Of a stretch of DNA of 64,000 nt, positions 1 through 64,000 are shown piece by piece. The notes under the pieces are model-generated. The model did not search any database. It saw only the letters and a list, made by a program, of their open reading frames with translations, and was not told the DNA's origin. Positions within the stretch are counted from its first letter, which is position 1. Each line of letters begins with the position of its first letter. This DNA comes from Desulfobulbus oligotrophicus (GTDB taxonomy: Bacteria; Desulfobacterota; Desulfobulbia; Desulfobulbales; Desulfobulbaceae), in assembly GCF_016446285.1 (NCBI RefSeq), contig NZ_CP054140.1:1035501-1099500 (forward strand), written 5' to 3'. The position numbers were made by a program, and so were the translations under genes.

Positions 1-290
1 AGTTGATCAGGCTGACCGGTCGTGAGCCGGATAATGATATTGCCATTCGGTATATCGGGTTGCGTGCCGGTGAAAAACTCTACGAAGAGTTGATCACTGC
101 AGGCGAGGGTATTGTTCCCACCGGTCATGAAAAAATTATGGTGCTGCGCGGTCAGCAACCACATGATTGTCAACAGTTACGTGACCAGCTCGAAGCTTTG
201 CAGGAACAGGCAAAAAGTCTGGACAGCAGGGGGATTAAAGAGACGTTGAAAAGTATTGTACCGGAGTATGTGCCGGACTACAGTGTGTGA
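1..290 (+). CDS. CapD/WbpM-like nucleotide-sugar dehydratase or epimerase, 3' end only
   Basis: This is the last roughly 95 codons of a gene whose start lies before the window; the open frame enters at base 3. The motif GLRAGEKLYEEL, followed by a helical tail, is the C-terminal signature of polysaccharide-biosynthesis SDR enzymes such as CapD, WbpM and PglF. These are UDP-GlcNAc 4,6-dehydratases, usually with N-terminal membrane helices that are not visible here. It lies 57 bp before rfbB on the same strand, so it belongs to the same surface-polysaccharide locus. Family assignment is good, but the exact sugar substrate cannot be told from this fragment. Confidence 0.8.
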   Translation, partial: LIRLTGREPDNDIAIRYIGLRAGEKLYEELITAGEGIVPTGHEKIMVLRGQQPHDCQQLRDQLEALQEQAKSLDSRGIKETLKSIVPEYVPDYSV

Positions 291-347
291 TCGTTCGTTT
301 CTTTAGGGCTGCATTCCATTATTTTTTTTACAGCAGGAAGGCGTTTT

Positions 348-1409
348 ATGGCAATACTTGTCACCGGTGGTGCCGGTTTTATCGGCAGCAACTTTATCCT
401 TGAATGGCTTCATGAAATCGACGAACAGATCATAAATCTTGATCTGCTGACCTATGCCGGCAATCCGGAAAACCTCGCCGGTCTTGCCGGTAATACACGG
501 TATCTATTTGTTCAGGGTGATATTGGCGACATGCCGTTGGTCTCCAGGCTGCTCACCGATTATCGGCCTCGTGCCATTGTCAATTTTGCTGCGGAGTCAC
601 ATGTGGATCGCGGTATCCATAGGCCGGAAGACTTTATCCAGACCAATGTGGTGGGAACATTCAGGTTGCTTGAGGCAGCACGCGGATACTGGCAGCACTT
701 ACCGGGTGCTGAACAGGAAGTCTTTCGTTTCCTTCATGTCTCCACCGATGAGGTGTATGGGACACTGCCCCCGGCAGCCCCGGCTTTTACAGAAAAACAT
801 CCCTATGCTCCGAACAGCCCCTATTCCGCCAGTAAAGCGGCCAGTGATCATATGGTACGGGCATATCATCACACCTACGGTCTGCCGGTCCTGACCTCTA
901 ACTGTTCAAACAACTACGGTCCTTATCAGTTCCCGGAAAAGTTGATACCCCTTTGTCTGCATAACGCTTTGGCCGGCCGGACTCTGCCCATATACGGTGA
1001 CGGCCTTCAGATCCGCGACTGGCTGTTTGTTGCCGACCATTGCAGTGCCATCCGCGAGGTACTGGCAAACGGTCTGCCCGGGGAGGTATACAATATCGGT
1101 GGCTGGAACGAAAAAACAAATCTTGAAGTGGTCCGGACCCTGTGTACCCTGCTGGACGAGCTGAAGCCGCGTGCTGACGGCAAGGCCTATGGTGAGCAGA
1201 TTGCCTTTGTAGATGATCGTCCCGGGCATGATCGACGCTATGCCATTGATGCCACCAAAATCGAACGCGAACTGGGTTGGAAGCCGAAAGAGACCTTTGA
1301 TACCGGCATTCGTAAGACCGTTCGCTGGTACCTTGACAACCGGGAATGGGTGGACAGTGTGACCCGTGGCAGCTATCGGCAGTGGATCAACCAGCAGTAC
1401 GGAGCCTGA
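348..1409 (+). CDS. rfbB: dTDP-glucose 4,6-dehydratase RfbB
   Basis: It converts dTDP-D-glucose to dTDP-4-keto-6-deoxy-D-glucose, step 2 of dTDP-L-rhamnose synthesis in the cytoplasm. The 353-residue length is normal for the family. An extended SDR fold is shown by the NAD-binding GGAGFIGS at residues 7-14, the STDEVYG active-site loop near 130, and catalytic Tyr/Lys in YSASKAASD near 160. The C-terminal substrate motif [14 protein letters not shown] is also present. ATG 348 follows an AGGAAGG ribosome site. It is first of the rfbBDAC run, with rfbD starting 2 bp after its stop, so translational coupling is likely. Confidence 0.97.
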
Positions 1410-1411
1410 CC

Positions 1412-2299
1412 ATGCGTATTGTGCTTACCGGCAGTAACGGGCAGGTAGGGTTTGAGCTGCAGCGTGCTTTAAGTCCGGTGGGAGAGATCACAGCCGTTGA
1501 CAGAAAGGCATGTGATCTTACCAGCAGCAAGGAGCTGCGAGCACTGATTCGGGAGAACCGGCCGGATGTTGTCATCAATGCGGCGGCGTACACGGCTGTT
1601 GACAAGGCAGAGTCTGAGCAGTCGGAAGCCTTTGCCGTCAACGGGATCGCCCCGGGCGTACTGGCCGAGGAGGCTGCGCAGAGAAAGGCGCTGTTCATCC
1701 ATTACTGTACCGACTATGTCTACGACGGCGCCAATGTATCCTGGTATAAGGAAGACGATGGAACCAACCCCCTGAACGTTTACGGTGCCAGCAAGTTGGA
1801 GGGCACCCGGGCGGTACAGCGTGTTGCACCCCGACACCTCATCTTTCGTACCTGCTGGGTATTCAGTGGGCATGGTGCTAATTTTGTGAAGACTGTTCTT
1901 CGTCTGGCTGCTGAACGAGAGCACTTAAGTGTGGTTGCCGACCAGTTCGGTGCGCCCACTTCCGCAGCTCTGATAGCGGACGTGACGGCGCAGGTCGTCG
2001 GACAGTACCAGCGGTCCGGGGAGGCAGGATTTCCCTATGGGCTGTATCATCTCGCGGCTGCCGGGGTTACCACCTGGTGCGATTTTGCGCAGACCATTGT
2101 CGAAACTGCTCAACGTACTGGAAAGGTGCTTAAACTGAAACCGGCCGCTATTCATCCTGTCAGCTCAGCCGAGTATCCGCTGCCGGCAACACGGCCGGCC
2201 AACTCGCGACTGTCCACTCTGAAACTACGGCAAACTTTTGGCCTGCATCTGCCACCGTGGCAGCACGGCCTTGATCATGTACTGCGGCAGATTCTGTGA
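1412..2299 (+). CDS. rfbD: dTDP-4-dehydrorhamnose reductase RfbD
   Basis: It performs the last step of dTDP-L-rhamnose synthesis, the NAD(P)H reduction of dTDP-4-keto-L-rhamnose. The 295-residue SDR protein starts [13 protein letters not shown], a glycine-rich nucleotide-binding loop. It has [16 protein letters not shown], the family-specific TDYVYDG loop and a YGASKLEG catalytic Tyr/Lys pair. An upstream in-frame start at 1346 lies inside rfbB. ATG 1412 is preferred because the Rossmann motif begins there, directly after the rfbB stop. It sits between rfbB and rfbA in one operon. Confidence 0.96.
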
Positions 2300-2310
2300 G
2301 GCTGAAAGCC

Positions 2311-3189
2311 ATGCGTAAGGGTCTCATCCTGGCCGGAGGTTCCGGTACCCGACTTTATCCGGCCACCCTGGCCATATCCAAGCAGCTGTTACCTGTTTTT
2401 GACAAACCGATGATCTATTACCCGCTGTCAACGCTTATGCTGGCAGGTATTCGCAACATTCTGATCATCTCCACCCCGCAGGACACGCCGCGATTCGAAC
2501 AATTGCTCGGTGACGGCAGTCAGTGGGGCATCCATCTCAGCTACATGGTGCAGCCGAAACCGGAAGGCCTGGCCCAGGCCTTTCTCATCGGTGAACAGTT
2601 CATTGGAGCAGACAGCGTTGCCCTTGTCCTTGGTGACAACATCTTTTATGGACACAGTCTCCACCAGCTGCTGGCAAACGCCAACAGGCAAGCCACAGGG
2701 GCCAGCATCTTTGCCTACCGTGTCAAAGATCCGCAGCGGTACGGCGTTGTGGCGTTTAATGAACAGGGCCATGCCACAAACATCGAAGAGAAGCCGCTGG
2801 CGCCAAAGAGCAACTACGCTGTGACAGGCCTCTATTTTTATGACAATGAGGTCGTGACCATTGCTAAACAGGTCAAACCTTCGGCCCGCGGAGAATTGGA
2901 GATTACCGATGTGAATCAGGCCTATCTCGAGCGCAACCAGTTGCGGGTTGAGATCATGGGGCGAGGCTATGCCTGGCTCGATACTGGCACCCATGAATCC
3001 ATGCTGGAGGCCGGCCTGTTTATCCAAACCATTGAAAAACGACAGGGGCTGAAGGTGTCCTGCCCGGAGGAGATCGCCTTTCGACTTGGCTGGATAACTG
3101 CTGACCAGCTGGAACGATTGGCGTATCCTTTACAAAAAAACGGCTATGGAGAGTATCTGCTCTCTATTTTGAAAGACAGGGTGTTTTAA
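2311..3189 (+). CDS. rfbA: glucose-1-phosphate thymidylyltransferase RfbA
   Basis: It makes dTDP-glucose from glucose-1-phosphate and dTTP, the entry step to dTDP-rhamnose. The 292 residues contain the nucleotidyltransferase signature [14 protein letters not shown] at the N-terminus, [20 protein letters not shown], the metal-binding LGDNIFYG, and the C-terminal [13 protein letters not shown]. The frame is open from a GTG at 2296, but ATG 2311 is spaced correctly from a GAGG motif and matches the family start. The stop overlaps the rfbC start (TAATG), which implies coupled translation. Confidence 0.97.
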
Positions 3190-3737
3190 TGCATGTTTTT
3201 CCAGCTGCAATTCCGGATGTACTTGTACTTGAGCCCAAGGTTTTCGGTGATCACCGCGGCTTTTTTTTCGAAAGTTTCAATGCCCGGGCCTTTGCTGAGA
3301 TGACCGGGCTGCAACGGGAATTTGTGCAGGATAACCACTCCCGCTCATCGAAGGGAGTTCTGCGGGGGCTTCACTACCAGATTGAACAACCGCAGGGGAA
3401 ACTGGTTCGTGTCGTGGTCGGGGAAGTGTTTGATGTTGCGGTTGATCTGCGCAAGGCCTCCCCTACGTTCGGCCAGTGGGCAGGGGAGCGTCTCAGTGCT
3501 GAAAACAAGAAACAGCTCTGGATTCCGGAAGGTTTTGCCCATGGTTTTCTGGTGCTCAGCGAGACAGCCGAATTTCTCTACAAAACGACTGACTACTATG
3601 CTCCGCAGCATGAGCGGACCCTGCTGTGGAGCGACCCGACAATAGGTGTCCAGTGGCCTCTCTGCGGAGAACCGAACCTGGCAATGAAGGATAAGGCTGG
3701 CAGGTTGTTTACTGAAGCTGAAGTGTTTGCTGACTGA
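3189..3737 (+). CDS. rfbC: dTDP-4-dehydrorhamnose 3,5-epimerase RfbC
   Basis: It epimerises C3 and C5 of dTDP-4-keto-6-deoxyglucose before reduction by RfbD. The 182 residues are typical of the RmlC cupin family. Visible motifs are KVFGDHRGFFFESFN, the catalytic-His region RGLHYQ, VGEVFDVAVDLRK, and WIPEGFAHGFLVLS. The start codon overlaps the rfbA stop by one base. With rfbB, rfbD and rfbA it completes the pathway in one cluster, so the encoded polysaccharide is expected to contain rhamnose. Confidence 0.97.
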   Translation: MHVFPAAIPDVLVLEPKVFGDHRGFFFESFNARAFAEMTGLQREFVQDNHSRSSKGVLRGLHYQIEQPQGKLVRVVVGEVFDVAVDLRKASPTFGQWAGERLSAENKKQLWIPEGFAHGFLVLSETAEFLYKTTDYYAPQHERTLLWSDPTIGVQWPLCGEPNLAMKDKAGRLFTEAEVFAD

Positions 3738-3758
3738 GACGTTGAAGCGGGCAGAGAA

Positions 3759-4502
3759 ATGATAGCTGTTTCTGTTGTGAGCCATGGCCACGGCGAGATG
3801 GTCACCAGTTTGGTTGCGTCCCTGCTGCCCTTTCCTGAAGTGAGCCGGATACTGGTAACGCTTAACCGGCCGGAATCGTTGCCGCTCCCGGAGGATGAGC
3901 GTATTCTGGTTATCCGCAATGCGTTTGCCAAAGGTTTCAGCGCCAATCACAACACTGCCTATGCCTTCTGCCGTGAGCCGTTTTTTTGTGTCGTCAACCC
4001 GGATATCGAGCTGCGCAGCAATCCTTTTCCGGCCCTGCTGCAGGCATCGGCAAAAGCCGATGCTGCTCTGACGGCCCCAATGGTTCTTTCGCTCCAGGGG
4101 ACGGTGGAAAACAGCTTTCGGCGTTTTCCGAATCTGCGGCGGCTTGTTGCCAAGGTATTGGGACAGGTTGATCAAAGCTATACAGCCATCCCAGAAGAGC
4201 AGGATATTTTTTTCCCGGAATGGGTTGCCGGCATGTTCATGTTGTTTTCCAGCGTGGATTTTGCGGCGTTGAACGGGTTTGATGAGAAGTTTTTTCTGTA
4301 CTATGAAGATGTCGATATCTGCGTGCGTGCCTGGAAATCCGGGAGAAAGGTGGCGGTCTGCCCGGCTGCCGCTGTTGTGCACGACGCCCGGTGCAGCAGC
4401 CATCACGATATACGTTTTTTGCGCTGGCACCTGGCGAGCATGGCGCGATATTTTTATAAACACTGGGGACGATTACCTGCGGTACCGATCACAAGAACCT
4501 GA
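3759..4502 (+). CDS. family 2 glycosyltransferase, probable rhamnosyltransferase
   Basis: A 247-residue GT-A glycosyltransferase. The N-terminus MIAVSVVSHGHGEMV, the donor-site VVNPDIEL (DxD-like) and the late motif FFLYYEDVDICVRAWKSG with its acidic catalytic pair are those of GT2 enzymes related to WbbL and rhamnosyltransferases. No membrane helices are evident, so it probably acts at the inner face of the cytoplasmic membrane on a lipid-linked acceptor. It lies 21 bp after rfbC, and the obvious donor is dTDP-rhamnose. Substrate specificity is inferred from context only. Confidence 0.85.
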   Translation: MIAVSVVSHGHGEMVTSLVASLLPFPEVSRILVTLNRPESLPLPEDERILVIRNAFAKGFSANHNTAYAFCREPFFCVVNPDIELRSNPFPALLQASAKADAALTAPMVLSLQGTVENSFRRFPNLRRLVAKVLGQVDQSYTAIPEEQDIFFPEWVAGMFMLFSSVDFAALNGFDEKFFLYYEDVDICVRAWKSGRKVAVCPAAAVVHDARCSSHHDIRFLRWHLASMARYFYKHWGRLPAVPITRT

Positions 4503-4655
4503 TGACAAGGACAAAATCAGACTGATAAAGGGTGCACTTTATGCGCTTGATGGCAGGAAACAGGGACGGCATCAGGCTCGGCTGCGGCACAGGCATCACC
4601 TGCCGGTACAGGGAATAAGACAGGTCGGCACCGATCTTTTTCATGAGGTTGTCTG

Positions 4656-5606
4656 ATGCAGCTCGTCACAGGAGGAACCGGCTTTATCGGCAGCCATCTG
4701 CTGCAGGCCATGGCCCGCAGTAATGCATCCGAGGTGGTGATGCTCAGTCGGCGGCCGGTCCTGGCAGGAAAGACCAGGCTGGCTGCACTGGATGACCGTG
4801 CGGCACTGTGTGCTGCCTGTCATGGTGTGCAGGTGCTCTTTCATTGTGCCGGCCATGCGCATGCCTTTGCAGCCTTATCCGATGCGGACGCCGAACAGCA
4901 CTGGCGGGTCAATTTTGAGGGGACCCGGAATCTTGCCGAAGCTGCCGGACAGGCGGGGGTGCAGCGGTTTGTTTTTCTTTCCAGTGTCAAGGCCATGGCC
5001 GATCCCGGCGAGGTGTGTGCAGATGAAGATTTTTCCGGCCGACCGGATACCGCCTATGGACAATCCAAACGGGCCGCGGAAGAGGCGGTATTGGATGCCG
5101 GCCGGCAGTACGGCATGCATGTGGTGAATTTACGTCTTGCCATGGTGTATGGCCACGGTGGCCGGGGGAACCTCGAACGCATGGGGCGGTTGGTGCAACA
5201 GGGGTGGTTTCCTCCCCTGCCGGAAACCGGCAACCATCGTTCGCTGGTCCATATCGATGATGTGGTTGCCGTTATGCAGCAGGTGGCTGGTGACAGTCGG
5301 GCCGATGGGCGGACATACATTATTGCCGGGCCGGATGCACCTTCCGGCCGGCAGTTGTACGATACGATGCGCAACGTGCTGGGGCTGCCACCTCGTTACT
5401 GGTCGGTTCCTGAACGTGTTTTACGCGGGTTTGCCTGGTGGGGTGACAGGTTGGAGGATCTGCTGCAGCGGCGTATCCCATACAACAGCGAGGTGCTGGA
5501 TCGTTTGCTTGGCTCTGCATGGTACTCCGGTGATCGAATAGCACGGGAGCTGGGCTGGCGGGCAAAGGTTTCGCTTCGGAAGGGGCTTGGGGAGATGTTC
5601 AGATGA
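4656..5606 (+). CDS. NAD-dependent nucleotide-sugar epimerase/reductase (SDR)
   Basis: A 316-residue extended SDR with MQLVTGGTGFIGSHLL at the N-terminus, a FLSSVKAM strand and catalytic YGQSKRAAEE. The family includes UDP-glucose 4-epimerase-like and WbpV/WbiG-type enzymes, which pair with the WecA/WbpL or WbaP classes of initiating transferase. Its stop overlaps the start of the following sugar-phosphate transferase by 4 bp, suggesting it prepares that enzyme's substrate. The 153 bp between the GT2 gene and this one hold no supported gene. The exact sugar is unknown. Confidence 0.85.
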   Translation: MQLVTGGTGFIGSHLLQAMARSNASEVVMLSRRPVLAGKTRLAALDDRAALCAACHGVQVLFHCAGHAHAFAALSDADAEQHWRVNFEGTRNLAEAAGQAGVQRFVFLSSVKAMADPGEVCADEDFSGRPDTAYGQSKRAAEEAVLDAGRQYGMHVVNLRLAMVYGHGGRGNLERMGRLVQQGWFPPLPETGNHRSLVHIDDVVAVMQQVAGDSRADGRTYIIAGPDAPSGRQLYDTMRNVLGLPPRYWSVPERVLRGFAWWGDRLEDLLQRRIPYNSEVLDRLLGSAWYSGDRIARELGWRAKVSLRKGLGEMFR

Positions 5607-6166
5607 TAAAGCGTCTGTTTGACCTTTCTCTGGCAACGGTCGCTCTGGTTGCCCTTGCACTCCCTTTGTTCATACTTGGGCTGCTGGTTCGGTTCACCTC
5701 TCCTGGTCCGGCACTCTACTGGTCGGATAGGGTGGGCAGGAACAACGTTCTCTTCAGGATGCCCAAGTTCCGGAGCATGCGGCTGGATACTCCAGCCGTT
5801 GCAACCCATCTTCTGGACGATCCCGGACAGTACCTGACCCCTATTGGTTCCTTCCTGCGCTCCACCAGTCTGGATGAGTTACCTCAACTGTGGAGTATCC
5901 TCAAAGGCGACATGAGCTTTGTCGGCCCGCGTCCCGCCCTGTTTAACCAGGACGATCTGATCGCTCTGCGAACCGGACAGGGAGTGCATGTACTGGTCCC
6001 CGGTGTAACCGGTTGGGCGCAGATCAACGGCCGCGATGAGTTACCCATCCCGGAAAAGGTCAGGCTGGATACAGAATACCTGAAGCGGCAGTCGTTCTGG
6101 TTTGATCTCTTTATTCTCTGGTTAACCCTGATCCGGGTCAGCCGCCGTGACGGCGTGGCCCACTGA
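5603..6166 (+). CDS. undecaprenyl-phosphate sugar phosphotransferase (bacterial sugar transferase family)
   Basis: A 187-residue short-form (PglC-like) polyisoprenyl-phosphate hexose-1-phosphate transferase. The N-terminal MIKRLFDLSLATVALVALAL is the re-entrant membrane helix. Next come the KFRSMR motif, TSLDELPQLWSILKGDMS with the catalytic Asp-Glu pair, VGPRPAL, and GVTGWAQINGRD. It starts lipid-linked glycan assembly at the inner membrane. It is the last gene of the polysaccharide operon and converges on purL, which ends 47 bp away. The donor sugar cannot be read from sequence. Confidence 0.93.
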   Translation: MIKRLFDLSLATVALVALALPLFILGLLVRFTSPGPALYWSDRVGRNNVLFRMPKFRSMRLDTPAVATHLLDDPGQYLTPIGSFLRSTSLDELPQLWSILKGDMSFVGPRPALFNQDDLIALRTGQGVHVLVPGVTGWAQINGRDELPIPEKVRLDTEYLKRQSFWFDLFILWLTLIRVSRRDGVAH

Positions 6167-6213
6167 CCCGGAACATCTCGTTTTCCCTGTCCTTTGCAGC
6201 CGATCCCGGCCTG

Positions 6214-9200
6214 TCAGCGTCGGCACCAGGTGTAGGCATTCTGAAACATGCGTAACCAGGGGCTGGCGGGCAGACCTTGCATTGTTTCAGGCAGCCAGTG
6301 GCATTGCCAGGTCAGGAAGGTGCGCTCAGGGTGAGGCATCAATGCCAGGTGACGGCCGTCCGGTGAACAGACAGCGGTAAGGCCGCCGGGTGAACCATTG
6401 GGGTTGAAGGGATACTGTTCAGTGGGTTGTCCCTCGTCATCGACAAAGACCATGGCTGCCATCTGTTCGCTCCATACCCGTTGCTGGATGGACGTGTCCG
6501 GAAAATGCAGGCAGCCTTCGCCGTGATCAACACTGATACCGAAGACGAGATCTTCCATGCCTGCCAGCATGATCGACCGACTCGGCAACACCTTGACCGT
6601 ACTCCATCGTGACTCGAAACGGCCGCTGCGGTTGCGGATGAAACGGGGCTGCCGTTCGGCCTCAATGCCCTGCCAGGGAACCCAGCCCAGCAGACCAAAG
6701 AGCTGACACCCGTTACAGACCCCCAGAGTGAAGGTGTCCGGGCGGTTATAGAAGTCGTGAAAGATGGTCTGCAGGTGTTCGTTAAAGCGGATGGTTGCCG
6801 CCCATCCTTTAGCGCTTTCTGGAACATCGGCAAAGGAAAAACCACCCACTACAGCCAGACCCCGGAACTCTGTCAGCTTGACACGACCGGTTAAAAGATC
6901 GGTCATGGTAACATCCCAGGGCTCGAACCCCGCACTGTAAAAGGCGGAACTCATCTCCCGGTCGGAATTGGAACCCTCTTCGCGGAGAATGGCCACCTTT
7001 GGTTTATCTGTACTCAGAAGGATTTCCGGAGCAGTGATCTCCGGTGAGAAGCTGAGGTGGTAGGTGGGGCCTTTACGGGCAAAGATATGTGTTTTTTCTG
7101 CTTCTGCATGGGCCGGATCCATCTGCAATCGCTCCAGCTGATAGCTGGTTTCCTCCCACCATTGGCGCAACAGTATCATAGAATCGTCCAGCACCAGCTG
7201 GCCGTTATACTGAAGACTGATCGCCTGTTTGGCTGTGCTGGTACCAAGGACGGTGCAGGGTATTTGTGCCTGTTCAAATCGTTCTTTGACTTCGGCAAGA
7301 TGATTCCACCGGCACTCGATCACCAGACCGAGTTCTTCGTTGAACAGGGTCTCCAGTATCGAGGCGGTTCCGTTGAGTGCCAGATTAAGGCCGCAGTTCC
7401 CGCTGAACGCCATCTCCAGGACAGTGGTGATCAGGCCGCCGTCACTCCGGTCATGTCCGGAGAGGATCAGCTCCCGCTCAACCAGATACTGTACCGCTCC
7501 AAAGGCCTTCCTGATCAGGGCCGGGTCGTCCATATCAGGAACCGCATCACCGATCTGACCGCAGGTCTGAGCCAGGGCGCTGCCGCCCAGCCGGTGGTTG
7601 TTGCCTGATAAGTCAACAAACAGCAGGGCTGATCCCGGTTCCTTGATGTCCGGGGTCACCTTTTTCCGTATGTCGGCCATGGCGGCATAGAGAGAGATAA
7701 CCAGTTGCCGTGGTGATTTGACCACCTCATCACCGACCTTGGTCGCCATGGACAGGCTGTCCTTGCCGCCGTCCACAGCGATGCCGATCTTAATCATCGC
7801 CGCGGCCATGGCCTCGGCGGCATCCCGCAGAGCGGCGCCTTCACCGGTCAGTTTGGGTGCCCACATCCAGTTGGCTGAACACTTGACCTCTTCCAGGTTC
7901 CTGATCCGCGCCCAAACCAGATTGGTCAGCGCCTCACCCACCGCCATACGTGCACCGGCCGCTGGATCGATCAGCATTTTGATCGGCTGTTCACCAATGG
8001 CTGTTGCTATACCGGTGTGACTGAAGTGGCTTTGCGCAGTTACCGCCACATCAGCAACCGTCAGCTGCAAGGGGCCACAGCACTGTTGCTGGGCAATGAG
8101 ACCGGTAACCGACCGGTCAACCTTGTTGGTGAGGAACCGTTTAGACCCGACGGAGATCAGTCGCAGCACCTTATGCAGGGCTTCACGCACATTCATGCTC
8201 CTTGGCGGGACAAAAGGAGACAGGGTCGAGGTGATGCGTGTGTCGGTAAAGGTTTTTTGTGGTATATTACCCAGCAGTGCCGGGATTTCAATGTTCACCG
8301 GTGTGGTGTTGTTGTGCCTGTCATGGACGACAAAACGCAAGTCACCGGTTACTTCCCCCAGAATTTCACAGGGTACCTTCTCCCGTTCGCAGATTGCCTG
8401 AAAACGCTCAATATTTTCCGGGCTGATCAGCAGGCCGACCCGTTCCTGGTACTCGGCAACATAAATTTCCAGAACCGACATGGTCGGATCACCAACGTTG
8501 ATGTTGCGGATTTCCACCCGGCCGCCGGCATGTTCGACCAGCTCCTTGAGCACGTTGGCCGGTCCGCCGGCGCCCTGGTCATGAATGACATCGATCAGGG
8601 TTCGTTCACCCATCTCGTTGCAGGCCCGAATCACCCGGTTCAGTTTTTGTTCCATTTTGGCATCGCCACGCTGGACCGCATCAAAGTCGAGGGTGGATTC
8701 GTTTTCCCCCTGTATCATTGATGAGGCGGCACCACCGCCAAAACCGACCCGATAGGCAGGACCACCTATCTGGACAATGAGCATGCCTTTGACCGCCTGT
8801 TTCTTTTCCGTGTGACGATCGTCGATCTGGCCGATGCCGCCGGTGAACATGACCGGCTTGAGAAAACCCCAGCGGCCGCCGCTTTCCAGGTCCAGATCAA
8901 AGCTCCGGGTAAAGCCCTGAACAAGCGGTTCACCGAACTTGTTACCGTAATCAGAGGCGCCGTTGCTCGCTTCAATGATTATTTCCAGGGCTGAGGCCAG
9001 GGTGTCCGGGCAGGCGTACTCATTTTCCCATTCCAGCGGATAGTCGGGGATGTGGAGATTGGCGACACAGTACCCGGCTGTACCGATGCCCACCAGCGCT
9101 CCCTGTCCTGTGCACTGGACATCGCGGATCCTCCCGCCGGTCCCGGTTTCGCCGCCGGGAAAGGGAGCGACACCGGTTGGGAAATTGTGGGTTTCAGCGG

Positions 9201-10014
9201 TGAGGAGCGGGTGATAGCAGACCGAGGCTTCAACCAGTGGTGACGGCTCGCCCGGTCGTTCGGGCAACAGGGTTGTGAGGGTAAAACCTTCAATAACACT
9301 GGAGTTGTCCTTAAAGGCCACCTTGCTCCCCTTGGGGTTGGCGGCCAGCGTACCGGCAACGACCTGAAAGAGGGTTGTATCACAGGTTTTGCCGTCAATC
9401 ACCTGCTTGCCGCGGAAGAACCCGTGGCGGGAATGCTCTGAGTTGGCGTTGTTGAGGTCCATGATCTCAACAATGGTCGGATTACGGCCGCTCTGATTCA
9501 CAAAATAGTTGTAATAGAGTTCCCGGTCCCACTCGTCCATGGAGACGCCGGGGAGATCGAGCAGGCCATCGGGTCCTTTGCTTTTCAGGTCGACTTCGTA
9601 GACCGGCTCCGGGATGGTGCCGGTTTCAAAATCGGTCAGGGGCGCCAGATAGCGGCATTCGGTCATCCGGTCGTGGTTTTTGGCAATAAAGGTTTCAATG
9701 GCCTCATCGTCAGGCACCAGATAGCGACGGGAACGCTCGACACGGGTGATTGCCTGCAGCCCTATGGCATGACAGATTGACACCATATTGGATGACCAGG
9801 CAGTGGCAAAGTTCAGCCGGGGGCCGATCTCGACCACCCGGGGTCCTGTCAGCTGTGGTTCCAGGGTAACAGTATCAATCAGAAAACCATCGGCCATGAC
9901 GAGCCGTAGTCGTTCGATCTCCTGTTTTTCCAGGGGACGATTGGATGCAATATAGAAGCAATAGGCAAAGTCCGGGGTAAACTGACGATGAAGCTGTATG
10001 ACAAGAGCAGCCAT
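6214..10014 (-). CDS. purL: phosphoribosylformylglycinamidine synthase, large fused PurL
   Basis: It converts FGAR plus glutamine and ATP to FGAM in purine synthesis. At 1266 residues it is the large single-chain form with synthetase and glutaminase domains. The C-terminal class I amidotransferase shows the nucleophile loop GVCNGCQLFGLLG and the His-Glu motif LMPHPERTF. The middle carries ETHNFPTGVAPFPGGETGTGG and DGGKDSLSM. The frame extends 37 codons upstream, but ATG at 10014 sits 8 bp after an AAGGA site and opens with the conserved MAALVIQLHR, so it is taken as the start. It is a monocistronic-looking gene transcribed away from the radical SAM gene's end. Confidence 0.97.
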   Translation of the reverse strand: MAALVIQLHRQFTPDFAYCFYIASNRPLEKQEIERLRLVMADGFLIDTVTLEPQLTGPRVVEIGPRLNFATAWSSNMVSICHAIGLQAITRVERSRRYLVPDDEAIETFIAKNHDRMTECRYLAPLTDFETGTIPEPVYEVDLKSKGPDGLLDLPGVSMDEWDRELYYNYFVNQSGRNPTIVEIMDLNNANSEHSRHGFFRGKQVIDGKTCDTTLFQVVAGTLAANPKGSKVAFKDNSSVIEGFTLTTLLPERPGEPSPLVEASVCYHPLLTAETHNFPTGVAPFPGGETGTGGRIRDVQCTGQGALVGIGTAGYCVANLHIPDYPLEWENEYACPDTLASALEIIIEASNGASDYGNKFGEPLVQGFTRSFDLDLESGGRWGFLKPVMFTGGIGQIDDRHTEKKQAVKGMLIVQIGGPAYRVGFGGGAASSMIQGENESTLDFDAVQRGDAKMEQKLNRVIRACNEMGERTLIDVIHDQGAGGPANVLKELVEHAGGRVEIRNINVGDPTMSVLEIYVAEYQERVGLLISPENIERFQAICEREKVPCEILGEVTGDLRFVVHDRHNNTTPVNIEIPALLGNIPQKTFTDTRITSTLSPFVPPRSMNVREALHKVLRLISVGSKRFLTNKVDRSVTGLIAQQQCCGPLQLTVADVAVTAQSHFSHTGIATAIGEQPIKMLIDPAAGARMAVGEALTNLVWARIRNLEEVKCSANWMWAPKLTGEGAALRDAAEAMAAAMIKIGIAVDGGKDSLSMATKVGDEVVKSPRQLVISLYAAMADIRKKVTPDIKEPGSALLFVDLSGNNHRLGGSALAQTCGQIGDAVPDMDDPALIRKAFGAVQYLVERELILSGHDRSDGGLITTVLEMAFSGNCGLNLALNGTASILETLFNEELGLVIECRWNHLAEVKERFEQAQIPCTVLGTSTAKQAISLQYNGQLVLDDSMILLRQWWEETSYQLERLQMDPAHAEAEKTHIFARKGPTYHLSFSPEITAPEILLSTDKPKVAILREEGSNSDREMSSAFYSAGFEPWDVTMTDLLTGRVKLTEFRGLAVVGGFSFADVPESAKGWAATIRFNEHLQTIFHDFYNRPDTFTLGVCNGCQLFGLLGWVPWQGIEAERQPRFIRNRSGRFESRWSTVKVLPSRSIMLAGMEDLVFGISVDHGEGCLHFPDTSIQQRVWSEQMAAMVFVDDEGQPTEQYPFNPNGSPGGLTAVCSPDGRHLALMPHPERTFLTWQCHWLPETMQGLPASPWLRMFQNAYTWCRR

Positions 10015-10166
10015 TGGAGTGTTCCTTTGGAGTAAAAAGAGTGGTTTTATTCGTTTTGCTCTTCTGAACAGAGCAGAGTGCGTGCCGGCAACAGTAGCAT
10101 TAAAGACAATTTTTTTCCGCTGCAAAGTAGACTGGGAGGACGGAATTTTTACGGTGATCTATCTGA

Positions 10167-11699
10167 TCATGGATAGTTCTCGGTAAAAAAGGCGGCATGA
10201 TTTGAGGAGAAAAACGGTGGATCGCGGCGAAGGATGGCGGCAATCTGCGGTTGACGCCTGAACTCCCGGTCCAGAAAAATCCGGACTGCCCTGCGGTCCC
10301 AGTTTCGGGGATGAACAAAATCCTTGTACAGCGAGAGGTTGCTCTCAGAGAATATTGTACCCGGCAGGCGGTGTGCTTCGTCACTGGTTATCGGCATATT
10401 GAAGATCGCCAGGTTGAGAAAGGTGATTGCCGCATGATGACGAAGGGTAAACTCCATGGTTTGTCGGGCTTCAGCGAGTGATTCCGCCGGGGTACCGAAC
10501 AGCAGATACACATAGGTGGCAATACCTGCAGCCTGCAGGGCGGCGAGTACCCGGGATATGAGTTCCAGACGGATCCCCTTGTGCATGGTATCAAGAACTT
10601 CCTGGCTGCCGGATTCAAGACCGAGTTTGAGCAGCACACAGCCGGAGGCGCGCAGTTGCCGGCAGAAGTCAGGATCAGCCAGCTGTTCATGTATGCGTGT
10701 GAAACCGTACCAGGAAACACCAGGAGGCTGCTCTGCCAGTGTCTGCAACAGGAGCGGACTTATGGCGTTGTCCAGAAAATGAATCAACACGGGTTGTAGC
10801 TGCCGGCACAGCGAGTGCAGATGATCCAGCACGATTGCAGGTGGAGTCTGCTGGTATCGGCTCTGTTCCGCAGTCTCGGGACAAAAGCTGCACCGGTTCC
10901 AATAACAGCCCCGGGAGGCGGCATAGGGCAGGATCGGGCCGGGAGCCAGGTAGCTGGACAGCGGCAGACCTGTGTAAACCGGCGGCTGATGCGTTTTTGT
11001 CTTTTGTGCGGAGAAGAGACGAAGCAGTGGTTCCTCTCCCGGTCCGGCAATGCAGTGGTCAACCAGACCGGCGAAAGGGTTGTGCCAGCGGGGATTGCTC
11101 ATCCACGAGGTGATAAGACCGCCACCGAGAATCAGCCGCGCCTCCGGATACCGATCTTTCAAAAAACCGAGCAGGGCAAAGGTCGGCAGGGCCTGGCTGA
11201 GGTAACACAGCGAAATGCCTATGTACAACGGTTTGACTGCATCCAGAAGGGGGGGAAGTCGCGAACAGAACCATGGAAAAAAGAGACTGTTCTGAAAGGT
11301 TTCTGCGGTGTTGAGCAGATCATTGCCGGCCAGAGGGTTGTGATGCTCATCCTGATAGTTGGTCAGGCTGATGCTCACCCCTAAATGAGAATGGGCTGCC
11401 AGTTGTAGCGCATAATTGAGCTCGTGCACCGCCTTGTGATAACGGCCGGGATGGCGGTAGAGCTCTGGTGTGCGGACTGCGGCAAGGTTGGCGTCGCGAT
11501 GGCGCAGGGCACGGTCTGACCGGGTATCCTGTCGTGCATCTGCCTGGCGGCCGATGAGAAACAGCAGGGCCTCCAGGTTGGCGTCCAGCAATGTGCAGTC
11601 AATGCCATGGGGTTGCAGACAACCGGCCAGGGCGGTGATTCCAGCCGGTGGTTCACCGAGTTTGGCTACCGGCGGGTGGATCAGAAGGATGGAAGACAT
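10167..11699 (-). CDS. B12-binding-type radical SAM protein, function unknown
   Basis: A 510-residue radical SAM enzyme. The N-terminal MSSILLIHPPVAKLGEPPAG and GISLCYLSQALPTFALLGFL...ILGGG fit a cobalamin-binding-like Rossmann domain (residues 1-210). The cluster motif SRGCYWNRCSFC has Cys spacing CX4CX2C rather than the canonical CX3CX2C. LKLGLESGSQEVLDTMHKG is the later SAM-binding GxES-like region. The open frame extends to 11798, but ATG 11699 opens directly into the domain. It lies between prfC and purL on the same strand and nothing nearby identifies a substrate. Relatives act as methyltransferases or RiPP and cofactor maturases; no specific function is claimed. Confidence 0.75.
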   Translation of the reverse strand: MSSILLIHPPVAKLGEPPAGITALAGCLQPHGIDCTLLDANLEALLFLIGRQADARQDTRSDRALRHRDANLAAVRTPELYRHPGRYHKAVHELNYALQLAAHSHLGVSISLTNYQDEHHNPLAGNDLLNTAETFQNSLFFPWFCSRLPPLLDAVKPLYIGISLCYLSQALPTFALLGFLKDRYPEARLILGGGLITSWMSNPRWHNPFAGLVDHCIAGPGEEPLLRLFSAQKTKTHQPPVYTGLPLSSYLAPGPILPYAASRGCYWNRCSFCPETAEQSRYQQTPPAIVLDHLHSLCRQLQPVLIHFLDNAISPLLLQTLAEQPPGVSWYGFTRIHEQLADPDFCRQLRASGCVLLKLGLESGSQEVLDTMHKGIRLELISRVLAALQAAGIATYVYLLFGTPAESLAEARQTMEFTLRHHAAITFLNLAIFNMPITSDEAHRLPGTIFSESNLSLYKDFVHPRNWDRRAVRIFLDREFRRQPQIAAILRRDPPFFSSNHAAFFTENYP

Positions 11700-11772
11700 G
11701 CGGGCACAGTTCACAAACGGGTCTGGAGATGCGTTGCCGACACGAAAGTGCTTTCTCTGCCGGTACAACCCC

Positions 11773-13362
11773 TCATACAGATTCCCGCGTCTTGTCAAAA
11801 ATCACTTCAGGAAACAGCTCCCGGGTATGGTTCAGCCGCCAGTTTCCCTCTGCCAGATAGGTCAGGTGACCTTCAGCATCAAAGGCCAGATTGAATTGAT
11901 TTTTCTTTTCAAACTCGGTCATTACCCGTTTGTTGTCACAGTGTACCCAACGGGCCAGCGTGTACTTGAGCGGCTCATACGTTGCATCTACCCCGTACTC
12001 GTCTTTGAGACGGGTCATGGTCACCTCAAACTGAAGCACTCCCACGGCGCCGAGAATATAGTCATTGCCGACAATGGGCCGAAACACCTGTACTGCTCCC
12101 TCTTCAGCCATCTGGAGTAACCCTTTTTGCAGCTGTTTCATTCTGAGCGGATTCTTCAGCACCACCCGGCGAAAGTGTTCCGGTGCAAAGTTGGGGATGC
12201 CGGTGAACTTAAGCTCTTCCCTGTCTGTGAACGTATCGCCGATCTTGATGGTGCCGTGATTGTGAATGCCGATGATGTCACCGGGATACGCTTCATCCAC
12301 GTGTGCGCGTTCCTGGGCCATGAAGATGGTGGCATTGCTCAGATTCACCTCTTTGCCCAAACGGTGGTGCATGACCTTCATACCCCGCGTGAATTTTCCG
12401 GAGCAGACGCGGAAAAAGGCAATACGATCGCGGTGCGCCGGATCCATGTTTGCCTGAATCTTGAACGTAAAACCGCTGAACCCCTCTTCGCCGGGATCAA
12501 CCAGACGGGTGGTGGTGGCACGCGGGCCGGGAGCAGGCGAGAGCTCGACAAAGGCGTCAAGCAGCTCACGTACACCGAAGTTGTTGATGGCACTGCCGAA
12601 AAAAACCGGTGTCTGGCTCGCCTTGAGGTAGTGCTCGTACTCAAAGGGATTGGCTGCACCCTGGAGCAGTTCAATGTCTTCGCGCAGTTTATCGGCGGCA
12701 AAATTGCCAACCAGTGTATCAAGCATGGGGTCGGCCAGGTCCTGCACTACAATACCGTCTTCCGGGCGGGTATCCTGACTCGGTGTAAACAGGGTGATCT
12801 GCTGCCGGAGCAGATCGTAGACGCCTTTGAATCCTTTACCCATGCCGATCGGCCAGGACAGCGGCGCACATTCAATCTGTAATTTTTCTTCGATATCAGA
12901 AAGAAGATCAAGGGGTTCCAGGCCGTCACGGTCGAGTTTGTTGATAAAGGTGATGATCGGTGTGTTGCGCATCCGGCAGACTTCCATCAGCTTGGTGGTC
13001 TGGGTCTCAACACCTTTGCCGGAGTCGATGACCATGAGGGCTGAATCCACGGCAGTCAGTACCCGATAGGTGTCCTCGGAAAAGTCCTGGTGACCGGGAG
13101 TGTCCAGGAGATTGATCTCGTAGTTATGGTAATTAAATCGCATGACCGAGGTGGTCACCGAGATGCCGCGTTCCCGTTCAACCGCCATCCAGTCGCTGGT
13201 GGCATGGGTGGCGGTTTTACGTGATTTGACCGCGCCTGCCATCTGAATGGCGCCGCCAAAGAGAAGCAGTTTTTCGGTTAAAGTGGTTTTGCCGGCATCA
13301 GGGTGGCTGATGATACCGAAGGTACGACGTTTCGAGACTTCTTTCTGATGTTTATTGCTCAC
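11773..13362 (-). CDS. prfC: peptide chain release factor 3
   Basis: A translational GTPase that recycles RF1/RF2 from the ribosome after termination. The 529 residues are the usual length. G1 is SHPDAGKTT (residues 19-27), G3 DTPGHQDF, and G4 NKLDR. The RF3-specific sequence [21 protein letters not shown], with the switch I TSDWM and [10 protein letters not shown], is present. Start [16 protein letters not shown] fits the family. It stands alone with a 73-bp gap to the radical SAM gene downstream. Confidence 0.97.
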
Positions 13363-13594
13363 GTTGGACTGCTGTACGGTGATTGTTTTGAGGAGATGCG
13401 GGAAGATAAAGAGATCCGGTCGAACAAAAGAACGACACTCTGTTCTGCGCTGTTGCTGTCTGCTCGCGACTATATATTGATCCGGTCATTTGTCAATTCT
13501 TCATCCGCACTTTTCTGGTTGTTGACTTTAGGCCTGCATGTTCGGAATGCGCTGAGCTGTTCTCCTCTTGATGAGGAAAATGAGGTGCAGACTG

Positions 13595-13830
13595 ATGATG
13601 ATAGGACCGATTGTAGGCAGCAGGGCTCTTGTTTTCGGCGGTGTAACGGGCGCTTTTGTCGGCAACCGGCTGCCGAAAGAGTCAAGACAACCTGCCCCTG
13701 ATTTTTGGAGTTGTCACCATAGGCATAGGGGCCAGCCTTGTGGGCAAGGCCGCCTATCTGCATATTGTGGTCCTGCCCCTTTCCCTGCTCTGGAGCCGCT
13801 ATTTCTTGAAACGCAGCAAGCGAGTGGCTT
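13595..13830 (+). pseudogene. decayed DUF554 (YqgA-like) membrane protein, N-terminal fragment with frameshift
   Basis: From ATG 13595/13598 the frame reads MIGPIVGSRALVFGGVTGAF and VGNRLPKES. The similarity then continues in another frame from about 13680 with LPLIFGVVTIGIGASLVGKA and YLHIVVLPLSLLW. Together these match, in order, the start of YqgA/DUF554 membrane proteins (MIGPxxN...GGxxGAL...RLPE, then IFGLxSLGIGxxLVxK). The rest of the roughly 230-residue family protein is missing. A frameshift near 13676-13690 plus loss of the 3' two thirds shows a dead remnant. The surrounding 13363-13594 and 13831-14004 hold no gene I can support. Confidence 0.7.
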
Positions 13831-14004
13831 CACTGCTTTCTTTGGGTAGGCATGTTCTGTATAAGCAGAGAGGGGAGTATCTAAAAGCGCGTACTTCACG
13901 ATGCCGTCTCTCTGATATTCGTCGGTGCTGCGTACAAGATATCCTGCGCGAAAGGGCGCGGTAGGGTGGCGAAATACTTTGATTAAACTGGTTGCAGGAC
14001 TTTG

Positions 14005-14050
14005 GAAAAACACAGGTCCCGCAAGGCTTTCTAATACCTGCGGGACCTGT
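14005..14050 (-). terminator. rho-independent terminator of tRNA-Leu
   Basis: A perfect 12-bp inverted repeat (ACAGGTCCCGCA at 14012-14023 with its complement at 14039-14050) around a 15-nt loop. On the minus strand it is followed by a run of five T. It lies 14 bp beyond the CCA end of the tRNA-Leu gene on the same strand. Confidence 0.85.
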
Positions 14051-14063
14051 ATGGACTTCTGAA

Positions 14064-14150
14064 TGGTGCCGGAGGTCAGAATCGAACTGACATGGGGTTG
14101 CCCCCGCTGGATTTTGAGTCCAGTGCGTCTACCAGTTTCACCACTCCGGC
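14064..14150 (-). tRNA. tRNA-Leu (anticodon CAA)
   Basis: An 87-nt class II tRNA with encoded CCA. The acceptor stem GCCGGAG pairs with CTCCGGC. The anticodon loop CTCAAAA gives CAA, reading UUG leucine codons. A long variable arm (GGGGGCAACCCC-type hairpin) and the T-arm GTTCGATTC are clear. A terminator follows. A damaged copy of its 3' half lies near 16.05-16.11 kb. Confidence 0.97.
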
Positions 14151-14241
14151 ATCTGTGTGGCACTTCTTTTACCGTATCCGGGTTTTTGCTGTCAAGGGGA
14201 AAGCAGGAAAACTGCTTGGACCGGCCAACCTTTTCGACACG

Positions 14242-14298
14242 GTGCGTTCGCGGTCAGTTTGTGCAGACCTGAGAAAAACAGTGCATTTGAGCATGAGC
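14242..14298. repeat. left copy of 57-bp direct repeat flanking the encapsulin cassette
   Basis: This 57-bp segment begins GTGCGTTCGCGGTCAG and ends TTTGAGCATGAGC. It recurs at 16102-16158 in the same orientation with six mismatches. The two copies bracket the encapsulated ferritin and encapsulin genes. This copy lies 91 bp beyond the intact tRNA-Leu gene. The remaining sequence from 14299 to 14583 contains no supported gene; the cargo gene's GGAGG ribosome site is near 14572. Confidence 0.85.
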
Positions 14299-14583
14299 AC
14301 CGCGCGTGATTCGCTGCAACTCTCTCTTTTATTTTCTCGCTTGAGATCATAGCAAAGGCGGGGTGAACCCGTGACCATACTCTGGATTGATTCGTTGTGT
14401 CTATCAATTAGACGACGAAATGGATTTGCAGATAGCTACCACTATCGATGAAAATTTTCCTGTGCTTGTTGGCGATGGCGAAGACAGTGATTACTCTTTT
14501 CGAGAAAACCAGGCGCCACCAGCCCGGTTGTGTTGGTTCGCCCCCCCCATAACCTAACCGTCATTCTCATAAGGAGGAAAAAG

Positions 14584-14967
14584 ATGCCTGACTTTGGCCA
14601 TCTTTTCAGTGGACTGAAACACGACCGTCTGCTAACCCATGAAGAATTGGTGCGCGCCATCCGTTTCATGGTGGCCGCCGAGTATGAAGCCATTCAGTTG
14701 TACCAACAGCTTGCGGAATCCACCGACAATGTGCTGGCACAAAATGTCCTGCAGGACATTGCCAACGAGGAAAAGGTGCATGCCGGAGAATTTCTGCGGC
14801 TGCTCAAGGAACTCGATCCCGCTGAGGAGGAATTTTATCAGCAAGGCGCACTGGAGGTAGAAACCGAATTTCTCAGTGGCGTTGACCAGGCGTTAACGGA
14901 ACCGTCAGCAGCGGCATCGCCATCTCCCATCGGTCAGGGGTTGGGAATCGGCAGTCTCAAAAAATGA
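14584..14967 (+). CDS. encapsulated ferritin-like cargo protein (EncFtn family)
   Basis: A 127-residue two-helix ferritin-like protein that oxidises Fe(II) for mineral storage inside an encapsulin shell. The iron ligands appear as Glu in AAEYEAIQLYQQLAE and Glu-His in DIANEEKVHAGEFLRLL, the short EncFtn arrangement that needs dimerisation to build the ferroxidase site. After the helical part a Ser/Pro-rich linker leads to the C-terminal GLGIGSLKK, which matches the encapsulin cargo-loading peptide (LxIGSLK type). ATG 14584 follows AGGAGG. The shell gene starts 27 bp later. Confidence 0.95.
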   Translation: MPDFGHLFSGLKHDRLLTHEELVRAIRFMVAAEYEAIQLYQQLAESTDNVLAQNVLQDIANEEKVHAGEFLRLLKELDPAEEEFYQQGALEVETEFLSGVDQALTEPSAAASPSPIGQGLGIGSLKK

Positions 14968-14994
14968 CAACACAATGTGCTGGAGGAGATCGAT

Positions 14995-15795
14995 ATGGAC
15001 TTACTGCGTAGAGAATTGGCTCCCATCAGTCCTCAGGGGTGGAGTGAGATCGATACCATGGCCAGGGAAACCCTCATCGCCAATCTGTCCGGCCGAAGGT
15101 TCGTCACTGTTGACGGCCCTCACGGCATCGGCCATCCTTGTGTGAACCTGGGCCGCCTGTCGACGCCTCGCGAGGAAAAAGGGAGCAAGGTCAGTTACGG
15201 CATCCATCAGGTGCAGCCGCTGGTCGAGACCCGGATCAACTTCAAGCTCCAGACCTGGGAACTCGACAGCGTTGGCCGTGGTGCCAAGGATATCCAACTG
15301 AATGCGTTGGTGGAGGCCTGTCGGGAAATCGCCATGTTTGAGGAAAAATCCCTTTTTGAAGGCTTCAAGCCGGGAGACATCGTCGGCCTGCATGCCACGG
15401 CCAAAGACAGGAGTCTTTCCATGTCGCTGGATATGGATGTGATCGTCGATGCCGTGGCCGAAGGCCAGACCCGGATGCTGAAAGAGGGCGTCGAGGGACC
15501 GGCCAATCTGGTCGTCTCTGCACCGCTCTGGAAATTCCTGGCACGGAGCACGCCCGGTGGCACCCTGCGATCCACCTTGGAAAGCCAGATCAACGGCCAG
15601 GTCATCTACTCTGAATGTGTCAAGGATGCGCTTCTGGTCGCGGCACGAGGCGGCGATCTTGAGTTGACCGTGGGGCAGGACTTCGCGATCGGCTACCACA
15701 GCCACACCGCCAAGGAAATCGACCTGTTCGTGACCGAATCGTTCACCTTCCGGGTCATCGCTCCGGAAGCCCTGGTCGGGTTCACGCTGGCCTGA
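14995..15795 (+). CDS. family 1 encapsulin nanocompartment shell protein
   Basis: A 266-residue HK97-fold protein that self-assembles into a protein cage around the cargo encoded just upstream. Start MDLLRRELAPISPQGWSEID, then GRRFVTVDGPHG, ETRINFKLQTWELDSVGRGA, SLFEG, GPANLVVS, and the C-terminal FTFRVIAPEALVGFTLA all align with Thermotoga-type encapsulin, whose length is also near 265. ATG 14995 is chosen because a perfect GGAGGAG lies 8 bp upstream, whereas the in-frame start at 14977 has none. A strong terminator follows the stop. Confidence 0.96.
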   Translation: MDLLRRELAPISPQGWSEIDTMARETLIANLSGRRFVTVDGPHGIGHPCVNLGRLSTPREEKGSKVSYGIHQVQPLVETRINFKLQTWELDSVGRGAKDIQLNALVEACREIAMFEEKSLFEGFKPGDIVGLHATAKDRSLSMSLDMDVIVDAVAEGQTRMLKEGVEGPANLVVSAPLWKFLARSTPGGTLRSTLESQINGQVIYSECVKDALLVAARGGDLELTVGQDFAIGYHSHTAKEIDLFVTESFTFRVIAPEALVGFTLA

Positions 15796-15823
15796 GCGAA
15801 GCTCTTGTCATTCTGAACTCCAC

Positions 15824-15852
15824 AAGCCCCGGATTCGATCGGGGCTTTTTTT
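15824..15852 (+). terminator. terminator of the ferritin-encapsulin operon
   Basis: The stem AAGCCCC/GGGGCTT closes a 10-nt loop and is followed by seven T on the plus strand, 28 bp after the encapsulin stop codon. Confidence 0.9.
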
Positions 15853-16049
15853 ATGATCCGGGATTGTCGCACCGGTCCATTTTGAATATCCGGTGCAGTG
15901 AGTGGTCCGGACCGATCACCGTCGTGTAGGCCGGGCTTTTTTATGGGCTGCCTACTGCCCTATCTACCGCCTACTATTTGCCTGCTACACAAACCGTAGA
16001 AACAGAAACAGCCACTCAGCATTTGCGCTAACTGGCTGTAATTGCTTGG

Positions 16050-16107
16050 GCACCCGGAACGAGAATCGAACTGACACGGGGGGGGCTGGGTTTTGAGTCC
16101 AGTGCGT
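16050..16107 (-). pseudogene. tRNA-Leu remnant (3' half and anticodon arm)
   Basis: Read on the minus strand this matches the tRNA-Leu at 14064-14150 from the anticodon arm to near the CCA end. It shares ATCGAACTGACA (T-arm complement) and TTTTGAGTCCAGTGCGT (anticodon-arm complement). The variable arm is shortened and the acceptor end is altered. At the hexamer GTGCGT (16102-16107) the tRNA sequence stops and the 57-bp repeat begins. It cannot fold as a full tRNA. The rest of 15853-16231 contains no gene I can support. Confidence 0.8.
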
Positions 16108-16158
16108 CCGCAGTCAGTTTGTGCAGGCCTGAGAAAAACATTATATTTGAGCATGAGC
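16102..16158. repeat. right copy of 57-bp direct repeat flanking the encapsulin cassette
   Basis: Same-orientation copy of 14242-14298 with six mismatches, ending in the shared TTTGAGCATGAGC. Its first six bases, GTGCGT, are also the last shared bases of the adjoining tRNA-Leu remnant. The join therefore looks like a deletion between two GTGCGT hexamers, which lie at 14123-14128 and 14242-14247 in the intact left-hand copy. Confidence 0.85.
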
Positions 16159-16231
16159 GTGGCACAGTATTTTTAGACGTACCCCCTGTCTTTTGCTGGT
16201 GCCTGGATCACTGATACTGTAGCATACCACC

Positions 16232-17596
16232 ATGAAGCCTGCAGCCAACTCCACCGACGCCCGGACCACCGCTATTGAGGTCCTTTGCCTCTGGGCAACC
16301 ACCCACGGTTCAGTGGATCTGTTTTTGAACAGCGCCATCGAACAACTGGCCGATATTGACCGTGGCCTGGCCAAAACCATGGTGTACGGGGTGCTGCGTC
16401 AGAAAGAGTACCTTGATTATATTGTCCGGGCCCATACCAGACATCCGTTGCGTAAGATGAAACCACGCACGCTGATGACGCTTCGGGTCGGTGTGTATCA
16501 GCTCCTCTTTCTCCATCGTATTCCTGAGTCTGCAGCAGTGAATGCCACGGTCAATACCCTGAAGGCGGCCAGACAGCCGGGTTGGCTGGTCGGCTTTGTC
16601 AATGGTGTTCTCCGGGCTGTGGCCCGCTCACGGGCAACACTTCCCACTGCTGATCAGATGGCGGCACAGGAGCCGCCGCTGCTCAATCATCCGGCCTGGC
16701 TGATTGAACGCTGGCAGGCTCAGTTTGGACGGGACACGGCATTGGCTATCTGCCGCAAAAACAGTGTGGAACCGCCGCTGACTCTGCGGGTGAACAGTCG
16801 TCGTACCAGTCACAGTCGGCTTCTGGAGCAGCTGCACAAATCGGGTATTACCGCCTGCTCCGGTCTGTACAGCCCGCTGAGCGTGGTCATCACCACCTAT
16901 CCCGGTGCAATCACTGCCCTGCCCGGTTATGAAGAAGGGGCTTTTCAGGTGCAGGATGAGGCTGCCCAGTTAGCCTCTTTACTGGTCAAGCCCCTGCCGC
17001 TTCGCGCCCGTCTTCTTGATGGCTGTGCCGGCCTGGGCGGCAAAACCACGCATCTGGCTGAAATGTTGCCGCCGGGCGGGGCTGTGGTTGCCGTTGAACC
17101 TGATAGCCGTCGCTATCGTCTTTTGCGGGATAATCTCCGCCGTCTTGGCCATGGGCAAGCGGTGTCGGCTGTGCACAGGGATTTGCAAACCTATGCCACC
17201 ACCCGTCCGACACTCTTTGATGTGGTGCTTGTTGATGCCCCCTGTTCAGGGACCGGCGTCATCCGGCGACACCCTGATATTCGCTGGAATCGGCAACCTG
17301 AAGACTTTGCCGGGTATCAGCAAACGCAGTTACAGCTGCTGGAGATCGCTGCTCGTCTTGTTAAGCCGGCCGGGGCGCTGGTGTATGCCACCTGTTCGCT
17401 GGAGTTTGAAGAAAACGAAGAGGTCATCAGTCATTTTCAGGAAAAGTTCCCTCATTTTCAGGTGGAAAACGTTGCTGAGCTGTTGCCGGAGACGGCGCAG
17501 AGACTGGTGACCGGCACCGGTTATTTCCGATCGTCACCGGCAGACGGGCTTGACGGTTTTTTTGCTGCTCGTCTTGTCAATCAGCGTAGCTTGTAG
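16232..17596 (+). CDS. rsmB: 16S rRNA (cytosine-967-C5)-methyltransferase RsmB
   Basis: It methylates C967 of 16S rRNA with S-adenosylmethionine. The 454 residues consist of an N-terminal NusB-like RNA-binding domain (about 1-145) and a C-terminal Rossmann methyltransferase. The SAM site is LLDGCAGLGGKTTHLAEM. The two catalytic cysteines are in VDAPCSGTGVIRRHPDIRW and YATCSLEFEENEEVI. Length and motif order match RsmB/Sun. It is the first gene of a same-strand run through the nitroreductase. Confidence 0.95.
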   Translation: MKPAANSTDARTTAIEVLCLWATTHGSVDLFLNSAIEQLADIDRGLAKTMVYGVLRQKEYLDYIVRAHTRHPLRKMKPRTLMTLRVGVYQLLFLHRIPESAAVNATVNTLKAARQPGWLVGFVNGVLRAVARSRATLPTADQMAAQEPPLLNHPAWLIERWQAQFGRDTALAICRKNSVEPPLTLRVNSRRTSHSRLLEQLHKSGITACSGLYSPLSVVITTYPGAITALPGYEEGAFQVQDEAAQLASLLVKPLPLRARLLDGCAGLGGKTTHLAEMLPPGGAVVAVEPDSRRYRLLRDNLRRLGHGQAVSAVHRDLQTYATTRPTLFDVVLVDAPCSGTGVIRRHPDIRWNRQPEDFAGYQQTQLQLLEIAARLVKPAGALVYATCSLEFEENEEVISHFQEKFPHFQVENVAELLPETAQRLVTGTGYFRSSPADGLDGFFAARLVNQRSL

Positions 17597-17663
17597 TTTT
17601 TGTCCACTATGTTTATATTCATCTGCCAAATTGGACCACATACATTTAAGGAGAACCCCCTGT

Positions 17664-18251
17664 ATGGCAGAAATAAAATCGACCATGGACCTGGTTTTGG
17701 AGCGTGCCGCCCGCATGGGTGTGGCAACACCGGAAGAGATGCAACATGAGGAGAGTCTGAAAAAAGGTATGCAGTGTACAGCTGATTACCTGAACGATGC
17801 AGAGTCTTCTCTGCCTGATATCCTCGGTAAGCAGGAAGCATCCCAGCAGGAGGCTGTCCGCAAGGGAATGCTGGCCTCACTGCTGCGCAATCTGTTCCTC
17901 CCCCGGGATGAGGTCGGTACTAAGCGGATTGACCGGGCCGTGCGTGGTCTCCTTGAGCTTAACCCGCATGCACCGGATGTTGCTGCTGCCTGCCAGGAAC
18001 TGCAGTCCATTGTCCGTCAGTATGCCCAGCACCGCCAGCAGTTGTACGATCAGCTGAAAGAGCAGATGCGGATGCAGATCGAACAGCTGTTGATGCGTAA
18101 GGGCTTGAGCTCTGACGGCATGCATATCGACCCAACCATGGAGCCGCAATTCAAGGAGCAGTGGAGCCGGTTAGAGATGGATTTAGACCGGCAGTACGGT
18201 CAGGCCCTGGAACAGTTCAAGACGCAGCTTACAGAGTGGACCGGAGCCTGA
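17664..18251 (+). CDS. conserved hypothetical protein, helical
   Basis: A 195-residue soluble protein I do not recognise. It is almost all helix, rich in Gln, Glu, Arg and Leu, with heptad-like stretches near residues 110-150 (QYAQHRQQLYDQLKEQMRMQ) and 165-190. No signal peptide, membrane segment or Cys motif is seen. ATG 17664 follows AAGGAG. Its stop is 2 bp before the aminopeptidase gene, so the two are co-translated. Function unknown; the placement between rRNA methylation and proline peptidase genes gives no firm clue. Confidence 0.7.
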   Translation: MAEIKSTMDLVLERAARMGVATPEEMQHEESLKKGMQCTADYLNDAESSLPDILGKQEASQQEAVRKGMLASLLRNLFLPRDEVGTKRIDRAVRGLLELNPHAPDVAAACQELQSIVRQYAQHRQQLYDQLKEQMRMQIEQLLMRKGLSSDGMHIDPTMEPQFKEQWSRLEMDLDRQYGQALEQFKTQLTEWTGA

Positions 18252-18253
18252 AC

Positions 18254-19363
18254 ATGACCGCTGGTGTCCATTTTGACCGTCTTGTCCGCCTGCAGGCGTC
18301 TTTGCGTCGGAAAAAAATTGATGCCCTGCTGGTTTCGCAACCCCACAACCGCCGGTACTTAAGCGGCTACACTGCACCGGATCACGGCATTCAGGAGACC
18401 AGCGGCTTTTTACTCATCCCCGGTGATGGGGAGCCGTATCTGCTGACTGACTCCCGGTTTACTCTCCAGGCTGAGGAAGAGGCCCCACTGTTTCAGGTGG
18501 TCATCTACAAGAAGGGGTTGTTGCCGCTGCTGGAGCGGTTACAAAAAACCATCGGGTTTCAGACCCTGGCCTTTGAAAGCGACTACTTTCTTTACTCGTC
18601 CTTTCGCAGACTGACAGACCTGTGCACCAAAAAAGGGTGGACATTACGGTCGGAGCGCGACCTGATCGAACAGATGCGGATGATTAAAGACGAACACGAA
18701 CTCCGGCTTCTGCGTCAGTCAACCGCATGCAATGAAAAAGTCTTTCAATCGGTGTACTCCACCATTGAACCGGGTATGACGGAGCGGGAGGTAGCCCTGG
18801 CCCTGGATGTGACCATGCGGGAAATGGGTGCCGAGGGGCCGAGTTTCGACACCATTGTCGCCTTTGGCACCAATGCCGCTAAGCCGCACGCCGTGCCCAC
18901 CGACCGCAAACTGCAGGTCAATGACCTGGTGTTGATCGATATGGGGCTTGTCTACAAAGGGTACTGTTCAGACATGACCCGCACCTTTGTTATCGGCACG
19001 CCTGATCAGATCTATCTGGATCGTCACCGCCTGGTTCGCAGGGCAATGCTGGCCGGTATGCAGGCTGTTCGAGCCGGAGTCACCGGCGCAGAGGTCGACC
19101 GGGCTGCACGCCGGGTCCTCATCGATGCGGGCTACGGGACTGTGTTCGGACATGGCCTGGGGCATGGTATCGGCATTGCTGTGCATGAGGAGCCCCGACT
19201 GTCACCACGTTGGCGCAGGAAGTTGAAGGCCGGCATGGTGGTCACGGTTGAGCCGGGTCTTTACCTGCCTGAATGGGGCGGTATTCGTCTTGAAAATGTG
19301 GTGATCGTCACCAGAGACGGCGGCGAGATCCTGAACCGGGACACCACCGGTCTTGATGTATAA
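18254..19363 (+). CDS. M24-family Xaa-Pro aminopeptidase
   Basis: A 369-residue cytosolic metalloaminopeptidase that removes N-terminal residues before proline. The creatinase-like N-terminal domain (1-130) contains RYLSGYTAPDHG. The C-terminal pita-bread domain has the metal ligands in LIDMGLVYKGYCSDMTRTF (two Asp), HGLGHGIGIAVHE (His), TVEPGLYLPEWGG (Glu) and RLEN (Glu). The frame stays open upstream to 18161 inside the previous gene. ATG 18254 is chosen because it follows that gene's stop directly and gives the family length. Confidence 0.93.
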   Translation: MTAGVHFDRLVRLQASLRRKKIDALLVSQPHNRRYLSGYTAPDHGIQETSGFLLIPGDGEPYLLTDSRFTLQAEEEAPLFQVVIYKKGLLPLLERLQKTIGFQTLAFESDYFLYSSFRRLTDLCTKKGWTLRSERDLIEQMRMIKDEHELRLLRQSTACNEKVFQSVYSTIEPGMTEREVALALDVTMREMGAEGPSFDTIVAFGTNAAKPHAVPTDRKLQVNDLVLIDMGLVYKGYCSDMTRTFVIGTPDQIYLDRHRLVRRAMLAGMQAVRAGVTGAEVDRAARRVLIDAGYGTVFGHGLGHGIGIAVHEEPRLSPRWRRKLKAGMVVTVEPGLYLPEWGGIRLENVVIVTRDGGEILNRDTTGLDV

Positions 19364-19403
19364 TGCCATTTCCAATGAATGAGTTGTAAACACCGGAGCC
19401 CGT

Positions 19404-20717
19404 ATGCCGACTAAATACTTCGTGCTCGATACCAATGTCCTGCTCCATAATAACGAAGCTGTCACCTGTTTTGCCGACAACACCGTGGTGCTGCCGATGA
19501 CGGTTATTGAAGAGCTGGACAAGTTCAAAAAGAACAACGATGAGTTGGGCCGTAACGCACGCAGCGCCATTCGTCACCTCGATCGGTTACGTGCCCAGGG
19601 CAGCCTGGGGAAAGGTGTTACGACCGATGATGGCGGCACAGTCCTGATCACCATGGAAAAAGAGGTGGATCACGGTACCTGCATTGATCTTGGTATCCCG
19701 GATAACCGTATTATTGCCACTGCATTCCGCCTGCTTCGGGAAGGTAAGCGGGTGATCTTTGTTTCCAAGGATATCAATGCCCGGCTTAAGGCCGATGCCC
19801 TGGGGATTGAAGTGCAGGATTTTGAAAGGGAGAAGGCTGATTTTGACCGGCTGTACACCGGTTGGCGGACCATCACGGTCGACGGTGCTGTCATTGACCG
19901 GCTTCACCGCGAAAAGATGCTGGAGCTGCCTGAAGAGTCTTTTGAGCCCAACGAGTTTATTCTTCTGCGCAACGGCGCCAACCAGCGTCAGACAAAGATC
20001 GGCCGGGCAACAGGTGCCACACGATTGCAGTCCCTTAACCCCGGCTATGAGAGTGCTTTTAATCTCCGACCACGGAGCATGGAGCAACGGATGGCGCTGG
20101 AACTGCTGATGGAGCCGTCTGTCTCCTTGGTGTCGCTCACCGGTCAGGCCGGTACCGGCAAAACTCTGCTGGCGCTCGCCGCCGGGCTTGCCAGTTCACT
20201 CCGGTCGGGTCGGTATGAAAGGCTGCTTGTCTCCAGGCCTGTTATTCCCCTTGGTCGCGACATCGGTTATCTGCCCGGTACAAAAGACGACAAGATGCAG
20301 TTTTGGATGCAACCGATTTTTGACAATCTCTCGTACCTGATGGGACTGACGAACGGCGGTAAACAGGATGCGGCCACTGAGTCGAGTATTAAACGGTTGA
20401 TTCGCGAAGATCGTATTGAACTTGAAGCGTTGACCTACATCCGTGGCCGCTCGATCTCGCGGCAGTACGTCATCATTGACGAGGCGCAAAACCTGACTCC
20501 CCATGAGGTCAAGACCATTATCAGTCGTGCCGGTGAGGGGACAAAGATGGTTTTGACCGGGGATCCTGAACAGATAGACAATCCCTATCTCGATGCCAGC
20601 AGTAATGGGTTGAGTTATACGGTGGAACGGCTTAAAAATCAGGAGGTTTGCGGCCATATCACGCTTACCCGTTCTGAGCGGAGCCGTTTAGCCTCCTTGG
20701 CCGCGGAATATCTATAA
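19404..20717 (+). CDS. PIN domain-PhoH family ATPase (YlaK type)
   Basis: A 437-residue fusion of an N-terminal PIN ribonuclease domain (KYFVLDTNVLLHN with later acidic residues, residues 1-140) and a C-terminal PhoH P-loop ATPase. The ATPase has Walker A GQAGTGKT and Walker B IIDEAQNLTPHEVK. Such PhoH2 proteins are sequence-specific RNA helicase/ribonucleases in characterised cases, possibly acting in RNA quality control. It starts 40 bp after the aminopeptidase in the same run. The domain call is firm, but the cellular role is known only for distant relatives. Confidence 0.93.
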   Translation: MPTKYFVLDTNVLLHNNEAVTCFADNTVVLPMTVIEELDKFKKNNDELGRNARSAIRHLDRLRAQGSLGKGVTTDDGGTVLITMEKEVDHGTCIDLGIPDNRIIATAFRLLREGKRVIFVSKDINARLKADALGIEVQDFEREKADFDRLYTGWRTITVDGAVIDRLHREKMLELPEESFEPNEFILLRNGANQRQTKIGRATGATRLQSLNPGYESAFNLRPRSMEQRMALELLMEPSVSLVSLTGQAGTGKTLLALAAGLASSLRSGRYERLLVSRPVIPLGRDIGYLPGTKDDKMQFWMQPIFDNLSYLMGLTNGGKQDAATESSIKRLIREDRIELEALTYIRGRSISRQYVIIDEAQNLTPHEVKTIISRAGEGTKMVLTGDPEQIDNPYLDASSNGLSYTVERLKNQEVCGHITLTRSERSRLASLAAEYL

Positions 20718-20750
20718 AATGCTGTGCCATTGTGGGCAGGGGAAGACACC

Positions 20751-21083
20751 ATGCGTCAGTACATGATCGATGAGATATCCTTTCTTGAATACGACAACCT
20801 TGACAGCTATCTGAAGAGAACTCTTAAACCAGGTGGCCTGGAAGGCGTTTTTTTTCTGCATATACCACCGGATCTTCTGGGAGCTGCGCAGTCGGGACAT
20901 GAGGAGTGCGGACCCTTTTACTGTGCCGTTGTCCTTGAGCAGACGTCCGTCCGGTTCGAACTTCTGATACGCAGCGCCAGTAACATGCACTGTTCCTGCA
21001 TTGCCCGGGCAACACCTGCCCAGCGGCAGTTCATTCTTGATTTTGCCGATCACATGCTGGCAGAGGAGATGATCCAGGCATGA
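20751..21083 (+). CDS. small conserved hypothetical protein
   Basis: A 110-residue protein beginning MRQYMIDEISFLEYDNLDSY. A central beta-rich segment (GVFFLHIPPDLLG...FYCAVVLEQTSVRFELLIRS) is followed by MHCSCIARATPAQRQFILDFADHML. It has three cysteines, two of them in CSC, and no membrane helix. It is not recognised. Its stop overlaps the pyrF start by four bases, so it is co-translated with pyrF; this may be an incidental operon position. ATG 20751 follows a GGGGAAG site. Confidence 0.7.
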   Translation: MRQYMIDEISFLEYDNLDSYLKRTLKPGGLEGVFFLHIPPDLLGAAQSGHEECGPFYCAVVLEQTSVRFELLIRSASNMHCSCIARATPAQRQFILDFADHMLAEEMIQA

Positions 21084-21796
21084 ACAGAGTAGAGGTCCCG
21101 CTGCATGAGCGGATCATTTTCGCCCTGGATCTGGCCAATCCTGCCGAGGCGTTGCAGTTGGTTGATCAGCTTGCCGATCACATTCGTTTTTTCAAGGTCG
21201 GTCTGCAGCTGTTTTTTGCAGGCGGCTGGCCGGTGGTGGAGTATATCGTTGCCAAGGGCTGTAAAGTTATGCTTGACCTTAAGCTGTACGATATCCCGAC
21301 CACGGTGCGTCTTGCGGTTCAACAATTCGCCGATCGGGGTATTACCTTTACAACGGTGCATGGGTATGGACCGGTGGTAGAAGCGGCACTGGCGGCGGAC
21401 ACCGGTGTCCGGATCCTGGCCGTCACCGTCCTCACCAGCTTTGGCAGTGAACAGTTACAGGAGTTGAACTATACGGGAACAGTGGATGATCTTGTTGTGC
21501 AGCGGGCCGGAGCAGCGTTGCGCCTGGGATGCCATGGATTAGTCTGCTCAGCACGTGAAGCCGCCCTGCTCAGGAGCCGGTTTGGAGAGAAGGGTGTCAT
21601 AGTGACGCCGGGCATTCGTCCTGTGGGCAGTGAACCCGGTGACCAGCAGCGAACAGCCACGCCGGGACAGGCCATCATCAACGGTGCCGATTACCTGGTT
21701 ATCGGCCGACCCATCCGTGACGCTGACAACCGCGAACAGTATATTGCTGCCTTGCAAAGGGAAATTGCCAACGCCTTATCCCCTGAACCCCAATGA
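21080..21796 (+). CDS. pyrF: orotidine 5'-phosphate decarboxylase
   Basis: It decarboxylates OMP to UMP, the last step of de novo pyrimidine synthesis. The 238-residue TIM barrel has IIFALDLANPAEA, FFKVGLQLFFAGG, the catalytic D-x-K-x-x-D in LDLKLYDIPTT, TVHGYG, GVIVTPGIRP and the phosphate-binding DYLVIGRPIRDA. It belongs to group I. Overlap with the upstream small gene (ATGA) and 15 bp to the nitroreductase indicate one transcript. Confidence 0.97.
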   Translation: MNRVEVPLHERIIFALDLANPAEALQLVDQLADHIRFFKVGLQLFFAGGWPVVEYIVAKGCKVMLDLKLYDIPTTVRLAVQQFADRGITFTTVHGYGPVVEAALAADTGVRILAVTVLTSFGSEQLQELNYTGTVDDLVVQRAGAALRLGCHGLVCSAREAALLRSRFGEKGVIVTPGIRPVGSEPGDQQRTATPGQAIINGADYLVIGRPIRDADNREQYIAALQREIANALSPEPQ

Positions 21797-21811
21797 CAGA
21801 TGAGGTTTTTC

Positions 21812-22345
21812 ATGTTGATCGATCTTTTACGTGTCCGCAGAAGTATCCGCCGCTTCACCGATCAGCCGATTGAGCCTGAAAAGGTGAGCCTTCTTGTGGA
21901 GGCGGCTCTCCGGGCTCCCTCTTCCAAAGGCATTAATCCATGGGAGTTTATAGTTGTGACAGAGCAGTCCATGCTGGAGCAGTTGGCAGTGGCCAAAGCC
22001 CACAGCGCCGGTTTCTTAGCGGGTGCTCCTCTGGCAATCGTAGTCTGTGCCGACAGCACAAAAAGTGATGTCTGGGTGGAGGACGCAGCCATTGCCACGA
22101 CTCTCATTCACCTGCAGGCCGCTGATCTCGGCCTGGGCAGTTGCTGGGTTCAGATCCGACTGCGGCAACGCGAAGACGGCACTGATGCACAGCTCTATCT
22201 GGCTGATGTACTTGGTTTGCCTCCCAACATGATGGTCTTGGCCATCGTCGGTATCGGATATCCGGTGCAGAGCAAAAAGGGGCATCCCCCTTCCTCCCTT
22301 GGTTTGAACCAGGTCAGTTACGAACGTTTCGGTCAACGCAAATAA
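21812..22345 (+). CDS. nitroreductase-family FMN oxidoreductase
   Basis: A 177-residue flavoprotein of the short nitroreductase family. The FMN phosphate-binding RRSIRRFTDQPI and APSSKGINPWEFIVV occur near the N-terminus, and GLGSCWVQIR and GYPVQSKKGHPP are in the later half. The native substrate is unknown; relatives use NAD(P)H to reduce quinones, nitroaromatics or flavin. A start at 21800 is possible, but ATG 21812 is better because GAGG lies 6 bp before it. It is the last gene of the run begun at rsmB. Confidence 0.85.
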   Translation: MLIDLLRVRRSIRRFTDQPIEPEKVSLLVEAALRAPSSKGINPWEFIVVTEQSMLEQLAVAKAHSAGFLAGAPLAIVVCADSTKSDVWVEDAAIATTLIHLQAADLGLGSCWVQIRLRQREDGTDAQLYLADVLGLPPNMMVLAIVGIGYPVQSKKGHPPSSLGLNQVSYERFGQRK

Positions 22346-23117
22346 CGGGTTGATCGTGGTCACAGGACACAGCCGCCACTGCTGATCGTTGTGAACGATG
22401 CAACCTGCAGCCGGTGATGCGCCCGGCCGCATGTTTGTTTCCAGTAGAACGGTATCATCATCCAACAGGGTGGGATATCCACCCTGTCAGCAACACCTTC
22501 CCCTCTCTTCGCCCACCTGTACATGCACTGTTGTCAGCTCCTTTAAAGGCCGGCTGGTGCAGGAAAATGAGTGGAGCGTCTGTTATTTGCTGTTCATACC
22601 TTGATTTTGTTTTCCTCCTTGTGCGATAATACCTTGAAGTTTGAATTTCGTACTTTGGCGGCACATTCTGACCTTTCGATCAGGCAGGCGCTGCCAAGGT
22701 AAAGAGATCGGCCTGGTATAGGGAGGATGCTCTGCTGCTTGTCAGCGAACCCCCAAAGCCCATCCAGGTCACCCATGGTAGAAAAAGAGCTGTTGATAAC
22801 CGGGTATCCCTGCTCAGGCTGATCAGCCGGGACGTGCGGTTGATCACGGGTCTGCCGGAGGCTGGAGCAGGGCGTGCAGGTGTGCTGAGTGCAGAGAGTG
22901 CCTGCCGCTCTGCCTGTTTGCAGCGGCTCGTACTGCTGATATCACGACTTCTGTGAAAAGCCGGTTCACGCTCCAGGGCTTTGCCGGGTCGGCAGTTCGT
23001 TGCCGCGCGGGTAGCATGGCCTCTGTAAGGAAACATATTGTACGAACAACCATCGAGCAGTATCAGCCCACTTTGCTCGAAGAACACTGGCAGGTTTATT
23101 TTACTCAGGTGGGAATT
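22346..23117 (+). other. 772-bp gene-free interval with a possible promoter and long leader or ncRNA
   Basis: No reading frame here looks like a protein. A fair sigma-70-like promoter is visible at 22601-22630 (TTGATT, 18 bp, GATAAT). It would start a transcript near 22637 that runs about 480 nt before the next ATG. The stretch 22640-22990 is GC-rich, with several local inverted repeats such as GCAGAG...GCTCTGC. I could not match it to 6S RNA, tmRNA, SRP RNA or a known riboswitch by eye. No clear terminator was seen before the zinc-ribbon gene. Confidence 0.4.
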
Positions 23118-23867
23118 ATGCGTTGCCCTAAATGTGGTTTTATTTCGTTTGATCATCTGGAAATGTGCAAAAAATGTCATAAATCCCTGGCGGATCTTCA
23201 GGCGGTATTAAACGGTACCACCTATGATGCTGCTCCGCCGGAATTCCTGGCTTTTGTCCCTGGTGGAGGAGGGCAGATTGCTTTTGAAGAGGGGTTGAGC
23301 GAAGAGATGGAATCAGTTTCACCTGTGACTGACAGGCAGGAGATGGAATTCGAAGAGAAAGAAGAGGTGGTTTTTTCTCTTGATGATGCACCTTCTTTTG
23401 AGGAACCCAGAAAAGAAATCGAATTTCCCGACGGTATTGACAGTGTGCTGTTGGATCTGAATGATGAGCCGGAAGAGCTTGCAAAAGATGAGCTTGCCCT
23501 TCATGTTGAGGAACCGGAAGAGGATGAGGCATCGTTACCTTCCGTTGATTTTGCCGACTTGGATATTTCCGATTTGGCACCATCGGCTCAAGAGACCTCT
23601 GAAGTCATTCATTTTGAAGAAGCAGCAGTGCGCAGCGACGTGAAGCCGGAGACGCCCCAGCCTTCTTCTGCTGCCGGTCCTGAAGACATTCACGAAAAAG
23701 TGGAACTGGAGGATCTCAATATCAGCGGGCTTGATCTTGATATCCCCGCCAAGCTTGTCATCGGCAGTGCGGCAGGCAAACGTTTGCAGCCATCCGTCAG
23801 AACCGGAACAGCTCTGGATAAATTTGACATCAATCTGGGTGAGTTGTTCAGCAATAACAAGAACTGA
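23118..23867 (+). CDS. zinc-ribbon protein with long acidic tail, unknown function
   Basis: A 249-residue protein. The N-terminus MRCPKCGFISFDHLEMCKKC is a CxxC...CxxC zinc ribbon. The remaining 220 residues are strongly acidic and low in complexity, with repeated D/E-L patterns such as VDFADLDISDLAP and EDLNISGLDLD. It looks disordered, with short repeated hydrophobic motifs. The frame is open upstream to 22953, but ATG 23118 begins the zinc ribbon and follows GGTGGG. No membrane helix. It is a type often seen in Desulfobacterota and the role is not known. Confidence 0.7.
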   Translation: MRCPKCGFISFDHLEMCKKCHKSLADLQAVLNGTTYDAAPPEFLAFVPGGGGQIAFEEGLSEEMESVSPVTDRQEMEFEEKEEVVFSLDDAPSFEEPRKEIEFPDGIDSVLLDLNDEPEELAKDELALHVEEPEEDEASLPSVDFADLDISDLAPSAQETSEVIHFEEAAVRSDVKPETPQPSSAAGPEDIHEKVELEDLNISGLDLDIPAKLVIGSAAGKRLQPSVRTGTALDKFDINLGELFSNNKN

Positions 23868-24062
23868 CAACCTGCTATAGAACGCAAAATGAACAGGTTG
23901 ATGTCCCCGGAGGCCTGTCTGGATTATTTTGTTGATAAACATGACAGAGTCATAGTAGTCTCAACGGTCAGACAATAGAAAAATTCCGCTTTATTAAACG
24001 GTCAGGTGCCTGTTTAATATTTCGTTTTATCCTTTATCTTCCTGTTGTGCAGAGAGCTCGCA

Positions 24063-25211
24063 GTGCACATTTCTAAATTTGCCATTCCTGAGATTATTTT
24101 TGGCCGGGGCAGCCTCAACTATGCCGGGCAGTGTGCCCGCAGTCTGGGTGCTAAAAAAGCGTTTGTTGTGAGTGATGAGGGGATTGAAGAGGCCGGCTGG
24201 TTGCAGCACCTGTTGGATGTTCTGGACAGTGAGGGAGTGAAGTGGATCTATTACTCCGGCGTGCTCTCCAATCCCCGTGACTATCAGGTTGAGCAGGGTG
24301 CCGAATTTTATCTGAAAAATGATGCGGATGTCATCATCGCCATTGGTGGAGGCAGTGTCCTTGATACGGCTAAGGGGGTGGCGATTATAGCCAGCAACGG
24401 CGGTAAAATAAAGGACTATGAAGGGGCAAACCGTGTGCCGCGACCTCTGCCGCCGATGCTGCTGATCACCACCACTGCGGGTAATGGCTCGGATATCAGC
24501 CAATTCTGCATCATTACCGACATGGAGCGGAAGGTGAAGATGTCCATTATCACCCGAACGCTGGTGCCGAACATCTCAATTGTTGATCCACTGATCTTGC
24601 AGACCAAGACAGAATCTCTCATTGTCGAGTCAGCAGTGGATGCCCTGGCCCATGCCATTGAAGCGTATATGTCACGTATTGCCTCACCGTTTACGGAGAT
24701 GCATTCCTTAAAAGCCATTGATCTTATTCTCGATCACCTGCAGCCTGCGGTGAAATCGCGCTCTTTAGATGCGCTGGAGCAGCTGAGCATTGCTTCGGTT
24801 TCGGCGTCCATGGCCTTCAGTAACGCCGGGCTCGGTGCCGAGCATGCCCTGGCCCATTCGCTGGGCGGGCATTTTGATATGCGTCATGGTGTTGTCCATC
24901 CTATTCTCCTACCATCTGTTATGCGGTTTAACCTGCCCTTTAATACCCGAAAAACGGCTGAAATAGGCAAGGTCATCTTAAAGGGACAGGCTGCCACTGA
25001 TCAGGAAACCGCCCAAAAGGGAATTGACAGGCTTGAAGAATTTTTTGCCTCTTTTAACGTACCGCTCCGCCTGCAGCAGATGGTCCCGGTACAGGATAAA
25101 TCGACCCTCACCTCTCTTTGTCAGCTGGCAGTCCAGGATGCCTGCAATCTGACCAATCCTAAACCGGCTACCCAGAGAGAGTTTATGCAGATTCTGGACG
25201 AGGTGTGGTGA
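24063..25211 (+). CDS. iron-containing alcohol dehydrogenase (group III)
   Basis: It oxidises or reduces short-chain alcohols and aldehydes with NAD(P). The 382-residue protein has the nucleotide loop IIAIGGGSVLDTAKG and ITTTAGNGSD. The metal ligands lie in VDALAHAIEAY (Asp, His), LAHSLGGHFDMRHG (two His) and the tail QDACNLTNP. It probably starts at GTG 24063 after AGAGAG; TTG 24045 is an alternative. It forms an operon with the histidine kinase, whose ATG overlaps its stop by one base. That links this enzyme with the downstream two-component system. It is a paralogue of the broken gene at 28069. Confidence 0.92.
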   Translation: MHISKFAIPEIIFGRGSLNYAGQCARSLGAKKAFVVSDEGIEEAGWLQHLLDVLDSEGVKWIYYSGVLSNPRDYQVEQGAEFYLKNDADVIIAIGGGSVLDTAKGVAIIASNGGKIKDYEGANRVPRPLPPMLLITTTAGNGSDISQFCIITDMERKVKMSIITRTLVPNISIVDPLILQTKTESLIVESAVDALAHAIEAYMSRIASPFTEMHSLKAIDLILDHLQPAVKSRSLDALEQLSIASVSASMAFSNAGLGAEHALAHSLGGHFDMRHGVVHPILLPSVMRFNLPFNTRKTAEIGKVILKGQAATDQETAQKGIDRLEEFFASFNVPLRLQQMVPVQDKSTLTSLCQLAVQDACNLTNPKPATQREFMQILDEVW

Positions 25212-26398
25212 TGCGTCACATAACCACCCTGGCAGATCTTATCGGCATTGAGCATTGCAAGGTCGGCTTTTATCAGGAAGTGCAGACCAAGATCGAGCTG
25301 CTGAAGAATTCCAACCGAGAACTGGAGGAAAAACGAAAAGAAAATCAAGCGCTTCTCGATGGGATTACTGATCTTATGGTAGTACTGTCGGATCGGTTGA
25401 TTATCCAGCGGGTGAATCATGTTTTCATGGAATGGTTTCCCTATGAATACCCTGTTGGTCGACACTGTTTCGATATCTTTCGAGGACAACAGGAACCCTG
25501 TGAGCATTGTCCTGTTTTACAGGCGCTGGATCGGGACGAAGTGGTCAAGGATCTGTGTATTATAAAGATAAAAGGTGAGTTCAAACACTATGAAATTGTC
25601 GCCTCTCCCCTGAAAATCGGCCGGTTCGGGGAGCGACAGGTCCTGCTGTTTAAACGGGATGTGACCCTGGAAAAGAAGTTTCAGGCGCAGTTTTATCAGG
25701 CCGAGAAGATGGCAACCGTCGGCGTGCTGGCAGCCGGGGTAGCGCATGAAATCAACAACCCTTTAACAGCGATACACGGGTTTGCCCAGGGGCTTAAAAA
25801 GAGGCTGGATCGTCTTGAAGAAAAGATCGACAGTGCCGTCTACGATGATTTTTGTGAATATACCGATACAATCATGCAGGAGTGTATGCGCTGTCGGGAC
25901 ATTGTGCAGACGCTGCTCACCTTCAGCCGGCCGGTCAGCTCCGGCATGGCTCCTCTTGACCTGAACCAGTGTGTCGTTGACACACTTTTTATCCTTAAAC
26001 CATGGTTAAAAGAACGGTCCCGGGTGACGGTAAACACCACGTTAAGTAATCGCACTATTTTTATAGAAGGTGATGAGTCACAGTTGAAACAGGTTATTAT
26101 AAATCTGTTGACCAACGCCTTTGACGCCATAGAGGGTGAGGGAGTCGTGCAGATCACCACTCGTGCCGGTGATGTCGGCAGCGAGTTGGTGATCGAGGAC
26201 AGTGGCTGCGGTATTCCTGAGGAACTGAAAGAAAAGCTTTTTGAGCCTTTTTTTACGACAAAAGCTGTCGGTAAAGGCATCGGCATCGGCTTGTCCACCT
26301 GCTACACTATCGTTAAACAGCATGGAGGAAGGATCTTTGTTACCAGCGTGGAAGGGACAGGTTCAACGTTTACCATTACCTTTCCGGCAGGAGCATAA
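25211..26398 (+). CDS. PAS-domain histidine kinase (NtrB-like, soluble)
   Basis: A 395-residue sensor kinase without membrane helices, so it senses a cytoplasmic signal. Residues 15-50 form a coiled coil. A PAS domain (about 50-150) holds a C-x2-C-P motif in QQEPCEHCPVL that could bind metal or respond to redox state. The HisKA motif GVLAAGVAHEINNPLTAIHG carries the phospho-His. The HATPase_c domain has LTNAFDAI (N box), EDSGCGIP (G1) and GKGIGIGLSTCYTI (G2). It lies between the Fe-ADH and its likely partner regulator, 5 bp upstream of the latter. Confidence 0.93.
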   Translation: MRHITTLADLIGIEHCKVGFYQEVQTKIELLKNSNRELEEKRKENQALLDGITDLMVVLSDRLIIQRVNHVFMEWFPYEYPVGRHCFDIFRGQQEPCEHCPVLQALDRDEVVKDLCIIKIKGEFKHYEIVASPLKIGRFGERQVLLFKRDVTLEKKFQAQFYQAEKMATVGVLAAGVAHEINNPLTAIHGFAQGLKKRLDRLEEKIDSAVYDDFCEYTDTIMQECMRCRDIVQTLLTFSRPVSSGMAPLDLNQCVVDTLFILKPWLKERSRVTVNTTLSNRTIFIEGDESQLKQVIINLLTNAFDAIEGEGVVQITTRAGDVGSELVIEDSGCGIPEELKEKLFEPFFTTKAVGKGIGIGLSTCYTIVKQHGGRIFVTSVEGTGSTFTITFPAGA

Positions 26399-26403
26399 AG
26401 CTG

Positions 26404-27741
26404 ATGCAGCAGCAGGCATACTCAGTGCTGGTGATTGACGATGAGGAGTCCATCAGGCGTCTTTTGGAGAAAGAGTTGTCCAATGAGAGACGAGCGATCA
26501 CAACCGCCGCCGATGCTGTCTCGGCCTTAACGACGATGCGAAGTCATTGGTTTGATGTGATTCTTATGGATCTGCGCCTGCCGGATGTATCGGGCCTGGA
26601 CTTGCTGATTCAGACCCGGGAACTGGCTCCGCATACCGAAGTCATCATGGTGACCGGTCATGGTGATATCGATATTGCCGTAGAGGCCATGAAGCTTGGC
26701 GCCTATGATTTCATCCGCAAACCGTTTCATCTGGATCGGCTCGATCTGCTCGTTGAAAGGGCACATCACCGGGTACAGCTGGCTCGCGAAAACGATCGCT
26801 TGCGACATAATGCGGACAACAGTTTGCAGTCAGTGCGATTTATCGGCAACTCGCAGATTATCAGCGAAATTCAGTTTCTCATCAAGAAGGTCGCCCCGGC
26901 AAAAATTCCCGTGTTGATTACCGGAGAGTCCGGTGTTGGCAAAGATGTGGTGGCACGTGCTATTCATCAGGGTTCTCCCCTGTCTGTAAGCCCCATGGTG
27001 GTAAAAAACTGCGCCTCTTTGCAAAAGGAACTGGCGCGCAGCGAGTTGTTCGGGCATGTTAAAGGAGCGTTTACCGGTGCCGATGTGTCACAGGAGGGAC
27101 TGTTGTCCTTTGCGCACGGCAGTACGCTGTTTCTTGACGAAATCGGTGAGTTGCCCCTTGAGGTGCAGGCCTCGTTGCTCAGGGTCCTGGAAACCGGCAG
27201 TTATCGTCGGGTGGGGGAAAAAGAGGAACGAACCGTTGATATCCGGTTTGTTTTTGCCACGAACCGTCACCTGCAGGAAGAGGTGGAGCAGGGGCGTTTC
27301 AATGAGGCGTTGTTTCACCGGATCAACGCCTTTAATATTCATGTCCCTTCTCTCAGACGACGGAAGGAGGATATTCCGCTTCTGGTTGATTATTTTCTGG
27401 CAACCCTCGGGACCGACCAGATTCGTTATCGTGTGGTTGACAGTGCCATGGATTGTATCCTCAACTACAACTGGCCCGGCAATATCCGGGAGCTGCGCAA
27501 CGTGATCGAACGTTCCATCATTCTTGCGGAAAACGGTATGATCACTGAACGCTGTCTGCCGGGAGAGTTGATTGAATCGGCGGAGACCGAAGGGAGTGCT
27601 CTTTCCCTGGAGTCCATTGAAAAACAGCATATTCTCAAATTACTGAATGCCCATGGCGGCAACCGTCAAAAAACTGCGGAAGTTTTAGGAATCAGTCGTA
27701 AAACCCTGTACCGTAAACTGCAGCAGTATTCCATCAGTTAA
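26404..27741 (+). CDS. NtrC-family sigma-54-dependent response regulator
   Basis: A 445-residue activator. The receiver domain (1-120) has VIDDEES, the phospho-acceptor Asp in [10 protein letters not shown], and RKPFH. The AAA+ domain has Walker A GESGVGKD, the sigma-54-contacting GAFTGA loop in [12 protein letters not shown], and Walker [11 protein letters not shown]. The C-terminal Fis-type helix-turn-helix ([22 protein letters not shown]) binds DNA. It should act with the kinase upstream. Two perfect palindromes and a sigma-54 promoter immediately downstream make the next alcohol dehydrogenase gene its probable target. Confidence 0.96.
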
Positions 27742-27796
27742 GGTTGTATCTTCACCAGAGCCGTTAGCTCGAAATTCTGCAGGCATTGTTTTTTCC

Positions 27797-27842
27797 GGGT
27801 CAACATGACCCATTCGTGAACTGTTCAGGGTCATATTGACCC
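27797..27842. promoter_or_regulatory. two 15-bp palindromes, probable upstream activating sites for the NtrC-type regulator
   Basis: GGGTCAACATGACCC (27797-27811) and GGGTCATATTGACCC (27828-27842) are both perfect 6-3-6 inverted repeats. Their centres are 31 bp apart, about three helical turns, so two dimers would sit on one face of the DNA. They lie 145-190 bp upstream of a sigma-54 promoter and 56 bp downstream of the regulator gene, the standard enhancer geometry. Binding by the regulator at 26404 is inferred. Confidence 0.8.
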
Positions 27843-27986
27843 GACTGCTCTAAGTTCTCTTTTTATTGAGATCTTTTCCCCATTTACAGCGTTATTGTCT
27901 CCATTGGCCACGATGATCGGGATGATCTGTCAGAAGAGCGGATGGGCTCATTTTGCTAACATACTGAAAATATAGAACATTTATTC

Positions 27987-28002
27987 TGGCATGGGAAGTG
28001 CT
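27987..28002 (+). promoter_or_regulatory. sigma-54 promoter
   Basis: TGGCATGGGAAGTGCT fits the -24/-12 consensus (TGGCAY-N5-TTGCW) at all key positions: GG and GC are correctly spaced and the last base is T. It lies 67 bp upstream of the ATG of the second Fe-alcohol dehydrogenase and downstream of the palindromic activator sites. Confidence 0.88.
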
Positions 28003-28068
28003 ACTGCATTAAGCGTATTGCATGCATGCAGAAGAGTTGAAAGTAACCATTTTTTGAAGGGGGATATC

Positions 28069-29162
28069 ATGGCGGTACGAGAGCAGGTATACGGATACTT
28101 TATTCCTAGCGTAACATTGATCGGTATCGGCGCAGCGAAACAGATTCCTGAGAAGATCAGAGCGATCGGCGGCACCAAACCATTGATTGTTACTGATAAG
28201 GGGATCACCAGTGCAGGAATAACCAAGCAAATCACTGATCTGCTTGATGATGCGAAGATGCAGTATGTGGTTTTTGATGAGACCATTCCAAACCCCACCG
28301 ATAAGAACGTGCACGACGGCGTTGACGTATACAAAAAGAATAACTGTGACAGCCTGATCACCCTGGGCGGCGGTTCTTCTCATGATTGTGGCAAAGGCGT
28401 CGGTCTGGTGATTGCCAACGGCGGCAAGATTCATGACTATGAGGGTGTTGATAAATCAACCAAACCCATGCCTCCGTATGTGGCGGTGAACACCACAGCC
28501 GGTACCGCCTCGGAGATGACTCGTTTCTGATGATGGGGATGCCGCCTGCGCTCACCGCAGCTACAGGCATGGATGCTTTAACCCATGCTGTGGAGGCCTA
28601 TGTATCCACCATTGCCACACCGATGACCGACTCTGCTGCGGAAAAAGCCATCGAGTTGATTGCCAAGCACCTGCGCCCCGCAGTAGCCAACGGCCAGGAC
28701 ATCGAGGCTCGGGAAGGGATGTGTTTTGCGCAGTATCTTGCAGGTATGGCCTTTAATAATGCAAGCCTTGGCCACGTGCACGCCATGGCGCATCAGTTGG
28801 GAGGCTTTTATGACCTGCCCCACGGTGAATGCAACGCTATTCTGCTGCCGCACGTTGAGCGCTTTAACCTGATAGCCAAGATGGACCGCTTCATTAAAAT
28901 CGCTGAGTTGATGGGAGAAAATACAGCTGGTCTTGCACCTCGAGATGCTGCTGAGTTGGCATTGGTGGCCATCAAGAAACTGTCGGCCGATATCGGCATC
29001 CCGGCTGGTCTGGTCGAACTTGGTAAGCGATATGGTAAAGAAGTGAAGGCCTCGGATATCGATACCATGGTCGCCAACGCCCAAAAGGATGCCTGCGGTC
29101 TGACCAACCCGCGCTGCCCGAAAGATGTGGATGTAAAGGCCATCTATACTGCAGCTCTGTAA
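28069..29162 (+). pseudogene. iron-containing alcohol dehydrogenase, disrupted by an internal deletion
   Basis: The first 153 codons (MAVREQVYGYFIPSVTLIGI through GTASEMTRF) and the last 210 codons (MMGMPPALTAATGMDALTHA to the stop) are excellent matches to the highly expressed DVU2405-type Fe-ADH. They are in different frames, and a TGA follows the Phe at 28525-28527. Against the paralogue at 24063, exactly 30 residues (the CIITD...DPL segment) are missing, leaving only two bases. This is an 88-bp loss that shifts the frame. Metal-ligand segments THAVEAY, MAHQLGG and LPHGECN survive downstream. It has a good ribosome site (GAAGGGGG) and an intact sigma-54 promoter. It is either a recent mutation or an assembly gap. 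Confidence 0.88.
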
Positions 29163-29269
29163 GAGGATGTTGTATCGCTCCCTCTTTGTATAAGAGCGCA
29201 GGCTGTGGTCATCCCCCCGTCTGTGTCGTGGGCACGATGAGGAACTGGACAAAGACCCGGAAGGGTGAA

Positions 29270-29295
29270 ACGGGGCAGGATGTTTTCTGCCCCGT
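29270..29295 (+). terminator. strong hairpin after the Fe-ADH gene
   Basis: A perfect 9-bp stem ACGGGGCAG/CTGCCCCGT with an 8-nt loop, 108 bp after the ADH stop. Only a weak T-rich tract follows, so it may be a 3'-end stabiliser or a terminator. Confidence 0.55.
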
Positions 29296-29339
29296 ATACT
29301 ATTTTACAAGACAGAAAGCCAACTGTACGGACAGGTATC

Positions 29340-29379
29340 ACCGGCAGGGGGTATGAGCACCGGGCCGGTTGGTTTTTTT
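29340..29379 (+). terminator. terminator-like hairpin before the aldehyde oxidoreductase gene
   Basis: ACCGGC/GCCGGT encloses an 18-nt loop and is followed by seven T (29373-29379). It lies 82 bp before the mop start. It may end ADH transcription or act as an attenuator in the mop leader. I did not find a convincing molybdenum-cofactor riboswitch fold here. Confidence 0.5.
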
Positions 29380-29460
29380 AACGGGTCGGGTTATAAAATG
29401 TAGGTATTATTTTTATTGTACGAGAGAGTCATCGAGACCACTTGCACTGAGGAGGAGCGC

Positions 29461-32178
29461 ATGATTAAACGGAAATTGCTTGTAAACGGTATCGAGCGGA
29501 CGGTGTTTGCAGAAGAGTCTGACCTGTTGTCTGATGTTATCAGAAAGAGTCTGCACCTCACCGGGACCAAAGTCGGCTGTGGCCAGGGACAGTGTGGTGC
29601 CTGTAACATCATCATGGACGGCAGGCTGATTCGTTCCTGTGTCACCAAGATGAGCCGGGTTCCAGAGGGAGCGGCTATCACCACCATAGAGGGGGTCGGC
29701 ACCCCTTCGGATCTGCATGCCCTGCAGCTGGCCTGGATGATCCATGGTGGTGCTCAGTGCGGTTTTTGTACCCCTGGTTTTATTGTTTCCGGCAAGGCCC
29801 TGCTGGATCAGAACCCTGACCCCTCCAGAGAGGACATTCGCGACTGGTTTCAAAGGTACCGCAACGCCTGTCGCTGTACCGGCTACAAGCAACTGGTGGA
29901 TTCAGTGCGAGACGCTGCCAAGGTGCTGCAGGGTAAAATAAGCATGCAGGATCTGGTGTACAAACTGCCGGCAGACGGTAAGGTCTTTGGTGGATCCATG
30001 CCTAGGCCGAGTGCGGTGGCCAAGGTCACCGGCACCTGGGATTTCGGTGCCGATGCTGCTCAGCGTTTGCCGGAGGGTACTTTGCAGCTCGCGCTTGTTC
30101 AGGCAGAGGTCTCCCATGCCAATATCCTTTCAGTAGACACCAGCGAAGCCGAAAAAATGCCCGGTGTCTTCAAGGTGGTGACGGCCAAGGATATCAAGGG
30201 GAAAAACCGGATTACAGGGCTCATCACTTTCCCGACCAATAAAGGTGATGGCTGGGACCGGCCTATTCTGTGTGATACCAAGGTGTTTCAGTTCGGTGAT
30301 GCCATTGCCATTGTCTGTGCCGATACCGAGAAGAATGCCAAGGCAGCTGCTGCAAAGGTCAAGGTCGAGCTGGAGGAGTTGCCGGCCTACATGAGCGCAC
30401 CGGCAGCCATGGAGCCCGATGCTATTGAAATTCACCCCGGAACCCCCAACGTGTACTTCATCCAGAAGATTGCCAAGGGAGAGGACACCAAGCCTGTTTT
30501 TGACAAGGCGGATGTGGTTGCTGAAGGCGATTATTATGTGGGCCGTCAGCCGCATATGCCCATTGAACCGGATGTCGGGTTTGCCTATCACAACGACGAG
30601 GGTAAGCTGGTTATTCACTCCAAATCCATCGGTCTGCATCTGCACCTCTACATGATCGCACCGGGGCTTGGGGTTGAGCCGGAAAACCTGATTCTGGTAC
30701 AGAACAACACCGGTGGTACCTTTGGCTACAAGTTCAGCCCCACCATGGAGGCCCTGGTCGGTGCGGCTGCCATGGCCACTGAGCGACCGGTTTACCTGTG
30801 TTACAACTACTTCCAGCAGCAGACCTATACCGGCAAGCGTTCACCGTTTTTTATGAATGTACGCATGGCGGCAAGCAAGGACGGCGCGCTGCTGGGTATG
30901 GAAACCGATTGGTCTGTGGATCATGGACCGTATTCAGAGTTTGGTGATCTGCTCACCCTGCGGGGGGCCCAGTTTATCGGTGCCGGTTACGATATAAAAA
31001 ACATCCGGGGCGAAGGACGCACCGTGTGCACCAACCACGCCTGGGGTTCGGCTTTCCGCGGTTATGGTTCACCACAGGCTGAATTTGCCTCTGAGGTACT
31101 GATGGATGAGCTGGCCGAGAAGTTGAATATGGATCCGCTTGAGTTGCGGTACAAGAACTGCTACCGGGAAGGAGCGACGACCCCGACAGGGCAGGATCCG
31201 GAGGTCTATTCTCTTCCTGAAATGCTTGATAAGTTACGTCCCAGGTACGAAGAGGCCAAAAAACGAGTCGCGGCTGAATCAACTGCAGAGGTAAAACGCG
31301 GTGTCGGTATCTCGCTGGGCGTGTACGGCGCAGGGCTTGACGGTCCGGACACCTCAGAGGCCTATGCAGAGCTGAATGCCGACGGCACTGTTACCATCTT
31401 TAACACCTGGGAAGATCATGGGCAGGGGGCTGATATGGGAACCCTGGCCACGGCTCACGAAGCACTGCGACCTTTGGGGATCGGTCCGGAAAAGATCAGA
31501 CTGGTATTAAACGATACCGAATTCTGTCCCAACTCAGGACCGGCAGGTGGTAGCCGCAGCCAGGTTATGACCGGGCAGGCGACCCGAATTGCCTGTGAAG
31601 AGCTGCTGAATGCCATGAGAAAGCCGAATGGATATTTTCGCAGTTACGATGAGATGATGGCTGACAAGATCCCGACCAAGGTTGTTGGCAAGTGGACCTC
31701 TCCTGGGACGGACTGTGATGAAAACGGACAGGGCAACCCCTTTAGTTGTTATATGTACGCTCTGTTCCAGGCTGAGGTGGCTGTAGAGGTTGCCACCGGT
31801 AAGACCACCGTGGAGAAGATGATCTGTGTTGCCGACGCCGGTAAAATTGCCAACAAACTGGTGGTGGATGGGCAGATTTATGGCGGTCTGGCCCAGGGGA
31901 TCGGGTTGGCGCTCACCGAGGACTTTGAAGATATCAAAAAACATTCAACACTCGCAGGTGCCGGCTTCCCGTACATCAAACAGATTCCCGATGATATGGA
32001 AATTATCTACGTGGAAACACCCAGGCCGGATGGTCCCTTCGGTGCATCAGGAAGTGGTGAGCTGCCCCTTACCTGCCCGCATGCCGCGGTTATAAACGCT
32101 ATCTACAATGCATGTGGTGCTCGTGTTCGTCATCTCCCGGCTCTTCCTGAAAAAGTGTTGGCCGCCATGCCCAAATAA
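29461..32178 (+). CDS. mop: molybdenum aldehyde oxidoreductase, Mop type
   Basis: A single-chain xanthine-oxidase-family enzyme that oxidises aldehydes to acids using molybdopterin cytosine dinucleotide and two [2Fe-2S] clusters. The 905 residues align end to end with the 907-residue D. gigas Mop. Cluster cysteines fall at 40, 45, 48, 60 and at 100, 103, 137, 139. The Mo domain has GGTFGYKFSPT, WGSAFRGYG, PNSGPAGGSRSQV and the catalytic Glu in GASGSGELPLT. No flavin domain. ATG 29461 follows GAGGAGG. Placed after the ADH genes and before its likely maturation cluster, it would take aldehyde produced by the ADH. Confidence 0.96.
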   Translation: MIKRKLLVNGIERTVFAEESDLLSDVIRKSLHLTGTKVGCGQGQCGACNIIMDGRLIRSCVTKMSRVPEGAAITTIEGVGTPSDLHALQLAWMIHGGAQCGFCTPGFIVSGKALLDQNPDPSREDIRDWFQRYRNACRCTGYKQLVDSVRDAAKVLQGKISMQDLVYKLPADGKVFGGSMPRPSAVAKVTGTWDFGADAAQRLPEGTLQLALVQAEVSHANILSVDTSEAEKMPGVFKVVTAKDIKGKNRITGLITFPTNKGDGWDRPILCDTKVFQFGDAIAIVCADTEKNAKAAAAKVKVELEELPAYMSAPAAMEPDAIEIHPGTPNVYFIQKIAKGEDTKPVFDKADVVAEGDYYVGRQPHMPIEPDVGFAYHNDEGKLVIHSKSIGLHLHLYMIAPGLGVEPENLILVQNNTGGTFGYKFSPTMEALVGAAAMATERPVYLCYNYFQQQTYTGKRSPFFMNVRMAASKDGALLGMETDWSVDHGPYSEFGDLLTLRGAQFIGAGYDIKNIRGEGRTVCTNHAWGSAFRGYGSPQAEFASEVLMDELAEKLNMDPLELRYKNCYREGATTPTGQDPEVYSLPEMLDKLRPRYEEAKKRVAAESTAEVKRGVGISLGVYGAGLDGPDTSEAYAELNADGTVTIFNTWEDHGQGADMGTLATAHEALRPLGIGPEKIRLVLNDTEFCPNSGPAGGSRSQVMTGQATRIACEELLNAMRKPNGYFRSYDEMMADKIPTKVVGKWTSPGTDCDENGQGNPFSCYMYALFQAEVAVEVATGKTTVEKMICVADAGKIANKLVVDGQIYGGLAQGIGLALTEDFEDIKKHSTLAGAGFPYIKQIPDDMEIIYVETPRPDGPFGASGSGELPLTCPHAAVINAIYNACGARVRHLPALPEKVLAAMPK

Positions 32179-32199
32179 GCGGCTTGGCACGTGTACCTG

Positions 32200-32226
32200 T
32201 CGGGGCGGAGAATGTGACCGCCCCGA
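32200..32226 (+). terminator. hairpin between mop and the accessory operon
   Basis: A perfect 9-bp stem TCGGGGCGG/CCGCCCCGA with a 9-nt loop, 22 bp after the mop stop. It lacks a T run, so it may slow RNase decay or lower expression of the downstream operon relative to mop rather than terminate fully. Confidence 0.5.
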
Positions 32227-32368
32227 TATACATGCAGTCTTTCAGCCTGTCTGGTATTTTGTTTGGAGAGGAGGAGTACAGCCCAACATCCTGATGGTGG
32301 TGAGCGTATCCCAACCATCCCCGATGACAAAAAACAGACAGGCTTTTTTTTAATGGACAATACTCACC

Positions 32369-34675
32369 ATGGATCAATCGCAACTCAGAGCACTTGAGGC
32401 CCGTTGTATTCAGGAAGAGATGCCGTTTTGTACGGCATCCTGCCCTATCCACGTTGATGCCCGTGGATTGATGGCATTGCTGACCAGAGGTGAACTGCGT
32501 GAGGCCAGAAAGATCCTCGATCGGACCATGCCTTTTCCGGAGATTCTCGGACGTATCTGCGATCAGCCCTGCCACCCTTTCTGCAAACGTGGTGAAATCG
32601 GCGATCCACTGTGGATCGGTCCATTGGAACGATACTGTGTCAGCGTTACCGACACTGTACTTAAGCCGCCGAAGCTACCTGTCAAGGGTGGTGCGGTAGC
32701 CGTACTTGGAGCCGGGTTTTCCGGCATGACGGCAGCACTTGACCTGAGCCGTAAAGGCCGACCGGCCACGTTAATCACCGCACGAACACGTCTTGGCGGC
32801 TCGCTGCCGGACCGGGCTGGTTCGCTGCTTCCTCCCGAGGTGTTTGATCAGGCGGAAGCCACCCTCAAAAGGTATGGAGCGGAGATTGTAACAGGTGCCT
32901 CGCTGGACAGGCAAACGGTCGCCGCTCTTCTTGATAAATACGATGTTCTCTATTTTGATTGGGATGATTTTACTATTGATCACCTGCCTTTTATCCCCGG
33001 CACGCCTGATCCGATCTCACTTGCCCTGGAGAGGGACGGCTGCTTTGGCGGCGGCGGTGTTGAAGACGGCAAACCTTTCTCCATCATGCATCAGGCGGAA
33101 AACGGCCGGCGGGCCGCTCTTTCCATGGAGCGTTACCTGCAGGGTGTGTCGTTAACTGCAGAACGTGAGAAGGAGGGGGCCTGTCCGACCCGGATGTATA
33201 CAGTGACCGAGGGTATTCCTCCTGCCTCTGAAATAGTGCCGGACAACCCGATTGCCGGTTACACCGCTGAGGAAGCCCAGCGGGAGGCGGCCCGCTGCAT
33301 CTACTGCGAGTGTCTGGAATGCGTTAAGAAGTGCGCTTATCTGCAGGAGTATAAGGAGTATCCCAAAACTCTGGTACGCAAAATCTATAACAATCTCTCC
33401 ATTGTCCAGGGAAACCGCAGTGCCAACAAGCTGACTAACTCATGCAGCCTCTGCTGGCAATGCACTGTTATCTGCCCCTATGATTTTCCGGTTGCCTCGG
33501 CCTGCCATGCCGCTCGTCAGGAGATGGTGGCAAGCGGTCATATGCCTCCCTCGGCTCATTCTTTTGCGCTGGAGGAGATGCACTATACCCTTGGCGAGAA
33601 CTGTGCACTGATCCGTCATCAGCCGGGTACAACCGCGAGCAGGTATCTTTTTTTCCCGGGCTGCCAGTTAACCGGAACCTATCCGGATACAGTGGAGCGG
33701 ACCTACATCTTTTTGACGCAGCACCTGGAAGAGGGGGTCGGGCTTTTTCTCAGCTGCTGCGGAGCGCCTGCCGATTGGGCAGGGCAGTCGGCTCTTTTTA
33801 CCGATGTCCTTGCTGACCTCACCGCGCAGATCAGGCAGATGGGCAATCCAACCCTGATTGTCGCCTGTTCCTCCTGTCTGGCCGCTTTTGGCAAATATGC
33901 CCCGGAGCTGACAGTGGTTTCCCTGTGGGAGATGCTTGACGAGCTGCCTTTACCGGAGGTGCTCTTTGATCTCCCTGAGTCGCCGTTAACAGTGCACGAC
34001 CCCTGCACTGCACGCTATCAGGAGGGGGTGCGGGCCAGCGTGCGGAGTATATGCGGCAAGATCGGACTTCCTGTTGCTGAAACGACAATCGGAGCTGAAT
34101 TAGCGGACTGCTGCGGGTATGGCGGGTTGCTGCAATTCGCCAACCAGCCGCTTGGCGAAAAAGTGGCGACGCTCAAGGTCAGTCGGTCCACAACAGAGAC
34201 AGGGCTTGTCTACTGTGCCATGTGTCGGGAAAATCTTGTGGGTACGGAGACGCATATCGCTCATCTCCTGGACTATCTGTTTGCAGATCCGGAGAAAAAT
34301 CCCCTTGTCCGCGCCAAGGTGGGGCTTTCAGGACGGCACGAACATCGTTCCCGGCTTAAATCCCGCCTGCAGAGCACATTATGGCAGGATCCGATCGGAT
34401 CACCGGCTCCACATCGGGCAATACGGCTGGAAGCGGATGATGAGACGTGGGCTCTTTTAAATGAACGGCTTATCCTGATGGAAGATATACAAAAGGTTAT
34501 CCATCATGCTGAAACAACAGGTCGTTATCTGCACAATCCGGCCAATGGGCGACGATTGGCAGCATTCAAGCCGGCTGTGGTCACCTACTGGGCCGAGTAT
34601 GAACCCATATCTGACGGCTATTTCCTGCACAGGGGATACAGCCACCGTATGCAGTTACCGGAGGACAGGGCATGA
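32369..34675 (+). CDS. pyridine nucleotide-disulfide oxidoreductase/dicluster-binding protein (DVU_1558 type)
   Basis: A 768-residue modular redox protein. It begins with a GltD-like Cys-rich region (CTASCPIH, CDQPCHPFCKRG; residues 20-75). An FAD/NAD Rossmann fold follows (AVAVLGAGFSGMTAALDLS, near 110-130). Then comes a ferredoxin-like dicluster (CIYCECLECVKKC and CSLCWQCTVICPYDF, about 310-370). Two HdrB/GlpC-like CCG units close it (FFPGCQ...LSCCGAPADW and HDPCTARYQ...DCCGYGGLLQFA). It could shuttle electrons between NAD(P)H, flavin and iron-sulfur partners. It heads an eight-gene chain; its stop overlaps the next gene by four bases. The electron donor and acceptor are unknown. Confidence 0.88.
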   Translation: MDQSQLRALEARCIQEEMPFCTASCPIHVDARGLMALLTRGELREARKILDRTMPFPEILGRICDQPCHPFCKRGEIGDPLWIGPLERYCVSVTDTVLKPPKLPVKGGAVAVLGAGFSGMTAALDLSRKGRPATLITARTRLGGSLPDRAGSLLPPEVFDQAEATLKRYGAEIVTGASLDRQTVAALLDKYDVLYFDWDDFTIDHLPFIPGTPDPISLALERDGCFGGGGVEDGKPFSIMHQAENGRRAALSMERYLQGVSLTAEREKEGACPTRMYTVTEGIPPASEIVPDNPIAGYTAEEAQREAARCIYCECLECVKKCAYLQEYKEYPKTLVRKIYNNLSIVQGNRSANKLTNSCSLCWQCTVICPYDFPVASACHAARQEMVASGHMPPSAHSFALEEMHYTLGENCALIRHQPGTTASRYLFFPGCQLTGTYPDTVERTYIFLTQHLEEGVGLFLSCCGAPADWAGQSALFTDVLADLTAQIRQMGNPTLIVACSSCLAAFGKYAPELTVVSLWEMLDELPLPEVLFDLPESPLTVHDPCTARYQEGVRASVRSICGKIGLPVAETTIGAELADCCGYGGLLQFANQPLGEKVATLKVSRSTTETGLVYCAMCRENLVGTETHIAHLLDYLFADPEKNPLVRAKVGLSGRHEHRSRLKSRLQSTLWQDPIGSPAPHRAIRLEADDETWALLNERLILMEDIQKVIHHAETTGRYLHNPANGRRLAAFKPAVVTYWAEYEPISDGYFLHRGYSHRMQLPEDRA

Positions 34676-34881
34676 GCACGTTTTCCTTTGCCGAGGCAAC
34701 AGAGTGGCGTTGTGCCGCCTGTGATCAACCGTTGCAGCCGGCCAAAGTCAAGGTCACCTATCTGAATGCGGTGTTCAATGTTGAGCTGATGGTCTGTCCG
34801 GCCTGTAATTTTATCCTTGTTCCGGAAAATCTTGCCATGGGTAAGATGCTGGAGGTTGAACAGCTCCTGGAAGACAAGTAA
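34672..34881 (+). CDS. rubredoxin-like small redox protein, DVU_1557 family
   Basis: A 69-residue protein with two CxxC knuckles, WRCAACDQPL and MVCPACNFIL, that would hold one iron or zinc atom in a rubredoxin-like site. A helical C-terminus follows (GKMLEVEQLLEDK). It matches the small redox protein regularly found with the aldehyde oxidoreductase accessory genes of Desulfovibrio. The start overlaps the dicluster gene's stop (ATGA) and the next gene begins 3 bp after its stop. It probably passes electrons within this cluster, which is an inference from size and position. Confidence 0.85.
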   Translation: MSTFSFAEATEWRCAACDQPLQPAKVKVTYLNAVFNVELMVCPACNFILVPENLAMGKMLEVEQLLEDK

Positions 34882-34884
34882 GCA

Positions 34885-35625
34885 ATGTGGGCCCATCGCG
34901 TTTCTGAAAAGAGGATCGTGCAACCCCTGTATGAACGGGAGGAGCTTGCCGCAATAACCGGTGGTCCGCTACGCCCCGGCGGGCTGGAGTTGACCGGAAA
35001 GCTGCTGCACCACAGCGGCCTGGCACCCGGTGCCACCGTCCTTGATCTGGGGTGCGGTTCCGGATTTTCCCTGGAACTGCTGATTCGGGTTTATCGTCTT
35101 GTCGCGGTTGGTATAGATCCTTCGCCTCTCCTGCTTGCTCAGGCCGGCCGAAGAGCGCCGCAGGCGACTCTTCTGCAGGCAACGGCACAGGCTCTGCCGT
35201 GTATTGACGGTTCGTTTGCAGGTGTTGTCTGTGAATGCGTGCTCTCTCTCACCGGTGATGTCCACCTGGTCATACGTGAAATGCACCGGGTGCTCCGATC
35301 TGGAGGCGTGTTGCTGCTCAGTGACGTCTATGCGCACGAAAAAGGGCGATTCTCAACATCTCCCCGGGCAACGAGCTGTGTCAACAGTACCGTAACCCTG
35401 GCCATGATGACGCAAGCTCTCAGGGCAGCGGATTTTGAGCTGCTCCATTTCTGGGAATGTACGGACATACTTAAACAGCTGGCCGGTCAGATTATCTTTG
35501 ATTACGGCAGCCTTGGTGCATTCTGGAATGTGATCCTGGGACAGGCGACCGGGCAATGCACACACGATTGCACACGTACAGGGGTAAAGCTCGGCTACTA
35601 TGCCCTTGTTGCACAGAAGAGGTAA
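34885..35625 (+). CDS. trsM: class I SAM methyltransferase, DVU_1556/TrsM family
   Basis: A 246-residue methyltransferase. The SAM-binding motif is VLDLGCGSGFSLELLIR, with GIDPSPLLLAQA as the acidic loop. The sequence LRSGGVLLLSDVYA is like arsenite or ubiquinone methyltransferases. The C-terminal third has cysteines in GQCTHDCTRTG, which is unusual for the fold. The substrate is not known. It is consistently a neighbour of the TrsS radical SAM protein, as here. The family name is given from memory and was not searched. Confidence 0.82.
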   Translation: MWAHRVSEKRIVQPLYEREELAAITGGPLRPGGLELTGKLLHHSGLAPGATVLDLGCGSGFSLELLIRVYRLVAVGIDPSPLLLAQAGRRAPQATLLQATAQALPCIDGSFAGVVCECVLSLTGDVHLVIREMHRVLRSGGVLLLSDVYAHEKGRFSTSPRATSCVNSTVTLAMMTQALRAADFELLHFWECTDILKQLAGQIIFDYGSLGAFWNVILGQATGQCTHDCTRTGVKLGYYALVAQKR

Positions 35626-35630
35626 ACGGT

Positions 35631-36086
35631 ATGGAAGAAGAGCTTCGTATTCTGCAGCTCGTTGGTGAAGGACTGTGCTGCAGTCAGATCATGGTCCGGC
35701 TGGCTCTGGATGATATGGGTGAGGAAAACGTCCCTCTGGTGCGTTCCATGGCCGGATTGTGCGAGGGAGCAGGCGAGGGTGGTCTGTGCGGCGTGGCGAG
35801 CGGTGCGGTATGTGTTCTGGCACTCTATGCCGCCAAAGGCAGCGTGACGGAAGAGATGCTGCCCTGTTATCCGATCCTTGTTGATCAGTTTATGGAGTGG
35901 TTCAAAGGAACATCCACAACATGGGGCGGCATACGCTGCGAGGACATTGTTGCCCATAACGGTGGTATACAGCCTCAGGTATGCGGCAACATCATGCTCC
36001 GTTCCCGGGAAATGATTATCCAGCTCCTTGCTGAAAATAATATCGACCCCAGCCAGCCCAAAGAACAGGCTGGAGGTTCTTTTTAA
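35631..36086 (+). CDS. C-GCAxxG-C-C family redox protein, DVU_1555 family
   Basis: A 151-residue protein of the C_GCAxxG_C_C family. The pattern shows as GLCCSQIM near residue 16, GGLCGVASGAVCVLALYA (the GCAxxG-like core), C in MLPCYPI, IRCED and QVCGN. Conserved cysteines suggest a metal or thiol redox site. Helical throughout, no signal peptide. ATG 35631 is the start adjoining the upstream gene; an earlier start at 35556 would overlap it by 70 bp. Function unknown; it belongs to the same transcript as TrsM and TrsS, with 5 bp on each side. Confidence 0.82.
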   Translation: MEEELRILQLVGEGLCCSQIMVRLALDDMGEENVPLVRSMAGLCEGAGEGGLCGVASGAVCVLALYAAKGSVTEEMLPCYPILVDQFMEWFKGTSTTWGGIRCEDIVAHNGGIQPQVCGNIMLRSREMIIQLLAENNIDPSQPKEQAGGSF

Positions 36087-36091
36087 ATCGC

Positions 36092-37477
36092 ATGGATGAT
36101 CTTGGCCATACCATAAGCCTCTGTCCGGTCTGCTGCCGTCGTATCACGGCATACCGGCAGCAGGAGCAGGAAACGGTTTTTCTGGTGAAAGAGTGTCCGG
36201 AACACGGACGGTTTCGTACACCGATCTGGCGGGGGGAACCGTCCTTTGCCGGTTGGCAGCGGTCTAAAATTCCATCGACCCTCCAGCACCCGCTCACCAC
36301 GGTTGAGCATGGGTGCCCTTTTGACTGTGGCCTCTGTCCCGCCCACGGGCAACACACCTGCACAGCACTGCTTGAGGTGACCAGCCGCTGTAACCTTGCC
36401 TGTCCGGTCTGCTTTGCCGATGCGGGTGCTGATCCTGCCCCGGATCTCTCACTTGCACAGATTGAGGCAATGTTCGAGACGGTTCTTGCTGCTTCAGGAG
36501 TCTGCAATATTCAGCTTTCCGGAGGCGAACCCACGGTGCGCGACGATCTGGCTGATATTATTCGATTGGGGAGGCGAAAGGGGTTCACCTTTATCCAGCT
36601 GAATACCAACGGCCTCAGATTGGCTGCTGATCCGACCTATGCTGCATCGTTGAAAGAGGCGGGACTGAGCTCCGTGTTCCTGCAGTTCGACGGTGTCTCC
36701 AGCCGCGCTCATCAGAGCCTGCGAGGGCGCGATTTGTGCGGGATAAAAGAGCGTGCCATAAACCACTGTGCTGTTGCCGGTCTTGGTGTTGTTCTGGTGG
36801 CCACCCTGGTGCCGGGGGTCAATACCGAGGAAATTTACGCTATCATCAGCTACGGTGTTTCGCAGGCACCAACGGTTCGTGGCGTCCACTTTCAGCCGAT
36901 CAGCTATTTTGGTCGTTATCCGCACGCCGGTCCGGCAGACAGCAAACGGATCACCCTGCCCGAGGTTATCCAGTGCATCGCCCGTCAAAGCGGCGGGATG
37001 ATTGATGCCCGTTATTTCGCGCCACCAGGGTGTGAGCATGCCCTGTGCTCGTTCCACGGCATGTTTCTGGTTGAAGAGAGTGGCCGGCTCACCTCGATCA
37101 ACAGCGGCTCATCCTGCTGCGACGGCAACCGCTCCGGCTTCCTGCCGACAGCCCGAGCCGGCCGGGAGCAGAGTGTGCGCACGACAGCCAGACAGTGGAG
37201 CCTGCCGATGGCCGCTGTCACCGCCAAGCAGGGCGCAGCTGCCGATGCAACCGTACAGGATGATTTTGACCGATTTCTTGCCCGTGCCCGCACCCATACC
37301 TTTTCCATTTCTGCCATGGCGTTTCAGGATGTATGGAATCTTGACCTGGAGCGACTCCGGGGCTGCTGCATCCATGTGGCAACGCCGGATAACCGGCTGA
37401 TCCCTTTTTGTGCCTATAACCTGACCTCAGCCTCGGGCCGGTCACTGTATCCGCGGAGGGTGGAAACATGCGGATAA
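36092..37477 (+). CDS. trsS: multi-cluster radical SAM protein, TrsS type (Cys form)
   Basis: A 461-residue radical SAM enzyme. The N-terminal CPVCC (Cys 11, 14, 15) with ECPEHG near 35-39 looks like a rubredoxin-type site. GCPFDCGLC (75, 79, 82) is an extra cluster motif, and SRCNLACPVCF (100, 104, 107) is the radical SAM CX3CX2C. QLSGGEPTVRDD is the SAM-binding GGE motif. C-terminal CEHALC and SCC offer further ligands. This order resembles the MJ0619/tetraether-synthase family. As I recall, relatives of this protein are often selenoproteins with Sec in the N-terminal motif, whereas here the codons are ordinary TGT/TGC. The substrate is unknown. Confidence 0.83.
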   Translation: MDDLGHTISLCPVCCRRITAYRQQEQETVFLVKECPEHGRFRTPIWRGEPSFAGWQRSKIPSTLQHPLTTVEHGCPFDCGLCPAHGQHTCTALLEVTSRCNLACPVCFADAGADPAPDLSLAQIEAMFETVLAASGVCNIQLSGGEPTVRDDLADIIRLGRRKGFTFIQLNTNGLRLAADPTYAASLKEAGLSSVFLQFDGVSSRAHQSLRGRDLCGIKERAINHCAVAGLGVVLVATLVPGVNTEEIYAIISYGVSQAPTVRGVHFQPISYFGRYPHAGPADSKRITLPEVIQCIARQSGGMIDARYFAPPGCEHALCSFHGMFLVEESGRLTSINSGSSCCDGNRSGFLPTARAGREQSVRTTARQWSLPMAAVTAKQGAAADATVQDDFDRFLARARTHTFSISAMAFQDVWNLDLERLRGCCIHVATPDNRLIPFCAYNLTSASGRSLYPRRVETCG

Positions 37478-38820
37478 CAACACTGGAAACCCTTCTCCAG
37501 CATGACATCGGCACTGCCGGCCGACCTCTTTCACGTGCCGCGATTGAATCCTATCAGGCGGAAGCTCTGTACCAACTGGTGGAGTACTGTCGGTTACGCT
37601 CACCTTTTTATCGCTCAAAGCTGGCCGAGTTCGACAATCAGACGATCAGCAGTCTGGATGGACTGTCGGCTCTGCCGCTGACAAGCGAGACCGAACTGCG
37701 TGAACAGGGGCACCATATGCTGTGCGTCAGTCAGGATGAGGTGGCCAGAATTATCTCACTTCCAAGCTCCGGTACAACGGGTGCGGCCAAACGCCTTTTT
37801 TTCACTGAGGACGACTTGGAGCGAACCCGCCTGTTTTTTCGTATCGGTATGGGTAATTTAGCAGAACCAGGGCAAAAGGCGGCCATTCTACTGCCTGGAG
37901 CGACTCCGGATTCCACGGGGTATCTCCTTGCCGGTGCCCTGCAGGCCATGGATGTGCGCAGCGAGATTCTTGGTCTGGTCAGCGACCCGGTTGCCGTGGC
38001 GAGACAGCTTGTTGCCGGAAGATTCGATGTGCTGATCGGTTTTCCCATACAGCTGCTGGCCGTGGCCCGTGTCGCCGAGGCCCGGAAGATGGAACTGCCG
38101 ATGATCCGTTCCGTGCTGCTCTGTTCCGACTATATCCCGAAGTCAGTCAGTACCGCCCTGGCAGCCTCCTTTGGTTGCGAGGTGTTCAGCCATTACGGCA
38201 CTGTGGAGAGTGGTCTGGGGGGAGCGGTTGATTGTGCCATGCACTGCGGGATGCATATCCGCGAAACCGATCTGCTGATCGAGGTCATTGATCCGAAGAC
38301 CGGTTATCCGCTGGCTGATGGCCGGTGGGGTGAAATTGTGCTGACAACCCTGCAACGACGGGCAATGCCGCTTGTGCGCTACCAGACCGGAGATCTTGGT
38401 CGGCTGCTCGTCGGCACCTGTCCCTGTGGCAGTACCATCCGCAGGCTTGACAAGGTGAAGGGAAGGATTTCCCTGCAGAGGAAGTTGCGCAGCGGGGCCT
38501 GGATCGATCTGCCGACCTTGGACGAAGTGCTCTTTGGTCTGCCCGGTTTGATCGATTTCAGTGCTGCCATCGATGAAAATGCAGGCCAGGACAGACTGTG
38601 CCTCACCTTACAGTGTCTGCCGGGTCATGAAGATGCAACCGTGGAGGCGGCCGGTCGGCTTCTTGCCGGACAACCGCAGCTGTGTGGGGTACACGTTCAG
38701 GTTGAGCATGATTCCGGATACCGGCGGCTGCATCAGGGAAAACGTCAACTATTTGATCAAAGGGAGTTTGTTTGTCATGAAACGGCTTGTTCGTCATCTC
38801 TGCTCAACCCTTGCCGATAA
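37468..38820 (+). CDS. PaaK-like AMP-dependent CoA ligase, DVU_1553 family
   Basis: A 450-residue adenylate-forming enzyme related to phenylacetate-CoA ligase. The P-loop is LPSSGTTGAAKRLFFT, then SHYGTVESGLGGAV, the adenylate-binding YQTGDLGRLL, and a small C-terminal lid. A CPCG knuckle follows the YQTGDLG motif, as in PaaK relatives. It would activate a carboxylic acid to an acyl-AMP or acyl-CoA, perhaps the product of the Mop enzyme, but this is a guess. The start overlaps trsS by 10 bp and the end overlaps xdhC by 44 bp, showing very tight packing. Confidence 0.83.
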   Translation: MRITTLETLLQHDIGTAGRPLSRAAIESYQAEALYQLVEYCRLRSPFYRSKLAEFDNQTISSLDGLSALPLTSETELREQGHHMLCVSQDEVARIISLPSSGTTGAAKRLFFTEDDLERTRLFFRIGMGNLAEPGQKAAILLPGATPDSTGYLLAGALQAMDVRSEILGLVSDPVAVARQLVAGRFDVLIGFPIQLLAVARVAEARKMELPMIRSVLLCSDYIPKSVSTALAASFGCEVFSHYGTVESGLGGAVDCAMHCGMHIRETDLLIEVIDPKTGYPLADGRWGEIVLTTLQRRAMPLVRYQTGDLGRLLVGTCPCGSTIRRLDKVKGRISLQRKLRSGAWIDLPTLDEVLFGLPGLIDFSAAIDENAGQDRLCLTLQCLPGHEDATVEAAGRLLAGQPQLCGVHVQVEHDSGYRRLHQGKRQLFDQREFVCHETACSSSLLNPCR

Positions 38821-39820
38821 CAGGTCCTGTGTGCTGGCGACCGTTGGGAGCCAGTCAGGATCCACGCCCAGAATTGCCGGTACAAAGATGATCGTCCATG
38901 AAGGTGGGAGTATCTTCGGAACCATCGGCGGGGGCCTCGTTGAAGCAACAGCTATCCGTGAAGCTGCTTCCTGTCTTCTTCAGAAAAAGAGCGCGCATAA
39001 ACGTTTTGATCTTTCGAATTCCGAGGCTGCGGTTTCTGATATGATCTGTGGCGGGACAATGGATCTGTATCTGGAGTATATTGCGCCTTCATCGGAAAAC
39101 ATGGCTGTTTTCCAGCAGCTGGAAAAAGAGCTCCATGCCGGTCGCAGGGTTATTTTAGTCAGCAGTATCAACGGGGAACAGCCTCGTTTTTTTGTTGACC
39201 ACAAGGGACGGGTGAATCGGGAAGATCTCCCGTCTGCTGTTGCTTCGCTTTGCAGGCAGACCGCCGCCATCCTGTCCGGAGCCGCCTGTGTTGACTGTGA
39301 AGGAGAACAGTATCTGCTCTCTTCCTTTGCAACCGGTGGTCATCTGGTGCTTGTCGGTGCCGGTCATGTTGCCGCCTGTACTGCTGAGGCTGCAGCCCGG
39401 GTTGGTTTTCAGGTAACAGTGATGGATGACCGGGAAGAGTTTGCCAATAAAGAGCGTTTTCCCCAGGCCACCACCATCCAACTCCTTTCAACCTTTGCCG
39501 GCTGTCTGGACGGTCTGGATATAGACAGCGACACCTATGTGGTTATCGTTACCCGCGGCCATCTGCATGATATGGAGGTGCTGGAACAGACGCTGCAGAC
39601 CAGGGCCGGGTACATCGGCATGATCGGGAGCCGTCGCAAGCGTAACACCATCTATACACAGCTTCTGGACAAGGGGGTCACCGAGGCCCAGTTGGGACAG
39701 GTACGCTGTCCCATCGGCATGGCTATAGAGGCCGACACTCCGGAGGAGATTGCGGTCTCCATTGTCGGTGAGCTGATCTACCAACGAGCCACCGGTCGAC
39801 GCGCATGGCACCTCGCTTAA
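38777..39820 (+). CDS. xdhC: XdhC-family aldehyde oxidoreductase maturation factor
   Basis: A 347-residue XdhC/CoxI protein that binds molybdenum cofactor, promotes its sulfuration and delivers it to the xanthine-oxidase-family apoenzyme. The N-terminal XdhC_CoxI domain has ATVGSQSGSTPRIAGTKMIV and GTIGGGLVEA. The C-terminal Rossmann domain has LVLVGAGHVAACTAEAAARVG, VVIVTRGHLHDMEVLE, and GMIGSRRKRN. ATG 38777 fits the family N-terminus, although the frame is open from 38561. It overlaps its neighbours on both sides. The client is almost certainly the Mop enzyme upstream. Confidence 0.92.
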   Translation: MKRLVRHLCSTLADNRSCVLATVGSQSGSTPRIAGTKMIVHEGGSIFGTIGGGLVEATAIREAASCLLQKKSAHKRFDLSNSEAAVSDMICGGTMDLYLEYIAPSSENMAVFQQLEKELHAGRRVILVSSINGEQPRFFVDHKGRVNREDLPSAVASLCRQTAAILSGAACVDCEGEQYLLSSFATGGHLVLVGAGHVAACTAEAAARVGFQVTVMDDREEFANKERFPQATTIQLLSTFAGCLDGLDIDSDTYVVIVTRGHLHDMEVLEQTLQTRAGYIGMIGSRRKRNTIYTQLLDKGVTEAQLGQVRCPIGMAIEADTPEEIAVSIVGELIYQRATGRRAWHLA

Positions 39821-40962
39821 GCGGACTCATCCTGGCGGCCGGTTTTTCGTCGCGCATGCAGGCACTTAAACCGCTTCTGCCGCTGGGTGAAACGTCGGTC
39901 TTGGGTCAGTGCATTGATACGCTTCGAAAGAGCGGTATCCAGGATATTATGGTGGTAGCCGGTTATCGGGGGAGCGAGGTCGCCGCCGAGGCGGTTGCCC
40001 ACGGTGCCCGGGCGGTATTGAATGCCGACTTTGCCGACGGGATGTTCAGCTCCATCCGTTGTGGCGCGCAGCAGCTGGGGGAGGCAGAGTATATTGCCCT
40101 GCTGCCGGTGGACATTCCGCTTATCCGCAGCGGTACTCTGTATCTCATGCAGCAGGCCCTGCAAGGTCGAACCGGTGTACAGGTTGTTCATCCGGAGTTT
40201 AACGATCAGCGCGGCCATCCTCTGCTCATTGCAACAGCACTGTTACGGGATCTGGTGCGTGCTGCCTCTGCTCCCGGCGGCTTGCGGCCCCTGCTGGAAC
40301 GTCACGAGCGCATGCAGCCTGAGCAGGTTGTGTCGGTGAAGGTCCCTGACGCCAACATCCTGTTTGACATGGACACACCGGAATCCTACGCTGCATGCTG
40401 CGAGCGTTTTCCCAGACGTGACTATCCCACCCTGGAAGAGGGTGCGGTTATCCTGGAGCATATTTATCCCATGCCGCCAAAAGGTGTTGCACATGGGCAT
40501 CTGGTGGGGGAGTTGGCTGCTGGTTTTGCAGAGGCAATCAACGTGTACAGAGATGCGGGGCTGTGTGTTGACCTCTGCCGAGTCGCGGGCTGGTTGCATG
40601 ATGTGGCCAAGGGGCAGGAACACCATGAAGAAACCGGCGGCAGATGGCTGGATGGCCTTGGTTTTCCACGGGCGGCATGCATTGTTGCCGCACATAAGGA
40701 CCTTGACTGGCATCCCGGTGACCCACTTACTGAACGTGAGCTGGTGCACCTTGCCGACAAGTTGGCCAAGGGGGGCAGGCTGGTTACCCTTGATCAGCGT
40801 TTTGGTGAAAAAAGTGCACTCTATAAAGATGATCCCGATGCCCAGGAGGCTGTTCAGAGTCGATACCTCCTGGCCCGGGAGCTGGCCCTGGCCCTGGAAG
40901 AGGCCAGTGGACAGACGTTTGTCACCCTGTGCGCTCATCTCGCATCCCGCTGTTCCCGCTGA
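39805..40962 (+). CDS. MocA-like molybdenum cofactor nucleotidyltransferase fused to an HD domain (DVU_1551 family)
   Basis: A 385-residue fusion. Residues 1-195 form a MobA/MocA-type NTP transferase: GLILAAGFSSRMQALKPLLPL, then LLPVDIPLI as the metal site and FNDQRGHPLL. It probably adds CMP to molybdopterin to make the MCD cofactor that Mop needs. Residues 205-385 are an HD phosphohydrolase domain with HGHLVGELA, GWLHDVAKGQEHHEETGG and AAHKDLD. The partnership may hydrolyse a nucleotide or control cofactor supply. The start overlaps xdhC by 16 bp. It is the last gene of the eight-gene chain. Confidence 0.87.
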   Translation: MAPRLSGLILAAGFSSRMQALKPLLPLGETSVLGQCIDTLRKSGIQDIMVVAGYRGSEVAAEAVAHGARAVLNADFADGMFSSIRCGAQQLGEAEYIALLPVDIPLIRSGTLYLMQQALQGRTGVQVVHPEFNDQRGHPLLIATALLRDLVRAASAPGGLRPLLERHERMQPEQVVSVKVPDANILFDMDTPESYAACCERFPRRDYPTLEEGAVILEHIYPMPPKGVAHGHLVGELAAGFAEAINVYRDAGLCVDLCRVAGWLHDVAKGQEHHEETGGRWLDGLGFPRAACIVAAHKDLDWHPGDPLTERELVHLADKLAKGGRLVTLDQRFGEKSALYKDDPDAQEAVQSRYLLARELALALEEASGQTFVTLCAHLASRCSR

Positions 40963-41054
40963 GACTCTTCTACTCTGCGGCCAACCTGTCCGGTTGGCAA
41001 TGCTGACGGAGCGGCCGGCCGTATGCTGCAGTGTTGCTGATGTTGACTGTGTTT

Positions 41055-42485
41055 TCAACAACCGCAGTCGGAAAACACCTCCTTGGTAAAGGCCGGTTCC
41101 GGTTCAACCGGATATTCTCCGGTGAAACAGGCCAGGCAGAAGTGGTCACGGGGCAGTCCTGTTGCCTCCACCATCCCTTCAAGGCTGAGATAATGGAGCG
41201 AATCAAGCCCGAGGTAATCACGCACTCCCTCAACGGTGTTGTCAGCGGCAATCAGCTGTGACTTGGTAGGGAAATCAATGCCGTAATAGCAGGCATGACG
41301 GGTGGGTGGGCAACTCACAACCATATGCACCTCTGTGGCCCCGGCCCTCCGTAGTGACTGTACCCGGCTGCGTCCGGTGGTACCCCGGACGATTGAATCT
41401 TCAACAATGATTACCCGTTTTCCGGTCAGCAGAGCGCGAACAGGGTTGAGTTTCACCCGGACCGAGAAATCGCGCATTGATTGAGTCGGCTGGATAAAGG
41501 TCCTGCCGACATAGTGGTTGCGAATGACCCCCATCTCCATGGGAATACCCGAAGCGTTGGAATACCCGATGGCGGCATAGTTACCGGAATCTGGAAAGGG
41601 CATGACAAAGTCTGCATCGATTTTTGCCTCTTTGGCCAGGATCTCTCCCATCCGCTTGCGGGCACTGTACACATTAAAACCAAAGACATCGCTGTCGGGC
41701 CGGGCAAAGTAGACATGTTCGAAGATACAGTAACTTTTTCGGGCCGGCGCCCATGGAAAGGAGGAGGTCAGACCCTGCGCGTTAATGAGCAGGACCTCTC
41801 CCGGTTCGACATCGCGGATATATTCCGCTTCAATCAGGTCCAGGGCACAGGTTTCGGAGGCAACAACGTAGGCGCCGTTTTCCAGTACACCAAGGCAGAG
41901 CGGGCGGAACCCGTTGGGATCACGGACGGCAATCATGGTGTCGTTGGTCATGATCAGAAGTGAGTAGGCCCCTTGAATGCAGGTAAAGGTCGTCTTGATG
42001 GCCTCCAGCAAGCCCCGATCCATGTGGCGGGCCATCAGGTGAATGACAATTTCACTGTCCATGGTGGTTTGGAAAATTGAACCCTGCTGCTCCAGGTGCC
42101 GGCGTAAGGCAATGGAGTTCACCAAATTACCGTTGTGGGCAACACAGATCGGTATGTCTTTATGGGTGACCAGAAAAGGTTGTGCATTGGTGACGGAGGC
42201 TTCACCGGTGGTGGAATAGCGGACATGACCGGTGGCCATGTGTCCGGAAAGGCGTTGCAGCGTCTCTTCAGTGAAGACATCGGCAACCAGACCAACATCT
42301 TTATGAATCAGGACCTGTTTGCCGTCACTGCAGACAATACCGGCACTTTCCTGCCCCCGATGCTGGAGTGCATACAAGCCGAAATAGACGAGTTTGGCCG
42401 CATCAGGATGGCCAAAGACGCCGCAGATGCCGCATTCGTGTCGTGGTTTTGCCGGTAAGTCCCATTCTACATCCTGGCTGCTCAT
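41055..42485 (-). CDS. purF: amidophosphoribosyltransferase
   Basis: The first step of purine synthesis: PRPP plus glutamine to 5-phosphoribosylamine. The 476 residues include a 17-residue propeptide before the N-terminal nucleophile Cys18 (CGICGVFGHPDA). The glutaminase has LQHRGQESAGI and TGHVRYSTTG. The PRPP-binding loop is VIIVEDSIVRGTT, and CLACFTGEYP carries iron-sulfur ligand cysteines as in the Bacillus-type enzyme. It lies alone on the minus strand between the Mop accessory operon and selD, with 201 bp to selD. Confidence 0.97.
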   Translation of the reverse strand: MSSQDVEWDLPAKPRHECGICGVFGHPDAAKLVYFGLYALQHRGQESAGIVCSDGKQVLIHKDVGLVADVFTEETLQRLSGHMATGHVRYSTTGEASVTNAQPFLVTHKDIPICVAHNGNLVNSIALRRHLEQQGSIFQTTMDSEIVIHLMARHMDRGLLEAIKTTFTCIQGAYSLLIMTNDTMIAVRDPNGFRPLCLGVLENGAYVVASETCALDLIEAEYIRDVEPGEVLLINAQGLTSSFPWAPARKSYCIFEHVYFARPDSDVFGFNVYSARKRMGEILAKEAKIDADFVMPFPDSGNYAAIGYSNASGIPMEMGVIRNHYVGRTFIQPTQSMRDFSVRVKLNPVRALLTGKRVIIVEDSIVRGTTGRSRVQSLRRAGATEVHMVVSCPPTRHACYYGIDFPTKSQLIAADNTVEGVRDYLGLDSLHYLSLEGMVEATGLPRDHFCLACFTGEYPVEPEPAFTKEVFSDCGC

Positions 42486-42686
42486 GTCGGTTGCCTGTTG
42501 TATTGTAAGGATGCATTAAAACTGAAAGGCACAAAGAACACTTCCCTGTGCCTGCCTGTTGATGATCCATCATGATCTGAAGAAGTCTATCTTGAACCAG
42601 ATTATTCGTTTTTTTTCAAGAAAATATCAGGTACTATGATAAGTCTTCCTGTTGTGAACACAAATCTTTAAAGTTGATACAGTATA

Positions 42687-43751
42687 ATGCATTTTCCATC
42701 TGTCAAACTGACAAGTACTGTTAAAGCTGCAGGTTGAGCTGCCAAGCTCGGTCCAGGGGACCTGGACCAGATATTGAGAGGCCTCAACCTGCCGTCTGAC
42801 GCCGATTTGCTTGTAGGTGCGGAAACCTGCGATGATGCCGGTGTGTACCGTCTCACCGATGATATCGCCCTGATTCAGACCGTGGATTTTTTCACCCCGA
42901 TTGTTGATGATCCGTACGATTTCGGCAGGATCGCGGCGGCAAACTCCCTGTCTGATGTATATGCCATGGGCGGACGCCCCTTACTGTGCATGAACATTTT
43001 AGCGTGCCCAGTCAAAACAATGGACCCGGCAACTGTTCGCCGCGTTGTGGAAGGCGGCCTGGACAAGATCCGTGAGGCCGGTGCACTTCTGGTCGGCGGA
43101 CATTCCATTGAGGACCAGGAATTAAAATATGGGCTGGCTGTAACCGGAATTGTTCATCCACAGCGTCTGCTACGCAACAGCGGCGCGCAGGTCGGTGATG
43201 TTTTGCTGCTGACCAAACCTCTGGGTACCGGTATCCTGTCAACAGCGATCAAGGGCGGCCTTACCGCCCCGGCGGCTGAACAGCAGCTGGTTGAACTGCT
43301 GGCAACGCTGAATCGGATGCCCCTGGAGATCCTGGACGAGAACCCGGAGCTGCGCGATCAGGTGCATGGCTGCACGGATATCACCGGGTTCGGACTTTTC
43401 GGCCATCTGCATGAGCTGGCAGAGGCATCGGCGGTTTCGTTACATATTGATAAGCGTCTGCTGCCTCTTCTGCCGGATGTTGTACCCTTTGTTGATATGG
43501 GCATCATCCCTGAAGGAGCGTACCGTAATAGAGACTTTTATCGCCAATGGGTTCATTCCGAGCTGGCGGAAATGGATTCGGTGGAGATGGTCGGTTATGA
43601 TCCGCAGACCTCTGGTGGACTTGTCTTGGCCATGACACCCGATGCAGCTGTTCAGCTGCATCGCCTCCTGCAGCAACGGGGATATGATCCGGCATGTCAG
43701 GTGATTGGCGAGGTCTGTGCCGCTGATCCCGGTATGGTGCATATCCGTTAG
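42687..43751 (+). CDS. selD: selenide, water dikinase, a selenocysteine-containing SelD
   Basis: It makes selenophosphate from selenide and ATP for Sec-tRNA and other selenium uses. Read with the TGA at 42735-42737 as selenocysteine, the protein is 354 residues. It starts MHFPSVKLTSTVKAAG-U-AAKL, placing Sec at position 17, where E. coli SelD has catalytic Cys17. Downstream are TVDFFTPIVDDPYDFGRIAA, GGHSIEDQELKYGLAVTG, TDITGFGLFGHL and DPQTSGGLVLA. An in-frame TGA at 42675 blocks any earlier start. No good Shine-Dalgarno precedes ATG 42687. The SECIS hairpin follows the TGA. Confidence 0.95.
42735..42768 (+). promoter_or_regulatory. selenocysteine codon and bacterial SECIS hairpin in selD
   Basis: The UGA at 42735-42737 is followed after 12 nt by a perfect 7-bp stem, GGTCCAG (42750-42756) with CTGGACC (42762-42768), closing the loop GGGAC. 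Distance and size fit a bacterial SECIS element read by SelB, and the loop contains the expected guanines. Confidence 0.85.
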
Positions 43752-43758
43752 AAATGTT

Positions 43759-44904
43759 TCAGCAGGACGGCTCGGTCATCAGGGCGATCAGCAACCTGGT
43801 GAGGTCGACCATATCCTGGAGCTCGACCTGCTCCTTGGTGGAATGCACATTGGTCATACCGGTGGCAATAATGGCTGTTGCCAGACCGTGACCGTTGAAG
43901 ATATTGGCATCGCTGCCACCGCCGGCCCGTTCATAGGAAAGTTCCATGCGGATGGAACGGGCTGCCGCCTCCACCCGTTTGAGCACCGGATCCTCGCGTT
44001 GTAACTGCATCATCGGGAAGTCCTGACGCAGTTCGAAGTTCACTGAAGGTTCCCCCTGGGCAGAGCCTGTTGAATCTGTCCAGTCGGCAATGGTGTTGTT
44101 GAATATATCACGGATCTCCTCGGTCACCCGTGTCAGCTTCTCCTTGGAATGACTGCGGGCCTCCCCTTCGATCACAACGCTTTCCGGCACAATATTTGAG
44201 GCGGTTCCCCCGCTGATGGTTCCGAAGTTCGTGGTGGTCTCTTCGTCGATTTTTCCGGATGGAACTTGTGCCAGGGCCCGGGCCGCCAGGATGAGGGCGC
44301 TTACACCCCATTCCGGATGGAGTCCCGCATGGGCTGCCACCCCGTTCACTGTGATGGTAAAGCGGTTGGCTGCCGGTGCATGGGTGATGACACGGGCAAA
44401 GCCGCTGGAATCAAGGGCATATCCTTCCCGGGCGTTGATCAGCTTCGGGTCCAGAGCTTTGGCACCCACCAGGCCGATCTCTTCACAGGTGGTGATCACA
44501 AATTCCACCGGACGAAACGGTCGCCTGGTTTCCCGCAGCAGGCGCATGGCCTCAATACAGGCGGCAATCCCCGATTTATCATCACTGCCGAGGACAGTGT
44601 CACCAGCACTGGTGAACAGGTCGCCGACACGTTTGACCTGAACCCCGTCAGCAGGTTCCACCGTATCCATGTGGCAACTGAAAAAAATCGGCGGCAGGTC
44701 AAGGGTACCTGTAAAGCGAATAATCAGATTACCGCATTCGGAACCGGTCAGTGGTGCGGAGTCATCTTCAATAATTGCAGCAGGTTCCAGCTCCTGAAAA
44801 ATCTGCTGTAAACGTCGGGAGATACGCCCTTCCCGGCGGGAAGGGCTGTCGATCTCACAGAGCTCGATAAAGTTGGCTGCCAGCCGTTCTCTATTTATTT
44901 TCAT
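43759..44904 (-). CDS. M20-family peptidase, PepT-like
   Basis: A 381-residue dizinc exopeptidase-like protein. Metal ligands show as the HMD of FFSCHMDTVEPADGV, the Asp of LGSDDKSGIAACIEAM and the Glu pair of TTCEEIGLVGAKALD. A lid domain with AAHAGLHPEWGVSA follows, and the C-terminal GGGSDANIFNGHG and NVHSTKEQVEL supply the rest. It resembles the tripeptidase T-like subgroup found in Firmicutes and Desulfobacterota. It overlaps ispF by 14 bp as the last gene of the minus-strand run. It converges on selD with 7 bp between them. Substrate not established. Confidence 0.9.
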   Translation of the reverse strand: MKINRERLAANFIELCEIDSPSRREGRISRRLQQIFQELEPAAIIEDDSAPLTGSECGNLIIRFTGTLDLPPIFFSCHMDTVEPADGVQVKRVGDLFTSAGDTVLGSDDKSGIAACIEAMRLLRETRRPFRPVEFVITTCEEIGLVGAKALDPKLINAREGYALDSSGFARVITHAPAANRFTITVNGVAAHAGLHPEWGVSALILAARALAQVPSGKIDEETTTNFGTISGGTASNIVPESVVIEGEARSHSKEKLTRVTEEIRDIFNNTIADWTDSTGSAQGEPSVNFELRQDFPMMQLQREDPVLKRVEAAARSIRMELSYERAGGGSDANIFNGHGLATAIIATGMTNVHSTKEQVELQDMVDLTRLLIALMTEPSC

Positions 44905-45379
44905 AAGCAGGCCTCAACAGGACAACAGCGTGAGCGGCAATCCCTTCGCCGCGGCCGATGTATCCCAGATGTTCGGTGGTGGTTGCTTTTATATTGATTG
45001 CCTGGGGCTGCACTCTGCAGCAGTGAGCGAAGTTGCTCTGCATAGCCTCCAGATAAGGAGCCAGCTTTGGTTGCTGACAAACGATGGTAATATCAGCATT
45101 GCTCAGCAGATATCCCTGTTGGTCAATCAGTTGCTGTATTTCAGCCAGAAGCAGTAAACTGTCAATCCCCCTGTACCGGGGGTCGGTATCCGGAAAATGA
45201 CGGCCGATGTCACCGGCACCCAGGGCTCCTAACAGAGCATCGGATAGAGCGTGGGCAACAACATCGGCATCGGAGTGACCGTCCAGCCCCTGTTCATACG
45301 CAATGTCCACTCCGCCGAGGATCAGTTTCCGGCCGACCACCAGTCGATGCACATCAAAACCATGCCCAATTTTTATCAT
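44891..45379 (-). CDS. ispF: 2-C-methyl-D-erythritol 2,4-cyclodiphosphate synthase
   Basis: It cyclises CDP-ME 2-phosphate to MEcPP with release of CMP in the non-mevalonate isoprenoid pathway. The 162 residues match the family. Zinc ligands lie in IGHGFDVHRL, and DGHSDADVVAHALSDALLGA and the ATTTEHLGYIGRGEGIAAHA tail are clear. Its start overlaps the ispD stop by four bases, giving the common ispD-ispF pair as separate proteins rather than a fusion. Confidence 0.97.
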   Translation of the reverse strand: MIKIGHGFDVHRLVVGRKLILGGVDIAYEQGLDGHSDADVVAHALSDALLGALGAGDIGRHFPDTDPRYRGIDSLLLLAEIQQLIDQQGYLLSNADITIVCQQPKLAPYLEAMQSNFAHCCRVQPQAINIKATTTEHLGYIGRGEGIAAHAVVLLRPAYENK

Positions 45380-46104
45380 ATGTTCCTCTGCATAAGGAGT
45401 GCTTCAGCCATCTGCAGGTCTTCGGGACGTGTGATTTTACTGTTGTATTCACTTCCCTCCACCACCTGTACAGGAATTCCGGCAGCCTCCAGCAGCGATG
45501 CCTCGTCGGTACCGACAAATCCGGTCGATGCCGCCCTGGCAAAAGCCTGTTCCAGCAGTGTTCGACGGGCCGCCTGGGGCGTCTGTGCCTGCCAGATGTG
45601 ACTGCGGTCGATGGTACTGACAATGGATCCGTCGTCTTTCACCTGTTTCAGGGTATCTTTGACCGGAACGGCAGCAATGGCTGCACCAAACCGGACCGCC
45701 CCATCCAGACAGCGGAGGATGGTTTCACGATCCACCAGGGGACGGGCAGCGTCGTGTACCAGCACCAGGTCAGTTTCCACGGGCAGCATTGTCAGACCCG
45801 CCTGTACCGACTCCTGGCGGGTTGAGCCACCGTTTGTTATCTGCAGACGCAAGCGGTGCTCCAAAGAAACATGGGTACGAATCAGCTCGTCTGTGTACGC
45901 TGCATAATCGGCCGGAACAACGACCACCACGGTCTGTATTCTCTCCAGCTCGAGAAAGGCCTGACAGGTACGGATCAGGACGGGTTTCCCGGCCAGCTCG
46001 AGGAACTGCTTGGGACGGGTATGGCCGAAGCGAGAACCAGTACCACCGGCGGGAATGACGACCCCTGCCCGGAGATGAGGATGCTGCGATATATCACTGT
46101 TCAT
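45376..46104 (-). CDS. ispD: 2-C-methyl-D-erythritol 4-phosphate cytidylyltransferase
   Basis: It forms CDP-methylerythritol from MEP and CTP. The 242 residues have AGVVIPAGGTGSRFG (CTP-binding glycine loop), KQFLELAGKPVLIRT, VLVHDAARPLVD and WQAQTPQAAR. The ATG at 46104-46102 follows the T run that ends RNase P RNA by one base. There is therefore no separate Shine-Dalgarno sequence; the mRNA may be produced by processing or read-through of rnpB. ispF follows with overlap. Confidence 0.96.
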   Translation of the reverse strand: MNSDISQHPHLRAGVVIPAGGTGSRFGHTRPKQFLELAGKPVLIRTCQAFLELERIQTVVVVVPADYAAYTDELIRTHVSLEHRLRLQITNGGSTRQESVQAGLTMLPVETDLVLVHDAARPLVDRETILRCLDGAVRFGAAIAAVPVKDTLKQVKDDGSIVSTIDRSHIWQAQTPQAARRTLLEQAFARAASTGFVGTDEASLLEAAGIPVQVVEGSEYNSKITRPEDLQMAEALLMQRNI

Positions 46105-46106
46105 GA

Positions 46107-46484
46107 AAAAAAGGGGTGAACTGTAAGCCGAATTCTGTTTTCGCCCGAGAGCGAACCATGATCATTTATCTGGGATGCCGGTCGCCCGGCACCTCGTGCA
46201 ACCTACCCGGAGACTTTGGACGGGCCGCCCTCAAGCGTCTCTCTATTTGGTCTTGCACCTGGTGGGGTTTACCCTGCCTCCCGTGTTGCCACGGGAGCGG
46301 TGAGCTCTTACCTCGCCATTTCAACCTTACCTGTGAACACGTACGCATTCCATCGGCGGTGTATTTTCTGTGGCACTTTCCCCCGGTTACCCGGAGTTCG
46401 CGTTACGAACCACCATGCCCTGCGGTGTTCGGACTTTCCTCTCCGGATTGAACCGGAGCGACCATGCATTCACCCCTTACTCAG
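46107..46484 (-). ncRNA. rnpB: RNase P RNA (type A)
   Basis: The catalytic RNA of RNase P, which trims tRNA 5' leaders. On the minus strand the P1 helix pairs AAGGGGTGA near 46478 with TTCACCCCTT near 46112. The conserved GAGGAAAGTCCGAACACC (CR I region, near 46430-46450) and CGTAACGCGAACTCCGGGTA segments follow. The 3' part contains the ACAGAATTCGGCTTACAG universal element. A run of seven T ends it, directly against the ispD start. Ends are accurate to a few bases. Confidence 0.95.
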
Positions 46485-46514
46485 TGACGGCGGCCCATGC
46501 CGCCCTGTCGTCAT

Positions 46515-47114
46515 TTATGCTGCAGCTGTGTCAATTCCCTGATTGGCCAACTGGTCGGCCCGTGTATTCTTCATTCGTGGCACATGTGCGATTGACCAAT
46601 GATTGAACGCGGCCAGTCGTTTTTGTACCTGGTGGAAAAGCGGGAGCAGCGCCTCGCTTTTGACCTTGTAGCGGCCCTGTACCTGACGGACAATCAGTTC
46701 GGAGTCTAAAAAAACAGCAAGCTCTGTGCATCCGCAGCGCCGGGCTTCATCAAGCCCGATGAGCAGCGCCTTGTATTCTGCAATATTATTTGTGCAGATA
46801 CCAAGATAGACGGAACAGGTTGCCAGCTCTTCACCCTGGTCGGTCAGCAGCACCGCACCGGCACCGGCCTGGCCCGGATTGCCGCGGGACGCTCCATCGG
46901 TGAACAACCGGCACCTGTTGATGGATTGTTTGTCTGTCTGCGCAAGAGGAACCGTGTTCACAGCCCCGGATGACGTTTCCGGCAGCTGCCCGCACAGGCT
47001 TCGGCGAATTTCAAGAGGCGTGTGCTCAGGAAACAGCTGCTGTAAAATGTTGTCGGTCAGACCCTCTGCCAGTCGGTGGACAATGGCCTCTTGCGACAGT
47101 CTGTTATTCGCCAA
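46515..47114 (-). CDS. RNase H family protein with N-terminal extension
   Basis: A 199-residue protein with a C-terminal RNase HI-like (reverse-transcriptase-like) domain. LFTDGASRGNPGQAGAGAVL, NNIAEYKALLIGLDEA, VFLDSELIVRQVQGRYKVK and MKNTRADQLANQG supply the acidic catalytic residues. About 70 N-terminal residues have no recognised fold. TTG 47114 is taken as start because GAGGAG lies 8 bp before it; it sits inside the last codons of the upstream gene. The only upstream ATG would overlap that gene by 95 bp. It probably removes RNA from RNA-DNA hybrids. Confidence 0.85.
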   Translation of the reverse strand: MANNRLSQEAIVHRLAEGLTDNILQQLFPEHTPLEIRRSLCGQLPETSSGAVNTVPLAQTDKQSINRCRLFTDGASRGNPGQAGAGAVLLTDQGEELATCSVYLGICTNNIAEYKALLIGLDEARRCGCTELAVFLDSELIVRQVQGRYKVKSEALLPLFHQVQKRLAAFNHWSIAHVPRMKNTRADQLANQGIDTAAA

Positions 47115-47832
47115 CTGCGGTCTCCTCAACCTCTTTATAGTACAGAATGCGTTGGCAGGTGGGGCAGAGATTGAATTTTTCCGCCTTGCGCACCTCAATG
47201 ACCTGCTGTGGAGGTAAGGTCATATGGCAACCTTGACAGACGTTATCATTGATCGCCACCACGGCCAGCCCGTCGCGTTTGACAAGCAGTAGGTTGTATC
47301 GCTTCAGATGGGTGTCTTTCAGGCTGGATGTCTCGGTTTTCCGTTGGCTGATAATTGATTGTTTTGCAGCTTCAAGACGGCTGATTTCCTGTTCAACGTT
47401 TTTAACTTCTTCGTTCAGGAGTTTCTGTTCAGTTGAACATAAATTTTCAAGACCGGTGACCTCCTGCTCAAGATGTTCGATCTGTTCAATGAACTGCAGG
47501 ATGCGATCCTCGGTTTCTTTGGCAATCCGCTTGTTTTCCTCGATTTCTTTGAGCAGTGCCTGGTGTTCACGGCTGGTTTGTACCTGCATCATTTTATTCT
47601 GGCGATCTTTCACCCGTGCGCCGGCCTCATCATGCTCGATTTTGGTTTCCAACTGTTTTTTGTTGAGCAACTGGATCTTGTTTTTGAAATGGGTGATGGC
47701 TTCTTGTTTTTCGACAATTGCCTGTTCTCGTTTGGTAACAGTCAGGCGATGCTTTGCTATCGCATGGTCAAATCCGGCGATTTCACTGTCGATCTCCTGT
47801 AGTTTGATGAGTTTGAGTATTTCCTCTTTCAA
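47104..47832 (-). CDS. C4 zinc-ribbon coiled-coil protein
   Basis: A 242-residue protein with a long antiparallel coiled coil (about residues 5-180, heptads throughout, rich in K, E, Q) and a C-terminal C4 zinc ribbon. The ribbon is NDNVCQGCHMTLPPQQV followed by NLCPTCQRILYYK. This is the CsgA/CdsZ-like family that often neighbours RNase H and rnpB in delta-type bacteria. Some relatives bind ribosomes or other nucleic acid complexes; the role here is not established. It overlaps the RNase H gene by 11 bp. Confidence 0.88.
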   Translation of the reverse strand: MKEEILKLIKLQEIDSEIAGFDHAIAKHRLTVTKREQAIVEKQEAITHFKNKIQLLNKKQLETKIEHDEAGARVKDRQNKMMQVQTSREHQALLKEIEENKRIAKETEDRILQFIEQIEHLEQEVTGLENLCSTEQKLLNEEVKNVEQEISRLEAAKQSIISQRKTETSSLKDTHLKRYNLLLVKRDGLAVVAINDNVCQGCHMTLPPQQVIEVRKAEKFNLCPTCQRILYYKEVEETAVGE

Positions 47833-47961
47833 TGATGAACTCCTCGTTTTGTCAGTCTGTTGGGTGAATAGGAGAAGGTGGATATGTGCACCACCGGTCA
47901 GGATAGAGATGACATGCGGTGGTGAAAAATCGGTATTTTCTGAAAAGGTACACTGAATCTC

Positions 47962-48765
47962 TCATACAAGGCGAAGCGGCGGTTGTTGACATGCCACATC
48001 AACTTGCAGGTTCCAGCCGCGATTTTCAGCCTCTTTGCGAAGGGTGTCGCGGAAAAAGAGCATGGCCGGATTTTCCGTGGCAAAATGACCGGCATCCAGT
48101 AACCAGAGTCCGGCGTCCGCGGCCCAGCAGGCGACGGAATGCTTGACTTCAGCCGTCACAAAAACATGTGCTCCTGCATTCAGGGCGGTATCTGCCAGGT
48201 CGGAACAGGAGCCACCGCACAGGGCAACGATGGTTACGCTGTCTGGGCGAGGACCGGCTTCCAGAATCCACGGAGGGTTGCAGACGGTCTTTATTTGGTC
48301 GAGAAATGCTGCGGCAGATACTGGCGATGCATAGTGGCCGATACGTCCGATTCCACAGTCAGAGCCGCAATTTTTTTCGGTGATCGTGAGCGGTCTGGTC
48401 TCTCTTAAGCCAAGGGATTGCGCAAGGTAGTCACTGACACCGCCCTGGATGGAATCCAGGTTGGTGTGGCACGCGATCACTCCGATCCGGTGGCTGGTTG
48501 CCGTGGCAATGAAGCGCCCTGACGGGGTGTCGGTTCGGATGGCTCGCAGAGGGCGAAAGATGAGAGGATGGTGGGTGATCACCAGGTCATAGCTGTCGGA
48601 GACGGCTTGTTCGATTAACGAGCAGGTGGGATCCAGAGCAAGCAGGATACTCGTGACCTGCTGATTCGGATCTCCGACAAGAAGACCAACGTTGTCCCAG
48701 TCCTCTGCTAAACTTTCCGGGGCAATCTGCTGAAGAGCTGTTAAAAGATCTCTGACCGTAGGCAC
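47962..48765 (-). CDS. Nif3-like dinuclear metal center protein
   Basis: A 267-residue NIF3/YbgI-family protein. Metal ligands lie in THHPLIFRPL (His-His), CHTNLDSIQGGV and the late DAGHFATENP. Some relatives act as GTP cyclohydrolase-like hydrolases, but the family function is unsettled. The insertion domain seen in longer homologues (about 370 residues) is absent, so it is the short form. It starts 18 bp below the tRNA terminator and is 129 bp upstream of the zinc-ribbon gene on the same strand. Confidence 0.9.
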   Translation of the reverse strand: MPTVRDLLTALQQIAPESLAEDWDNVGLLVGDPNQQVTSILLALDPTCSLIEQAVSDSYDLVITHHPLIFRPLRAIRTDTPSGRFIATATSHRIGVIACHTNLDSIQGGVSDYLAQSLGLRETRPLTITEKNCGSDCGIGRIGHYASPVSAAAFLDQIKTVCNPPWILEAGPRPDSVTIVALCGGSCSDLADTALNAGAHVFVTAEVKHSVACWAADAGLWLLDAGHFATENPAMLFFRDTLRKEAENRGWNLQVDVACQQPPLRLV

Positions 48766-48782
48766 GCCGATTCTCTGGAATG

Positions 48783-48817
48783 AAAAAGAGGTACATCTTT
48801 ATGGAGATGTACCTCTT
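48783..48817 (-). terminator. rho-independent terminator of the upstream tRNA
   Basis: A perfect 13-bp stem (48786-48798 with 48805-48817) and a 6-nt loop, followed by five T on the minus strand. It lies between the tRNA at 48949 and nif3, so it should end the tRNA transcript. Confidence 0.88.
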
Positions 48818-48948
48818 CTTGGGCATTTTCTGCAATGCGCGGCTGTTGTGTCAGTAATGACAACCAAAAACTGCGTAATGTCTTCAAGTGTCAGCCATGT
48901 ACAAAGAGCGAAAAATCTTGGTGAGTTTTGTCGCTGTTTTCAATAAAA

Positions 48949-49025
48949 TGGTGGGCCCACCTGGACTCGAACCAGGGACCGACCGGTTATGAGCCGGTGG
49001 CTCTAGCCAGCTGAGCTATGGGCCC
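48949..49025 (-). tRNA. tRNA with CAT anticodon (Met or Ile2)
   Basis: A 77-nt class I tRNA with encoded CCA. The acceptor stem GGGCCCA pairs with TGGGCCC, the D-arm is GCTCAGCTGGCTAGAGC, and anticodon loop CTCATAA gives CAT. The T-arm GTTCGAGTC is standard. The first pair is G-C, so it is not the initiator. Whether it is elongator Met or lysidine-modified Ile2 needs comparison with the other CAT tRNA at 58408. Confidence 0.93.
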
Positions 49026-49244
49026 AAGTATCACGATAAACCCATTATAATACCAGCGAACAGTAAAAGGTCAATAGATTTTGAGCATTATTTGAAAATA
49101 GAGCGCATTGACGCAAGGTAGAATAAAAAATCAAAGTCTCTGGCGTTGCGGGTGAGCCATGTATACTGTGTATGATGTGATTTCCGGTTTGATTTCTGTA
49201 TGACAATGAGAAGGATCTTATAAACACAGCTGCGCTATCGATGA

Positions 49245-51050
49245 ATGATTTATAATAATCTCTTCTATTTTCTCGTCGTTATTTTCACTGTCTCCACGAA
49301 CAGTGCGGCTGCTCAGCCGTCTTTTTCTGTTTTGTGGACCCTGGTGTTGATGGTCGCAATTGCCTGGGCATATACTCAGGCGGCTTCACGTCTTTTTGCA
49401 AAGACCGGCGTCAGTTCTTCCGGTTACTTTTCGGCTGAAAAAAGGCTGTCGATACTGGCTGTTGCAATTTTTGTGGCGTGGGTCTACCTGCTTGATCTTA
49501 AATATTATTTAGAGCCGCTGTCCTTTGCGGGTCGACTGCCGGTGCTTGTCGATATCGCCGGTCTGGGCTGCTTTTTTTTGCTGATGGCCCTCATGTGGCG
49601 AGCTGCCAGGCCGCGTTATCAGCAGATCTTTCAGCGACAGTACACGACGATGGGGTTTATCTGGTCAAACTGTAAAGTCAACCTCCCCATCGTGCTCCCC
49701 TGGCTGGTCTTGTCTCTGGTCTTTGATGGCCTGCAGATGCTCCCCTTTCCGGAGCTGACGGAAATGTTCCGTTCTCCCTGGGCTGATCTTATTTTTTTTG
49801 TCACCTTTGTCATCTTTCTGATGCTCGCCTTTCCACCGCTGGTCAAAGTCCTTTGGGGGTGTCGACCTCTGCCGGTCGGGCCGCTGAACGATCGGCTCAA
49901 CGCTTTCTCTTCCAGGCTGGGCTTTTCCGCGGATATATATCTGTGGCCGCTTTTTGAGGGGCAGGTACTGACCGCGGCCATACTGGGTGTTGTTCCGAAA
50001 TTACGCTACCTGTTGATTACGCCTGCTCTGCTGGAGGCATTGACCGCCGATGAACTGAACAGTGTCTTGGCCCACGAAATCGGCCATGTGAAACATCGGC
50101 ATCTGCTGTTGTACATGGCGCTTTTTCTGGGGTTCAGTCTGTTTGCCGGTGCAGTGGTCAAACATCTGCCCTATCTTGTTCTCTCCAGTGAGGTCTTTTA
50201 CCAGCTCCTTGCCCACATCCCGGCCGCCCCTGAAAACGTACTGGGAGTGGCAGTGGCCGGGCCGCTGTTGCTTTTGATGCTCTTTTACTTCCGATTCGTC
50301 TTTGGATATTTCATCCGTCATTTTGAACGGCAGGCTGACGCGTACGTTTTTCAGGCCATGGGCACCGGATGGCCGTTGATCAGTGCCTTTGAAAAGATCG
50401 CCCTGCTCAGCGGCGGTAATAAAGAGGAGAAGAATTGGCACCATTTCGGGATCGGTGAACGAATCGACTTTCTGCAACGCAGTGAACATGACCGGAGCCT
50501 TATCAGTCGGCATGCCCATAAATTACATGTTGCCTTGGTTGTCTACGGCACTGTTCTGGCAATGGCCATCATGGGACTGCAGCAGGTGGACTCCAGTAAA
50601 CTTGCCAAGGGATATGAAACACGATACGCGGAAGCTGTGCTTTTGCAGAAGGCACGACAGGAACCGGAAAACAGCCTGTGGCTTTTGTACTTAGGTGATT
50701 TTCTGCAGAGTCGTCAACTGGAGCAGCGGGCTATTCATACTTATGAAGAGGCATTGAAGGTAACGCCGATGAGTGCGGAGCTAAACAACAATCTTGCCTG
50801 GTTGTTACTCACGGCTCAGGATCATGCCCTTCGCAACCCCCGGCAGGCATTGACGCTTGCGCGCACCGCCGCCCTTATCAAAGAGCACGGTTACATCCTT
50901 GATACACTGGCAACAGCCAGCTGGGCCAACGGTTTGCTCGAGGAGGCCGTATCAGTCCAGATGAAGGCTATTCGTCTGGATCCGGAAAACAGGGTGTACT
51001 ATCAAAAACAGCTGGAACGGTTCCGCACGCAGCGGTACCAGGAGCAGTGA
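49245..51050 (+). CDS. M48-family membrane metalloprotease with C-terminal TPRs
   Basis: A 601-residue integral membrane protein. Several hydrophobic segments fill residues 1-200. The catalytic zinc motif HEIGHVKHRH lies near residue 280, with the third ligand in FERQADAYVF. Further helices follow, and the last 150 residues are tetratricopeptide-like (ENSLWLLYLGDFLQSRQLEQ, NLAWLLLT). HtpX/Ste24-type relatives degrade misfolded membrane proteins. The combination with a TPR tail suggests a protein-binding partner. The start ATG has only a poor ribosome site. It converges with the HD protein, 10 bp apart. Confidence 0.9.
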   Translation: MIYNNLFYFLVVIFTVSTNSAAAQPSFSVLWTLVLMVAIAWAYTQAASRLFAKTGVSSSGYFSAEKRLSILAVAIFVAWVYLLDLKYYLEPLSFAGRLPVLVDIAGLGCFFLLMALMWRAARPRYQQIFQRQYTTMGFIWSNCKVNLPIVLPWLVLSLVFDGLQMLPFPELTEMFRSPWADLIFFVTFVIFLMLAFPPLVKVLWGCRPLPVGPLNDRLNAFSSRLGFSADIYLWPLFEGQVLTAAILGVVPKLRYLLITPALLEALTADELNSVLAHEIGHVKHRHLLLYMALFLGFSLFAGAVVKHLPYLVLSSEVFYQLLAHIPAAPENVLGVAVAGPLLLLMLFYFRFVFGYFIRHFERQADAYVFQAMGTGWPLISAFEKIALLSGGNKEEKNWHHFGIGERIDFLQRSEHDRSLISRHAHKLHVALVVYGTVLAMAIMGLQQVDSSKLAKGYETRYAEAVLLQKARQEPENSLWLLYLGDFLQSRQLEQRAIHTYEEALKVTPMSAELNNNLAWLLLTAQDHALRNPRQALTLARTAALIKEHGYILDTLATASWANGLLEEAVSVQMKAIRLDPENRVYYQKQLERFRTQRYQEQ

Positions 51051-51060
51051 TCTGGCCTGG

Positions 51061-52320
51061 CTAAAGAACAGATGGTAATTCCAGCTCAAATCGATTGAAA
51101 AGATGCGCAAAGGCTTTGACAACCTCTGGATCATAGGTGGTGCCGCTGCCGGCAATGATGTTGTTTTTGGCGGCCTGCGGATGCAGAGCGTTACTGTCCG
51201 ACCAGGCGGTGGTCATAGTATCATAGGCATCGGCAACGGCAAGGATACGGGCTCCTAACGGTATGTCAGCCGGCTCTTCGTCTGCAGCAGCATTCTCGAT
51301 ATCCTTATTGCCGAGCAGAATCGGCAGGATCCGGCCCAGGGGACCATTGTGCAGGTGCTGATCCGCCTCTTCGTCAGTCAGTGGTTCTTTAAGGGCTAAA
51401 CTCGCGGCTTTGTGAAGAACACGGTGATTGATCCTTAACTGGCTGAGATCATGCAGGAGTGCAGCCAGGCGAATATCCTCAACATCATCTTTATCCAGCC
51501 CCATGAAGGCGGCGATACGCGTTGCATAGATGGAGACCCGGAAACAGTGGTTTTCCCGTTCTTCATCCTGGACAATGAAATGCCGCAAAATCAGCAGTAA
51601 CCCCTGATAAAACTGTCGCAGTTCCCGGACTTTGCTTTTGTTGCGCTCATAGAGCGTCCCCATTGTGTAGGCGATGGCCAACAGCGCACACCCCCAGGAG
51701 AGGACATGGTACCAGGGGTTTTCTCCACCTAATCCGGTTGGGTTGAACTGCTCGAATCGCTCCGGATTGAAATGACAGGTTAAAATGACCAGCAGAATAC
51801 TGGCAAGGGCCGTGTACACTGACTGGCGACGCCCGAAAAAATAGGCGGAAAAAACAGCAGGCAGGGTATAGAGACCAAGAAGCAGGTACTGCGAGGCAAT
51901 GGAGGTGTTCAGGAGCCAGGCTATGCCCAGCATGGACACAATGATCCAGAATTCCCGGCGGATTTTTTTCCAGGGACGATGTGTTATACTTCTCTCTTCA
52001 GTACCGGTTTGGGCAATCTCAAGCAGGTTGGTTGTTGTCTCGGCTTCTTCAGGCTGGGAGGATGGCGGTGATGTGTCGATGGTGTTGTGAGCGGGGATAA
52101 AAAAAGCCTCAGCCCCCAGGTTCTGCAGGTGCTGCACAACGGTCCGGCCGGTTTTCGCAGACACATTTCTGCTGAGGACAATCGGCAGCTGTTGCAGAAG
52201 TGAGGGGATGGTCTCCGGAGGAATGCTCTTCGCCCTTTTTTCTAAGTAGGCGATAAGCGGTGTTGTATCAGCAGTCGGGGAAAGCGCTTTTAAAATGAGA
52301 CAGCCTTTGTTGGTATCCAT
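51061..52320 (-). CDS. membrane HD-GYP-like domain protein
   Basis: About 419 residues from ATG 52320 (an ATG at 52407 is possible; neither has a clear ribosome site). A 75-residue soluble N-terminal domain is followed by four or five membrane helices (about residues 125-235, IIVSMLGIAWLL through LLAIAYTMGTLY). A cytoplasmic HD domain completes it, with ENHCFRVSIYATRIA and LAALLHDLSQLRINH. A later HxxxGRILPIL and VADAYDTMTTAW resemble HD-GYP c-di-GMP phosphodiesterases. The signature HDIGK is HDLSQ and the GYP triad is not seen, so activity is uncertain. Confidence 0.75.
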   Translation of the reverse strand: MDTNKGCLILKALSPTADTTPLIAYLEKRAKSIPPETIPSLLQQLPIVLSRNVSAKTGRTVVQHLQNLGAEAFFIPAHNTIDTSPPSSQPEEAETTTNLLEIAQTGTEERSITHRPWKKIRREFWIIVSMLGIAWLLNTSIASQYLLLGLYTLPAVFSAYFFGRRQSVYTALASILLVILTCHFNPERFEQFNPTGLGGENPWYHVLSWGCALLAIAYTMGTLYERNKSKVRELRQFYQGLLLILRHFIVQDEERENHCFRVSIYATRIAAFMGLDKDDVEDIRLAALLHDLSQLRINHRVLHKAASLALKEPLTDEEADQHLHNGPLGRILPILLGNKDIENAAADEEPADIPLGARILAVADAYDTMTTAWSDSNALHPQAAKNNIIAGSGTTYDPEVVKAFAHLFNRFELELPSVL

Positions 52321-52931
52321 GCCAGCCGTCCAGAAGTGGTGGTTCGAAATATTCGCATTGTTCTGCAGGGTAAGGTGTTTTGTTTTTCTATTGTTGACAG
52401 TATTCATTATAGGCAGATAAAAATTGCAGTTCAAGGAACCGGCCTTCTTTTTTGAAAAACGCTGCAATGATACCAGGGCAACCCGTCCGGTTGTCTTGGA
52501 TCCATCCGGATGGTACAGGAAACCGTTTGCACGGTAATAGTTTTAAAGACATGGTTCCGGACGACGGAGTGCGGGCAAAGGGTTAAAGTCATTGTGAAAG
52601 ATCCGGTTTACCTGTATGCATGGAGTACGGAACGCGGTCTGTACAACAGCAGAAGGAATGGAACACTGGTCTTTTCCGTATCAGAAAGCCCCTGTCTGAT
52701 GCAAAGTTCGAGCAGGCGAGGGGCCGGATCAGTGCTTGCGCTACCCGATCTTATCATGACCAGGGATCCTCTCCGGAGTTGTTCGTCAGGAGCTCCGGAA
52801 AAGTTGGATATCCGCGGGCAAACAGGCAGAGGAACCTCTTCCTGACTGGAGACAACGAAAACCCGTTGCTAACAGGTCACAGTGCTACAATTTTTGTCGC
52901 CCATACACCCAATGAAAAAATTTTGTGCAAC
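52321..52931 (+). other. gap between HD protein and surE
   Basis: Apart from the uncertain start of the HD protein (up to 52467 on the minus strand), about 460 bp hold no supported gene. In-frame extension of surE reaches 52620 but lacks family similarity. A seven-codon frame at 52913 overlaps the surE start. No terminator or known riboswitch was recognised. Confidence 0.4.
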
Positions 52932-53684
52932 ATGAAGACTCCACTTATTTTGGTCACCAATGACGACGGTGTATACTCTCCCGGTCTCCGCGCCCTCCAC
53001 GAGGCGGTCAGCTCATTGGGGACAGCCGTGATCGTGGCCCCTGATCGCGATAACTCCGCTGTCAGCCACGCCCTCACCATGAATCGACCGTTAAGGGTGA
53101 CGCAGCTTGCCGAGCAGACGTACTCTGTTGACGGGACACCCACCGACTGTGTGACGATTGCCATTAATAAGATTTTACCTCGCAAACCGGATCTGCTTGT
53201 CTCCGGTATCAACCCGGGGGCAAATCTCGGCGATGATATCAGCTATTCGGGGACAGTGTCCGCGGCCATTGAGGGCACCATGTACGACATCCCGTCACTG
53301 GCCTTCTCTTTGGCCAGTCAGCCCCCCTATGATTTCGAGGTGACAGCTGCTGTTGCCTGGAAACTTGCCTCAATGGCGCTCAGTATGCATCTGCCTCCCA
53401 GTTCGCTGTTGAATATCAACATGCCGCCATTGAGTGCCGGTGAAATTCAGGGGATTCGGTTTACCAGGCAGGGTCGTCGCCTGTACCGCGACGCCATCCA
53501 GGAAACCTTTGACCCATGGGGCCGGAAACACTATTGGATTGGCGGCGGGACCGTCCACTGGTACGGTGGCGAAGACACCGACGAACAGGCCGTGCGGAAC
53601 GGTTTTATCTCCGTTACCCCGATCCAGCTGGATCTGACCAATCATGAAGGGCTGGCCTATTTGGAACGGCAATGGAAGATGTAA
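52932..53684 (+). CDS. surE: 5'/3'-nucleotidase SurE
   Basis: A survival-protein-E nucleoside monophosphate phosphatase of 250 residues. The metal site shows as ILVTNDDGVYSPGLRAL at the N-terminus, VAPDRDNSAVSHALT, VDGTPTDCVTIAI and LVSGINPGANLGDDISYSGTV. ATG 52932 gives the normal family start even though the frame is open upstream. The next gene, endonuclease IV, begins 28 bp after its stop, so the two probably share a transcript linked to stress or repair. Confidence 0.96.
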   Translation: MKTPLILVTNDDGVYSPGLRALHEAVSSLGTAVIVAPDRDNSAVSHALTMNRPLRVTQLAEQTYSVDGTPTDCVTIAINKILPRKPDLLVSGINPGANLGDDISYSGTVSAAIEGTMYDIPSLAFSLASQPPYDFEVTAAVAWKLASMALSMHLPPSSLLNINMPPLSAGEIQGIRFTRQGRRLYRDAIQETFDPWGRKHYWIGGGTVHWYGGEDTDEQAVRNGFISVTPIQLDLTNHEGLAYLERQWKM

Positions 53685-53712
53685 CGGTGTCTGTACGGCC
53701 GGAGGGAAGCTG

Positions 53713-54567
53713 ATGCCGCTCCTTGGTGCTCATCAGTCCATTGCCGGCGGGCTTCACCTGGCCTTTGATCGCATTGATCAGGTCGACGGGGAGTCATTGC
53801 AGATTTTCACGGCCAATCAACGACGGTGGAACAGTCCACCGCTGCATGCTGATGAGGTCAGACTGTTTCGACAGCGCCGGCAACAGAGCGGAGACATGCC
53901 TGTTGCCTCGCATGCATCCTATCTGATTAATTTAGCGGCCTCTAATCCGCAGAAAGCCGACAAAGCGGTTGCAGCCTTTGTTGAGGAGCTGCACCGCTGC
54001 CAACAGTTGGGTATCCCTTATCTGGTCATTCATCCCGGCAGCCACGGTGGTATGGGGGTTGATGCCGGGCTGGAGCAGGTGGTGGTCAATCTGGATGCAG
54101 CGCTGGAACGTGCCCGTCTTTCTGCAGCTTCACCCATCGTTTTACTGGAAACAACGGCCGGACAGGGGACTTCTTTGGGCAGCCGGTTTGAAGAGCTGGG
54201 CCGGATACGGGACCAAAGTCGTTTTGCCGAGCATCTCGGGGTCTGTTTTGATACCTGCCACATCTTTGCAGCAGGCTACAGGTTGGCAGCTGCAGAGGAG
54301 TATGCCCGGACTTTTGCCGAGTTTGAAGCGCATGTCGGTTGTAAGCACCTGCACTTCTTTCATCTCAACGACTCCTTAAAGCCCTGTGGAAGCCGGGTTG
54401 ACCGGCATGCCCACATCGGTGAAGGTATGATTGGCCTGGAGGGTTTTCGTCATCTGCTCAACGATCCTCGATTTCACGACCATCCCATGACCCTGGAGAC
54501 AGACAAGGGTGCAGATCTGGCAGAGGATATCGAAAATCTTCGCCGTCTGCGGGCATTGCTCGTCTGA
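53713..54567 (+). CDS. nfo: endonuclease IV
   Basis: An AP endonuclease of base-excision repair, a TIM barrel with three zinc ions. The 284 residues have LGAHQSIAGG at the N-terminus, ASYLINLAASNP, LVIHPGSHGG, VLLETTAGQGTSLGSRFEEL, GVCFDTCHIFAAGY, FHLNDSLKPCGSRVDRHAHIGEG and TLETDKG, all signature segments. ATG 53713 follows GGAGGG; the longer frame from 53644 overlaps surE. Confidence 0.96.
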   Translation: MPLLGAHQSIAGGLHLAFDRIDQVDGESLQIFTANQRRWNSPPLHADEVRLFRQRRQQSGDMPVASHASYLINLAASNPQKADKAVAAFVEELHRCQQLGIPYLVIHPGSHGGMGVDAGLEQVVVNLDAALERARLSAASPIVLLETTAGQGTSLGSRFEELGRIRDQSRFAEHLGVCFDTCHIFAAGYRLAAAEEYARTFAEFEAHVGCKHLHFFHLNDSLKPCGSRVDRHAHIGEGMIGLEGFRHLLNDPRFHDHPMTLETDKGADLAEDIENLRRLRALLV

Positions 54568-54875
54568 TTGTCTACTCTTCGCTGCACCCTTGCTGCCGGT
54601 TTGGCGGGAATTTTTATTCTTTCTGTCTTCATGATTATACCCGCCGTGTCACAGAGAAAAAGTACGGACTGCACCTGAGTACTGCTTGTCTGCCGGCAGT
54701 TGATCGATTATTCTGCAGTACCTGCGAACAGCATCAGGGTGCAGGTGTCGTACCTGTACAGATCGCCGGAGATGAGGATGGAAACAACAACGACTTTGTT
54801 CAACACCTCCGGGCCGCGGTGTCTTTATGTCAACCAAAAGCGGTTGCTGTCAACCGGAGCAATCAGGGTGAGAAA
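54568..54875 (+). other. 308-bp gap before ilvE
   Basis: No gene is supported. An inverted repeat GGCGGG...CCCGCC spans about 54603-54644 around an AT-rich core and may end the surE-nfo transcript. A small CAGGT/ACCTG hairpin lies near 54741. No leucine-rich leader peptide was identified that would suggest attenuation of ilvE. Confidence 0.35.
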
Positions 54876-55961
54876 ATGTTCAATAACGATTTGGAAGTAA
54901 CGCTGCACAAGGCATCGGCTGATCAGCTGAAACCAAAGCCTGATCAGTCGAATCTGGGGTTCGGTCAGTTTTTTACAGATCACATGTTCACCATGCGCTG
55001 GAACCGGCAGGAAGGATGGCATGATGCCGCTATCGAGCCGTATCAGGCGTTTGCGCTGGATCCGGCAGCCATGGTGTTTCACTATGGGCAGGCAATTTTT
55101 GAAGGTATGAAGGCGTACCGTGGTCCGGATAATCAGATCTTTTTGTTTCGGCCCATGGATAATTTCATCCGCATGAACGAGTCTGCCCAGAGGATGTGCA
55201 TGCCCCGCTTCCCCCTTGACCGTGTTCTGCAGGCTTTACGTGCTCTGGTCTACCTTGATCAGGATTGGGTGCCGCGGACACCGGGAGCGACGCTGTATAT
55301 CCGGCCCACGATGATTGCCACCGAGCCGGCCCTGGGTCTTCGTGCTGCGGAGAACTACCTGTTTTTTATTATCTGCTGCCCGGTTGGTGCCTACTACAGT
55401 GAAGGTTTTGCTCCAACGACAATCTATGTTGAAGGTGACTATGTCCGTTCTGTTCCCGGCGGAGTCGGCAATGCCAAAACTTCCGGCAACTATGCGGCGA
55501 GCCTGAAGGCACAGTCTGCGGCCCAGGCGAAGGGGTTTACTCAGGTCCTGTGGCTGGATGCAGTGGAACGGCGCTATATTGAAGAGGTCGGCACATCCAA
55601 TATCTTTTTCTTAATTGACGGGGAGTTGATTACACCGCCGCTGGAAGGTTCGATCCTCCCGGGTATTACCCGCGACTCTGTACTGCAGCTGGCCCGGGAT
55701 TGGGGATATCGGGTCAGTGAACGTCGCCTTACCATTGATGAGGTGATCGAAGCCGGTGAGAAGGGAACCCTGCAGGAGAGTTTTGGTACCGGAACAGCGG
55801 CGGTTATCTCACCGGTGGGCGAGCTCTTCTACCAGGATGAACGGATCAGGATCAACAACGGCACTGCCGGTGAGCTGTCCACACGACTTTTTGAGGAGTT
55901 GCAGGCTATCCAGTTCGGCACCCGCGAAGATCCCCACAAGTGGCGGGTACGGGTGGGTTGA
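54876..55961 (+). CDS. ilvE: branched-chain amino acid aminotransferase
   Basis: A PLP enzyme (fold type IV) that transfers the amino group to and from Val, Leu and Ile keto acids. The 361-residue length places it in the longer bacterial BCAT group II. FHYGQAIFEGMKAYRG, RPTMIATEPALGL, GVGNAKTSGNYAASL (PLP lysine), VGTSNIFFLIDG and GTGTAAVISPVG are present. ATG 54876 after AGGGTGAG is preferred over the longer frame at 54819. Monocistronic with its own terminator-like hairpin. Confidence 0.95.
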   Translation: MFNNDLEVTLHKASADQLKPKPDQSNLGFGQFFTDHMFTMRWNRQEGWHDAAIEPYQAFALDPAAMVFHYGQAIFEGMKAYRGPDNQIFLFRPMDNFIRMNESAQRMCMPRFPLDRVLQALRALVYLDQDWVPRTPGATLYIRPTMIATEPALGLRAAENYLFFIICCPVGAYYSEGFAPTTIYVEGDYVRSVPGGVGNAKTSGNYAASLKAQSAAQAKGFTQVLWLDAVERRYIEEVGTSNIFFLIDGELITPPLEGSILPGITRDSVLQLARDWGYRVSERRLTIDEVIEAGEKGTLQESFGTGTAAVISPVGELFYQDERIRINNGTAGELSTRLFEELQAIQFGTREDPHKWRVRVG

Positions 55962-55986
55962 AGCGGTCTGTAAAAACACAATAAAA

Positions 55987-56010
55987 ATACCCTTTATTTT
56001 TAAAGGGTAT
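55987..56010 (+). terminator. hairpin after ilvE
   Basis: A perfect 10-bp stem ATACCCTTTA/TAAAGGGTAT with a TTTT loop, 26 bp after the ilvE stop. The tract beyond is A/T-rich but has no long T run. Confidence 0.65.
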
Positions 56011-56022
56011 CATTTCAATATG

Positions 56023-56120
56023 TTGAACGAGATATTTTTTTGTTCAACCTGCCCTTGATTTTTCAAAAACCTAGCCTATTGTTTGGGCCAGCTCTGATCC
56101 GGAGCTTTGAACTTGTTCAA
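56023..56120 (+). promoter_or_regulatory. groES upstream region: TTGAAC/GTTCAA inverted repeats and possible heat-shock promoter
   Basis: TTGAAC-N13-GTTCAA at 56023-56047 and the tighter TTGAAC-TT-GTTCAA at 56107-56120 are both perfect. Between them, CTTGAT (56054) plus 14 bp and GCCTATTG (56074) resembles a sigma-32-type promoter. No CIRCE element (TTAGCACTC-N9-GAGTGCTAA) is present. Operator function is inferred from symmetry and position only. Confidence 0.5.
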
Positions 56121-56212
56121 TAATGCGGTTTGGGACGTTGAACCGGATAACCAGTCCGGGTGCGGGCCAGACACCTTTTCATTGTTCACAACACATTAAA
56201 CAGGAGGAGTAC

Positions 56213-56503
56213 ATGAAAATTCGTCCATTGAATGACCGGATTTTGGTCAAGCGATTGGAAGGAGAAGAAAAAACCGCTGGTGGTATCATCATCCCCGATT
56301 CAGCCAAGGAAAAACCGGCTGAAGGTGAGGTTGTAGCCGTGGGACCGGGAAAGCGCAGCGAAACAGGTGAGCGAGTGACCATTGATCTGGTGGTTGGCGA
56401 TCGGGTGCTGTTTTCCAAATACGGTGGTACCGAGGTCAAGCTGGATGGTGAAGATTTTCTTATTATGCGCGAGGATGATATCCTTGGTGTAATTCAGGCC
56501 TAA
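56213..56503 (+). CDS. groES: co-chaperonin GroES
   Basis: The 10-kDa heptameric lid of the GroEL chaperonin, 96 residues. [20 protein letters not shown], the mobile loop [17 protein letters not shown] with its hydrophobic III tripeptide, and [14 protein letters not shown] are typical. ATG 56213 follows AGGAGGAG. groEL starts 45 bp after its stop. Upstream palindromes probably control the pair. Confidence 0.98.
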
Positions 56504-56548
56504 CAAAGAGTGATATCAATCCAATCGAGGTGTTAAGGAGATAAAAGA

Positions 56549-58204
56549 ATGGCTGCAAAAGAATTAAAATATAGTGACAAGGCCCGTGAAAAAATGCTCA
56601 CCGGCGTTAACACGTTGACCAACGCCGTCAAGGTGACGCTTGGACCGAAGGGACGGAATGTCCTCATCGAAAAATCATTTGGCGCACCGGTTATTACAAA
56701 AGACGGCGTGACGGTTGCAAAAGAGATTGAACTGAAAGACAAGTTCGAAAACATGGGTGCGCAGATGGTTAAAGAGGTCGCATCCAAGACATCGGATGTT
56801 GCCGGTGACGGTACCACCACTGCCACCGTACTGGCGCAGGCTATCTTTACAGAAGGGGCCAAGCTGGTTGCCGCAGGTTCCAATCCCATGGAAGTTAAAC
56901 GTGGTATTGACGCCTCTGTTGCCGCTATTGTTGCCGAGCTTGGCAAGATCGCCAGCCCGACCAAGGAGCAGAAAGAAATAGCCCAGGTTGGTACCATTTC
57001 TGCGAATAACGACGAGACCATCGGTAACATCATTGCCGAGGCCATGGATAAGGTCGGCAAGGAAGGGGTGATCACTGTTGAAGAGGCCAAGTCCATGGAA
57101 ACCTCCCTTGACGTGGTTGAAGGGATGCAGTTTGATCGTGGCTACCTCTCCCCCTACTTTGTCACTGATCCCGAGAGAATGGAAGTCAGCATGGAAGAGC
57201 CGCTGATCCTGATCCATGAGAAAAAAATCTCCAGCATGAAGGATCTGCTGCCGATTCTTGAGTCTGTTGCCAAGATGGGGAAACCGCTGTGCATGATCGC
57301 CGAAGATGTTGACGGTGAGGCCCTGGCCACCTTGGTGGTGAACAAATTGCGCGGAACCCTGAACGTTGCCGCTGTTAAAGCTCCTGGTTTCGGTGATCGC
57401 CGGAAGGCCATGCTTGAGGATATCGCCATCCTGACCGGCGGACAGGTTATTACCGAAGATCTCGGCATTAAACTGGAAAACGTCACTATCAATGATCTTG
57501 GTACAGCCAAACGTATTGTTATCGACAAGGATAACACCACGATCATCGACGGTGCCGGCGATAAGGATAAGCTGGCAGCCCGGGTGAAGCAGATTCGTGC
57601 GCAGATTGAGGACACCACCTCTGATTATGACCGCGAGAAACTGCAGGAGCGTTTAGCCAAGCTCATCGGTGGTGTTGCTGTGATCAACGTCGGTGCGGCC
57701 ACCGAGGTTGAGATGAAGGAGAAAAAAGCCCGTGTTGAGGACGCGCTGAATGCCACACGTGCAGCCGTTGAAGAGGGTGTTGTTCCTGGTGGTGGTGTAG
57801 CCTATCTGCGCTGCCTCAAGGTTCTTGATACCCTTAAACTTGAAGGCGAGCAGGAACTGGGTAAAAATATCATCCGTCGTGCTCTTGAAGAGCCGATTCG
57901 TCAGATCGCCGACAATGCCGGTCGTGAAGGTTCGGTCATCGTTGAACACGTCAAGAACCTTGAAGGGCCAATGGGGTTCAATGCGGCGACTGAAAAGTAC
58001 GAAGACCTGATCGAAGCCGGTGTCATTGATCCGGCCAAGGTAACCCGTTCCGCACTGCAGAATGCAGCTTCTGTGTCAGGCCTACTGCTGACCACCGAGT
58101 GCATGATTGCCGAGCTGCCCGAAGAGGATAAGATGCCTGGCGGTATGTCTCCTGGCGGCATGGGTGGCATGGGTGGTATGGGCGGCATGGGCGGCATGAT
58201 GTAA
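56549..58204 (+). CDS. groEL: chaperonin GroEL
   Basis: The 60-kDa ATP-driven folding chamber, 551 residues. It starts [17 protein letters not shown], with the ATP-site [17 protein letters not shown] and [14 protein letters not shown], and [12 protein letters not shown] near residue 415. The C-terminus carries the usual Gly-Met repeat tail ([13 protein letters not shown]). It forms the groES-groEL operon and is followed by a strong hairpin. Single copy in this window. Confidence 0.98.
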
Positions 58205-58251
58205 GCAGCCGTTCTCCTGTCCCAGTCCGGCGAGATAATCGCTTGGAATGT

Positions 58252-58289
58252 GTGCCCTTCCCCGTTTGTACGCAAACAGGGAGGGGCAC
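58252..58289 (+). terminator. groEL terminator hairpin
   Basis: A long stem, GTGCCC...GTTTG with CAAAC...GGGCAC, around a TACG loop, with only small mismatches, 47 bp past the groEL stop. It is followed by a short T-rich stretch. Confidence 0.75.
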
Positions 58290-58344
58290 CTTGTTGTAAC
58301 AGAACAGATGCCTCTGTCCGAGTCCTTGTCAGCAGGTTTTCTTG

Positions 58345-58373
58345 TTGACAAATATGCAGAAGTTTAGCATATA
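58345..58373 (+). promoter_or_regulatory. probable sigma-70 promoter of the tRNA
   Basis: TTGACA (58345-58350), a 17-bp spacer and CATATA (58368-58373) stand 35 bp before the tRNA gene at 58408. The -35 box is perfect. Confidence 0.7.
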
Positions 58374-58407
58374 TGCCTTTTTCAGGCAGCTTGGCTTTTT
58401 AAATATT

Positions 58408-58484
58408 GGCGATGTAGCTCAGCTGGTCAGAGCGCACGGCTCATATCCGTGGTGTCCGGGGTTCAAGTCCCTGCATCGCCACCA
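58408..58484 (+). tRNA. tRNA with CAT anticodon (probably elongator Met)
   Basis: A 77-nt tRNA with encoded CCA. The acceptor stem is GGCGATG/CATCGCC, the D-arm GCTCAGCTGGTCAGAGC, the anticodon stem CACGG/CCGTG and the loop CTCATAT, giving CAT. The T-arm is GGTTCAAGTCC-like. It has its own promoter and terminator. A damaged copy of its 5' half lies at 58780-58823. Confidence 0.95.
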
Positions 58485-58510
58485 GTATAAAGTCCGGAGA
58501 CATCCGGCGA

Positions 58511-58557
58511 CATATAGAAACCCGCAATCCTTCACAGGTTGCGGGTTTTTCTATGTG
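58511..58557 (+). terminator. tRNA terminator
   Basis: AAACCCGCAA/TTGCGGGTTT, flanked by CATATAG/CTATGTG, forms an extended stem with T residues on the 3' side, 26 bp past the tRNA. Confidence 0.85.
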
Positions 58558-58779
58558 CGGGGACGGACAGGTGAAAACCCGGGCGGGCAAAGGTTCTGCT
58601 GGTGCTCGTTTTGCATCAATTTTTTGGAGTTACTCAAAATAGAACTTGAACTGTTTGCCCTTGGCATAAATTTTCTGTACGGTTGCGTTTAGTTCTTGAC
58701 CAGGTTGAGGTGATTGAGAGGGAATATGGCGGTGGGAGGTTAAGTTTTGCAAGGCTAGTTCATCCAAGTAATGACTAGC

Positions 58780-58823
58780 GGCGATGTAGCACCATCGGTC
58801 ACAAGGACACGGTTATTACCTGG
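58780..58823 (+). pseudogene. degenerate copy of the 5' half of the neighbouring CAT tRNA
   Basis: The copy begins GGCGATGTAGC, identical to the first 11 bases of the tRNA at 58408. It continues with matching GGTCA and CACGG blocks at the D-arm and anticodon-stem positions, separated by altered bases. The 3' half is absent. The 58558-58907 interval holds no other supported feature. Confidence 0.65.
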
Positions 58824-58907
58824 TTATTATCATAGGCCGGTCAGCCTATTGGATTGTCAGCTAGTAAAGGGAAAATACACACTATATTATTGATTGCCAT
58901 AAGTAAG

Positions 58908-59420
58908 ATGAAAAGACTACTCAACGCTCTTTGTGAAAGCTTCATAAAGAATCTCGATTTCATGATGAAGGTCGTAACAATTTTTGGTGCCATCTTCACA
59001 GGAGTGAGTGTTATTATACTTTTACTAACTGACATTGATAAGAAGCTGGAAGAAAAGATAAAAAATCATGATGTTATAAGAAAAATTGCGGCTGAGATTA
59101 AATCCCCATTTATTATTTTTAATAGTGAAGGAAAAGTACTGTATGAAGATAATGGATCTGAGCTGATTGATTTGGAGAAAATAGTTTGTGATTACGATGA
59201 TGAGTATGTAAAAGTTATTGGTATTACAATTACGACAAAACGATTTCTGAAGTATCCGCCGATATTGTCAAGTATTGATGGTGAGGAATATTTTCATGAA
59301 GCCACACGAATAGATACTTTTAAGTGGCATTACAAAACAATTCCACTATATAAAATGTATATTGAGTTGCCAGAAGGCAAAATGCCGGTTGGCAGGTATA
59401 AGCTGGAAATAATAAGATAA
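58908..59420 (+). CDS. orphan AT-rich membrane-anchored protein, unknown
   Basis: About 170 residues from ATG 58908 (TTG 58854 also possible; both have weak ribosome sites). Near residues 18-40 a single hydrophobic helix (TIFGAIFTGVSVIILLL) follows a basic N-terminus. A short coiled coil and then a beta-rich domain (SPFIIFNSEGKVLYEDNG...EYVKVIGITITTKRF) complete it. The gene is much richer in A/T than everything around it and lies just beyond a tRNA remnant, which points to acquisition by transfer. No family recognised. Confidence 0.65.
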   Translation: MKRLLNALCESFIKNLDFMMKVVTIFGAIFTGVSVIILLLTDIDKKLEEKIKNHDVIRKIAAEIKSPFIIFNSEGKVLYEDNGSELIDLEKIVCDYDDEYVKVIGITITTKRFLKYPPILSSIDGEEYFHEATRIDTFKWHYKTIPLYKMYIELPEGKMPVGRYKLEIIR

Positions 59421-59673
59421 TAAAGATTCAGTTAATAGGTCGTTCCACAGAAAATATTTCCCATTGTGCCCGATATTTCCTGCGAGCACCATGTCGGATG
59501 TACACCTTCTGATGGTGGTCTGTGCCGCAGCACAATCTTACTGGTCTTGGACCAATACGACAGGGAGTTTACGTTTATTCCTTCAGGGTACGAGGAAAAC
59601 GTCACGTACTAACGCGTCTGCATGATTGTTCCGACCAGAGGAAGAGAGTTTCCCTGCTCAGGGTGGGCAATCA

Positions 59674-59711
59674 TAAAAAAACCCGCATCTTATGAGAGCT
59701 GCGGGTTTTTC
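59674..59711. terminator. bidirectional terminator
   Basis: AACCCGCA/TGCGGGTT stem with A run on the left and T run on the right, so it can end both the plus-strand orphan gene and the minus-strand RND operon. Its stem closely resembles the tRNA terminator at 58511. Confidence 0.82.
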
Positions 59712-59792
59712 TGTGTCCGGGATTGGAAAGATTGGGCTCGGTAGGGCCGGTCCTGCCGGAATGGTTGTGAGAGAAAACTCGGCCGGCAGTGA

Positions 59793-62700
59793 TCAGTCTG
59801 CCGGCAGCATGTCTTTTTCTGTCATGTCCGTCAACGCTGTCTCCTGTTTGTCCTGTCCCTTGCGGTGATCCCTGGCAACCAGCATATAGATCGATGGAAT
59901 GAGGAATAGTGTGAACAGAGAGCCGATGGCCATGCCGCCAACCAGTACCAGACCAATGGAGTTCCGGGCGGCGGCCCCTGCGCCGGTGACCAGGGTCAGC
60001 GGAAAGTGACCGGCAACCGTGGCCCCGGTGGTCATTAAGATCGGCCGCAGACGGGTCATGCAGGCTTCATGCACGGCCGCATGTTTGCTCAGGCCCTGTT
60101 CCTGGAGCTTGTTGGCAAATTCAACAATCAGAATACCGTTTTTTGACACCAGTCCAACCAGAGTGACTAAACCGACCTGCGAGTAGATGTTGAGCGTGGT
60201 GGTCCATCCTGCGGTCCAGAAAGGGACATTGGGATCAGGCATCTTGAGAAAGGTGAAGATCATGGCCCCGAACATGGCCAGGGGGACAGAGCCGGCCAGG
60301 ATGACAAAGGGATCGCGAAAGCTGTTGAACTGGGCGGCCAGCACAAGGAATATCAGGATGATCGCCAGCCCGAAAGCAAAGGCAAAGGTGTTGCCTTCAA
60401 CTCGCAGCTGCCTTGATTCTCCTGTGTAATCAATGGTATATCCCTGGGGAAGAATTTTGGCGGCCTCGTTTTCCAGAAATTGAAGCGCTTCGTCCAGCGG
60501 GCGAACCGGGTAGGCACTGATGGTCACTGCGTTCAGCTGCTGGAACCGGTTTAATGAGCGTGCTTCCGTGGTATTGGTGACAGTGGCCACCGTGGACAAC
60601 GGGACCAGACCGCCGTCCGGACCGGTCACATGGATGTTTTGCAGCTGATCTGCAGTCAGCCGGTCAGTCCGCATAATCTGGGGCATCACCTTATAGCTGC
60701 GGCCGGCAATATTGAACCGGTTGACATAGTTGCCGCTGATCATGGTGGCAAGGTCATTGCCGACCTGTTGCAGGTTAAGTCCCAGTGCCGCCACCTTATC
60801 GCGATCAATGTCGATCTCTGCCCTGGGTTGATCGATCTTGACATCGATTAACGGCGGAAAGGCAAACATGTTGCTTTGCGTGGCGATCTGCTGGATCTCC
60901 TGGGCAAATGTCAGGATCTGATCGAGCTCGGCCGTGGAGGCAATCACAAATTCCACCGGAAACTGACCGCCGCCGGGCAGAGCCGGCGGCAGAACCGGCA
61001 AGACACGGATACCGGTGATCCCATGTAACTTTTCCGTTACTTCGGGCATGATTTCAAAGATGGTTCGCGGCCGTTCCTGCCAGGGCTTGACCACCATACC
61101 GCTGAATCCGGAACTGGGTTGGGTGAGCTGAAAAACAGAGTTCGTTTCCGGGATGTTCAGAAAGGTCTGGTTGACAGCCGCTGTGTAGCGCCGATTCTGG
61201 TCCAGTGTGGAGTTGGCTGCTGACTCGATGATGCCGAAGATAACGCCCTGATCTTCTGTTGGTGCCAACTCCTTTGCCGACATCTGAAACATGGGAATGG
61301 AGAGCAGACCAAGGGTCATCCAGACAAGGTAAACGGCTTTCCGGTTGTGCAGAGTGAACTCAAGCCAGCGGCCGTAGGCGGTACGCAGTCGTTTAAAGTC
61401 ACGGCCGATTTTTCCGGCCAGTCCACGCTCGGTAATCCCCGGTTTCAGCAGCTTCGATGACATCATCGGCGACAGGGTGAGGGCAACGATACCGGAAATA
61501 ATAACCGCACCGGCCAGGGTAAAGGCGAACTCGCGGAACAGTGCCCCGGTCAGACCTCCCTGGAGCCCGATGGGCGCATAGACAGCGGCAAGAGTGGTGG
61601 TCATTGAGATGAGCGGCTTGACCAGTTCGCGGCCACTGAGCAGAGCTGCCTGGAGCGGTGTTTTTCCTCCACTGAGGTGGCGTTCGACATTTTCGACCAC
61701 AACAATGGCATCGTCAACCACCAGACCAACGGAGAGAACAATGGCCAGAAGGGTGAGCAGGTTAATGGTGAAGCCGGCAAGCTGCATCACAAACATGGCG
61801 CCGATCAGTGACAGGGGGATGGCAATGACCGGAATAACGGCCGCCCGGAAAGAGCCGAGAAACAGAAAGATAATGATGCTGACGATGAGCAGTGTCTCGC
61901 TGAGCGTCTTGATAACCTCTTTGATGGCATTTTCGATGTAGTCAGTCCCGTCATAGGTGATGTCGGCGGTAAAACCGGTGGGAAGCTGTCTGTTGATCTC
62001 CGTCATCTCAGCCCGGACCCGTTTGATCACTTCAAGTGAGTTGGCGTTGGGAAGCGGCCAGATCCCCATGAACACGGCCGTCTGTCCGGAAAAATGCACT
62101 TCGGTGTCATAATCTTCAGCACCCAGCACCACCTGTCCCACATCTTCAATCCGGACAAGTGCATCGTTATCCTCCCGAATGACCAGCCGTTTGAAATCTT
62201 CGGTGGTGTGCATGTCGGTGTTGGTTGTCAGGTTGACCTGCACCAGCTCTCCCTTTGTGGTTCCGACGGCGGCAAGGAAGTTGTTGTTGGCCAGCGCCTG
62301 GTACACCTGGCTCGGACTGACGTTGAAGGCCGCCATTTTTGCGGGATCAAGCCAGATACGCATGGCAAAGGTCCGGGCACCGAGGATCTCCGCCCGCTGC
62401 ACTCCGGCCAGGGCTGATAACCGCGGCTGAATCACGCGCATCAGGTAGTCGGTTATCTCGTTCTGTTCCAGGGTATCCGAGGTGAAGCTGAGGTAGGCTG
62501 AAGCAAATTGAGAGTCTGCCGACTCAACGTCAATAACCGGGATTTCGGCTTCCGGCGGCAGGTCGCGGCGTACCTGATCAACTTTGGAGCTGATTTCAGA
62601 GAGCGCCTTGATCGGGTCATAGTTGAGCCGTAATCGGGCGTTGATGACTGACACGCCCTGGCTGGACTGCGATTGCAGATAATCAATACCGTCTGCACCG

Positions 62701-62915
62701 GCGATGGCACGCTCCAGCGGTGTGGTGATAAAGCCGCGCACCAGTTCGGCATTGGCTCCGGTGAAGACGGTGGTCACCGTGACCACGGCGTTGTCGCTGC
62801 GCGGATACTGACGAACATTCAGCGAGCCGATGGCCTGGAGCCCGGCGATAATAATCAGCAGACTGGTCACCATTGCCAACACCGGCCGTTGGACAAAAAG
62901 ATCGGTGAATTTCAT
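59793..62915 (-). CDS. RND efflux pump inner-membrane transporter (HAE1 family)
   Basis: A 1040-residue proton-driven drug or solvent exporter with the usual 12 helices and two large periplasmic loops. It opens MKFTDLFVQRPVLAMVTSLL. Near residue 400 are the proton-relay acidic residues in GLVVDDAIVVVENVERHL, then FREFAFTLAGAVIISGIVALTLSPMM. The second half has GLVSKNGILIVEFAN and the family end SLFTLFLIPSIYML. It resembles the MexF/MdtB group. It follows its membrane-fusion gene by 3 bp. No outer-membrane channel gene is in this window. Confidence 0.95.
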   Translation of the reverse strand: MKFTDLFVQRPVLAMVTSLLIIIAGLQAIGSLNVRQYPRSDNAVVTVTTVFTGANAELVRGFITTPLERAIAGADGIDYLQSQSSQGVSVINARLRLNYDPIKALSEISSKVDQVRRDLPPEAEIPVIDVESADSQFASAYLSFTSDTLEQNEITDYLMRVIQPRLSALAGVQRAEILGARTFAMRIWLDPAKMAAFNVSPSQVYQALANNNFLAAVGTTKGELVQVNLTTNTDMHTTEDFKRLVIREDNDALVRIEDVGQVVLGAEDYDTEVHFSGQTAVFMGIWPLPNANSLEVIKRVRAEMTEINRQLPTGFTADITYDGTDYIENAIKEVIKTLSETLLIVSIIIFLFLGSFRAAVIPVIAIPLSLIGAMFVMQLAGFTINLLTLLAIVLSVGLVVDDAIVVVENVERHLSGGKTPLQAALLSGRELVKPLISMTTTLAAVYAPIGLQGGLTGALFREFAFTLAGAVIISGIVALTLSPMMSSKLLKPGITERGLAGKIGRDFKRLRTAYGRWLEFTLHNRKAVYLVWMTLGLLSIPMFQMSAKELAPTEDQGVIFGIIESAANSTLDQNRRYTAAVNQTFLNIPETNSVFQLTQPSSGFSGMVVKPWQERPRTIFEIMPEVTEKLHGITGIRVLPVLPPALPGGGQFPVEFVIASTAELDQILTFAQEIQQIATQSNMFAFPPLIDVKIDQPRAEIDIDRDKVAALGLNLQQVGNDLATMISGNYVNRFNIAGRSYKVMPQIMRTDRLTADQLQNIHVTGPDGGLVPLSTVATVTNTTEARSLNRFQQLNAVTISAYPVRPLDEALQFLENEAAKILPQGYTIDYTGESRQLRVEGNTFAFAFGLAIILIFLVLAAQFNSFRDPFVILAGSVPLAMFGAMIFTFLKMPDPNVPFWTAGWTTTLNIYSQVGLVTLVGLVSKNGILIVEFANKLQEQGLSKHAAVHEACMTRLRPILMTTGATVAGHFPLTLVTGAGAAARNSIGLVLVGGMAIGSLFTLFLIPSIYMLVARDHRKGQDKQETALTDMTEKDMLPAD

Positions 62916-62918
62916 GGG

Positions 62919-64000
62919 TTAACCATCCTTGGGCTGCGGATTCAGTTTGAATTCCGGGGCCAGGCTGTTATCAATAACAACGGCCTGGCCATTGCGGAGC
63001 TTGAACACACCGGTGCTGACCACAGTCTGCCGTGGATCAAGCCCGGAGACAACCGCAACAAAATCACCACGCTGTTCACCAAGACGTACAAACTGATGGC
63101 GGACCACCTGGTGTGCCGGTGTTGTGTCCTCTTCAACAATGAAGACAGAATCAGAGTAGGGGGCATACAAAACAGCTGTTGACGGAATAGCCAGGACCGG
63201 TTCGGGTTCGGGTTGAATGACAGCAACGTTGACAAACATTCCGGGCCGGAGACGGTCCTCCGGATTCGTCACCGTGGCCTGTACCCGGATATTGCGGTTG
63301 CTGGTCTCAACTTCAGGATTGACAGCGGTGATGGTTCCGGACACAGACCAGCCGTTTGGCAGGGCATCGGAGGTGATCCGGACCGTGTAGCCCACCTGCA
63401 TCTGCCGCAACTGCTGCTGCGGGACCAGGAAGTTGACAAAGATTGGATCAAGCGCCTGCAGGCTGACAATCGGCGTATTTTCCTGGATGATCTGGCCAAT
63501 GTTGACCTGGCGGATCCCGAGTCGTCCGCTGAAGGGGGCACGGATGGTCTTCTTGTCGATGGTTGCCCTGATGATGTCGGCCTGGGCCAGTGCCTGTTTA
63601 AGCTGCGCCTCGGCGTTATCATAGTTGGCTTCGGCCACTGTCTTGGTGGCCAGCATCTTTCTGGTGCGTTCAAATGTCACCCTGGCCAGGGCAACGGCTG
63701 CTTCCGCAGATCGCAATTGTGCAGTTTCGGCGGCAATGTCCTGCTGCACCAGCAGGTCGCCTGCTTTGATAAGCACACCGGGTTCAAAGGCGATATCTGT
63801 TATCTTACCGGTCAGCTCTGCTGCCACAGTTACGCCCTGGACCGCTTCCAGGGTGCCGGTTGCGGTGACGAGCGATTCCCAGGACTGTGATTCCACCTGT
63901 GTGGTTGTCACCACTTCCGGCGGGATCTGTACAGCTTTTCCCTGTTTGATCAGGGTGCCGATCTGCAGTGCCTTGATACCGGCCAGGACACCAACAATCA
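62919..64000 (-). CDS. RND membrane-fusion (periplasmic adaptor) protein, 5' end cut off by the window
   Basis: At least 360 residues of an HlyD/AcrA-type adaptor; the frame runs past 64000 with no start. The visible part contains the barrel-sandwich lipoyl half-motif GVTVAAELTGKITDIAFEPG and an alpha-helical hairpin (about 60 residues of Ala/Gln/Lys-rich helix). The second lipoyl half with IRAPFSGRLGIRQVNIGQII follows, then the beta-barrel. The upstream end, VGVLAGIKALQIG, looks like the exit of an N-terminal membrane anchor. It pairs with the RND transporter downstream. Confidence 0.93.
   Translation of the reverse strand, partial: IVGVLAGIKALQIGTLIKQGKAVQIPPEVVTTTQVESQSWESLVTATGTLEAVQGVTVAAELTGKITDIAFEPGVLIKAGDLLVQQDIAAETAQLRSAEAAVALARVTFERTRKMLATKTVAEANYDNAEAQLKQALAQADIIRATIDKKTIRAPFSGRLGIRQVNIGQIIQENTPIVSLQALDPIFVNFLVPQQQLRQMQVGYTVRITSDALPNGWSVSGTITAVNPEVETSNRNIRVQATVTNPEDRLRPGMFVNVAVIQPEPEPVLAIPSTAVLYAPYSDSVFIVEEDTTPAHQVVRHQFVRLGEQRGDFVAVVSGLDPRQTVVSTGVFKLRNGQAVVIDNSLAPEFKLNPQPKDG

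Follow-up and report, generated by a model that had tools for sequence, protein, structure and literature searches.

The aldehyde oxidoreductase Mop of Desulfovibrio gigas provided the first crystal structure in the xanthine-oxidase family. In the available text on this enzyme at 1.28 Å, an ordinary MCD cofactor is described and no other change is mentioned; flavodoxin accepts its electrons in vitro and is still called a putative partner (PMC10223205). The genes adjoining mop are not discussed in the available portions of two D. gigas papers, that one among them. For the tetraether lipid synthase Tes, the metal ligands, including a labile Met, are named in the accessible part of PMC9433317, and the amino-group carrier proteins LysW and ArgW are characterized, in the accessible part of PMC10433800, as small proteins with four Cys whose C-terminal residue is conserved. 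An excerpt of PMC13188914 counts TrsS among the selenoprotein families and cites Haft & Tolstoy 2025.

The nine-gene block and its distribution

We analysed a 64,000-nucleotide stretch of the Desulfobulbus oligotrophicus genome (NZ_CP054140.1; hereafter the window), in which nine co-directional genes, all on the + strand, occupy positions 29461-40962 from mop to MocA-HD. A gap of 190 nt separates mop from the gene of a dicluster flavoprotein, and from there onward the genes are spaced by -4, 3, 2, 5, -13, -50 and -16 nt when earlier starts are taken for the C-GCAxxG-C-C and XdhC genes (with the listed ATG starts, the gaps before these two become 5 and -44 nt). All nine proteins scored above the curated cut-offs of the NCBIfam profiles for the DVU_1551-1559 families, which means that this neighbourhood is catalogued already; the family names of the six members without an explained role give no pathway. 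Both the tight clustering and the family assignments of a first-pass annotation were thus borne out. Upstream lie a sensor kinase and an AtoC/NtrC-like sigma-54 response regulator, as labelled (25205..27741, + strand), which are possible regulators of the block; such labels were also found near it in loci L053, L149 and L151. Downstream, MocA-HD is followed by purF on the - strand, with no phosphatase gene after MocA-HD. In 27 of 41 mop loci a tenth gene, alpha-ribazole-phosphatase-like, lies close to the block.

The gene order recurs in loci of Thermodesulfobacteriota, Bacillota, Chloroflexota, Synergistota, Acidobacteriota, Pseudomonadota and Spirochaetota, as assigned from record titles and a TrsS/Tes tree, and because it recurs across these seven phyla it is far from chance. 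The mop loci with enough flank, which came from a scan of named genomes based on TrsS, all contained the six unexplained genes (41/41), and XdhC was present in 28 and MocA-HD in 31 of them. XdhC and MocA-HD are locus-optional, and the six unexplained genes are constant beside mop. This reverses the dependence expected in the first-pass annotation, which had given a clear task to the cofactor genes only. Its assumption of a single pathway holds for mop with the six genes, and less so for XdhC and for MocA-HD, which scored above cut-off in five of 198 genomes of the phylum without mop above cut-off.

Across the same 198 genomes, TrsS, the methyltransferase and the ligase occurred in the same 20 (two of the methyltransferases counted score slightly below cut-off), and mop, the full-length flavoprotein and the rubredoxin-like protein in the same 14. 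As mop is missing from six of the 20 TrsS genomes, the TrsS core does not serve Mop only; the outcome that the first-pass annotation had named as refuting, occurrence of the genes without mop, was seen in part. TrsS was found in 72 of the 74 mop genomes of D. gigas' family. Carriers of the block include acetogens and Desulfovibrio piger. The label selD was absent from all 100 neighbourhoods examined.

Proteins encoded by the block

Mop (29461..32178; NF045668, 1701 bits, cut-off 1100) consists of two [2Fe-2S] domains and MCD-binding domains, without an FAD domain (Pfam Fer2, Fer2_2, Ald_Xan_dh_C and MoCoBD_1/2). It matches 1DGJ and 1SIJ over its full length, and mop was the single match in the genome at E ≤ 0.001. 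The last two genes encode the XdhC-family aldehyde oxidoreductase maturation factor (38777..39820, start uncertain; NF045664, 407 bits, cut-off 350) and MocA-HD, a molybdenum cofactor nucleotidyltransferase fused to an HD domain (39805..40962; NF045665, 399 bits, cut-off 315; Pfam NTP_transf_3 and HD).

The dicluster flavoprotein (32369..34675; NF045663, 953 bits, cut-off 530; Pfam Fer4_20, Fer4_17 and CCG) is built from a GltD-like Fe-S/FAD part, a 4Fe-4S dicluster, two complete CCG motifs and a C-terminal domain of ~95 aa. Both motifs (C432/C463/C464/C500/C503 and C546/C581/C582/C616/C619) are invariant in 85 aligned rows, and so are the dicluster cysteines. Ten mop-less loci encode the C-terminal domain as a separate gene, with a NuoF-like neighbour in L103 and a DsrK-like one in L034. 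Long versions in the mop-less loci L107 and L114 (582 bits in L114, cut-off 530) speak against universal pairing of the long flavoprotein and mop.

TrsS (36092..37480; NF045646, 685 bits, cut-off 490) is a Tes-like radical SAM protein that matched 7TOL at E 9.1e-87 and has rubredoxin-like, N-cluster, radical SAM and C-cluster sites (ligand columns, 132 rows). Compared with the ligands named in the accessible text on Tes, a C,C,C,H rubredoxin site, a C,C,C,H N-cluster, the CX3CX2C motif and the labile Met are each kept in 99-101 of 101 type I rows, and C319, C425 and C440 are the putative Cys ligands of the C-cluster. The protein missed the Tes cut-off (NF045702, 349.9 vs 450 bits), and a quick tree placed TrsS in a clade separate from Tes. 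At the column of Tes Tyr459, type I TrsS has V 65, I 12, E 9, C 4, S 3, T 2, A 2, Q 2 and gap 2 (n=101); Tyr was seen there in 0 of 120 TrsS rows, compared with 8 of 12 Tes-like rows. All 114 type I, type II and solo rows have His266, which is absent from the 12 Tes-like rows; Cys90 is found in 120 of 120 TrsS rows and also in four of the Tes-like ones.

The DVU_1556-family class I methyltransferase (34885..35625; NF045667, 222 bits, cut-off 155) has arsenite methyltransferase NF008823 as its next match, and its G56, G58, G60 and Cys118 are 98-99% conserved in non-type-II rows. The DVU_1553-family PaaK-like adenylate-forming ligase (37468..38820; NF045666, 430 bits, cut-off 300; 4R1L at E 7.5e-30) has conserved adenylation-type motifs and missed the cut-off of PaaK phenylacetate-CoA ligase (TIGR02155, 112.8 vs 646 bits). 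The DVU_1555-family C-GCAxxG-C-C protein (35631..36086; NF045669, 148 bits, cut-off 103; PF09719, 62.4, gathering score 27) conserves Cys18, Cys54, Cys104 and Cys119 at 98-100% (numbering from the start at 35628). Its AF2 model (pLDDT 92.8) aligned with 1H21 over 131 residues at 15% identity. The Z score was 9.9, and 4.2 in the next row; by the tool's own caution, a shared arrangement of helices may take helical models to Z near 13. With Foldseek alone, this model had no match at E ≤ 0.001, and a profile hit was weak (E 0.0042 for the whole protein, 0.11 for the stretch). As modelled, it is possibly an Fe-S protein with the iron-centre fold of split-Soret cytochrome c.

The DVU_1557-family rubredoxin-like protein of 69 aa (34672..34881; NF045645, 102 bits, cut-off 60) has four conserved Cys. 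Its last residue is Lys in 93 of 93 mop-type rows (Lys69 here), with C-terminal tails of LEDK, LEEK, MEDK or VEDK; among eight other families of these loci, the commonest last residue reaches 42% in mop and ~21% or less elsewhere. The AF2 model, weak overall (pLDDT 67.9), has a folded core and a tail of low pLDDT. In the reading proposed below, this protein would probably carry the redox group. Alternatively, the tail may be conserved as a docking peptide, and an SD-like GAGGA or GGAGG within the last 12 nt of the gene, found in 57 of the 93 rows, counts against the carrier reading.

Proposed role of the block

In our tentative reading, possible rather than probable, the block contains a biosynthetic module whose product is a dedicated redox-active group or carrier serving a Mop/Hdr-like electron chain. 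We base this on the two co-occurring gene sets, on the constancy of the six genes beside mop, on the near-constant presence of TrsS in the mop genomes of the D. gigas family, on the separate C-terminal domain gene of the flavoprotein in mop-less loci, on the conservation of the flavoprotein CCG motifs, the Tes-type ligands of TrsS and the DVU_1557 tail, and on the presence of the block in D. gigas, where Mop has ordinary MCD according to the text available. Counting against it are second Mop-like genes in Trs-less loci (L138, L140, L141 and L143) of genomes with the Trs block elsewhere, modest distance correlations with mop (rho 0.25-0.50) and the absence of DVU155x genes from the accessible main text of a D. 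vulgaris transposon-fitness paper. Moreover, since flavodoxin takes Mop electrons in vitro, a special carrier is not strictly needed in D. gigas.

Mop and the dicluster flavoprotein would constitute an aldehyde-oxidising electron chain, in which Mop, without a flavin domain, would pass electrons to the Hdr-like iron-sulfur flavoprotein. The biosynthetic set would comprise the ligase, TrsS, the methyltransferase, the C-GCAxxG-C-C protein and the DVU_1557 protein. The ligase would adenylate an organic acid for transfer to the DVU_1557 protein or another acceptor, and TrsS would perform a radical reaction at an unactivated carbon via its Tes-type C-terminal cluster, which may hold the substrate carbon through sulfur. 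The methyltransferase would add a methyl, and the completed group would be oxidised or reduced at the Hdr-type CCG sites of the flavoprotein. The role of XdhC and MocA-HD would be limited to supplying Mop with MCD. Here we infer the electron exchange between Mop and the flavoprotein, as well as the substrate, the order of steps and the nature of the redox group.

Alternatively, the DVU_1557 protein may be a mere electron-transfer protein whose tail docks to the flavoprotein or TrsS, the module product being a small molecule in free form, for example a thiol or quinone-like carrier. Its four conserved Cys suit a metal-bound redox protein, the tail is of low confidence when modelled alone, other CCG proteins have thiols or quinones as substrates, and the DsrK-like neighbour in L034 points the same way. 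We nevertheless consider this rather unlikely, as an exactly terminal Lys in 93 of 93 rows is unusual.

A more specific form of the proposed module, which we regard as unlikely, follows a lipoate-like logic: the DVU_1557 protein would be a new kind of carrier, with a prosthetic redox arm assembled in situ on its C-terminal Lys69, loaded by the ligase, functionalised by TrsS, trimmed by the methyltransferase and cycled by the flavoprotein for Mop electrons. TrsS would perhaps leave sulfur on the chain, as it lacks the Tyr that Tes conserves, and mop-less versions would make the same arm for other enzymes. A redox carrier is the best supported of the three options in the first-pass annotation, while the carrier chemistry remains a proposal.

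The other two options fared worse. It is improbable that Mop or its MCD cofactor is modified, or cofactor insertion aided, by TrsS and its partners: mop is tightly linked to Trs and true Mo-cofactor genes share the operon, but D. gigas has the block and a Mop described in the available text with ordinary MCD, which disfavours a covalent modification, and TrsS occurs in genomes without mop. Catabolism, in which Mop would convert an aldehyde to an acid and the ligase would form its CoA ester for further steps of the module, is very unlikely. The PaaK-like ligase would fit, as would 2-hydroxyglutaryl-CoA-dehydratase-like, BcrAD-like and MaoC-like genes in some mop-less loci; however, the ligase goes along with TrsS and the methyltransferase in the absence of mop too, 23 of 103 ligase rows are shorter than 400 aa with no contig end as cause, beta-oxidation genes number 0 of 9 in the window block, and SAM-consuming steps are a poor fit.

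Maturation of the DVU_1557 C-terminus itself to give a redox cofactor, on the model of PQQ or mycofactocin, is quite improbable: a small protein with a conserved C-terminus does adjoin a radical SAM enzyme that has sites for auxiliary clusters, and PQQ and mycofactocin maturases are weak TrsS matches, but neither a peptidase nor an RRE precursor-binding domain is among the NCBIfam and Pfam matches of the nine proteins, and the four-Cys core is conserved too. Coupling or alteration of membrane-lipid alkyl chains by TrsS, with Mop taking a lipid-derived aldehyde, would suit a near relative of Tes with the same metal sites, but the absence of Tyr459, the missed Tes cut-off and a count of 0 of 9 lipid genes make it highly unlikely.

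Comparison with known systems

Under the proposed redox module, the block suggests that the real partners of Mop are the six genes kept beside mop in several phyla. A new redox group, if true, would show what Mop feeds, provide TrsS with a function and bring a further type of carrier protein.

The D. gigas Mop (1VLB/1SIJ) is a single-chain enzyme as here, and the same gene block adjoins it, MocA-HD excepted. DVU_1551-DVU_1559 of Desulfovibrio vulgaris comprise the same nine families (NF045645, NF045646 and NF045663-NF045669); compared with this curated set, the window has the TrsS form without Sec and lacks the phosphatase behind MocA-HD. TrsS shares its domain order, radical SAM motif and auxiliary metal ligands with Tes/GDGT-MAS (Mj0619, 7TOL). 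The C-GCAxxG-C-C protein has no haem domain, unlike split-Soret cytochrome c. Similar to LysW and ArgW, the DVU_1557 protein is small, with four Cys and a conserved last residue, but its tail is of the LEDK type instead of EDWGE; no sequence kinship with LysW was detected, and no ATP-grasp ligase was matched among the nine window proteins (NCBIfam and Pfam). The flavoprotein has the dicluster and two complete C-CCG-CxxC motifs in common with the CCG proteins HdrB/HdrD, DsrK and LdhH, and differs from them in its fusion to a GltD-like FAD part and a conserved C-terminal domain of ~95 aa.

Gene order and distribution of the block

The genome of Desulfobulbus oligotrophicus is a single 3.10-Mb contig, of which the window spans positions 1035501-1099500. 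The nine co-directional genes of the block occupy window positions 29461-40962 (+ strand). The first-pass annotation described them as tightly packed after mop, and this description holds: an intergenic distance of 190 nt follows mop, and the remaining gaps range from -50 to 5 nt. All nine proteins passed the cut-offs of their NCBIfam families (NF045668, NF045663, NF045645, NF045667, NF045669, NF045646 (TrsS), NF045666, NF045664 and NF045665). These families correspond to DVU_1551-1559 of D. vulgaris, which shows that the neighbourhood had been curated previously. The block is thus a member of a catalogued neighbourhood, in which six genes (those for the flavoprotein, the rubredoxin-like DVU_1557, the methyltransferase, the C-GCAxxG-C-C protein, TrsS and the PaaK-like ligase) have no assigned pathway. 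In the consulted part of a 2026 review, TrsS appears as a radical SAM selenoprotein family (PMC13188914, citing Haft and Tolstoy 2025). No functional study of the block was found in the literature searched, a search outside which Haft and Tolstoy 2025 lies.

Upstream of mop, a split iron-containing alcohol dehydrogenase was observed at 27991-29162 (+), with its N-terminal part stopping near 28530 and its C-terminal part running on in a different frame; it is either a pseudogene or an assembly error. Labels of this kind also occur near the block in the relatives' loci L052, L081, L149 and L151. Downstream, selD (42687-43751, +) has an in-frame TGA (42735-42737) at the usual active-site position, which makes decoding of selenocysteine by this organism probable; none of 100 relatives' stretches carried a selD label. 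Selenocysteine in TrsS or the C-GCAxxG-C-C protein was rejected, as tblastn alignments of the scanned loci showed no conserved Cys replaced by an in-frame stop codon.

Eight of the nine family models, all but XdhC, were searched against 198 genomes of the phylum. TrsS was found in 20 of these, 19 times over the cut-off and once, in G039, as a copy split between two frames. The ligase exceeded its cut-off in exactly these 20 genomes, and the methyltransferase reached at least 143 bits in exactly the same set (18 passing the cut-off of 155; next genome 106 bits), while the C-GCAxxG-C-C protein passed in 16 of the 20. Profiling against mop, part of the check that the first-pass annotation had suggested, divided the genes: mop (13 over the cut-off and one truncated by a contig end) shares an identical 14 genomes, all within the 20, with the flavoprotein and DVU_1557 over their cut-offs, whereas TrsS, ligase and methyltransferase extend to six genomes without mop. 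MocA-HD was present in 11 of the 14 mop genomes and in 5 without mop over the cut-off.

Loci of named relatives were the best 80 of at least 568 confirmed candidate stretches; TrsS is present in every one by design because it was the query, and the mop searches are independent of that. Counts were made on the 48 of these 80 in which the flank of TrsS reached at least 8 kb on the upstream and 5 kb on the downstream side. Among them, mop occurred in 41, and the flavoprotein, DVU_1557, methyltransferase, C-GCAxxG-C-C protein and ligase each accompanied it in 41/41. XdhC (28/41), MocA-HD (31/41) and a phosphatase (27/41) were less constant in these loci from the best 80, so that, of the block, it is the genes of known function that may be absent from the locus. 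Seven of the 48 were counted as mop-less (L078, L083, L103, L107, L114, L128 and L130), L083 having a mop piece at the stretch edge, under the counting threshold. In many relatives the phosphatase follows MocA-HD as a tenth gene (e.g. L053:14861-15460 and L040:6835-7428), scoring near or above the cut-off for alpha-ribazole phosphatase (159.9 and 166.2 against 162.9 bits); its substrate may be a nucleotide of the cofactor.

In the family of D. gigas, sampled as 119 genomes taken as Desulfovibrionaceae, the Mop N-terminus matched in 74 and TrsS in 71, with both in 70. Two apparently mop-only genomes (G293 and G304) proved on reading to contain TrsS, which raises TrsS to 72 of the 74 mop genomes. 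Those left as mop-only in the search are G224 (84% complete) and G247, which is 54% complete and has mop-like genes of divergent sequence, and one genome, G198, has TrsS without a mop match. Distances among the mop sequences correlated with the corresponding distances for each of the six partners, at Spearman coefficients of 0.25 to 0.50 (maxima of label shuffles 0.15 to 0.19), for XdhC at 0.45 (shuffle maximum 0.37) and for MocA-HD at 0.38 (shuffle maximum 0.19), which points modestly to a shared history. L138, L140, L141 and L143 contain a second Mop-like gene accompanied by an alcohol-dehydrogenase-like gene and a sigma-54 regulator, with no adjoining Trs genes; their genomes carry a Trs-linked mop at another site.

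Cores lacking mop and solo copies of TrsS

The core without mop was found in six genomes of the phylum (G039, G075, G108, G125, G131 and G152). They have a short or split flavoprotein, the C-terminal domain of which (~95 aa) is encoded by a separate gene, as it is in the named mop-less loci L103, L107, L114 and L130. L107 and L114 additionally have a long flavoprotein (582 bits in L114 against a cut-off of 530), and the pairing of long flavoprotein with mop therefore holds without exception in the 198 genomes but not universally. Neighbours of the mop-less loci include 2-hydroxyglutaryl-CoA-dehydratase-like, BcrAD-like ATPase, NuoF-like, MaoC-like, RACo-like and B12-binding proteins, and a DsrK/HmcF/TmcB-like protein (326 bits; DsrK cut-off 400). 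In two mop-less loci, a membrane-like protein of 238 aa lies between DVU_1557 and the methyltransferase (L035:2010-2723 and L036:11468-12184); a Pfam/NCBIfam scan of the L035 copy gave no match.

Solo TrsS genes (L078, L084, L087 and L088) were considered as a distinct system and rejected: in all four genomes, genes for the flavoprotein and DVU_1557 lie elsewhere, and the solo loci thus look like rearrangements. In L084 (9968-12142), TrsS is fused to a stretch matching the metal-binding selenoprotein MbdU family below the cut-off, with genes nearby that resemble cobalt transporters by sequence. The solo TrsS of Clostridium ragsdalei (L078) adjoins a CobW-related gene and ModD.

Predicted chemistry of the accessory proteins

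The solved structure nearest to TrsS is tetraether lipid synthase, Tes (7TOL, E 9.1e-87). An alignment of 132 rows (120 TrsS and 12 Tes-like, two short rows, L037 and one L108 piece, being dropped) revealed that TrsS keeps a rubredoxin-like site (C11, C14, C35, H38), an N-cluster site (C75, C79, C82, H85) and the radical SAM cysteines (C100, C104, C107). M409 is the counterpart of the labile Met439 of Tes, whose metal ligands were taken from the consulted part of PMC9433317. C319, C425 and C440 are likewise conserved and, judged by the alignment, probably hold the C-terminal cluster. At the labile-Met position the Tes-like rows have Met (6) or His (6), and the Tyr459 conserved in Tes is Tyr in 0/120 TrsS rows. 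In a quick tree, for which the program warned that the Tes-like rows include long branches, TrsS stood apart from these rows (support 99), and type I and solo rows formed one group (98). The 101 type I rows are all those not classed otherwise, and 15 type I loci show no mop, of which 14 belong to the 32 loci whose flank was too short. In L111, L131, L158 and L047, TrsS or Tes-like genes occur as tandem pairs; the second copies of the first three form their own branch in the quick tree. Tes, as described in the consulted part of PMC9433317, forms a bond between a substrate carbon and a cluster sulfur, and by analogy TrsS may share this carbon-sulfur chemistry.

The N-terminal part of the flavoprotein is a GltD-like Fe-S/FAD unit; the protein also has a 4Fe-4S dicluster and two CCG motifs, both complete, and the cysteines of the dicluster and both motifs are invariant in 85 rows. 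This make-up is that of heterodisulfide-reductase-type enzymes, the substrates of which are thiols or quinones. Mop has no flavin domain, and because the two genes are linked, we infer that Mop and the flavoprotein may exchange electrons. The ligase is PaaK-like (4R1L) and retains adenylation-type motifs. It is shorter than 400 aa in 23 of 103 rows with no contig end as the cause (L117 and L068, cut by breaks or contig ends, were set aside from 25), most others having about 435-450 aa, and the name CoA ligase is therefore not safe. In the methyltransferase, Cys118 is almost invariant and the next family is arsenite methyltransferase. The model of the C-GCAxxG-C-C protein (pLDDT 92.8) shows a likeness to the iron-centre domain of split-Soret cytochrome c (1H21; Z 9.9, next row 4.2), a score that helical models can reach by common arrangement; the likeness came from a second look with VIA and a weak profile hit, and Foldseek by itself returned no match at E <= 0.001. 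An iron-sulfur role is the likely prediction for this protein.

Mop modification or a dedicated carrier as possible roles

That the block modifies the Mo enzyme or its cofactor was one option of the first-pass annotation, but it fails as the main reading. The D. gigas genome (G212, in which residues 1-206 of 1SIJ are matched at 100%) has the usual order of mop, flavoprotein, DVU_1557, methyltransferase, C-GCAxxG-C-C protein, TrsS, ligase, XdhC and phosphatase, with no MocA-HD label in this stretch. In the consulted part of its description, the 1.28 A structure of D. gigas Mop shows the pterin and MCD clearly defined, and activity does not require a sulfido ligand (PMC10223205). A stable change made by the block would probably have shown there, and the six mop-less cores likewise argue against Mop maturation.

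The small redox carrier, another option, is the most likely reading, with steps and product that we infer. The module would produce a dedicated redox group or carrier serving a Mop/Hdr-like chain, and DVU_1557 would be the probable carrier, a proposal that we advance tentatively, with rather less than even confidence. Relative to the literature searched, the following points are new: the split in co-occurrence, the cores that lack mop, the argument from D. gigas, the comparison of metal ligands and the conservation of a C-terminal lysine in DVU_1557. Haft and Tolstoy 2025 may anticipate parts of these points.

Four Cys of DVU_1557 are kept in 99-100% of mop-type rows, and all 93 of these rows end in Lys (LEDK 87, LEEK 3, MEDK 2, VEDK 1). 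These rows, one per locus, were picked by profile hit, so loci with a lost tail could be missed; the gene itself was absent from 0 of the 41 mop loci drawn from the best 80 of at least 568. Among eight other families of the same loci, with ORFs truncated by contig ends retained, the commonest last residue reached 42% in mop and ~21% or less in the others. A Shine-Dalgarno-like GAGGA or GGAGG lies within the last 12 nt in 57 of the 93 rows. Such a constraint as the origin of the EDK tail was rejected in view of the varying codons of E67 (GAA 36, GAG 57) and K69 (AAA 50, AAG 43), and the conservation is therefore of the protein. In mop-less rows, Lys is last in 7/10 and third from the end in 3/10. 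Eight copies, read from 13 matches in genomes with solo, tandem or partial TrsS plus one control (L162, a repeat of the already counted L074 row), ended in EDK (seven) or EAK (one). A search of eight genomes gave no DVU_1557 match in that of L131, and a plasmid search gave none.

In the AlphaFold model of DVU_1557 (mean pLDDT 67.9), the core (about residues 11-50) reaches 77-81 and the tail 51-57. Kinship with LysW by profile was considered and rejected, as a PDB search to E 10 gave no row named LysW; the best rows, all weak, were zinc fingers and MasE (E 0.014). With no sequence kinship found, the likeness to the LysW/ArgW carriers is one of plan only: both have a folded core of the zinc-ribbon type and end in a conserved residue, Lys in DVU_1557 and, in LysW/ArgW, the C-terminal Glu that bears the intermediate according to the consulted part of PMC10433800.
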